In this document: positions 1 to 27,695 of the stretch, piece after piece
Position numbering within the stretch: position 1 is the stretch's first letter
Layout: every line of letters starts with the position of its first letter
The notes under the pieces: model-generated
What the model was told of the DNA's origin: nothing
Databases searched by the model: none
Seen by the model: the letters and a program-made list of their open reading frames with translations, nothing else
From: a virus
Direction: 5' to 3' (one strand)
IMG/VR virus record: IMGVR_UViG_3300042397_000750
Span: 1 to 27,695 of that record
DNA length: 27,695 nt
Program-made: the position numbers and the translations under genes

Positions 1-2
1 CA

Positions 3-431
3 GTGGCTTGTCGTGATAGTTCAGGAAATATTACTGCTACTATCTTTAACGGTACAGCAACAACAGCACGTTACGCTGACTTAGCAGAAAAATATCTTGC
101 TGATGCTGAATACGAAGCAGGAACCGTCGTGTGTATTGGCGGAGAAAAGGAAGTTACTGCTGTTAAATTTGGAGAACGTGCAATTGGTGTAGTTTCTACT
201 GCACCTGCATATATGATGAATAGCGAATTAGAAGGCGGAACTTATGTTGCTTTAAAAGGTCGTGTTCCATGTAAAGTTATTGGCGCAGTACGAAAAGGAC
301 AACGTTTAGTAGCATCGGACAATGGATCTGCTATTGCTGCCGGATTTCACCAGCACACAGATGTTTTTGGAGTTGCGTTAGAATCTAGCGATGACGTTGG
401 CATCAAAAAAATAGAAGTATTAGTATTATAA
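3..431 (+). CDS. Phage structural protein, C-terminal part (Peptidase_G2-like domain); cut by window edge
   Basis: This is the C-terminal end (about 142 residues) of a larger phage protein; the open frame reaches the window edge, so the GTG at position 3 is probably internal. The text around residues 23-50 (YADLAEKYLAD, then YEAGTVV and GGEKEV), the later VVSTAPAYMMN and the GRVPCKV segment are typical of the C-terminal domain seen on many tailed-phage fibre, spike and neck proteins, often annotated as Peptidase_G2 or intramolecular-chaperone-type autoprocessing domain. In that family the domain helps trimerise the protein and may cleave itself off; whether this copy cleaves cannot be judged without the upstream residues. 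The next structural gene follows after a 34-base gap. Confidence is good for a phage structural role and moderate for the exact domain name. Confidence 0.7.
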   Translation: MACRDSSGNITATIFNGTATTARYADLAEKYLADAEYEAGTVVCIGGEKEVTAVKFGERAIGVVSTAPAYMMNSELEGGTYVALKGRVPCKVIGAVRKGQRLVASDNGSAIAAGFHQHTDVFGVALESSDDVGIKKIEVLVL

Positions 432-465
432 TGATATATAATAGACAAGGTTAAAAGGAAGAATT

Positions 466-1383
466 ATGGCAGTCGGTGATTTAATTACAGCAACAAGATA
501 TAATAACCTACAGAGTAGGATTAATGTTATCATGGGTACAGGCTCTGGTAACAGCGGATACGGACAGGCTTTGGTCAGTGCCCAAGTTGCAGTGGGCAGT
601 AACGTAGACCTTATCAGAGTGTTGAATTTACGCACAGATATGATCAAGGCTCGACAGCACCAAACTGCTAATAACGAAGCACCGAGTCCGGGTACAGGAG
701 CATTTCCGTTAGTTACTACCGCAGACCAAGTTACTGATGCGTTTGCAGCCAACCTTGAAAGTCAAATGACTACCATAGAGACTAACAAATTGTCTCTAGG
801 TGCTGGCGGCACACTGGGAAATCAGTTCACAGATACCAGTGATGCCAATACTAGTCAACGTACTGCAAGTTGGAACGGGTTGTTAACGCACAACGTTACT
901 GTGGCTTTTGGTAGTCAAAACGCAGCCCGCTTTTACTTCAACAGTGGCGGAGACATTCGCTTTCGTGTTACACTAACAGGCGGTACTAGCGATACTGGTG
1001 TTAACCAAATTTTCACAGATTGGTCTACGATGTTTTCTACTATGGGTACTATTACTATGAATCATAATGGTACAACCAGATCAGGCTCGGCAGGAACTGC
1101 GCAGGCAATTGGTTTTTACCAATTAACAACAAGTAATCAAGAAATTTTCCGACGTGTTGGTTCTGGTAACTATGCTACTAACACATACATCATTAATGCA
1201 CGTACAGACAATGCCGGTAACGTATTTTTTAATATTCAATTCAACGACAATAAAGGTGGTAATCCAAATTTCGACGAAGTTGTCACTGGTACACTAACAA
1301 GTCGTTTAGATATTCGCCGTGCAACAGGCTCAAACGTGCAGGTAAATTCACCAACTTTAACTACAACAACCGCTATTACCTAA
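466..1383 (+). CDS. Probable phage structural protein (tail/fibre-type, Gly/Thr/Asn-rich)
   Basis: A 305-residue protein with a sound start: ATG at 466 preceded by AAGGAAG about 5 bases upstream. Residues 1-110 look helical, with a conserved-looking opening (MAVGDLITATRYNNLQSRIN). Residues 120-300 are rich in Gly, Thr, Asn and Ser with alternating beta-strand character, ending in a run of threonines. No enzymatic motif, signal peptide or membrane segment is seen. This composition and the position right after a fibre-type protein fit a virion surface protein; similar proteins are common in T4-like marine phages, generally without a known role. A consensus promoter and hairpin follow, so this gene probably closes the structural operon. 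Its exact virion location is not determinable here. Confidence 0.65.
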   Translation: MAVGDLITATRYNNLQSRINVIMGTGSGNSGYGQALVSAQVAVGSNVDLIRVLNLRTDMIKARQHQTANNEAPSPGTGAFPLVTTADQVTDAFAANLESQMTTIETNKLSLGAGGTLGNQFTDTSDANTSQRTASWNGLLTHNVTVAFGSQNAARFYFNSGGDIRFRVTLTGGTSDTGVNQIFTDWSTMFSTMGTITMNHNGTTRSGSAGTAQAIGFYQLTTSNQEIFRRVGSGNYATNTYIINARTDNAGNVFFNIQFNDNKGGNPNFDEVVTGTLTSRLDIRRATGSNVQVNSPTLTTTTAIT

Positions 1384-1391
1384 TATTTTTC

Positions 1392-1420
1392 TTGACATCT
1401 GTCTCCTAGTGCTATATAAT
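1392..1420 (+). promoter_or_regulatory. Consensus sigma-70 promoter driving the accessory operon
   Basis: TTGACA lies at 1392-1397 and TATAAT at 1415-1420, separated by exactly 17 bp. Both hexamers match the bacterial housekeeping consensus. Transcription should begin near 1427, leaving a leader of about 20 bases before the ATG at 1447. This is the only perfect promoter seen in the window and it sits at the boundary between structural genes and the long glycan operon. No T4-type late promoter (TATAAATA) was seen here. Confidence 0.85.
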
Positions 1421-1445
1421 ACACAGTATAGCCTAGGAGATTTTT
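1402..1445 (+). terminator. Long inverted repeat: candidate terminator and RBS-sequestering hairpin
   Basis: The left arm is tctcctag (1402-1409) plus gctata (1411-1416). The right arm is tatagc (1427-1432) plus ctaggaga (1433-1440). They pair over 14 bp with one bulged base (1410) and a 10-base loop. TTTTT follows at 1441-1445, which gives the shape of a Rho-independent terminator for read-through from the structural genes. The right arm contains AGGAGA (1435-1440), the ribosome-binding site of the gene at 1447. RNA started at the embedded promoter (near 1427) lacks the left arm, so its ribosome-binding site would be free. Confidence 0.7.
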
Positions 1446-1446
1446 A

Positions 1447-1794
1447 ATGGATGAACGCTTATCCAAAGCATTAGAGTTTGCCAATTACAGTGTAACACTT
1501 AATAACCAAAGGCGGGCTCTTAAAGAAAAGTATTTGGCTGACATCATTTACTACCACAACGGCGGATGCTTTGCTGTCAACAAAGAACTAATCAATTTTG
1601 TTAAACTACTTGTAGATACCGGTAACGACACTGGAGTCATTTTAATCGACGATAATGATGTTCCTGTAGAAATTTCAAATCTTAATGACTTTTTTGAAAC
1701 TGTCATGAACAAGTTCTTTACAGCCAACAACGAATACTATACAGAATATCAAAAACTACGTAAGCAACGCAGTGTAGAGGGCATCACTCAATGA
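1447..1794 (+). CDS. Hypothetical protein, first gene of the accessory operon
   Basis: A 115-residue protein that I do not recognise. The start is clear: ATG at 1447, AGGAGA six bases upstream. It is largely helical by eye, with a basic N-terminal third (ALKEKYLADIIYYHNGG) and an acidic middle (ILIDDNDVPVEISNLNDFFE). It has no cysteine cluster, signal peptide or membrane span. Its stop overlaps the next start as ATGA, so it is co-translated with the glycosyltransferase-like gene at 1791. As the first gene after the promoter it could be a small regulator or an accessory subunit, but nothing in the sequence proves either. Confidence 0.6.
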   Translation: MDERLSKALEFANYSVTLNNQRRALKEKYLADIIYYHNGGCFAVNKELINFVKLLVDTGNDTGVILIDDNDVPVEISNLNDFFETVMNKFFTANNEYYTEYQKLRKQRSVEGITQ

Positions 1795-2672
1795 GTAGAG
1801 GTTGTTTAATCTACGCCTTTAACAACGAGGAAATAGATTACATCACAATGGCCAAAGAGGCTGCTCGAAGAGTTAAGACGCACTTAGGTGTACCTGTCTG
1901 TCTAGTGACCGATTCTTCTACACAAGTTGATAAAGTTGACCCCGACAGGATTTATTTTGACACAGTAATCGATGTGTGGCAAGATCCTTCTTTAAAATCC
2001 ACAGCAGAACTTTTAAATATTCGAAATATTAGACAGTTTTCTGACGGTACACTTGCTCACAAGAAAAGTAATTTTAAAAATAGTCTACGTACTAAGACAT
2101 ACGAACTCACGCCCTACGATGAAACACTAGTCATTGATAGCGATTACTTCCTAGCCAATGATATTCTAAAGAACTGTTGGGAACAGGAGCAGGACTTTTT
2201 AATTTATAAAGAAGGTTACGATCTTGCAGGGTATCGACATCATGCAGAATTTGAAAAGGTCAGTGACTATACTGTAGATTTTTATTGGGCAACTGCTTTT
2301 TGGTTTCGTAAAAGCGAACTAACAGAAACATTCTTCAACTTAGTAGATCATGTGCGAGATAATTGGGATTACTACAAACTAGTTTATCAGTTCGCCAGTC
2401 ATATGTATCGAAACGACCATGCATTTAGTATTGCACTACACATTATCAACGGCTATACCGGCGAACAATGGCAAGGAAAAATGCCAGGACGTATGGTGTT
2501 TACTTTAGATAAAGATGTATTAGTTAGCATGGATGATTCAGGCTTCCGTATACTGCTTGAAAAACAAAATCGTCAAGGCGAATATACACTTATGAAAACT
2601 AAAGACGTTAGTGTACATCTAATGAACAAGTTTAGTTTACATCGGGTAATGAAAGGACAAGCCAATGACTAA
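1791..2672 (+). CDS. Putative glycosyltransferase, nucleotide-diphospho-sugar transferase fold (DSD motif)
   Basis: A 293-residue protein whose N-terminal half reads like a GT-A (GT8-like) glycosyltransferase. It opens with a strand (GCLIYAFNN), followed by VPVCLVTD at 34-41 and, after a basic helix, TLVIDSDYF at 112-120. The D116-S-D118 pair is in the usual place for the metal- and nucleotide-sugar-binding DxD. Downstream, YWATAFWFRKSEL and NDHAFSIALHI fit the acceptor side. It is a diverged paralogue of the next gene, sharing overall length and DxD position. It starts by ATGA overlap with the hypothetical gene upstream. The sugar donor and acceptor are unknown; the DxD family call is fairly safe, the activity is inferred. 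Confidence 0.65.
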   Translation: MSRGCLIYAFNNEEIDYITMAKEAARRVKTHLGVPVCLVTDSSTQVDKVDPDRIYFDTVIDVWQDPSLKSTAELLNIRNIRQFSDGTLAHKKSNFKNSLRTKTYELTPYDETLVIDSDYFLANDILKNCWEQEQDFLIYKEGYDLAGYRHHAEFEKVSDYTVDFYWATAFWFRKSELTETFFNLVDHVRDNWDYYKLVYQFASHMYRNDHAFSIALHIINGYTGEQWQGKMPGRMVFTLDKDVLVSMDDSGFRILLEKQNRQGEYTLMKTKDVSVHLMNKFSLHRVMKGQAND

Positions 2673-3507
2673 AGGTTACGTAGTCCTAGCACAAAATACT
2701 GACACAATCGATTATATTAGACAAGCCTATGCACTAGCATTAAGTTTAAAACTGAGTCAACGTTCAGTGTCCAACATATCCATTATTACAGACGATGTAG
2801 TTCCGGAAGAGTATAAGTCTGTATTTGAAAACATTATTCCTATTCCCTGGGGAGATGCCGCAGTTAATAGTAGATTCAAAGTTGAGAATCGTTGGAAGAT
2901 TTATCACGCAAGTCCTTATGATCAAACAGTTGTATTAGACACTGATATGCTAATCTTAGACGACTTGAATAGTTTTTGGGATACCTTTGAGCACTACGAT
3001 GTATATTACACAGGAAAAGTGTTAGACTATCGTAATAAAACAGTGACCAGTGATTATTATCGTAAAGCATTTACTGCTAATCAGTTACCTAATCTATATT
3101 CAGGTTTACATTATTTCAAGAAAAGTGATTTTGCCAAGGAGTTCTATTCGTGGGTTGAAGTTATTACCAACAACTGGGAACTATTTTACGGTAAATTTGT
3201 TAGCGAACATTACCCAGATAGAGCCAGCATGGACATTACAGCCGCACTTGCCGCAAAAGTAATGGATGTTACTGAACAGGTTACTAACACACAACATGAT
3301 CCTGTGACATTTATACATATGAAAAGCCGCATACAAGGTTGGTCTCAGCCTACAGACAGTTGGATGCAAAGTGTTGCAGTGTATTTCGACGACTTGTGTA
3401 AATTAAAAATTGCCAATTACCAACAACAGGGCGTTTTCCATTATACTGAAAAAGATTTCTTAACAGATAAAATAGTTTCAAAATTGGAGACACTATGTCT
3501 GAGATGA
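2665..3507 (+). CDS. Putative glycosyltransferase, paralogue of preceding gene (DTD motif)
   Basis: A 280-residue protein with the layout of its upstream neighbour: an N-terminal strand (GYVVLAQNTD), a second strand ending in ITDD (41-44), and QTVVLDTDMLILDD around 87-100, where D92-T-D94 is the probable metal-binding DxD. GLHYFKKSDFAKEFY follows, matching the ATAFWFRKSEL region of the paralogue. An AAAGGA sequence about ten bases upstream supports the ATG at 2665, which overlaps the previous stop by eight bases. The pair probably arose by duplication and may add consecutive sugars. Donor and acceptor cannot be told from sequence. Confidence 0.65.
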   Translation: MTKGYVVLAQNTDTIDYIRQAYALALSLKLSQRSVSNISIITDDVVPEEYKSVFENIIPIPWGDAAVNSRFKVENRWKIYHASPYDQTVVLDTDMLILDDLNSFWDTFEHYDVYYTGKVLDYRNKTVTSDYYRKAFTANQLPNLYSGLHYFKKSDFAKEFYSWVEVITNNWELFYGKFVSEHYPDRASMDITAALAAKVMDVTEQVTNTQHDPVTFIHMKSRIQGWSQPTDSWMQSVAVYFDDLCKLKIANYQQQGVFHYTEKDFLTDKIVSKLETLCLR

Positions 3508-4097
3508 CTTTAGAGCAACTTATCGCGTTTCAAGAAGAACTTAGTAAGCCTAGTAACAACTATGTTTATTTTAATCCAGAGACTGGTGAGATTAAACATA
3601 TTTCTAACTATTTGATACCGGGCGAATCAAATTATATTCAAGTTAATAACGCTGAACTTGCTGATATACGATCTAATAAAGATAGTCCAGCAGATTATCA
3701 TGTAGTTATGGATTTTAAAACCAATGAATACATTATGCAAAATATTGCTGATGGGGATGTTCGTAGTTTTAACTGGAATGACGAAGTGTATCAAATGCCC
3801 AACACAGGAGAAGCAAGCGTTAAGTTAGTTCAAAACACTGCTGATGGTACATGGACACTAACAATTAGCGAGCAAATAACAAGTGTCTTTTCAGGTCAAT
3901 CGCATCATGTCAATTATAATTTGGCATTCTATGCTACTAAACCCGATGACGTCAACGTATTATATGGAATATTAAAATTCAGAATACTTGATCTATTAAC
4001 AACAGGTACATTTACAATCAAACATGAGTCAGCACTAGTTCCAACTAGTGTATACTGCCGCAGAATGTTTGACAGTTACGCACATATACAATTATGA
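3495..4097 (+). CDS. Hypothetical protein, beta-rich; possible virion-associated
   Basis: A 200-residue protein of unknown function. The N-terminal half contains the sequence YVYFNPETGEIKHISNY (23-39), which resembles short beta-strand openings of small phage structural proteins. The C-terminal half has alternating hydrophobic and polar strands (ASVKLVQN, GTWTLTISE, VNYNLAFYATK), suggesting a beta-sandwich. No catalytic motif is visible. GGAG at 3486-3489 supports the ATG at 3495; the ATG at 3504, which overlaps the previous stop, is an alternative. The stop overlaps the next start as ATGA. A structural or binding role is only a guess. Confidence 0.5.
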   Translation: MSEMTLEQLIAFQEELSKPSNNYVYFNPETGEIKHISNYLIPGESNYIQVNNAELADIRSNKDSPADYHVVMDFKTNEYIMQNIADGDVRSFNWNDEVYQMPNTGEASVKLVQNTADGTWTLTISEQITSVFSGQSHHVNYNLAFYATKPDDVNVLYGILKFRILDLLTTGTFTIKHESALVPTSVYCRRMFDSYAHIQL

Positions 4098-4987
4098 AAA
4101 TAAGAATAGCAGAACAAGATATCATTTACCTCAGTTACGATGAACCAAACGCTGAGAAGAATTACGCAGACTTGTGTAGCAAAATACCTTGGGCCAAACG
4201 AGTCCACGGAGTTAAAGGTAGCGATGCCGCACACAAAGCCTGTGCCAACTTGAGTGAAACAGAATACTTTGTCACCGTGGATGGTGATAACATTGTTGAC
4301 CCAGAGTTTATCAATGTTGAAATTGATTTAGATGAATTAGGATTAACCACAGACCATGTGTTTAGTTGGTGTGGTAAAGTCAATGTTAACAGTTTAATGT
4401 ACGGTAATGGCGGTCTTAAATTATGGACACGTAAGTTTGTCAACAACATGCGTACACATGAAAATTCGGATCCAAGCGACACTAAAGGTCTTGTTGAATT
4501 TTGTTTTGATGACAGATACTATCAGTTTAACGAAAATTATTCTACCAGTATAATTAATGCAAGTCCATTCCAAGCATTCCGTGCAGGCTTCCGTGAAGGT
4601 GTAAAGATGAGTTTAGATCAAGGAGCCAAAGTTAGCAGTATTAAAGACATTTGGTGGCAAAATTATCAGCGTCTTCTTATTTGGTGCAGTGTTGGCAGTG
4701 ACTTAGAAAATGGTGACTGGGCAATATATGGGGCCCGCGAAGGATGCTATTTGACCAACTGTACCGATTGGGACTATGCTAATGTACGCGACTTTGAATA
4801 TCTAACCACACAGTGGGAAGAAAAATATAGTAAAGTTACTGAAAAAATGTTACCATATGAGATTATGGGATTAGGTGAAACGCTTAAACACGAATTAGGT
4901 TTAGAAATTTCTGCGTTAGATAAAGAAGGTAGTAAGTTTTTTAAAAGTGTCTATATGAATACACCTAGAATAATTAGGAGAAAATAA
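4094..4987 (+). CDS. Putative GT-A glycosyltransferase (DGD motif), copy 1 of a repeated family
   Basis: A 297-residue protein. The opening IIYLSYDEPNAEKNYADL (10-27) is followed by WAKRVHGVKG and TVDGDNIVDPEF around 61-72. D63-G-D65 sits where GT-A enzymes bind the metal and nucleotide sugar. YGNGGLKLW (about 103-111) and a region ending in NGDWAIYGAREG follow. A clear paralogue lies at 15565-16260, sharing SY-EPNAE, AKRV--VKG, the DGD, YG-GG-KL and the DWA--GA-(E)DG signature. It has an extra C-terminal extension of about 50 residues that the second copy lacks. Each copy is followed directly by a radical-SAM gene. A glycosyltransferase role is likely; substrates are unknown. Confidence 0.65.
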   Translation: MKIRIAEQDIIYLSYDEPNAEKNYADLCSKIPWAKRVHGVKGSDAAHKACANLSETEYFVTVDGDNIVDPEFINVEIDLDELGLTTDHVFSWCGKVNVNSLMYGNGGLKLWTRKFVNNMRTHENSDPSDTKGLVEFCFDDRYYQFNENYSTSIINASPFQAFRAGFREGVKMSLDQGAKVSSIKDIWWQNYQRLLIWCSVGSDLENGDWAIYGAREGCYLTNCTDWDYANVRDFEYLTTQWEEKYSKVTEKMLPYEIMGLGETLKHELGLEISALDKEGSKFFKSVYMNTPRIIRRK

Positions 4988-6399
4988 TGGTAAGTAAAAT
5001 TGATTTTTATCCTAGTGTAAAAGCCGCATTGGATCAAGTTGGTCCAGGTATGTGCTTGGCTAAATGGAATCAAGTGACTATTCATTTAGCCACAGGGCAT
5101 ACACATAGTTGTCATCATCCTAACACGCATAAAATTCCATTACAAGAAATTGCCGCAGACCCGAGCGCACTACATAATACTATTTTTAAAAAACAACAAC
5201 GTCAGCGTATGCTTGACGGCGATAGACCTGAAGAGTGTGGCTACTGTTGGAATGTAGAAGATAATGTCAAAGAGGCAAACATTTTCAGTGATCGTGTTGC
5301 TAAGAGTGCTGAGAAGTGGAGTCAGAACTTAGATGAAGTACTTGAAGTAGGCGCAGGAAATTTTAATCCTACGTATGTTGAAGTTAGTTTTAGCAACGTC
5401 TGTAATTTTAAATGTAGTTATTGCAGTCCTGAAGTATCCAGCAAGTGGATGGAGGAAATTGAACAACATGGTGCTTATCCAACTAGCAACAAGTTCAATA
5501 ATATTGATTGGTTAAAGAGCATTGATAAGATGCCAATACCGCACAAGGATTACAATCCGTATGTTAATGCCTTTTGGCATTGGTGGCCAGAGTTATATAA
5601 GTCTTTAAAAGTATTTCGTATTACCGGCGGCGAACCTTTGTTAAGTAAAGATACATTTAAAGTTCTTGACTATGTGATTGAGAATCCTAATCCTGATCTT
5701 GAACTAATGATCAACAGTAATCTTTGCATCCCGGATGAACTATTTAAAAAGTTTGTTGAAAAGATGAAACGCATTCAAGGCGAAGGAATGATTAAAGACT
5801 TTACCTTGTTTACCAGTGCCGAAGCACATGGAAAACGTGCAGAGTATATACGCAACGGGCTTGACTACAATAAATGGTTGGATAACTGCTACACTTTTAT
5901 GCGCGAAGTTCCTAACGGTAGACTAGGCATTATGAGTACTTATAATATTTTAAGTGTCACTAGTTACATGCCGTTTATGAAAGATTTGCTAGAATTAAAC
6001 AATACATTTAATCACTACCAAAATCGTGTTCATCCACTAATTTTTGATATTCCGTATCTACGTTATCCAGAACACTTGAGTATGACTATACTTACTCCAG
6101 ACTATCTTGAAAAGGTAGAAGAGCAAGTGACATTCATGTATCAAAATCGTCAAACAGCCAACTGGCAACCACTTGCTGGTAATGGGTTTTATGATTGGGA
6201 AGTAGAAAAACTACAACGAGTGTATCACCTTTTGGAAAGTACATTCAAAGTTGAGGAGCATCTACAGCAGAGTACTGTAAATAAACGCAAGGACTTTGTG
6301 CGCTTTGTTGATGAACATGATCGCCGCCGTGGTACGAATTTCTTAGAAACTTTTCCAGAAATGGAAGAGTTTTACAAACTTTGCAAGGCAGCATTATGA
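4987..6399 (+). CDS. Radical SAM protein (twitch/SPASM-type)
   Basis: A 470-residue radical-SAM enzyme. C139-x3-C143-x2-C146 (NVCNFKCSYC) binds the 4Fe-4S cluster that cleaves S-adenosylmethionine, and ITGGEPLL at 212-219 is the SAM-binding glycine motif. The N-terminal domain has conserved-looking Trp, His and Cys residues (KWNQVTIHLATGH, then SCHHP around 41-45, and CGYC at 84-87), as in 'twitch domain-containing radical SAM' proteins annotated in many marine phages. The start is well supported by TAGGAG six bases before the ATG, which overlaps the previous stop (TAATG). It directly follows a GT-A gene, and the same pairing recurs at 15565-17197. The reaction is unknown; modification of a sugar or peptide is plausible. 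Confidence 0.85.
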   Translation: MVSKIDFYPSVKAALDQVGPGMCLAKWNQVTIHLATGHTHSCHHPNTHKIPLQEIAADPSALHNTIFKKQQRQRMLDGDRPEECGYCWNVEDNVKEANIFSDRVAKSAEKWSQNLDEVLEVGAGNFNPTYVEVSFSNVCNFKCSYCSPEVSSKWMEEIEQHGAYPTSNKFNNIDWLKSIDKMPIPHKDYNPYVNAFWHWWPELYKSLKVFRITGGEPLLSKDTFKVLDYVIENPNPDLELMINSNLCIPDELFKKFVEKMKRIQGEGMIKDFTLFTSAEAHGKRAEYIRNGLDYNKWLDNCYTFMREVPNGRLGIMSTYNILSVTSYMPFMKDLLELNNTFNHYQNRVHPLIFDIPYLRYPEHLSMTILTPDYLEKVEEQVTFMYQNRQTANWQPLAGNGFYDWEVEKLQRVYHLLESTFKVEEHLQQSTVNKRKDFVRFVDEHDRRRGTNFLETFPEMEEFYKLCKAAL

Positions 6400-6830
6400 A
6401 ATATATCAGTCACAGAGGAAATTTGACAGACGTCTTTCCTGACAAAGAAAATAGCCCAGAATACATCATGGCTGCAATTCGTGCTGACTTCGATGTTGAA
6501 GTTGATGTATGGTATATTGACGGTAAAATAATGTTAGGTCACGATACTCCGACCTACGAAGTTGAATTAAATTTTATAAAAAATACTAGATTTTGGTGTC
6601 ACGCTAAAAATGCAGAAGCATTAGAGTTAATGTTGGCAAACAATGTACATTGTTTTTGGCACGAAAATGATCAACGTGTACTAACTAGTAAAGGGTATGT
6701 TTGGACCTATCCATACAAACAAATTATTGACAACGCTGTTGTTGTTATTTTAGATAAGGAACTTGATTATGACTATGTCTCACGAGCAATTGCAGTATGT
6801 GGCGACTATGTTCAATCCTGGCGTCAATAA
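6396..6830 (+). CDS. Small glycerophosphodiester phosphodiesterase-like (GDPD) protein
   Basis: A 144-residue protein carrying the N-terminal active-site set of GDPD enzymes: H6-R7-G, E18-N19-S20 in the place of the usual ENT, E35-x-D37, and G48-H49-D50 (IMLGHD). In the family these residues bind a metal and hydrolyse a phosphodiester in glycerophospho compounds or lipid-linked polymers. At 144 residues it is much shorter than the usual ~240 and lacks most of the C-terminal half of the TIM barrel, so it may be a minimal enzyme or a binding relic. The ATGA start at 6396 is preferred over upstream codons. Its 3' end overlaps the next gene by 23 or more bases. Confidence 0.6.
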   Translation: MKYISHRGNLTDVFPDKENSPEYIMAAIRADFDVEVDVWYIDGKIMLGHDTPTYEVELNFIKNTRFWCHAKNAEALELMLANNVHCFWHENDQRVLTSKGYVWTYPYKQIIDNAVVVILDKELDYDYVSRAIAVCGDYVQSWRQ

Positions 6831-7581
6831 AGTTGCTATTTGCTTTAGCGGACAACTAAGAACATGGCGTAAATGTAAGGATACCTGGATTCATATCTTA
6901 GAGCACGGTGGCACTAGAGATAACATAGATGTCTTTTGCCACATCTGGGATTTTAATACTATACCGAATAGTGTTTCAGATGTAAACAAACCACCAGTAT
7001 CAGTAGCAGATAGTGAAATTCAAGACATCATCGACACACTGAAACCTAAAAAGTTTTTAGTAGAGTCTTATAAAGAGTTCCCTGCATTTAATGAAACACA
7101 GGCAATTACACACGGACCATTCGTCAGTCAGTTTTATGGAATTATGCGAGCCGCAAATCTTAAACGCCAATACGAAATTGAAAACGACTTGCAATATAAA
7201 GCAGTTGTTCGCGCAAGGTATGACGCATTTTATACTCATAACATGACAGAGTTTTATAGAAATATATCTCCCATGACCATGCACGGGTTTCACATGGGAT
7301 GGACTCCTACAGAATTCAAAGGACGTATGGGTGATATATTTTGGATCTCAGATAGCGATACATACGACCTAATTTCTGATTACTATATTAATTTAGGGTA
7401 TATTGATAAAAAATGGTTTACTAATCCTGGACAAACAACATTTACACCAGAGTTTGTTTTCTTCCATTACTTAAAGAAAAATAATATTCGGTTGCAAAAT
7501 AATCATTGGGATGTTAAACTGTTTAGACAAAGTGCAGAATTAAGTTGCGCAAAAAAGGAGGGCGGCTTTGAAGTCTGGTAA
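6808..7581 (+). CDS. SGQLR-motif glycan protein, probable glycosyltransferase, copy 1
   Basis: About 258 residues. The start is uncertain. ATG 6808 puts the KVAICFSGQLRTW strand near the N terminus, as in the next gene. ATG 6769, with AGGA eight bases before it, would add 13 residues and enlarge the overlap with the GDPD-like gene. Visible signatures are SGQLR (14-18), a DVFCHIWDF strand, a helix ending in YEIEND, and R135-x-R137-x-D139 (VVRARYD), which resembles the Arg/Asp strand of WavE-like and other LPS or capsule glycosyltransferases. A C-terminal FTPEFVFFHYL segment follows. The next gene is a paralogue with the same landmarks in the same order. A glycosyltransferase role is inferred from the fold-like pattern and context. 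Confidence 0.5.
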   Translation: MFNPGVNKVAICFSGQLRTWRKCKDTWIHILEHGGTRDNIDVFCHIWDFNTIPNSVSDVNKPPVSVADSEIQDIIDTLKPKKFLVESYKEFPAFNETQAITHGPFVSQFYGIMRAANLKRQYEIENDLQYKAVVRARYDAFYTHNMTEFYRNISPMTMHGFHMGWTPTEFKGRMGDIFWISDSDTYDLISDYYINLGYIDKKWFTNPGQTTFTPEFVFFHYLKKNNIRLQNNHWDVKLFRQSAELSCAKKEGGFEVW

Positions 7582-8302
7582 AGTTGCAATATGTATTAGC
7601 GGTCAACTTCGCACTGGCATTCTCAGCCACGATGTTTTCCGTAGATTTTTTGGCAGTCTAGACAATTATGATATTTTCTATCATACATGGACATTGAAAC
7701 CGGATGTTAGTTTGAAATTGCAATCCTTGTATAATCCAAAGAGATTCATAGAAGAGCCTTCTATTGATGTAGACGAAGTTGGCAATTTTGGAAGTATGCT
7801 TTATAGCATAATGATGGCTAATGAATTAAAGAAACAACACGAGATTGAAAATAATTTTAGATATGATCTTGTTATTAAAACTAGATTTGATTTAATTTTT
7901 CATGAACATTCGAGTTTTCCAGTAACACCCATACTTCCAAGAACAATATATAGTGCCGGTGGCAATGTAGGCATTAACAATACAGATTACGAACATCATG
8001 GTATTAGTGATTTAATTTTCTGGGGTGACAGTCAAAGTATGGATATTGCTTGTAATACTTTTAGATATTACAAATATACAGCATTGTATAATGACATCTT
8101 TTTAAAAGAAGGTGTTAAAATGGATGTCAGCGATTATTATCTAAGTCCTGGCACAATGATATATCAAAAGACAATAGAAAAAAATATTGCACATATTAGA
8201 TGGGCGCAGGGTATTAATGAAATACCTTGGAGAGAAGATGTTGCCCATTTAGACCCAACAAAAGATTACGATAAAATAAGAGATAGATATGCCAAATTTT
8301 AA
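7568..8302 (+). CDS. SGQLR-motif glycan protein, probable glycosyltransferase, copy 2 (TTG start)
   Basis: 244 residues, paralogous to the preceding gene: VAICISGQLRTG at 6-17, YDIFYHTW at 34-41, HEIENNFRYD at 91-100, and K104-T-R106-F-D108 matching the R-x-R-x-D of copy 1. Translation almost certainly begins at TTG 7568, because a full AGGAGG ribosome-binding site lies at 7556-7561, six bases upstream, and no ATG precedes the conserved strand. The rare start and the 14-base overlap suggest tuned translation coupled to the gene upstream. Enzymatic activity is inferred, not shown; LPS/capsule-type sugar transfer is the best guess. Confidence 0.5.
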   Translation: MKSGKVAICISGQLRTGILSHDVFRRFFGSLDNYDIFYHTWTLKPDVSLKLQSLYNPKRFIEEPSIDVDEVGNFGSMLYSIMMANELKKQHEIENNFRYDLVIKTRFDLIFHEHSSFPVTPILPRTIYSAGGNVGINNTDYEHHGISDLIFWGDSQSMDIACNTFRYYKYTALYNDIFLKEGVKMDVSDYYLSPGTMIYQKTIEKNIAHIRWAQGINEIPWREDVAHLDPTKDYDKIRDRYAKF

Positions 8303-9107
8303 AAGATTAGTTGTCAGTGGAGATAGTTGGACTTACGGTAGCGAAATCCGTGATCCGAAATTACCAGAGAGTGTTAAAGATTGGGACGAACCTAATGATG
8401 CCTATCGCTTGCCTAAAATTTGGCCTACAAAGTTAGGTAACTATCTAGGTGTAGACGATGTTGTAAATTTAAGTTACCCCGCTGCCAGCAATGATAGAAT
8501 TGTTAGAAATCTTGTAGGATGGCTCACACAAGAATATCTTGCACCTAAACGAGATACTAGTGAACTTTTTGTGGTTGTAGGATTTACTAGCCCTGAACGC
8601 AAAGACTTTTACTACAGAAATATTAATAATAAATTTGAACATTTTTGGTACACATTATGGCCAATGTGGAAACATCGCTATCCTCAAGAGTCGTTGAACG
8701 AGTTTGCTGATCTGTATGCCGCTTATATGTGGAATCCAGAAGAGTATGTACATAGATATCTTCAGCAAGTATTTTATTTGCAAACATTGTTTAATAACTA
8801 CGGCATCAAACATTTATTCTTCCAAGCGTTTTATCAGCGTAATGACATGCACATTCGTCAGTGGACCGACGATCCTTACAATAGACACTATCAAGGTCAG
8901 CCCGACGAGATGGTATGGAACATGATTGATCCTGTGCGATTTATGCACAAGGATGATAAGATTCATAGTTTCCACAATTATATTGTTAATAAAGATACCA
9001 GTCCCGGACAAAAGGATAGTATTCTAAATATGCATCCGAGTGAATTAGGTCATACTTGGTGGGCGGATCACATGTATGAGTACGGCAAGGAAAATAAACT
9101 ATGGTAA
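8289..9107 (+). CDS. SGNH/GDSL-hydrolase-like protein, copy 1
   Basis: A 272-residue protein with the four SGNH blocks. GDSWTYG (11-17) carries the presumed nucleophile S13, LSYPAASNDRI carries the Gly/Asn-type oxyanion elements, VGFTSPER follows, and HPSELGH (249-255) has the C-terminal catalytic His region, with E252 or an upstream acid replacing the usual Asp. SGNH enzymes typically remove or transfer acyl groups on sugars or lipids, so de-O-acetylation or acyl modification of a glycan is plausible. It is the first of three tandem members (8289, 9101, 9874) with a fourth at 17194. The start ATG overlaps the previous gene by 14 bases. Confidence 0.7.
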   Translation: MPNFKRLVVSGDSWTYGSEIRDPKLPESVKDWDEPNDAYRLPKIWPTKLGNYLGVDDVVNLSYPAASNDRIVRNLVGWLTQEYLAPKRDTSELFVVVGFTSPERKDFYYRNINNKFEHFWYTLWPMWKHRYPQESLNEFADLYAAYMWNPEEYVHRYLQQVFYLQTLFNNYGIKHLFFQAFYQRNDMHIRQWTDDPYNRHYQGQPDEMVWNMIDPVRFMHKDDKIHSFHNYIVNKDTSPGQKDSILNMHPSELGHTWWADHMYEYGKENKLW

Positions 9108-9877
9108 AAACAGTTGCAATTTGTGGCGACAGTTTTGCTTGTGGCTCAGGTATAGACACCGAGTATTGCTTTGAAAAAAGTTTTGGAAGTTTAGTGGCTG
9201 AATCACTGAATGCATCTTATAAGATTTATGCAAGAAGCGGTTGCTGTAATTATATTATCTATTTGCAAGTTCAGCAGGTAATACAAGAATACAAACATAA
9301 AGATAAGCCGTTGGTATTAATATCAACAACTAACCATAGTAGATTTACTTTTCCATCGGACCATGTCACTAAAGCCTATAATAACTATACATTAGCAGAT
9401 GTTGAATATCATCTACACGAGCCTTACTGCGAACGTGATGGTTGGTATCGTAGAGAAATACCTTTCAAACCTAGTAAGACTCCGAAACTAATAAGTGAGA
9501 CTATCAGTAACTTTCTTCATTTTGCTTCAGGAGAAGGACCTAATTTAGCATATCTATTCAAAGATGTAGATACAAAATTTGCGGCTATAAAAACGTTCTA
9601 CGAAGAATTATACGATGATTCGATTAAGCAAACAAACGACATTGGTCTTATTTTAATGATGCATATGATGTTAAAAGAAGAAGGCTTTCCACATGTTATA
9701 ATGTCTCCAGATCAACATCAAAATAGATTTATTAACAAAACAAACTTCTTGCATAATGACTGGGGAGTGTACTCTCGTAAATATCCTGATAAAGGTAACA
9801 GCGGACACTGCGATGAACGCGGTCATGTCGAAGTAGCAGAAAAAATAATTAAACATATCGAAAGAACTGTATCGTGA
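9101..9877 (+). CDS. SGNH/GDSL-hydrolase-like protein, copy 2
   Basis: 258 residues. ICGDSFACGSG at 7-17 gives block I with candidate nucleophile S11. ARSGCCN (about 44-50) matches block II, STTNHSRF matches the strand that holds TSPER in the other copies, and HCDERGH (236-242) provides the D238-x3-H242 pair. The last motif is closer to the classic DxxH spacing than in copy 1. The middle part (about 100-200) differs strongly from copies 1 and 3, suggesting another substrate. The gene overlaps the one before by seven bases and ends in a GTGA junction with copy 3. Family placement is secure; the ester or glycan acted on is unknown. Confidence 0.65.
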   Translation: MVKTVAICGDSFACGSGIDTEYCFEKSFGSLVAESLNASYKIYARSGCCNYIIYLQVQQVIQEYKHKDKPLVLISTTNHSRFTFPSDHVTKAYNNYTLADVEYHLHEPYCERDGWYRREIPFKPSKTPKLISETISNFLHFASGEGPNLAYLFKDVDTKFAAIKTFYEELYDDSIKQTNDIGLILMMHMMLKEEGFPHVIMSPDQHQNRFINKTNFLHNDWGVYSRKYPDKGNSGHCDERGHVEVAEKIIKHIERTVS

Positions 9878-10560
9878 AATATCTATATGCTAACGGAGAT
9901 AGTTGGACACACGGCGATGAAATTCCTGATCGAGTCGACATGAACTCTGCCTCAACTCGTTATTACAATACATGGCCTTGGTTCCTTAGTCAAAATCTAG
10001 ATATTCCAGTTTGTGTAAATGATGCACAAGGTGGTGCCAGCAATGCAAGGATATTTAGAAGAACCAATGACTTTATTAATAACTGGATTGGCCAAGGTAA
10101 AGATTCTAAAGATCTATTCATATGTATAGGGTGGACTAGTCCTGAAAGAGCAGAAGTAAGCAGTGGCCAAGGCATTTATAGTGTAACAGTACAGCATTGT
10201 CTTAAATTACATAACTTACCAGTTGATGAAAAGTCTTTAAAAAAATACCACGAAGCATTTTATGAAAACTATACTGACAGTTATGGAGAACATATCACAG
10301 CAATGTATATGGTCAATTTAAGAACGTTATGTAAAGGCCTGGGTATTAAGTATTATGATTTTATTGCAGTAGGCAAACCTCCTTATTATTGGCAAGAAGT
10401 CATTAAGAAAAAATGGAATTTAGAATTAGATAACATGTATCTAAAGTCTGCATGGTTAGAAGAAGTGTGGAAAAACAATTGGCCTGTTTATCAATACAAA
10501 CATCCAACAATAGAGACTCATAGTATCTGGGCTGAAATTATATCAAAGGAAATTAAATGA
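9874..10560 (+). CDS. SGNH/GDSL-hydrolase-like protein, copy 3 (GTG start)
   Basis: 228 residues. The start is GTG at 9874, overlapping the preceding stop (GTGA). Block I is NGDSWTHGDE (7-16) with S10; block II is QGGASNARI; the conserved IGWTSPER strand follows; and the C terminus ends KHPTIETHSIWAEII, with H210 or H216 as catalytic His candidates. It is closest to copy 1, sharing the GDSWT(Y/H)G opening, the ASN motif and (F/W)TSPER, so the two likely diverged by tandem duplication. No signal peptide is seen, so it should act in the cytoplasm of the infected cell unless carried on the virion. Confidence 0.65.
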   Translation: MKYLYANGDSWTHGDEIPDRVDMNSASTRYYNTWPWFLSQNLDIPVCVNDAQGGASNARIFRRTNDFINNWIGQGKDSKDLFICIGWTSPERAEVSSGQGIYSVTVQHCLKLHNLPVDEKSLKKYHEAFYENYTDSYGEHITAMYMVNLRTLCKGLGIKYYDFIAVGKPPYYWQEVIKKKWNLELDNMYLKSAWLEEVWKNNWPVYQYKHPTIETHSIWAEIISKEIK

Positions 10561-11279
10561 ACATCATAATGGGATTATGTGGCGATGGCAGTCGTTTTAA
10601 AAATGTAGGATTTTCTTTGCCTAAATTTCTAATGATATACAATGGTGCTCCTATGATTTATCATGCAGTCGAAACTATTAAAATTCCAGGAAAAATACAT
10701 TTTGTTGTTAGAGAAGATCAGTTATTAGAAAACAAACATTTAGAAAAATTGCTTCTTGGACTTGGAGATGAAATTATAATTTCAAAAGGAAGAACTCGCG
10801 GTGCCGCTGAAAGTTTATTATTGGCAAAAAACTATATCAAGGATTTAAATGCTCCTATGCTAAGTGCCAATTGCGATCAGTATCTATCATGGAATCCTTT
10901 TAATTTAACAGACCAAATGCAACAGGAACCTGATGTAAATTTTATTGTTACTTACAAAGAAACAAGTCCAAAATGTAGTTATGTAAGGGAACAAGCCGGA
11001 TTCGTAGTAGAAGTACGGGAAAAACGGGTAATTAGTAATGATGCAACAATAGGTTTTTATCATTGGGCTCATACTCGTGACTTCTTCCAAGATGCCGAAC
11101 AGATGATAGCAGACGACCATAAAGAAAACGGTGAGTACTACGTTGCACCAGTTTATAATTATTCTATTCAACGTGGTCTAAAAGTTAAAAAGTATGCTAT
11201 TGATAATAAAGAGTTTTGGCCCGTAGGTACACCAGACGACTTTATGTACTTTAACGGCAATACTACATTTTTTGATTAA
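10557..11279 (+). CDS. Sugar-phosphate nucleotidyltransferase-like (NTP_transferase fold)
   Basis: 240 residues with the NTP-transferase signature of RmlA/GlmU-type enzymes, which activate a sugar 1-phosphate as an NDP-sugar. The N terminus is MGLCGDGSRF (5-14), in place of the usual GxGxR loop, with L21-P-K23 after it. RTRGAAESLLLA (79-90) matches the purine/sugar-contact helix, and ANCDQYL (104-110) supplies the catalytic metal-binding D107. The C terminus (KEFWPVGTPDDFMYF) fits the usual GTPxD ending. No left-handed beta-helix follows, so it is a minimal form. A good ribosome-binding site (AAAGGA) precedes the ATGA start. The substrate could be a hexose or a cyclitol phosphate; which one is unknown. 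Confidence 0.75.
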   Translation: MNIIMGLCGDGSRFKNVGFSLPKFLMIYNGAPMIYHAVETIKIPGKIHFVVREDQLLENKHLEKLLLGLGDEIIISKGRTRGAAESLLLAKNYIKDLNAPMLSANCDQYLSWNPFNLTDQMQQEPDVNFIVTYKETSPKCSYVREQAGFVVEVREKRVISNDATIGFYHWAHTRDFFQDAEQMIADDHKENGEYYVAPVYNYSIQRGLKVKKYAIDNKEFWPVGTPDDFMYFNGNTTFFD

Positions 11280-11280
11280 C

Positions 11281-11613
11281 ATGAAACAAGCACACATTAA
11301 AGATTTTGTCAAAGGATGGTTTGTAGGAAACTTCGAACCTAGTCTTCTGCAAGCAAATTTTGAAGTAGGGTTTCATCAGCATACAGCAGGTGAATTTCAT
11401 AAAGATCATTTTCATAAAAAAAGCACTGAGATTAATCTAGTAGTAGAAGGCAGTATTAAAATAAACGATCAAGTATTTGGACCTGGTGAAATTTTTGTAC
11501 TAGGTCCGTATGAAGTCAGTCAATGCGAATACTTGACTGATGTTAAGTTAGTAGTGGTAAGAAATATTAGTGATCCAAACGACAAGTTTGAGATCGATAT
11601 CGTTAACAAATAG
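11281..11613 (+). CDS. Small cupin-domain protein
   Basis: A 111-residue single-domain cupin. Cupin motif 1 reads around FHKDHFHKKSTEINLVVEGS (39-58), with H43, H45 and E50 as candidate metal ligands. Motif 2 reads FGPGEIFVLGPYEVSQC (66-82), but the usual last histidine after the proline is missing, so metal binding may be partial. Sugar epimerases/isomerases and binding proteins of this size are common in NDP-sugar clusters. A TTG nine bases earlier is possible, but ATG 11281, two bases after the upstream stop, is the simpler start; no ribosome-binding site is evident. It lies just before the RuBisCO-like gene, suggesting a shared substrate pathway. Confidence 0.65.
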   Translation: MKQAHIKDFVKGWFVGNFEPSLLQANFEVGFHQHTAGEFHKDHFHKKSTEINLVVEGSIKINDQVFGPGEIFVLGPYEVSQCEYLTDVKLVVVRNISDPNDKFEIDIVNK

Positions 11614-11630
11614 CAGTAAAGGAATCGAGA

Positions 11631-12869
11631 ATGAAATTTTTTCGGGATTTAACCGAGTTAGAAAAGAATCGATGCGTTGTAGTAACTTATTATATTGAAA
11701 CATACGAAGCCCTTGGTGACTTAAAGGATGCCGCGTGGAATCTTGCCATAGGTCAAAGTGTAGGAAACCCCAACGTTCGTAATCGCTGGGAAAGTGATGA
11801 CTTGTTTGAATTGTCGTCATGTGTGATTTATCACAGCGAAGAAGAACTTAAAGGCAAATATTCAGGTACAGTAAAAATTGGATTTCCTAAAGTAAACACC
11901 GATTGGCAAGGTGACGGGATTAGTCATTTAATGTGTCAACTTATGGGCGGACAATTAGACATCAATATGTTTAAAGTTTGCCGATTGAAACATATAGCAT
12001 TTCCTGCAGATGTTGAACAGAACTTTTTAGGTCCACGACAAGGCATCACTGGCATTAGAAAATTTGTAAATCGTTATGACAAGCCTTTGTCTGGCGGAAT
12101 CGTAAAACCTAAAACTGGTATGAGTCCTGCTACCTTAGCCGATATGGTTAAAGAGATGTTAGACGGCGGTGTTGATTTTATCAAGGAAGATGAAATTTTA
12201 AGTAATCCAAGTTTTTGTAGTCTTGAAGATCGTGTTGAGTTAATTTCGAACATTGTTAACAACTGTGGTCGCAACGTCATATACTGTTTCTGTATTAACG
12301 GAGACCATCACACAATTTTAGAACGTGCTAAGTTTGTAGCCAACAACGGCGGCAATGGAATACACATTAACTTCTGGAGCGGATTAGGCGTTTATAATTC
12401 TATTCGTAAACTAGACTTACCTTTGTTTATTCACTATCAAAAGAGTGGTGATAAAATTCTTACAGACAAACGTAACCCGTTCGGCATTGACTGGGCTGTG
12501 TTATGTGACCTAGCAGGACTGTGCGGAGTCGACACTATCCATGCAGGCATGTGGGGAGGGTATCTTAGTGATGACGAAATTGAACTCAAATATACCATGG
12601 AAACCCTACATAAGAGAAATGTTCTCCCAGCATTAAGTTGCGGAATGCATCCAGGTATTGTAACTGCTACAACTGAAAAGTTCGGTGCAGACTTCCTCGC
12701 TAACTGTGGTGGCGCAATACATGGACATCCAAGTGGAACACTGGCAGGAGCATTAGCAATGCGTCAGGCTATAGACAAAAAACCTGGTGAAGAATTTAGA
12801 ATCGCTATTGATAAATGGGGATATAAAACTGATAACGGTTCATTGCCTGAGTGGGTGTTAGAATTTTAA
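11631..12869 (+). CDS. RuBisCO-like protein (RLP, form IV type)
   Basis: 412 residues, matching the length and order of RuBisCO large-chain/RLP proteins. Seen: SGGIVKPKTGMSP (154-166), with K159 and K161 in place of K175/K177 of spinach RuBisCO; GGVDFIKEDE (179-188), in which K185, D187 and E188 match the carbamylated K201 and the metal ligands D203 and E204; IH (267-268) for H294; IHAG (303-306) for H327; LSCGMH (335-340) for S379; and CGGAIHGHPSG (359-369) for G403/G404. Lost: R295 (here Y269) and the loop-6 lysine K334 (here Y311). Known RLPs with this pattern enolise, isomerise or decarboxylate sugar-phosphate-like compounds instead of fixing CO2. The start is firm: AAGGA seven bases before ATG. 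The gene lies between a cupin and a kinase-fold gene, upstream of a sugar-phosphate cyclase. Confidence 0.9.
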   Translation: MKFFRDLTELEKNRCVVVTYYIETYEALGDLKDAAWNLAIGQSVGNPNVRNRWESDDLFELSSCVIYHSEEELKGKYSGTVKIGFPKVNTDWQGDGISHLMCQLMGGQLDINMFKVCRLKHIAFPADVEQNFLGPRQGITGIRKFVNRYDKPLSGGIVKPKTGMSPATLADMVKEMLDGGVDFIKEDEILSNPSFCSLEDRVELISNIVNNCGRNVIYCFCINGDHHTILERAKFVANNGGNGIHINFWSGLGVYNSIRKLDLPLFIHYQKSGDKILTDKRNPFGIDWAVLCDLAGLCGVDTIHAGMWGGYLSDDEIELKYTMETLHKRNVLPALSCGMHPGIVTATTEKFGADFLANCGGAIHGHPSGTLAGALAMRQAIDKKPGEEFRIAIDKWGYKTDNGSLPEWVLEF

Positions 12870-12870
12870 T

Positions 12871-13833
12871 ATGCAAATAATTAAGTTAAAAGGCGGCAGT
12901 CTTAATTCAACATCATTACATATGGGTGGAGATCGTAAGTTTGTAAGAAAAACAATCTCCACTAGTGCTAACAGAGAGTATGGATATGTGCGCTGGTATA
13001 GTCAGTTAAAAAAATTACAAAGATTTAATGCTCTTGTTCCAGGGTGTGTTCCTCAAGTGTACGATGCTGGATTTACAACAGACGGAGCATACTTTGATAT
13101 TGAATATATTGATGCAAAAGATATTAAAACATTATTTAAAGAAAATGCACTAACACGATATCAGACAGAAAAGATGCACAAATCTTTGTGGTTTGCTTTC
13201 GATAGATTACATAGCCACAAATATGCACCAAACGTTAGTAGCCTTAAACTGTACTTTCAGGAAGAAGTATTACAAAAACTAAATGATGCTAGACAGTTTC
13301 CAGAGTTTGAGCAATTTTATAATTTAGATGTATATGTACATCAAGGTCAAACTTTTAGCGGAATTAAAAATAAAATTGAACAATTTTCTAAATTGTTTGA
13401 CGAAGTAATTTCTTCCGAATGCTATGTACACGGTAATCCTACATTAGAAAATATTCTTTACAATCCAGACACTGATAAGATTGTGTTCATAGATCTGTAC
13501 GAAGAAGGTATAGTAGATAGTCAATTTATGGATTACAGTCAAATACTTCAATGTAGCAACAGTTTGTACGGACTGCTTAATGACGGAGTCCTCAACGTTA
13601 ACGGCAATGTCACAGATTTTTCTATAGATCCAGTTCCTGAAAACCTCATATATTTTAATGAGTTATTCAATGACGAATTGAAATATAGATATCCTAATTA
13701 CTATAAATTGGTAAAACTGTTTGAAGCAACACAATTTTTCCGTATGTTGCCCTTTAAATGCCATGCAGATAACATAGAAGCAGCCAAGTTTTTTTATGCC
13801 CATGCTTGCAGTCTAGTAAATAGATTACTATGA
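12871..13833 (+). CDS. Aminoglycoside/choline-kinase-fold phosphotransferase-like protein
   Basis: A 320-residue protein with the APH-type small-molecule kinase layout. K27 in FVRKTIS is the candidate ATP-binding lysine, FDIEYI (75-80) fits the hinge, FDRLHSHKY fits the helix before the catalytic loop, and YVHGNPTLENILYN (185-198) is the Brenner-type loop. IVFIDLYEEG (204-213) supplies the metal-binding D208. The usual catalytic aspartate of HGDxxxxN is Asn here (HGN, N189), so activity may be weak, altered or lost. Some pseudokinases carry such a change. The gene begins one base after the RuBisCO-like stop and ends with an ATGA overlap into the cyclase gene, suggesting it acts on the same small molecule. 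Confidence 0.7.
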   Translation: MQIIKLKGGSLNSTSLHMGGDRKFVRKTISTSANREYGYVRWYSQLKKLQRFNALVPGCVPQVYDAGFTTDGAYFDIEYIDAKDIKTLFKENALTRYQTEKMHKSLWFAFDRLHSHKYAPNVSSLKLYFQEEVLQKLNDARQFPEFEQFYNLDVYVHQGQTFSGIKNKIEQFSKLFDEVISSECYVHGNPTLENILYNPDTDKIVFIDLYEEGIVDSQFMDYSQILQCSNSLYGLLNDGVLNVNGNVTDFSIDPVPENLIYFNELFNDELKYRYPNYYKLVKLFEATQFFRMLPFKCHADNIEAAKFFYAHACSLVNRLL

Positions 13834-14894
13834 CATGGCGTGTAAAAACTAATCTTCCTGTACAATTTGAAATTAATAAAGTTTCCGATGCTCTAGACTT
13901 TTGGGTAATTCCAGGTCAGCGCCGTATTGCAATTGTTGATCAAATAGTGTATAATTTATATAAGGAAAGAATTCCTGAAGGTGTAGAATTATTAATTATT
14001 GAATCTACAGAAGCCGAAAAACATTGGGCAAATGCAGAACGTGTATTGGCATTTTTTGAAGAAAAGAATGTCTTACGTAGAAGTGAACCTATTATTGCAA
14101 TAGGCGGCGGCGTTCTATTAGATTTAGTTGGTTTTTGTTGTAGCATTTATCGCAGAGGTATTCCGTATGTTAGAATCCCTACAACATTGTTAGCCATAGT
14201 CGACGCTAGTGTAGGTGCTAAGACTAGCATTAATCACTTTGGTCGTAGAAATCGTATTGGTAGTTTTTACCCTCCTGTGCAAACTCTTATTGATACGAGT
14301 TTTATAAAAACACAGGACCGTAGGGAAATTTCCAACGGTATGGCAGAGATATTAAAGTTGGCAATTGTATTAGACCATCGTCTTTTTGAAATGATGGAAC
14401 TAGCGCCTCAACAGTTGTTAACACAGAAATTTCAAAATCATGTGTTAGCAGATCAAATTATTGATCGTGCAATCACAGGCATGACGCAAGAGTTAAATGA
14501 TAATCTGTGGGAACGAAATTTAAAACGACCGGTAGACTTTGGACATAGTTTTAGTCCAGTAGTTGAAATGAAAAATGTGCCTAATCTATTACACGGTGAG
14601 GCAGTTATTCTAGACTGTTTGTTAAGTAGTTGCATTAGCAATCTTAGAGGATTTTTGTCCAATGAAGATTTAGAACGTATTTTTACAGTAATTAAAAATT
14701 GTGGACTTGCTACAGAACACGAAGATTTTTACAACGTTGAATTGCTATGGAGTGGTTTAAAAGATGTAATGAATCACAGGAATGGTAATCAATATTTGCC
14801 TATACCTATTAGCATAGGATGTTGTGAAATTATCAACGATGTTACTTATAGTGAGATTCAACAAGCAACACAGAGATTAAAGAGTTTACAATGA
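13830..14894 (+). CDS. Sugar-phosphate cyclase, 2-epi-5-epi-valiolone-synthase-like (DHQ synthase superfamily)
   Basis: 354 residues, the usual size for dehydroquinate-synthase-superfamily cyclases. NAD-binding GGGVLLDLVGF (92-102) is followed by RRGIPYVRIPTTLLAIVDASVGAKT (108-132), then NRIGSFYPP (141-149), ISNGMAEILK (167-176), DFGHSFSP (236-243) and LLHGEAV (253-259). E173, H239 and H255 are the likely metal ligands. The GAKT, NRIG, SNGMAEILK and HRNGNQYLPIP (316-326) versions fit sedoheptulose-7-phosphate cyclases (EEVS and relatives of the validamycin, acarbose and gadusol pathways) better than shikimate-pathway AroB, which usually has GGKT and a SGLAEVIK helix. Such enzymes make valiolone-type C7 cyclitols. 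Subtype (EEVS, EVS or DDGS) is inferred and needs an alignment. Confidence 0.85.
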   Translation: MTWRVKTNLPVQFEINKVSDALDFWVIPGQRRIAIVDQIVYNLYKERIPEGVELLIIESTEAEKHWANAERVLAFFEEKNVLRRSEPIIAIGGGVLLDLVGFCCSIYRRGIPYVRIPTTLLAIVDASVGAKTSINHFGRRNRIGSFYPPVQTLIDTSFIKTQDRREISNGMAEILKLAIVLDHRLFEMMELAPQQLLTQKFQNHVLADQIIDRAITGMTQELNDNLWERNLKRPVDFGHSFSPVVEMKNVPNLLHGEAVILDCLLSSCISNLRGFLSNEDLERIFTVIKNCGLATEHEDFYNVELLWSGLKDVMNHRNGNQYLPIPISIGCCEIINDVTYSEIQQATQRLKSLQ

Positions 14895-15565
14895 AGACAG
14901 TAGTTATTACAGGGACAAGTAGAGGCCTTGGATTATCCATTGCAAAGAAATTTATTGATGCTGGCTGGCACGTAATAGGCATAGGACGTACATCTCCAAC
15001 GGCTTTACAAAATTATACACATTACACAGCAGACATCGCTAACATGAGTGAAGTATTTTCTGTGTTTGAATCTATGCGTAAATCAAAAACTTCTATCGAT
15101 TTATTAGTTAATAACAGTGCCGCATTTAATCATGGATCTTTTGATACTATGCAATATATTGATATTTGCACTGTGTTAGATACGAACGTCAAAGGCACTA
15201 TGTATGTAACTAGTGAAGCACTAAAAACTATGACTACTGGCTCTCGCATTATTTTTATTAACAGTGTAGCCGGACTTCGTAATATTCAAAATCAAAGTTT
15301 ATATTGCGCCAGCAAAGCCGCACTGACTAGTTTTGCTAGTACACTAGGACAAGAGTTGCGTGAACGTAAGATTAAAGTATCTAGCATTCATCCTGGTGGA
15401 ATTAATACTACATTGTGGAATGAGAAAAATCCTTATCCGTGTGGTAATGCCGACGAAGCATTGGATCCTAGTATTGTTGCCGATGCAGTATTTCATATTG
15501 CAGAAGTTCCACATACTACTGAGATCAAAACAATTACAATGTTTCCAGAAGTGGAGTGGCATTAA
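14891..15565 (+). CDS. Short-chain dehydrogenase/reductase (classical SDR)
   Basis: A 224-residue classical SDR. TGTSRGLG (7-14) binds the dinucleotide, VNNSAA (73-78) is the NNAG-type motif, and the catalytic set is S125 (INSVAG), Y138 and K142 (YCASK). IHPGGINT (166-173) is the usual PGxxxT loop. The family oxidises or reduces alcohols with NAD(P)H. Because it starts by ATGA overlap with the cyclase gene, reduction or oxidation of a cyclitol ring keto group, as SDRs do in C7-cyclitol pathways, is the most likely job (inference). R11 after the TGTS loop hints at NADPH preference. Fold and catalysis are certain; the substrate is not. Confidence 0.85.
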   Translation: MKTVVITGTSRGLGLSIAKKFIDAGWHVIGIGRTSPTALQNYTHYTADIANMSEVFSVFESMRKSKTSIDLLVNNSAAFNHGSFDTMQYIDICTVLDTNVKGTMYVTSEALKTMTTGSRIIFINSVAGLRNIQNQSLYCASKAALTSFASTLGQELRERKIKVSSIHPGGINTTLWNEKNPYPCGNADEALDPSIVADAVFHIAEVPHTTEIKTITMFPEVEWH

Positions 15566-16260
15566 TGTACGATATAGTGTTTATTAGTTACGGCGAACCA
15601 AACGCAGAGGCTAACTGGGAACGTCTTAAAAAACGTTTTCCTCTAGCCAAACGTGTTAAGGATGTTAAAGGAATTCATCAAGCACATATTGCGGCCGCAA
15701 AGAAATGCTTTACAAAGATGTTCTGGGTAGTAGACGGTGATGCAGAAATTATGGATGACTTCAATTTTGATCATGAAGTCAGTGAATATGATTTAGATGT
15801 TGTGCATGTTTGGCGTAGTCGCAATCCTATTAACGATTTAGAATACGGCTACGGAGGAGTTAAATTATTTCCACGTAAACTCACATTAGACATGGACATT
15901 ACTAAACCAGATATGACCACAAGTATCAGTACAAAATTTAAAGCAATGGAGCAGGTCTCTAACATTACTGCTTTTAATACAGATCCTTTTAATACTTGGA
16001 AAAGTGCTTTTAGAGAATGTGTAAAACTTGCCTCAAAAGTTATCGACGGCCAAGTAGATGAAGAAACAGAAATACGTCTTATGACATGGTGTACCTATGT
16101 AGACAAACGTCAGTTTAACGACTGGGCGTTTTTAGGTGCAGAAGATGGCAAAATGTATGGAATGCAAAAAGCAGGAGACATAGAGGCCTTGAGTAAAATA
16201 AATGACTTTGAGTGGTTACATGCTTTCTTTTCAAGATATCCCGTTTCAAAAAATAGTTAA
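15565..16260 (+). CDS. Putative GT-A glycosyltransferase (DGD motif), copy 2
   Basis: 231 residues. Translation is placed at ATG 15565 because GGAG lies at 15553-15556 and the codon overlaps the SDR stop (TAATG). The opening IVFISYGEPNAEANW (4-18) is followed by LAKRVKDVKG (27-36) and VVDGDAEIMDDF (55-66), with D57-G-D59. Then come YGYGGVKLF and NDWAFLGAEDGKMYG. It is homologous to 4094-4987 throughout but shorter at the C terminus. Like that copy it is followed directly by a radical-SAM gene, so the pair appears to be a duplicated functional unit. A sugar transfer role is inferred from the DxD motif and fold pattern. Confidence 0.65.
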   Translation: MYDIVFISYGEPNAEANWERLKKRFPLAKRVKDVKGIHQAHIAAAKKCFTKMFWVVDGDAEIMDDFNFDHEVSEYDLDVVHVWRSRNPINDLEYGYGGVKLFPRKLTLDMDITKPDMTTSISTKFKAMEQVSNITAFNTDPFNTWKSAFRECVKLASKVIDGQVDEETEIRLMTWCTYVDKRQFNDWAFLGAEDGKMYGMQKAGDIEALSKINDFEWLHAFFSRYPVSKNS

Positions 16261-17197
16261 GTTCGGACAGCGAACTATGCTGGATCGTCCCTTATTCAAC
16301 ACTAGTTGGATACTGGGACGTTTTTGTAATTACAACTGTAGTTACTGTTGGCCGTATGCTCGTAGTGATAAACTAGATCATCAAAATTTTGAAATCTATA
16401 CACGCACTGTAGACGAAATAAAACGCCAAGCCCGGGCTAACGGCTTTACAGAATTTCATTGGAGTTTTAGTGGTGGTGAACCAACAGCATATAAACAACT
16501 TAATGATTTAGTAAAATACTTAGACGAAAAAGAAAGTAGTTATCAAAGTATTCATATGACTACTAATTTATCACCAGGTAGTAAATGGTGGAACACTTGG
16601 TGTAATAATACAGACATGTTGCAACGCCGGAGTATCACTGCTAGTTTTCACGATGAATTTGCTAAGGAACAAGAGTTTGGCGACAAGTGCTTACAATTAA
16701 TTTATGAACGTGTGCATTTAACAATTAATCAAGTTATGGTACCTGAAAAGTTTTACGAACTATATGATCGTATGGCACGATTTCATAAACGTGGAATTAA
16801 TGTAACGTTAAAGCCGCAAAGCGATCCAACTGCTAGTAGTATTGTTGAAGGGTATACAACAGATATGATCAATAAAATGCAGACAGGATTTCCTCAATTG
16901 TCGAATGGAGAAGAACTATACCAAATTGCGTTATACGATTCAGACAACGCAGAGTATCTATTTGATCAAGCAGAACGATTCAATGCTTTTGATTTTAACA
17001 AATTTAAAGATTGGACTTGCAATGCCGGATACCAAAGTGTTATAATAAGAGGTACAGAAGTAAAACGTAGTTATAGTTGCCACGATATGCCATTAGGGAA
17101 TATTTTGACAGGATTTGATTTATTTAAACAGACTCAACAATGCATCACACCTAGTTGTGTTAGCAGTGCCGACAGTAAGATTCCTAAAAGAAAATGA
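16220..17197 (+). CDS. Radical SAM protein, second copy
   Basis: About 325 residues from ATG 16220; ATG 16202 in the same frame would lengthen it by six residues and deepen the overlap with the previous gene. The cluster motif is C36-x3-C40-x2-C43 (RFCNYNCSYC), and WSFSGGEPT is the SAM-binding motif. The C-terminal part has further cysteines (DWTCNAGYQS, YSCHDMPLGN, QQCITPSCVSS), as in SPASM- or twitch-type auxiliary cluster domains. It is shorter than the copy at 4987 and lacks the long His/Cys N-terminal domain, so it is a different subfamily, though both follow the same kind of GT gene. Substrate unknown; it could modify a sugar, peptide or cyclitol. Confidence 0.8.
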   Translation: MLSFQDIPFQKIVKFGQRTMLDRPLFNTSWILGRFCNYNCSYCWPYARSDKLDHQNFEIYTRTVDEIKRQARANGFTEFHWSFSGGEPTAYKQLNDLVKYLDEKESSYQSIHMTTNLSPGSKWWNTWCNNTDMLQRRSITASFHDEFAKEQEFGDKCLQLIYERVHLTINQVMVPEKFYELYDRMARFHKRGINVTLKPQSDPTASSIVEGYTTDMINKMQTGFPQLSNGEELYQIALYDSDNAEYLFDQAERFNAFDFNKFKDWTCNAGYQSVIIRGTEVKRSYSCHDMPLGNILTGFDLFKQTQQCITPSCVSSADSKIPKRK

Positions 17198-17853
17198 GTA
17201 GATTAATTGTTTTTGGTTGCTCGTTGGCCTACGGAGTAGGTCTAGTGGATTGCTGGCCGAAGCCGTTAAAACCTAGTAAACTATCTTGGCCACAATTAAC
17301 AGCAACGGCAATGGAAAGAACATTAGTAAATAAATCTTTTCCAGGAGCATCTAATAAACGTATATGGCATTCGATTAAAAAGTTTAAATTTAAATCTGAC
17401 GATTTGGTTATTATTTCTTGGACATTTCCTAACAGATATTCAGTAATAACGTCGCCGTGGAATACGAATGATTTGCATCATAATCATTCTGAAATAGATT
17501 TGGCATCAAAGTCTTACTATACAGACATCTATTCTACATATGATTCATATGTAATGTCTAATCTATTTGTAGATCATGCTAATAAAATTTTACAAGGGTT
17601 GAACATAAAAGTATATAATTTAGTAGTTGAACAATACTTTAAACATATAATCGGCAAGCATGAATTAATTCCGATGTATATAGGAGTCTATGAAGAATTG
17701 TATCCTAAGGCACTAGATAATGATCATTTAGGACAAGAAGGTCACATAGCATTTGCATCAGACCTTATGGATTATTTTGGTGAATCACATACATTAGTTG
17801 CGGTCAAACCTTATAATATTTTTAAACAACTAAAACAACTAATATGGAAATAG
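17194..17853 (+). CDS. SGNH-hydrolase-like protein, copy 4 (GCS variant)
   Basis: 219 residues starting by ATGA overlap. Block I is VFGCSLAYGVG (6-16), with the usual GDS changed to GCS (nucleophile S10 retained). Block II is FPGASNKRI, then ISWTFPNRY in the position of TSPER, and DNDHLGQEGH near the C terminus gives the Asp/His pair. It is more distant from the three tandem copies (8289-10560), having a shorter middle and a hydrophobic C-terminal tail with KQLKQLIWK. The D-to-C change in block I occurs in some active SGNH proteins, so it need not mean inactivity. It may act on the glycan made by the neighbouring GT and radical-SAM pair. Confidence 0.6.
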   Translation: MSRLIVFGCSLAYGVGLVDCWPKPLKPSKLSWPQLTATAMERTLVNKSFPGASNKRIWHSIKKFKFKSDDLVIISWTFPNRYSVITSPWNTNDLHHNHSEIDLASKSYYTDIYSTYDSYVMSNLFVDHANKILQGLNIKVYNLVVEQYFKHIIGKHELIPMYIGVYEELYPKALDNDHLGQEGHIAFASDLMDYFGESHTLVAVKPYNIFKQLKQLIWK

Positions 17854-18434
17854 ATACAGAACACTTACATTACTGGATGCAGGCCATCCGTCAAAGTCCA
17901 GATCCTATGAGAACCATGGATGCGTTCTGGAGCGGACAACTTAAAAGTAAAGAATGGTTAATTACCAATTTACGTAAGAATGTTAACAAGTTTGTTACGA
18001 TTGACATTCACGGTGGCTGGGTAGGAGTATTGTCTAGCATGTTGTTTCAAAGCAGTATTCCTATTAAATCTATCCGTAGTGTTGACATTGATCCTAGTTG
18101 TGAACCCATTGCTGTTATGATGAATAAGAAAGAAGAAATGGTAGGACGCTTTCGTGCAGTGACCGCAGATATGTGTGCAATCCGTAGTGATGCAGATGTT
18201 ATTATTAATACAAGTTGCGAACATATTACACAAGAGCACTACGACTTGTGGTTAAGTGGAATGCCACATAGCAGTCTTTTAATACTTCAAAGCAATAATT
18301 ACAATATACCCGAACATGTTAGGATTGCTAACAGTTTGGACGAATTTAAACAACAATGCGGCATTGATGTACTTTGGGCCGGAGAATTAGAACTGCCATT
18401 ATACACTAGATACATGGTAATAGGAAAACAGTAA
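17844..18434 (+). CDS. Putative class I SAM-dependent methyltransferase
   Basis: 196 residues. VTIDIHGGWVGVLSSMLF (51-68) matches motif I of Rossmann methyltransferases, RSVDIDPSC (78-86) with D81 matches the acidic motif II that binds the SAM ribose, and DVIINTSCEHI resembles the motif IV strand. The start overlaps the SGNH stop by ten bases and no ribosome-binding site is obvious, so translation is probably coupled. Such short methyltransferases recur in marine-phage glycan clusters. O- or N-methylation of the sugar product is a reasonable guess, but the acceptor cannot be determined. Confidence 0.6.
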   Translation: MEIDTEHLHYWMQAIRQSPDPMRTMDAFWSGQLKSKEWLITNLRKNVNKFVTIDIHGGWVGVLSSMLFQSSIPIKSIRSVDIDPSCEPIAVMMNKKEEMVGRFRAVTADMCAIRSDADVIINTSCEHITQEHYDLWLSGMPHSSLLILQSNNYNIPEHVRIANSLDEFKQQCGIDVLWAGELELPLYTRYMVIGKQ

Positions 18435-19357
18435 TGAAAATTTTAATGACAGGAACAAGCGGCTTTATAGGGCAACACTTAGAGCCGTTGTTAAAAGAAC
18501 AGCACGAAATATATTCTTTAAAAAGTGACCTACTAGATTTTGACGCAGTTACAAAAGAAGTGTTGGACTTTCAACCTGACATTATCGTACACCTTGCCGC
18601 ACGTACAGAAGTTGAAAAGAGTTTTTATGAACAAACAACATTTAGTCAGATCAACTATGTTGGCAGTGTAAACTTAATTGAAGCCGCGTCAAAGATTCCT
18701 ACTCTTAAGAATTTTGTATTTGCCAGCACCATGGAAGTCTATGGTTGGCAACCTATTAGTGATGTTGTACAAAGTGGAAAAGTTCCAGATATATTTGAAG
18801 CGTTTGATGAAAATACGTATCCTAACCCCAATGCTCCATATGCAGTGGCCAAGTACGGTGTTGAAAAGTATTTAGAATATGCACATCGTTGCTTAGACTT
18901 ACCCTTTACTGCTATTAGACAAACTAACTGTTATGGCCGCAAAGACAACGACTTCTTTGTCACCGAACAATTTATCATGCAGATGTTAACTAATCCGCAT
19001 GAAGTAGAGTTTGGTTATGCAGAGCCATACCGTAACTTTATCTTTATTGATGACATGCTGAGTGCGTGGACAACTATCATTAATAATCCTACATTAGTAA
19101 ACACTGGAAAGATACTAACTATAGGACCAGACAATCCAATTAAGATTAAACACTATGCAGATATGATTGCAACAAAACTCAATTGGACAGGTAAAATTCA
19201 TTGGCATCGTAAACTACATCGTCCTGGAGAAATCTATTGGTTAAACAGTAATCACAACTTGCTTACCAAGTTAACAGGGTGGATACCTCAAGTAACTTTA
19301 AGTGACGGACTAGATAAAACTATTGAAATTTGGAGAGAGAAATTAAATGTTAAATGA
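18434..19357 (+). CDS. NAD-dependent epimerase/dehydratase (extended SDR)
   Basis: 307 residues, full-length extended SDR. TGTSGFIG (6-13) binds NAD, VHLAAR (52-57) follows, and the catalytic set is S98-T99 (FASTMEVYG) with Y136-x3-K140 (YAVAK). The C-terminal half has RNFIFIDDMLSAW, the typical substrate-domain segment. Enzymes of this kind epimerise, reduce or dehydrate NDP-sugars. AGGA about nine bases before the ATG supports the start, which overlaps the previous stop (TAATG). With the nucleotidyltransferase at 10557 it suggests that an activated sugar is made within the operon. Its exact reaction (4-epimerase, dehydratase or reductase) cannot be assigned. Confidence 0.85.
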   Translation: MKILMTGTSGFIGQHLEPLLKEQHEIYSLKSDLLDFDAVTKEVLDFQPDIIVHLAARTEVEKSFYEQTTFSQINYVGSVNLIEAASKIPTLKNFVFASTMEVYGWQPISDVVQSGKVPDIFEAFDENTYPNPNAPYAVAKYGVEKYLEYAHRCLDLPFTAIRQTNCYGRKDNDFFVTEQFIMQMLTNPHEVEFGYAEPYRNFIFIDDMLSAWTTIINNPTLVNTGKILTIGPDNPIKIKHYADMIATKLNWTGKIHWHRKLHRPGEIYWLNSNHNLLTKLTGWIPQVTLSDGLDKTIEIWREKLNVK

Positions 19358-20468
19358 ATTACAAGTACATTGGGACAATAAAGTTGTCGACTACGATTTA
19401 GAAAAGTACAACTGGCCTGCGTGGGCATTGAGTGTAATTCAGGAAGTTGCTCCGCAAATTAAAGAATTAGAAACAATGCATAATTTCCTAACTCCTGCAG
19501 AAATTGTTAGAGTAGGACAGCATGTACAAAATGCATGTAGTCGTAGAGATTTCATGGAACGCTTTGATGAGTTTGCCGAAAACATTGTGCCACAGCGTAT
19601 TGGCAATAAGCGATATATGATTCAACGTCAAGGTACGCTTCGTGTTGTTATTCCTAACCAAGCAAAGGTTGGACGTAGGCTTGCATTTCATCAAGGTATT
19701 TTCGTAGGCAATGGACGTGGATGCAGAACTATCTGGACGCCATTTACTCGTGCAGAAAAGACCAACACTATGTGGATGTTGGATCTGGCAGTTAGTCGTG
19801 AGATTACTAAAAAAGTGCTTGCTGAAAAGTGGAGTATGGAAAAGTTTGAAGAAGAAAGTTTAAAACATGCGTGGCCAGTTACACTAGACCCGGGTCAGAG
19901 CCATTTATTCTTCCAAGAACATATTCACGGTAACGTAAATAATGATGAAGGCTACACCCGTGTTAGTATGGATATGCGTATTCTAATTGAAGGTGAAGAA
20001 TGGGGACGTAGACTACCAGGAGGTTTTATGCGTTTACCAGGCGACTACGAAGTTACAGAAGTAATGGATTATACAGGTAAAAGTTTTATTACCTATGCAG
20101 GCTGGAATAGCAAGTTTAGTAAAGACATTCCTTTACCAATGCAACGTGCTATTATTGAACCATACTGTGTTAAGAACAAAATTGCCTACACTAGTTACGA
20201 ATTTGAAAATGAACATTTAGATTGGCAACCAGGTCTTGAATATTACATCAAAGAACGCCCTGATGGAATTGTTTTGTGTAGTATGTATTGCTTAACAGAT
20301 GATGTTAAACGCCGTAGCGAGTTATTGCAGTTAGCATTAGACCTGGGAGTGGAATTACATTTTGCCAATGAATTAACAAGTCTAAGAACTAAAAAAGATT
20401 TAGACAAAATCGAAACTTATCTAAACTTTGCAGTACCTAAAAAAGATCCGTATGTTTGGGAAGAATAA
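19347..20468 (+). CDS. Probable 2OG-Fe(II)-oxygenase-like domain fused to a sporadic-carbohydrate-cluster (LIC12192-type) domain
   Basis: 373 residues in two parts. Residues 45-250 resemble a phytanoyl-hydroxylase-like oxygenase: RLAFHQGIFVGNGRG (111-125), RTIWTPFT (127-134), then HIHGNVNND (192-200) and TRVSMDMRI (204-212), with H115 and H192/H194 as candidate iron ligands and R205/R211 for 2-oxoglutarate. Residues 252-350 (IPLPMQRAIIEPYC at 261-274, DGIVLCSMYCL, GVELHFANELTSL) match the pattern I recall for the LIC12192/TIGR04323 family of 'sporadic carbohydrate cluster' proteins, whose function is unknown. The two families are usually separate neighbouring genes, so the fusion suggests a joint function. 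A GGAGAGAG sequence precedes the start. Confidence 0.6.
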   Translation: MLNELQVHWDNKVVDYDLEKYNWPAWALSVIQEVAPQIKELETMHNFLTPAEIVRVGQHVQNACSRRDFMERFDEFAENIVPQRIGNKRYMIQRQGTLRVVIPNQAKVGRRLAFHQGIFVGNGRGCRTIWTPFTRAEKTNTMWMLDLAVSREITKKVLAEKWSMEKFEEESLKHAWPVTLDPGQSHLFFQEHIHGNVNNDEGYTRVSMDMRILIEGEEWGRRLPGGFMRLPGDYEVTEVMDYTGKSFITYAGWNSKFSKDIPLPMQRAIIEPYCVKNKIAYTSYEFENEHLDWQPGLEYYIKERPDGIVLCSMYCLTDDVKRRSELLQLALDLGVELHFANELTSLRTKKDLDKIETYLNFAVPKKDPYVWEE

Positions 20469-20980
20469 TGAGAGGACATATTGAACCACACTGGTCTAGA
20501 GATCAATTAATATCGATCAACTACGAAAGCCAGGAAAATATACAACGTGGATTCTCTCCTATTGATTATGGGGATGTGTACTCACAAGTAGAAGTTTCCA
20601 TGGACATACATAAAGGATTACATCCGTTGTTTGATACAGTTAAATTAGAAGAATATTTTAACTGGCTGGACGCAAAAATGTATGCAATACATTGTATGAA
20701 GCCAGGCTGTGCTTTGCCAGAACATTCTGACAAGTATCCTTATTATATTAAAACTAACAATATAAAAGACACTAATTCTATCCAGCGTGTTATTGTCTTT
20801 TTAGAAAACAAAAAGCCCGGACATAGATTTACACTTAATGGTGTAGAATTAGAAGACTGGGTTGCCGGAGATTGGATTAGTTGGGTAGGCACAGAAATTC
20901 ACGGTGCATACAATAAAGGCATTGAAACTCGATATACTCTACAGATTACTGGAATTATTCGCGGATTAAATCCAAGGTAA
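20468..20980 (+). CDS. Aspartyl/asparaginyl-hydroxylase-type 2OG-Fe(II) oxygenase
   Basis: 170 residues from ATG 20468, which overlaps the upstream stop (TAATG). The iron and cosubstrate set is clear: H86-S-D88 (LPEHSDKYP), H145 (GTEIHGAYN) and R155 (ETRYTLQITG), in the order HxD, H, R of double-stranded beta-helix oxygenases. AGDWISWVG (133-141) is the strand before the distal His. The family hydroxylates protein side chains or small molecules using O2 and 2-oxoglutarate. It is the last gene of the plus-strand operon and its 3' end overlaps the convergent amidinotransferase gene by 26 bases. Confidence 0.7.
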   Translation: MRGHIEPHWSRDQLISINYESQENIQRGFSPIDYGDVYSQVEVSMDIHKGLHPLFDTVKLEEYFNWLDAKMYAIHCMKPGCALPEHSDKYPYYIKTNNIKDTNSIQRVIVFLENKKPGHRFTLNGVELEDWVAGDWISWVGTEIHGAYNKGIETRYTLQITGIIRGLNPR

Positions 20981-21938
20981 CACAGTGAAACCCGCCGCCT
21001 AATGTGCGTTGTTGTCTTGCTGGCAGCATCGCACATTCTATTTTGTGCTTCTCTAATGCTTTTCTTAATTCGTGTTGATGATCTGGTATTGCCGCTAGAT
21101 TAGAATTTACAGAAAAGATATTCATTGCTACCCACTTGCTACTATTACAATAACCCGGATAGTGTGCAACTTCGCCAGGATCTGGTGCCCATATAACGTC
21201 CCAACTTTGTAAAGGTTTAGGTAATTGGTCTACACTTTTTATTCTACTAGGATTTAATAGCATTAGGCCTTCACGTAATAAGGTAATAGTGCTGTCGATG
21301 TGCATATAACTATATACACCCTCCAATGTCCATACACGTTTATTGCCTACTAGACTTTGTAGATATTCTGCACCCTTCTTATTACCACTGTTACTGACAA
21401 GATAAATTAAATCATCGTTGACACGAAGTACGTTTGCCGCATCGAAACAAGGTTGTGTTTCATTCAACGCAAGTGTGTCTTTGTCTCCTAGGCAATTTAG
21501 ATTATATAAGTCGTCGGTGCGATTCAAAGGTGCTTCAATGTATCTTGCACCTAACATGTGTAAAGGTTGAAAATGCTCGTGCATAGCCAAATACTCTTTG
21601 TGTCTTGCACGTAGAGGCTGGGGAGATGCTAGTATCATATCTCTGTAAACTAGAACACTATCTCTAGGACAATAATTATAATAGTTAGGTAGTGGTGTAC
21701 GTTTTGGTCTTAGTACTTCTACACTTTCGCCTTTAAGGAAATTGCAAAACGCTTCTAGATCTTCGTTGGCTTCATCGATGACCTGTTTAGGATAAACACC
21801 TTGTGGTATATCTTTCTCATCTTTTTTGTCTGCGTAATTAACTACACGTAAACTTACATCTAACGTAGGAATAGTTGCACCATCAGCAACTCCTACAATA
21901 ACACTTTTTAACGGATCCCATTCGTTTTTACTTAACAT
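20955..21938 (-). CDS. Glycine/inosamine-phosphate-type amidinotransferase
   Basis: 327 residues. The catalytic triad of the guanidine-group-transferring family is complete: D166 in FDAANVLR (165-172), H213 in HIDST (213-217), and nucleophile C319 in GGGFHCVTLDL (314-324), close to the C terminus as expected. CPRD (90-93) and the opening NEWDPLKSVIVG (5-16) are also family landmarks. Such enzymes move an amidino group from arginine to glycine (creatine-type) or to inosamine phosphates (StrB in streptomycin synthesis). With an aminotransferase gene directly upstream and a cyclitol cyclase nearby, transfer to an amino-cyclitol or amino-sugar is favoured (inference). Its 3' end overlaps the opposing operon. 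Confidence 0.9.
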   Translation of the reverse strand: MLSKNEWDPLKSVIVGVADGATIPTLDVSLRVVNYADKKDEKDIPQGVYPKQVIDEANEDLEAFCNFLKGESVEVLRPKRTPLPNYYNYCPRDSVLVYRDMILASPQPLRARHKEYLAMHEHFQPLHMLGARYIEAPLNRTDDLYNLNCLGDKDTLALNETQPCFDAANVLRVNDDLIYLVSNSGNKKGAEYLQSLVGNKRVWTLEGVYSYMHIDSTITLLREGLMLLNPSRIKSVDQLPKPLQSWDVIWAPDPGEVAHYPGYCNSSKWVAMNIFSVNSNLAAIPDHQHELRKALEKHKIECAMLPARQQRTLGGGFHCVTLDLIRE

Positions 21939-22527
21939 CTTTGAATACTTTCATTTTTGATAAATCTGGATAGTCATTGTTAGACCATATTTTAGGAGGA
22001 GTTTTCATTGCATTAACAATTTTATTCATGCCTAATTCTGCTGTTTCAGGAGTCATATAATAATGATAACCTAACATAGATATATCTTGTTCTGCCCAAG
22101 GCACATTTGGAATACGCCCATCATAACTCATCATCTTTAATATTTTTGCGTCCTCGGGATTGTCGCATAGTATTATGCCTCCCCTGCCAAGATTGAGATG
22201 TTTTCTAAATTGAAAACTTACACACATTAGTGTACCTTTTATATAACTGTCATTACGCCATAGTACAGCGGCATCAATTATATTTTCAGTTATGTAGTAA
22301 TAGTCCTGCCACGATTCTTTTCTAAAATTCCATTGTAAATTTAATTTTATAAATGTCATAGGAACAGAAAGATATGTATTGCTAGGACAACTTGCCTGTT
22401 TTATATTCTTATATCTTAAACATAATTCGAGAGCATGTGTGCATGAATCTGTAGCCACAGCATATGGAGCAGAATAAAATTCTGCTACTACATCTTCAAA
22501 TTTAGAAACTATATCAAAGTTTGACAT
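21928..22527 (-). CDS. Short DegT/DnrJ/EryC1-type PLP aminotransferase
   Basis: 199 residues from the ATG at 22527 (an in-frame ATG at 22548 would add seven residues). PLP-binding features of the DegT sugar-aminotransferase family are present: ATDSCTHALEL (25-35) for the phosphate-binding turn, IIDAAVLW (83-90) with D85 for the pyridine nitrogen, SFQFRKHLNLGRGG (104-117) with K109 as the Schiff-base lysine, and MLGYHYYMTPETAELGM (151-167), like the family's GxNyrMs motif. Normal members have about 370-400 residues; here the C-terminal half is absent and the middle is compressed. Whether a phage-specific short form is active is open. It overlaps both neighbours and probably makes the amine used by the amidinotransferase. 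Confidence 0.75.
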   Translation of the reverse strand: MSNFDIVSKFEDVVAEFYSAPYAVATDSCTHALELCLRYKNIKQASCPSNTYLSVPMTFIKLNLQWNFRKESWQDYYYITENIIDAAVLWRNDSYIKGTLMCVSFQFRKHLNLGRGGIILCDNPEDAKILKMMSYDGRIPNVPWAEQDISMLGYHYYMTPETAELGMNKIVNAMKTPPKIWSNNDYPDLSKMKVFKDVK

Positions 22528-23122
22528 ATGCTGTTCTAGGATCACCATCAGGGAATTCGCCCGGCCATATCTCGTACATTGCTAAACTTTTCTGCCATTC
22601 TTCTACATTTAGTTCCCACACATTTTGATCACAACCTCGATAGTGTGTTTCTTTGACCCATGAAAATCTTCCTAATTCGGCTTGCATAGGAAACCATAAA
22701 TTATTAACTCGCTGTTGACTACCCATAGGATTCGCGTTACTTGTAGCAAACAACTTTTTACCCTCTCCGGCCCATTGTATGCTTATAGGTATGAAAAATT
22801 GTGTAGCACAACATTGCTGTTCTACAATAATCGTTTGCTTAGTATGTGGCCATGGTTTGTGAGTTTCACTAGTAAAAGTACAAGTCCTTGCCAGTATCCT
22901 ATATGAGTTAGGACCCATAACATCGTCAAAACTATGTATGCACACGCCTCCGATGAATTTACCGTTGTATTGTAACATCCATCCTGCCCATTCGCGTTCG
23001 TTACGAAAACAGTCAAACATTGATTTTTGACTATTATTATTTTCGTAGCCACGTCTGTCAGCCTCTGAGTAAAACTCAGCCAAATCTAATTCAGGAGTCC
23101 ATCTAATAAGTTTATACGTCAT
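22514..23122 (-). CDS. Unknown protein, possible GNAT-like acetyltransferase
   Basis: 202 residues. The opening (MTYKLIRWTPELDLAEFY) and the middle segment EWAGWMLQYNGKFIGGVCIHSF (44-65) read like the helix and beta-hairpin of a GNAT acyltransferase, where a GKxIG strand follows the first helices. No clean acetyl-CoA loop (Q/RxxGxG/A) is seen, so the assignment is weak. The C-terminal half contains QFFIPISIQWAG, FATSNANPMGSQQRV and a Trp-rich end. The start overlaps the upstream stop by four bases (ATGA), so it belongs to the minus-strand operon. N-acylation of an amino sugar or amino cyclitol is possible but not shown. Confidence 0.4.
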   Translation of the reverse strand: MTYKLIRWTPELDLAEFYSEADRRGYENNNSQKSMFDCFRNEREWAGWMLQYNGKFIGGVCIHSFDDVMGPNSYRILARTCTFTSETHKPWPHTKQTIIVEQQCCATQFFIPISIQWAGEGKKLFATSNANPMGSQQRVNNLWFPMQAELGRFSWVKETHYRGCDQNVWELNVEEWQKSLAMYEIWPGEFPDGDPRTAYVKL

Positions 23123-24429
23123 TTACTTTCAACCCAGTTACCGTTATTTGTTATACAGTATTCTTGAATTTTTGATCTTGCTTCGTTAATAGTCGATGTA
23201 TCGTGTCTTATATTTGTAATAATAAAATAGTTCATTATGGTACTAGTGTGTAAAAAGAAATTCTTTTGATCTTTTAATAATACATCGATGTTATTAATAA
23301 AATCTAAACAATGAAATTCTACATCTAATTTACGAATTTTATCCCAGTTTTCAAAAACTTTTAAGTTATCGTTCATTAATAGTTCTGCACTATTTTGCGC
23401 ACTATCTAATCTAGGCTCTATCTCTAAACCTTTTTGTCGAGCCCACTCTTCTCCGTACTGTTGATAATTTATTCCGTCCCAATTAGAATAAAGGTCTTTC
23501 TTAAATTCAATGTTATGGTGATTGATATCATAGAATATAATCTTTTTGGCATTACTGGTCAATGCCATGTTTTCTCCTAACAAACCGTTAGCAGGACAAA
23601 TAACTACATCTCCTTGAATGTGTGGTTCGTTGCCGTCCCATTGCCACATATTCACATATTCCCATGATAAGAATTTTCCCAAAATGGATATAATTAATTT
23701 TTGAGTTTCTTCCAACTCATCGGATAACGATAATGACTTTAAGCATTTTTCAAATAATTCGGTGTCTGTGGTAGGATAAAAAAATCCTCTAGATGCTAAT
23801 TTAAATCTATCTTTATCTAAATCTAAATCATCAACAAGGTCATCAATGGCTACAAAGTTTTTATGAAAGGTAGGATATCTCCATTCTGTATCAAAGTTTA
23901 CAACACGGTATCCTTTTAGAAGAGATTGTTCCATTACCTTAGTACCAAATTGAATTTCTCTAGGCACTATATTATCAGACAATGTAATACTTAACGGAGC
24001 ATGACCGCAATTCATATCTCCTTGACCTCTAACAAACTCTTGCCCATTATCTTTATAGGTATCTGTAAAGTTTAATGTTTGTCCTCGAAACGTACTAGTG
24101 TTCAATATAAAACATTGCTCATGTAAATGTGGAGTAGGATGCTCCGGATACCACATTAAATGTCCAATAACACCAATATCTTGTTCTATATTATGTAATT
24201 TTTTCCAAAGGTGATCTCTGTTTATAATAATATCACCAGCAGTTTCTACAAATAACCATTCTGCTTGGTCAAGGTACTGATTAATATCTTCATATTTGTC
24301 TACTACATATATTGGATATTTCCCTTCACTGAGTTGATGTTGTCCGGCAAGTGTTAATTGTAACATCTTGTCGTTGAGCCAATCGCTTTCAGTAGAGATC
24401 TTGACTATAATAAAAATAACCTGATTCAT
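23119..24429 (-). CDS. Large two-domain protein of unknown function (GT-A-like N terminus, methyltransferase-like C terminus)
   Basis: 436 residues, not recognised as a whole. The N-terminal ~200 residues look like a degenerate GT-A domain: strand VIFIIVKISTESDW (4-17), then AEWLFVETAGDIIIN (56-70) in the place of the DxD strand, and IGVIGHLMWYP (85-95). ERGs of the classic DxD are absent, since only a single D66 remains. Residues 273-305 (GDVVICPANGLLGENMA, then KKIIFYDINHHNIEF) resemble motif I and motif II of a SAM methyltransferase, with D301 as candidate ribose ligand. The 5' end overlaps the preceding oxygenase gene by 41 bases. It may combine a binding and a modifying function for the glycan, but this is inference. 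Confidence 0.5.
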   Translation of the reverse strand: MNQVIFIIVKISTESDWLNDKMLQLTLAGQHQLSEGKYPIYVVDKYEDINQYLDQAEWLFVETAGDIIINRDHLWKKLHNIEQDIGVIGHLMWYPEHPTPHLHEQCFILNTSTFRGQTLNFTDTYKDNGQEFVRGQGDMNCGHAPLSITLSDNIVPREIQFGTKVMEQSLLKGYRVVNFDTEWRYPTFHKNFVAIDDLVDDLDLDKDRFKLASRGFFYPTTDTELFEKCLKSLSLSDELEETQKLIISILGKFLSWEYVNMWQWDGNEPHIQGDVVICPANGLLGENMALTSNAKKIIFYDINHHNIEFKKDLYSNWDGINYQQYGEEWARQKGLEIEPRLDSAQNSAELLMNDNLKVFENWDKIRKLDVEFHCLDFINNIDVLLKDQKNFFLHTSTIMNYFIITNIRHDTSTINEARSKIQEYCITNNGNWVESK

Positions 24430-25075
24430 CTTGTTTTTCCAATGCGAGTTTCATCATATCTTTCCACTCGGGAGTAGAATCGTGATGATGTATAATTAAA
24501 TGATAGCGATCTTCGTCGCTGTTGTTATAAACACTGTGCTCGTAACTAATATTCATAGCATATGCAGTGCCAGGGGGAAAATGTAAAATATCTCCGTCTC
24601 CCCATATCCATTTACATTCTTCGGGGTTAGTAAGTGCAACATTAACTGGTTCTGGTATACTAACTGGACTATCTATGTGCGGTGAAATAAATCCTCCGGC
24701 TTCTAGCAACATAAATCTAACTCTACCAAATTGATTACTAGGAAACACAGTCTTAAGCCAATTAACAGTTACTGGGCAATGCTCTGCAATTTCAGTCCAA
24801 TGTAGATCTTTCGCGGCCTCATTGGCACTGGCGTAGCCGTAAGCATCCCAACTCATAGGCTTGTCTAAACCTAATCCGTGTATTGGCAAACTCCACCAGC
24901 CTTTATGGGCGTAGCCATCGTCGTTTCTATAAAGAATAAATTTTGATCTCAGTGCCTTGGCTTCTTCTGCCATTGCTTCGTATGGCACAGGCAAATCTAA
25001 TTTAAGACATTTGGCGTCGCTGAACAAATATTCTCTAGAATTTGGTAAAGGGTCTTTGCTAAAATTAAAGGTCAT
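24389..25075 (-). CDS. Aspartyl/asparaginyl beta-hydroxylase-like 2OG-Fe(II) oxygenase
   Basis: 228 residues. RVRFMLLEAGGFISPHID (118-135) contains the iron ligands H133-x-D135; H180 (YEHSVYNNS) is the distal ligand, and R190 (DEDRYHLIIHH) binds 2-oxoglutarate. GDILHFPPGTAY (161-172) is the usual strand and loop before the distal His. The family hydroxylates Asp/Asn side chains or lipid/small-molecule substrates. It is the first gene of the minus-strand operon, transcribed away from the radical-SAM gene at 25129, with which it shares a 53-base spacer. It belongs to the same broad family as 20468-20980 and 26194-26871, though sequence outside the motifs differs greatly. Confidence 0.8.
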   Translation of the reverse strand: MTFNFSKDPLPNSREYLFSDAKCLKLDLPVPYEAMAEEAKALRSKFILYRNDDGYAHKGWWSLPIHGLGLDKPMSWDAYGYASANEAAKDLHWTEIAEHCPVTVNWLKTVFPSNQFGRVRFMLLEAGGFISPHIDSPVSIPEPVNVALTNPEECKWIWGDGDILHFPPGTAYAMNISYEHSVYNNSDEDRYHLIIHHHDSTPEWKDMMKLALEKQDESGYFYYSQDLY

Positions 25076-25128
25076 AATATACTTATTTTATTTTACCGTC
25101 ATGGCAAAAAAAAAGTAAATATCGTGCA
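25076..25128. promoter_or_regulatory. Divergent intergenic spacer, probable control region
   Basis: This 53-base AT-rich spacer separates the minus-strand operon (first ATG at 25075) from the plus-strand radical-SAM gene (ATG 25129), so it should hold promoters for both directions. It contains an AT block (25076-25095, taata...ttatttta) and a run of nine A (25106-25114). No consensus -35/-10 pair, ribosome-binding site for 25129, or clear operator is recognisable, so recognition may depend on phage-specific factors. Confidence 0.35.
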
Positions 25129-26205
25129 ATGTTTAAATTTAACGAACTCCGTACAATTCATTTAGAAATTACCAATAACTGCCAAGCCAGTTGTCCAATG
25201 TGTGCTAGAAATTATCACGGTGGACAAGATAACCCTTTATTAAAAATTAATAATTGGACACTTAAAGACTTTCAAGAAATCTTCACACCCGAAGTAGTAG
25301 CACAAGTACAAGGCATTTACTTCTGCGGTAACTTTGGTGACCCGTTGTTAAACAATGATTTTCTAGAAATGATTAAATGGATTGCTCCGCAGAATCTGCA
25401 TCTAGTTATTAACATTCATACTAATGGTGGTTTGCGTAATATTGCATGGTGGGAAGAACTTGCTCGTAGTTTACCACAGAACCATATGGTAGTATTTGGA
25501 CTAGATGGATTAGAAGATACTCTACCTTTATATAGAGTGGGTGTTAATTATAATAAGGTTATTCAAAATGCTCAAGCATTTATAAACGCAGGCGGTAAAG
25601 CCGAGTGGGCATTCATAAAGTTTAAGCATAACGAGCATCAGGAAGAAGAAGCCCGCCGTATTGCTAAAGAACTAAACTTTACAGTATTCACACTTAAGAA
25701 CTCCAGTAGATTTTTAGGAGAGCCTAAATATAGAGTGATTGATAAACACGGTGAGGTAACACATTACATTGAACCTCCTACGGATAACAAGATGCATTTT
25801 ATCAGCAAGGATATGATTAACAACTACAAGACTACAGTGCTTCCGTTAGAAATTAAATGTAAAGTTCAAAACGATAAAGAGATCTATATCGATGCTTACA
25901 AGAATGTTATGCCTTGCTGTTGGCTTGCAAGTATTCCTTATACACAATACGATTATGACAATGTAAACGCATCACTACGTTATGAGATAAAACGACAGCA
26001 CTCAGAGTTAGTTGCTGACCTAGGTAACACTAGTGCAGTTACCGTTGGAATTAAAAATGTAATCGATTCAGATGCATGGCAATCTGTTTGGGAAACTTAT
26101 TGGACTACAAAGAAATTGATTATGTGTGCCAGGATTTGCGGTCAGAGTGCAGAAATATCTCGACCTGGTGATCAATTCTTAGAAAGACAAAACTTAGATA
26201 GTTGA
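25129..26205 (+). CDS. Radical SAM/SPASM-type protein, third copy
   Basis: 358 residues. The cluster motif is C18-x3-C22-x2-C25 (NNCQASCPMC). GNFGDPLL (about 65-72) replaces the more usual GGEPLL, a variation common in radical-SAM proteins with SPASM domains. C-terminal cysteines (KCKVQND, VMPCCWLAS, MCARICGQ) could ligate an auxiliary iron-sulfur cluster. Its best match is to short radical-SAM proteins seen beside sugar or peptide genes in phages and bacteria, not to the two copies at 4987 and 16220. No ribosome-binding site precedes the ATG. Its end overlaps the convergent oxygenase gene by 12 bases. The substrate is unknown. Confidence 0.8.
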   Translation: MFKFNELRTIHLEITNNCQASCPMCARNYHGGQDNPLLKINNWTLKDFQEIFTPEVVAQVQGIYFCGNFGDPLLNNDFLEMIKWIAPQNLHLVINIHTNGGLRNIAWWEELARSLPQNHMVVFGLDGLEDTLPLYRVGVNYNKVIQNAQAFINAGGKAEWAFIKFKHNEHQEEEARRIAKELNFTVFTLKNSSRFLGEPKYRVIDKHGEVTHYIEPPTDNKMHFISKDMINNYKTTVLPLEIKCKVQNDKEIYIDAYKNVMPCCWLASIPYTQYDYDNVNASLRYEIKRQHSELVADLGNTSAVTVGIKNVIDSDAWQSVWETYWTTKKLIMCARICGQSAEISRPGDQFLERQNLDS

Positions 26206-26871
26206 TGTCTTAATAGTAAACCCTGCTTGTTCACCGACACAAACAAGTTCATCCATACATGCTTGGTCTCTTGGGTTTACTAACATTTCTCTATCGCCTA
26301 GTTTTCTAATGCCAGTCATCTTACCTTCTTTAAGCGCACGATTCATCCAGCGTGTAATAGAAATTTGAATAATGTGACGCCAGTCGTAGTCACCGCCTTC
26401 TACAGTAAAGCGTACCCACCCTTCTTTAACATCTGGTAGTAGTACTCTAATGTTTAAATGAATACGTTCATGTGCGCCAAAGTTACTAGCAACGTGAATA
26501 GGACCAGTGTCCATAAGCCACACTGAACCGTCAACAGGCAAGTGATACATTTGGTTTGCATCTAAATCTATTATCCTGCAATACTCGTTCGTAATAATGC
26601 TCATATGCAAGCGGTCATCCGGATCGCTGTGTGCCATATAACTTTCTTCAGGTTTTAATTTAAGTAGTCTTGCTTCCCCTATATTACCGAGTGCTTCCAA
26701 AACATCACCTAGTGGAGTTCCTACAAACTCGGGTTTAGTTCTATAAGGACCATTAAATAACCGTCCTTCGTCTGTTTCATTCAATTGAATATATCTTTCA
26801 AAGTATGGAAGTGCGTTAACTTGGTCAACAATTGGTTGTGTCGGAAATGCATGGTCTAATTTTTTTAACAT
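26194..26871 (-). CDS. Aspartyl/asparaginyl-hydroxylase-type 2OG-Fe(II) oxygenase
   Basis: 225 residues. EARLLKLKPEESYMAHSDPD (66-85) carries the HxD ligands H81 and D83; PIHVASN (124-130) supplies H126; and R136 (AHERIHLNIRV) or R142 is the 2-oxoglutarate arginine. DGSVWLMDTG (114-123) is the strand before the distal His. The C-terminal ~75 residues, rich in Arg and Lys (TRWMNRALKEGKMTGIRKL), are extra to the core fold and may bind a partner or polymer. Only 12 bases separate its start from the divergent PP-loop gene, and its 3' end overlaps the radical-SAM gene, so the two may be antagonistically expressed. Confidence 0.75.
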   Translation of the reverse strand: MLKKLDHAFPTQPIVDQVNALPYFERYIQLNETDEGRLFNGPYRTKPEFVGTPLGDVLEALGNIGEARLLKLKPEESYMAHSDPDDRLHMSIITNEYCRIIDLDANQMYHLPVDGSVWLMDTGPIHVASNFGAHERIHLNIRVLLPDVKEGWVRFTVEGGDYDWRHIIQISITRWMNRALKEGKMTGIRKLGDREMLVNPRDQACMDELVCVGEQAGFTIKTSTI

Positions 26872-26883
26872 TTAAATACCTAT

Positions 26884-27654
26884 ATGAATATAAAACAGTT
26901 GTACGACTTAACACCCTACACTAATATTTTGCACGAAATAGACGGCGTTTATTTTCCACTCGATAAAGATTGGAAAAACATTGCTGTTAGTGTCAGCGGC
27001 GGTGCAGATTCTGCACTACTTGCTTACTTATTATGCGACTTAATTCAAAAGAACAATTATGATATTACCGTTCATATTATCACGCATGTACGTTGCTGGA
27101 AAACCCGCCCATGGCAACGATATAACAGTTTAGATGTATATACTGTACTTTTAGAAAAATTTAGACACATACGTTTTGTAAGACATGAAAACTTTTTACC
27201 TCCTGATTTTGAATGGGGGAATAAAGGTCCCACAATAGTCGACGAGTACGGAGAACTTAATAGCGGAGACATTATTGAGATTAGAGCATTTGCAGAATAT
27301 ATTGGGCACAAAGAAAATTTGGATGCTTATTTTAATGCTGTAACACACAATCCCAGTATTGAAATCGAAGGGTCCATGAGCCTTCGAGATATTGATCCAG
27401 TACCAAATAATGTTAAAAAGATGATAACAACACACATGGGTAAAGTTAGTTGTCATCCTTTTAGATTCATTGATAAAAGTTGGATTTATAAACAATATCA
27501 GCGATTAGATATTTTAGACTTGTACAGTCAAACTAGAAGTTGTGAAGGGGAGTTTTCAGAAATGACTTATAAAACTTATAAGCCAGGCCAATATGTTCCT
27601 AAATGTGGTAAATGTTTTTGGTGTTCCGAACGTTCGTGGGCAGAAAAACAGTAA
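26884..27654 (+). CDS. PP-loop ATPase with QueC-like C-terminal cysteine cluster
   Basis: 256 residues. IAVSVSGGADSALLAYLL (33-50) is the PP-loop (SGGxDS) that adenylates a carboxyl or amide group. The C terminus has C220, C241, C244 and C247 (CGKCFWC), a zinc-type arrangement as in 7-cyano-7-deazaguanine synthase QueC, though with a longer gap after the first cysteine. Phages use QueC homologues for deazaguanine DNA modification, but QueC partners (QueD, QueE, FolE) are not visible in this window. Amidation or thiolation of a sugar or peptide is an alternative, since PP-loop amidotransferases occur in carbohydrate clusters. No ribosome-binding site is evident. The family is clear, the substrate is not. 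Confidence 0.65.
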   Translation: MNIKQLYDLTPYTNILHEIDGVYFPLDKDWKNIAVSVSGGADSALLAYLLCDLIQKNNYDITVHIITHVRCWKTRPWQRYNSLDVYTVLLEKFRHIRFVRHENFLPPDFEWGNKGPTIVDEYGELNSGDIIEIRAFAEYIGHKENLDAYFNAVTHNPSIEIEGSMSLRDIDPVPNNVKKMITTHMGKVSCHPFRFIDKSWIYKQYQRLDILDLYSQTRSCEGEFSEMTYKTYKPGQYVPKCGKCFWCSERSWAEKQ

Positions 27655-27695
27655 TGGATATCTATCACATCTGGGCAGACAAGCAAGGAGACATC
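27654..27695 (+). CDS. Start of a further gene, cut by window edge
   Basis: The ATG at 27654 overlaps the PP-loop gene's stop (TAATG) and opens a frame running to the window edge: MDIYHIWADKQGDI, 14 residues. The close coupling and the style of the junction match the other gene boundaries here, so a real gene is likely. Too little is present for any functional call. Confidence 0.55.
   Translation, partial: MDIYHIWADKQGDI

Follow-up and report, generated by a model that had tools for sequence, protein, structure and literature searches.

A virus-encoded operon predicted to make a nucleotide-activated C7 cyclitol

Can a virus make an activated pseudo-sugar ring, a chemistry otherwise known from antibiotic-producing bacteria? 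The question is raised by IMG/VR virus record IMGVR_UViG_3300042397_000750, a record whose completeness is not established, and whose 27,695 bases form the window analysed here. Its first open reading frame matches PHROG families, one named tail fiber protein and one named head scaffolding protein, and all viral sequences compared with it are metagenomic. A first-pass annotation had read seven enzyme classes in the window as a single pathway to a nucleotide-activated amino- or guanidino-cyclitol. All seven are present, at or near where it had placed them, by Pfam, PDB, signature and model evidence (Table 1), and they look like parts of three separate modules: an APH-fold protein, a sedoheptulose-7-phosphate-type (EEVS-like) cyclase and an SDR (12871-15565); a nucleotidyltransferase (NTPT), a cupin and a RuBisCO-like protein (RLP; 10557-12869); and a mini-DegT protein with an amidinotransferase (20955-22548). 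We consider it probable, if well short of certain, that the first of these belongs to an EEVS operon leading to a nucleotide-activated C7 cyclitol, with the NTPT-cupin-RLP set as a second module and the amidinotransferase and mini-DegT as a third, separable one. In the window, the APH-fold gene and the cyclase overlap by 4 bases, as do the cyclase and the SDR, and purifying selection likely acts on the six operon genes (pN/pS 0.03-0.29; 18 gene comparisons, three related contigs).

Table 1. Features of the window, with coordinates, strand and evidence for each assignment.
Feature	Coordinates	Strand	Evidence
Small GDPD-like phosphodiesterase (weak assignment), RLP-associated family	6381..6830	+	Family within six genes of RLP in 44/61 testable loci
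Sugar-phosphate nucleotidyltransferase (NTPT), RLP-module type	10557..11279	+	Pfam NTP_transferase 1e-4, barely over cut-off; tree
Small cupin	11272..11613	+	Signature; no Pfam hit; near RLP
RuBisCO-like protein (RLP)	11631..12869	+	Pfam RuBisCO_large 5e-43; AlphaFold pLDDT 89; clade 100/100
APH-fold kinase-like protein, HGN replacing HGD	12871..13833	+	Pfam APH 4.8e-5; model; HGN
Cyclase, sedoheptulose-7-phosphate type (EEVS-like)	13830..14894	+	Pfam DHQ_synthase 6e-36; PDB ValA; tree; D236/H316
SDR	14891..15565	+	Pfam adh_short 3.1e-40; within six genes of cyclase in 60/60 testable loci (cyclase scan)
Probable 2OG-Fe(II) oxygenase beside amidinotransferase	20456..20980	+	Cluster; S-SCSM2R likeness; no Pfam hit
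StrB1-related amidinotransferase	20955..21938	-	PDB StrB1 9.5e-64; tree; no Pfam hit
Mini-DegT aminotransferase, 206 aa, PLP-lysine motif SFQFRKHLNLGRGG	21928..22548	-	Pfam DegT 8.5e-16; family length and motif

The cyclase and its conserved partners

The superfamily named by Pfam and NCBIfam for the cyclase is that of 3-dehydroquinate synthase (NCBIfam aroB, 206.9 bits, 4.6e-61, under its 305-bit cut-off), which would suit an ordinary auxiliary gene feeding the host shikimate pathway, yet its closest solved relative is ValA (3.8e-76, versus 6.3e-42 for AroB, PDB search). Evolutionarily, 27 viral cyclases and one archaeal cyclase form a clade (100/99) on the sedoheptulose-cyclase side of the tree, from which 10 AroB rows are separated at 100/100. 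Sites that distinguish EEVS from DDGS are described in one report (PMC4426668), and our fingerprint check covered two sites and three metal ligands out of 14 published sites. Asp236 and His316, the ValA pair, are present in 27/27 viral rows and in the archaeal row; the same two sites are Ala/Thr in two DDGS-type rows, while the AroB rows have Asn at the first site and never His at the second, leaving the pair in 0/10. The metal ligands E173, H239 and H255 are likewise kept in 27/27 viral rows. We take the pair to be D281/H360 in ValA numbering, and these numbers and the presumed metal-ligand identities were placed on the viral cyclases through the alignment. StrepNBC467, a bacterial row that carries the annotation sedoheptulose 7-phosphate cyclase, is without the His and sits on a far-out branch, so that this name alone proves little. 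Together, the tree and the sites support the sedoheptulose-phosphate type claimed by the first-pass annotation, on the EEVS side and not that of AroB, with 2-epi-5-epi-valiolone or an epimer as the predicted product; none of the conserved partners is a shikimate gene, and a dehydroquinate synthase is scarcely credible.

These partners sit in a tight operon in uncultured viruses. In the cyclase scan the APH-fold gene stands immediately upstream (position -1) in 60/60 testable loci, the SDR is always near (Table 1) and an NTPT lies within six genes in 56/60; when the APH-fold gene was scanned for independently, the next gene (+1) was the cyclase in 65/65. One Woesearchaeota MAG carries the same APH-EEVS-SDR-NTPT quartet as the viruses, adjoining a polysaccharide flippase and a PMT-type protein, and in a T4-like record (L247) the neighbours of the operon include sugar-nucleotide dehydratase, epimerase and DegT genes. 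Since the APH-fold protein, SDR and NTPT are tied to the cyclase in divergent viruses and in the archaeal MAG, the operon is best read as making a nucleotide-activated cyclitol, and we regard a virus-encoded activated C7 cyclitol as a well supported prediction; our literature search found no description of a virus-encoded pathway of this kind. Judged from their genes, many uncultured viruses look able, through a compact four-gene operon, to convert a common sugar phosphate to a pseudo-sugar that is ring-shaped and activated. The operon could instead stop at a free or phosphorylated cyclitol that never reaches a glycan and serves as an osmolyte, a sunscreen precursor or an inhibitor of enzymes, as the 4/60 testable loci with no NTPT within six genes and the absence of any glycosyltransferase linked to the EEVS module by conservation might suggest, and EEVS products do lead to gadusol in animals, as the same report states (PMC4426668). 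Such an end point is distinctly unlikely given the NTPT in the other loci, the flippase beside the archaeal copy and the sugar-nucleotide genes around the operon in L247.

The least certain partner is the APH-fold protein. Its AlphaFold model (pLDDT 92) has 5-methylthioribose kinase and APH(3')-Ia as top Foldseek matches, and the matches from Foldseek/VIA are APH and methylthioribose kinases, so the fold proposed for it stands. The HGD motif of APH kinases holds the catalytic Asp, and 42/42 APH-family sequences, the archaeal one included, have HGN at this position. With Asn where the catalytic Asp is expected, the family possibly contains no kinase of the usual kind, and the putative kinase function is uncertain. 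A ROK kinase is annotated beside three bacterial cyclases.

The RuBisCO-like module and the nucleotidyltransferases

Between the cupin and the kinase-like gene lies the RLP, which the first-pass annotation overlooked. Its model reaches Z 41 against MtnW-type enolases (2zvi: Z 41.4, rmsd 3.0 over 373 residues) and likewise against form III RuBisCO, and its clade comprises 22 viral and 18 cellular rows (SAR11, archaeal and others) in a tree from which MtnW and OiaX themselves were left out. Against the NCBIfam models it reaches 116 bits for MtnW (TIGR03332; cut-off 513.6) and 151.3 for OiaX (cut-off 700), below both. The Lys-x-Asp-Glu metal site is kept and the loop-6 lysine is gone, presumably K334, which we take to be needed for carboxylation: the form III Lys of GTAVGK aligns inside HAGMWGGY of the RLP, where model residues 308-312 have pLDDT <50, and HxGMWGGY occurs in 24/26 RLPs. 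By this test the protein is form IV, with a RuBisCO fold and the carboxylase residues lost; since the metal site remains without the lysine, its probable activity is enolisation or isomerisation of a sugar monophosphate, and CO2 fixation is not expected. The RLP matches none of 50,697 cultured-phage records, and the cyclase matches 14 of them, at an identity of at most about 33%.

An NTPT lies within six genes of the RLP in 61/61 testable RLP loci and a cupin in 53/61, the cupin signature H.H.{3,4}E.{6}G being found in 106/107 family members. Cellular RLP loci have an NTPT match in 16/18, the other two being on contigs of 3.1 and 3.7 kb. The NTPT-cupin-RLP set is conserved in viruses as well as in some SAR11 and archaea, is also found alone, and adjoins Wzy-type or GT17 genes on two SAR11 contigs. 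In the weakly assigned GDPD-like family the HRG motif occurs in 44/62 members; the PDB match has only E 0.6 and NCBIfam gives none. The cupin and the window NTPT belong to a module that the first-pass annotation did not see: co-occurrence across phages holds for the APH-fold protein, SDR and NTPT with the cyclase, while the amidinotransferase, the cupin and the window NTPT fall in other modules.

The tree places the window NTPT with RLP-linked NTPTs (100/99), outside an EEVS-linked clade (99/98) of 23 viral sequences and the archaeal one. Eight window-type records (38-89 kb) have one NTPT match each, at 24-27% identity to the EEVS-type query and sitting where the operon's own NTPT would be. 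Neither the tree nor these eight records revealed a cognate EEVS-type NTPT in the window lineage, so cyclitol activation there would depend on a different NTPT; in the window, NTPT-cupin-RLP stands upstream of APH-EEVS-SDR in the place of the EEVS-type NTPT found elsewhere. Cyclase, reductase and nucleotidyltransferase are encoded together, the window NTPT being of the RLP-linked type and the EEVS-linked ones weak in Pfam: that of L247 has NTP_transf_3 (0.0039, under the cut-off) as its sole match, and the archaeal one has 0 Pfam matches. The EEVS-linked NTPTs are weakly assigned as nucleotidyltransferases, by a custom profile (112-151 bits among the EEVS-only rows listed) and the tree.

This replacement, the single NTPT per record and the enolases that rank among the RLP's nearest structural neighbours would also fit one six-gene pathway (10557-15565) in which RLP and cupin act on the cyclitol, for example in a C2 epimerase step, which the acarbose and validamycin pathways need. 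We think it unlikely, because 50/61 testable RLP loci have no cyclase within six genes, NTPT and RLP occur together in SAR11 contigs, and the stretch fetched for 52/71 loci of the cyclase scan contains no RLP.

The amidinotransferase and mini-DegT module

Phylogenetically, the amidinotransferase groups with StrB1 (96/90), apart from arginine:glycine amidinotransferase, in agreement with the first-pass proposal. The catalytic Cys and His are present in 90/90 aligned viral amidinotransferases and the PRD motif in 31/31. The DegT protein is of the expected family and is not a full aminotransferase: it is a member of a half-size family, 194-234 aa in 83/86 members and shorter in 3. A probable 2OG-Fe(II) oxygenase cluster occurs within eight genes of 29/42 nonredundant amidinotransferases, and its window member is 27% identical to an ORF of phage S-SCSM2R annotated as 2OG-Fe(II) oxygenase.

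Amidinotransferase and DegT are found together in 68/71 testable loci, and the stretch fetched for 71/79 amidinotransferase loci contains no cyclase; 69/79 amidinotransferase records are outside the cyclase-scan record list and 10 are in both. No amidinotransferase lies within six genes of the cyclase in 26 nonredundant cyclase neighbourhoods, and at E<=1e-10 none was found in 11/11 EEVS-only records (59-394 kb) or in a more distant window-type record (G688), all of which may be fragments. These counts weigh against a joined pathway in which the mini-DegT would aminate the cyclitol ketone and the StrB1-like enzyme amidinate it before activation, even though cyclase and amidinotransferase share a record in window-type phages (8/71 fetched loci of the cyclase scan, the 10 shared records, and G685), the substrate of StrB1 is an inosamine phosphate, and a Streptomyces locus has a DegT gene two genes before a StrB1-like gene. 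We judge such joining improbable, and a lineage-specific link may exist in window-type phages, where the two share records. Because the pair is carried mostly without the cyclase, the refuting condition set by the first-pass annotation itself, independent carriage of the genes, applies to the guanidino part of its pathway, which is not supported, while its activated cyclitol stands with the APH-fold protein, SDR and NTPT bound to the cyclase. The mini-DegT and amidinotransferase look like a widespread, separable module, which probably adds first an amino and afterwards a guanidino function to a different keto sugar.

A proposed route and its known counterparts

For the EEVS operon we propose a route built on the cyclase family, its part fingerprint, the operon's conservation and the archaeal quartet, in which we infer each reaction, the sequence of steps, the nucleotide and the glycan at the end. 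From sedoheptulose 7-phosphate the cyclase would form the ring of 2-epi-5-epi-valiolone, or of an epimer; the SDR would reduce the ring ketone, the APH-fold protein might then phosphorylate a hydroxyl, and the nucleotidyltransferase would make an NDP-cyclitol for neighbouring glycosyltransferases to attach to a glycan of the surface or the virion. NTPT-cupin-RLP would stand in for the cognate NTPT in the window lineage. More tentatively, with slightly less than an even chance of being right, several virus lineages (among them T4-like phages and records of 394 and 519 kb) may build pseudosugar glycans, with the EEVS operon exchanged with at least one DPANN archaeon, a second sugar-nucleotide route, in which an RLP serves glycan synthesis, shared with some SAR11 and DPANN archaea, and the window fusing both at one NTPT. 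To our knowledge, the only known cases of nucleotide-activated C7 cyclitols come from natural-product pathways, including those of acarbose and validamycin. If the proposal is true, phages make pseudosugars through a compact, widely spread operon, and these may resist glycosidases or alter receptor recognition; the conserved bond between RLP and nucleotidyltransferase, which spans viruses, SAR11 and DPANN archaea, offers a testable role in sugar-nucleotide synthesis for an uncharacterised RLP clade.

Like the acarbose and validamycin systems (AcbC or ValA, AcbU, AcbR), the viral operon has an EEVS-type cyclase, a reductase, a kinase-fold protein and a nucleotidyltransferase, and its tested cyclase sites are those of ValA. 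Unlike them, it is compact, with overlapping genes and an APH-fold HGN protein, and a Pfam scan of the 30 window proteins found no ROK-type kinase and no VOC-type protein, the type to which the epimerase of the C7-cyclitol pathway belongs. In the acarbose pathway, according to one study, the kinase AcbU and the nucleotidyltransferase AcbR make GDP-valienol (PMC9200736). The RLP shares fold and Lys-x-Asp-Glu metal site with MtnW (DK-MTP-1-P enolase) and OiaX; unlike these, it stands in its own clade, far below their cut-offs and tied to a nucleotidyltransferase. As in streptomycin-type gene sets (StsC/StrS, StrB1), a DegT-family aminotransferase lies near a StrB1-group amidinotransferase, whereas the viral mini-DegT has only about 200 aa, is often near a probable 2OG oxygenase and mostly occurs with no cyclase in the fetched stretch. 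The cultured-phage collection, including the Synechococcus phage S-SCSM2R, differs from the window in having no RLP match and no close cyclase match. The DegT of S-SCSM2R is annotated as 3-amino-5-hydroxybenzoic acid synthase. Like the window, this cyanophage carries, among glycosyltransferases, an amidinotransferase (56.7%), a DegT protein of similar size (54%) and a 2OG oxygenase.

A predicted C7-cyclitol operon in viral contigs

All seven enzyme classes named in the first-pass annotation (sedoheptulose-phosphate-type cyclase, APH-fold kinase, SDR, sugar-phosphate nucleotidyltransferase or NTPT, cupin, DegT-type aminotransferase and amidinotransferase) are present in the window, but that inventory had overlooked a RuBisCO-like protein (RLP) of 412 residues (Pfam 5e-43). 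The window, an entire IMG/VR virus record of 27,695 bases with a GC content mostly of 32–40%, has no tRNA genes. The first ORF has matches in four PHROG families, two of which bear the names tail fiber protein and head scaffolding protein. Five ORFs on its left side matched no Pfam family, and their name as putative glycosyltransferases comes from the appearance of their sequences. Three different radical SAM proteins are encoded in this 27.7-kb record. Gene calls in our scripts are longest-ORF calls.

Features of the window and of three other scanned loci
Sequence	Feature	Positions	Strand	Remark
Window	Putative glycosyltransferase ORFs	1791, 2665, 4094, 6763, 7568		one position per ORF
Window	Radical SAM proteins	4987-6399, 16202-17197, 25129-26205
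Window	GDPD-like gene	6381-6830
Window	DUF6071 matches	8289-9107, 9874-10560		Pfam
Window	NTPT	10557-11279
Window	Cupin	11272-11613
Window	RLP	11631-12869
Window	APH-fold protein	12871-13833
Window	Cyclase (EEVS)	13830-14894	+
Window	SDR	14891-15565
Window	Amidinotransferase	20955-21938	-	StrB1-related
Window	Mini-DegT	21928-22548	-
L223	RuBisCO	5198-6493		archaeal operon contig
L366	Amidinotransferase-domain gene	4375-6549		Amycolatopsis plasmid
L077	RLP match	8001-9046		window-type phage

Among solved relatives, the cyclase is closest to ValA (3.8e-76), followed by 5tpr (9.5e-56) and then by AroB proteins at 6.3e-42 and weaker. In a 45-row tree, an archaeal cyclase groups with 27 viral ones in a single clade (support 100/99), which, together with five bacterial/PDB sedoheptulose-cyclase rows and two DDGS-type rows, is split from 10 AroB rows at 100/100. 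All three metal ligands are kept. Fingerprint sites tell EEVS and DDGS apart, according to PMC4426668. The Asp/His pair that marks EEVS occurs in every viral row of the tree alignment (27/27) and in the archaeal one, with Ala/Thr at the same sites in the two DDGS-type rows, Asn at the first site in 10/10 AroB rows, and Asp/Arg in StrepNBC467, a bacterial row annotated as a sedoheptulose cyclase. In ValA the pair is D281/H360, matched via an alignment. On the basis of tree and fingerprint, we reject an AroB identity of the cyclase.

Viral contigs were scanned with the window cyclase (17 loci), a cyclase alignment (71 loci) and an APH alignment (80 kept of 93 stretches), with loci counted as testable if three or more ORFs flanked them on each side, as nonredundant if they had under 60% shared 4-residue words, and with neighbourhood profiles trained on these same families; since pooled counts include several loci per contig, they were repeated scan by scan. 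In the cyclase-alignment scan, the APH gene lay directly upstream of the cyclase in 60/60 testable loci (19/19 nonredundant), an SDR, detected with a profile of five seeds, some with approximate ends, lay within six genes in 60/60 (59 directly after; 19/19 nonredundant), an NTPT in 56/60 (18/19 nonredundant) and an RLP in 18/60 (5/19 nonredundant), with the amidinotransferase in 0/60. The APH scan found the cyclase directly downstream in 65/65 testable loci. NTPT-APH-EEVS-SDR was the commonest order (18 of 26 nonredundant neighbourhoods), the 12 operon loci inspected have short gene overlaps, often of 4 bases, and 39 of 46 SDRs carry the YxxSK motif. Compared with three related contigs (18 comparisons), the window's six operon genes had pN/pS of 0.03–0.29, which argues that these genes are kept by protein-level selection. 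As a prediction, a viral operon for the activation of a C7 cyclitol has good support, and we found no such operon described in viruses in open-licence papers.

The APH fold is itself well supported by modelling: the model (pLDDT 92) matches methylthioribose kinase in Foldseek (E 6.9e-8) and aminoglycoside phosphotransferase 3tdv with Z 18.6 over 257 residues, and a search of PDB sequences with the APH alignment found nothing below E 0.1. At the position of the expected catalytic Asp of APH kinases, Asn189 in the window protein, HGN stands in 42/42 sequences, the archaeal copy included. This conservation argues for a function, which need not be conventional kinase chemistry. The family had no member among the genomes sampled from three phyla (0/398, 0/379 and 0/395), with a control search positive in 4/4 known carriers. 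The likeness to methylthioribose kinase, next to an RLP and a cupin, could be read as methionine salvage; we reject this reading because the APH gene accompanies the cyclase in all testable APH loci but the RLP in just some cases (11/61 RLP loci).

As to phage type, Terminase_6N was found in 0/13 virus records searched, and the T4 major capsid protein Gp23 in 3/18: it was in none of eight window-type records (phages related to the window) and in two of five EEVS-only records (136 and 146 kb), a label meaning that RLP is absent from the fetched stretch and covering that stretch alone.

An archaeal copy of the operon

When 18 RLP-carrying cellular genomes were searched for the cyclase, 11 matches were of AroB-like strength, the seven of them placed in the tree being AroB, and one strong match (4.6e-100) came from a MAG titled Woesearchaeota. 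Its contig encodes, in consecutive genes, an APH-fold protein, a cyclase and an SDR that are 40%, 48% and 40% identical to those of the window, with an NTPT in the same gene row that is 28% identical to an RLP-linked viral NTPT, and the operon adjoins a polysaccharide flippase and a PMT-type protein. A RuBisCO on this contig groups with form III. Elsewhere in the same MAG, another contig (L188) encodes a viral-type RLP that is truncated at the contig end.

At E ≤ 1e-50, the only one of 371 sampled genomes of the phylum to match the archaeal cyclase was its own carrier, and the operon is no shared trait of that phylum. In both trees the archaeal copy sits with two viral loci, L283 and L287 (cyclase 100/99, NTPT 98/97), which have the same operon gene order. 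Given this position and the common order, the simplest reading would be that the operon passed as a unit between virus and archaeon, in either direction.

A guanidino module that mostly travels apart

The amidinotransferase was the most frequently found part, with 208 viral-contig stretches, of which 80 were kept, from a scan list that misses members, such as record G685, which carries the gene but is not listed. G685, the record of viral locus L008, encodes a pair of amidinotransferases that share 70% and 40% identity with that of the window. Among cultured phages, the protein was matched in one cyanophage at 56.7% and in 12 Campylobacter phage records at 22–25%. The phylogeny proposed in the first-pass annotation places 22 rows, including the cyanophage, in one clade (100/98), which joins StrB1, a StrB1-like protein and an Amycolatopsis protein (96/90), apart from arginine:glycine amidinotransferase; one viral row, v_L045, lies outside the viral clade on a very long branch. 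The assignment of the Asp rests on the PRD motif. On an Amycolatopsis plasmid, a gene annotated as amino acid--tRNA ligase-related (L366) opens with an amidinotransferase domain of 43% identity and adjoins two phosphotransferase genes.

A DegT aminotransferase of ~200 residues lies within six genes of the amidinotransferase in 68/71 testable loci, and a probable 2OG oxygenase cluster is near 29/42 nonredundant anchors. This half-size DegT would be worth a structure; its PLP-lysine motif pattern was seen in 12 of 14 members examined, and the lysine is invariant in an 11-member alignment.

The annotation had further proposed one joined guanidino-cyclitol pathway, which the wider sampling does not support: the amidinotransferase is absent from 26/26 nonredundant cyclase neighbourhoods and from all 11 EEVS-only records, which may be fragments, and the stretches fetched around 71/79 amidinotransferase loci contain no cyclase. 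Ten window-type records do carry both genes, nine genes apart in the window, and so a cyclitol-guanidino link is possible in window-type phages.

A RuBisCO-like module and its nucleotidyltransferase

We regard the RLP module as a second result, no less interesting than the cyclitol operon. The RLP scan of viral contigs gave 78 loci (80 of 81 stretches kept), and the cultured-phage collection gave 0 matches. Within six genes of the RLP, the 61 testable loci carried an NTPT in every case, a cupin in 53, a GDPD-like gene in 44 and the cyclase in 11. Among the open-licence papers searched, no title or opening of an abstract mentioned an RLP encoded by a phage.

Cellular genomes gave 41 loci, 18 of them close relatives at 39–66% identity and the rest distant at 22–28%. 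The close carriers include SAR11, Patescibacteria, Pacearchaeota, Nanoarchaeia, Woesearchaeota, Verrucomicrobia, Elusimicrobia and others, and 16/18 of these loci have an NTPT match. In two SAR11 contigs, the neighbours include two Wzy_C proteins and a polysaccharide-synthesis match below its cut-off on one contig, and GT17 and LepA on the other; RLP was found at E ≤ 1e-40 in 2/297 sampled genomes of the order, which points to an accessory gene there. In the RLP tree, one clade (100/100) unites the 22 viral rows with the 18 cellular ones and excludes both form III RuBisCO and the distant RLPs, which are mainly alphaproteobacterial. One of the cellular rows, L171 (titled Crocinitomicaceae), comes from a contig of 3.3 kb and does not differ from a viral row, and may therefore be a mis-binned virus.

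Window-type phages carry one of two very different RLP alleles, 85–100% or 46–50% identical to that of the window (L066, L068, L069, L074 and L077). In the 46–50% group the cyclase is still 83–95% and the APH-fold protein 79–96% identical to the window, as if the RLP gene alone had been replaced. The RLP match in L077 does not read through as a single open frame (10 stop codons in the frame examined), and may be frameshifted or join two frames.

The nucleotidyltransferases fall into two kinds. EEVS-linked NTPTs, which have weak or no Pfam support and were placed by custom profile and tree, form a clade with the archaeal NTPT in 23/24 rows (99/98), and a second NTPT copy of L287, beside its cyclase operon, falls outside it. 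The window NTPT is of the RLP-linked kind, grouping at 100/99 with those of two RLP-only loci (L065 and L076), and eight window-type records (38–89 kb) have one NTPT match each, at the operon-NTPT position and 24–27% identical to an EEVS-type query. In the window lineage, NTPT-cupin-RLP thus occupies the position that the cognate NTPT has elsewhere; as the records may be fragments, a second NTPT could lie elsewhere. Of three readings for this lineage, we rank first that the RLP-type NTPT also activates the cyclitol, second that RLP and cupin act on the cyclitol, and third that the cyclitol is left unactivated.

We reject a carboxylase function of the RLP, as the loop-6 lysine is missing by alignment and motif check; the Lys-x-Asp-Glu motif is retained (IKED in 25/26). 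We infer that the RLP would enolise or isomerise a sugar monophosphate, then activated by the NTPT. Compared with known structures, the RLP model is equally close to DK-MTP-1-P enolase 2zvi (Z 41.4, rmsd 3.0 over 373 residues) and to form III RuBisCO 2cwx (Z 41.1).
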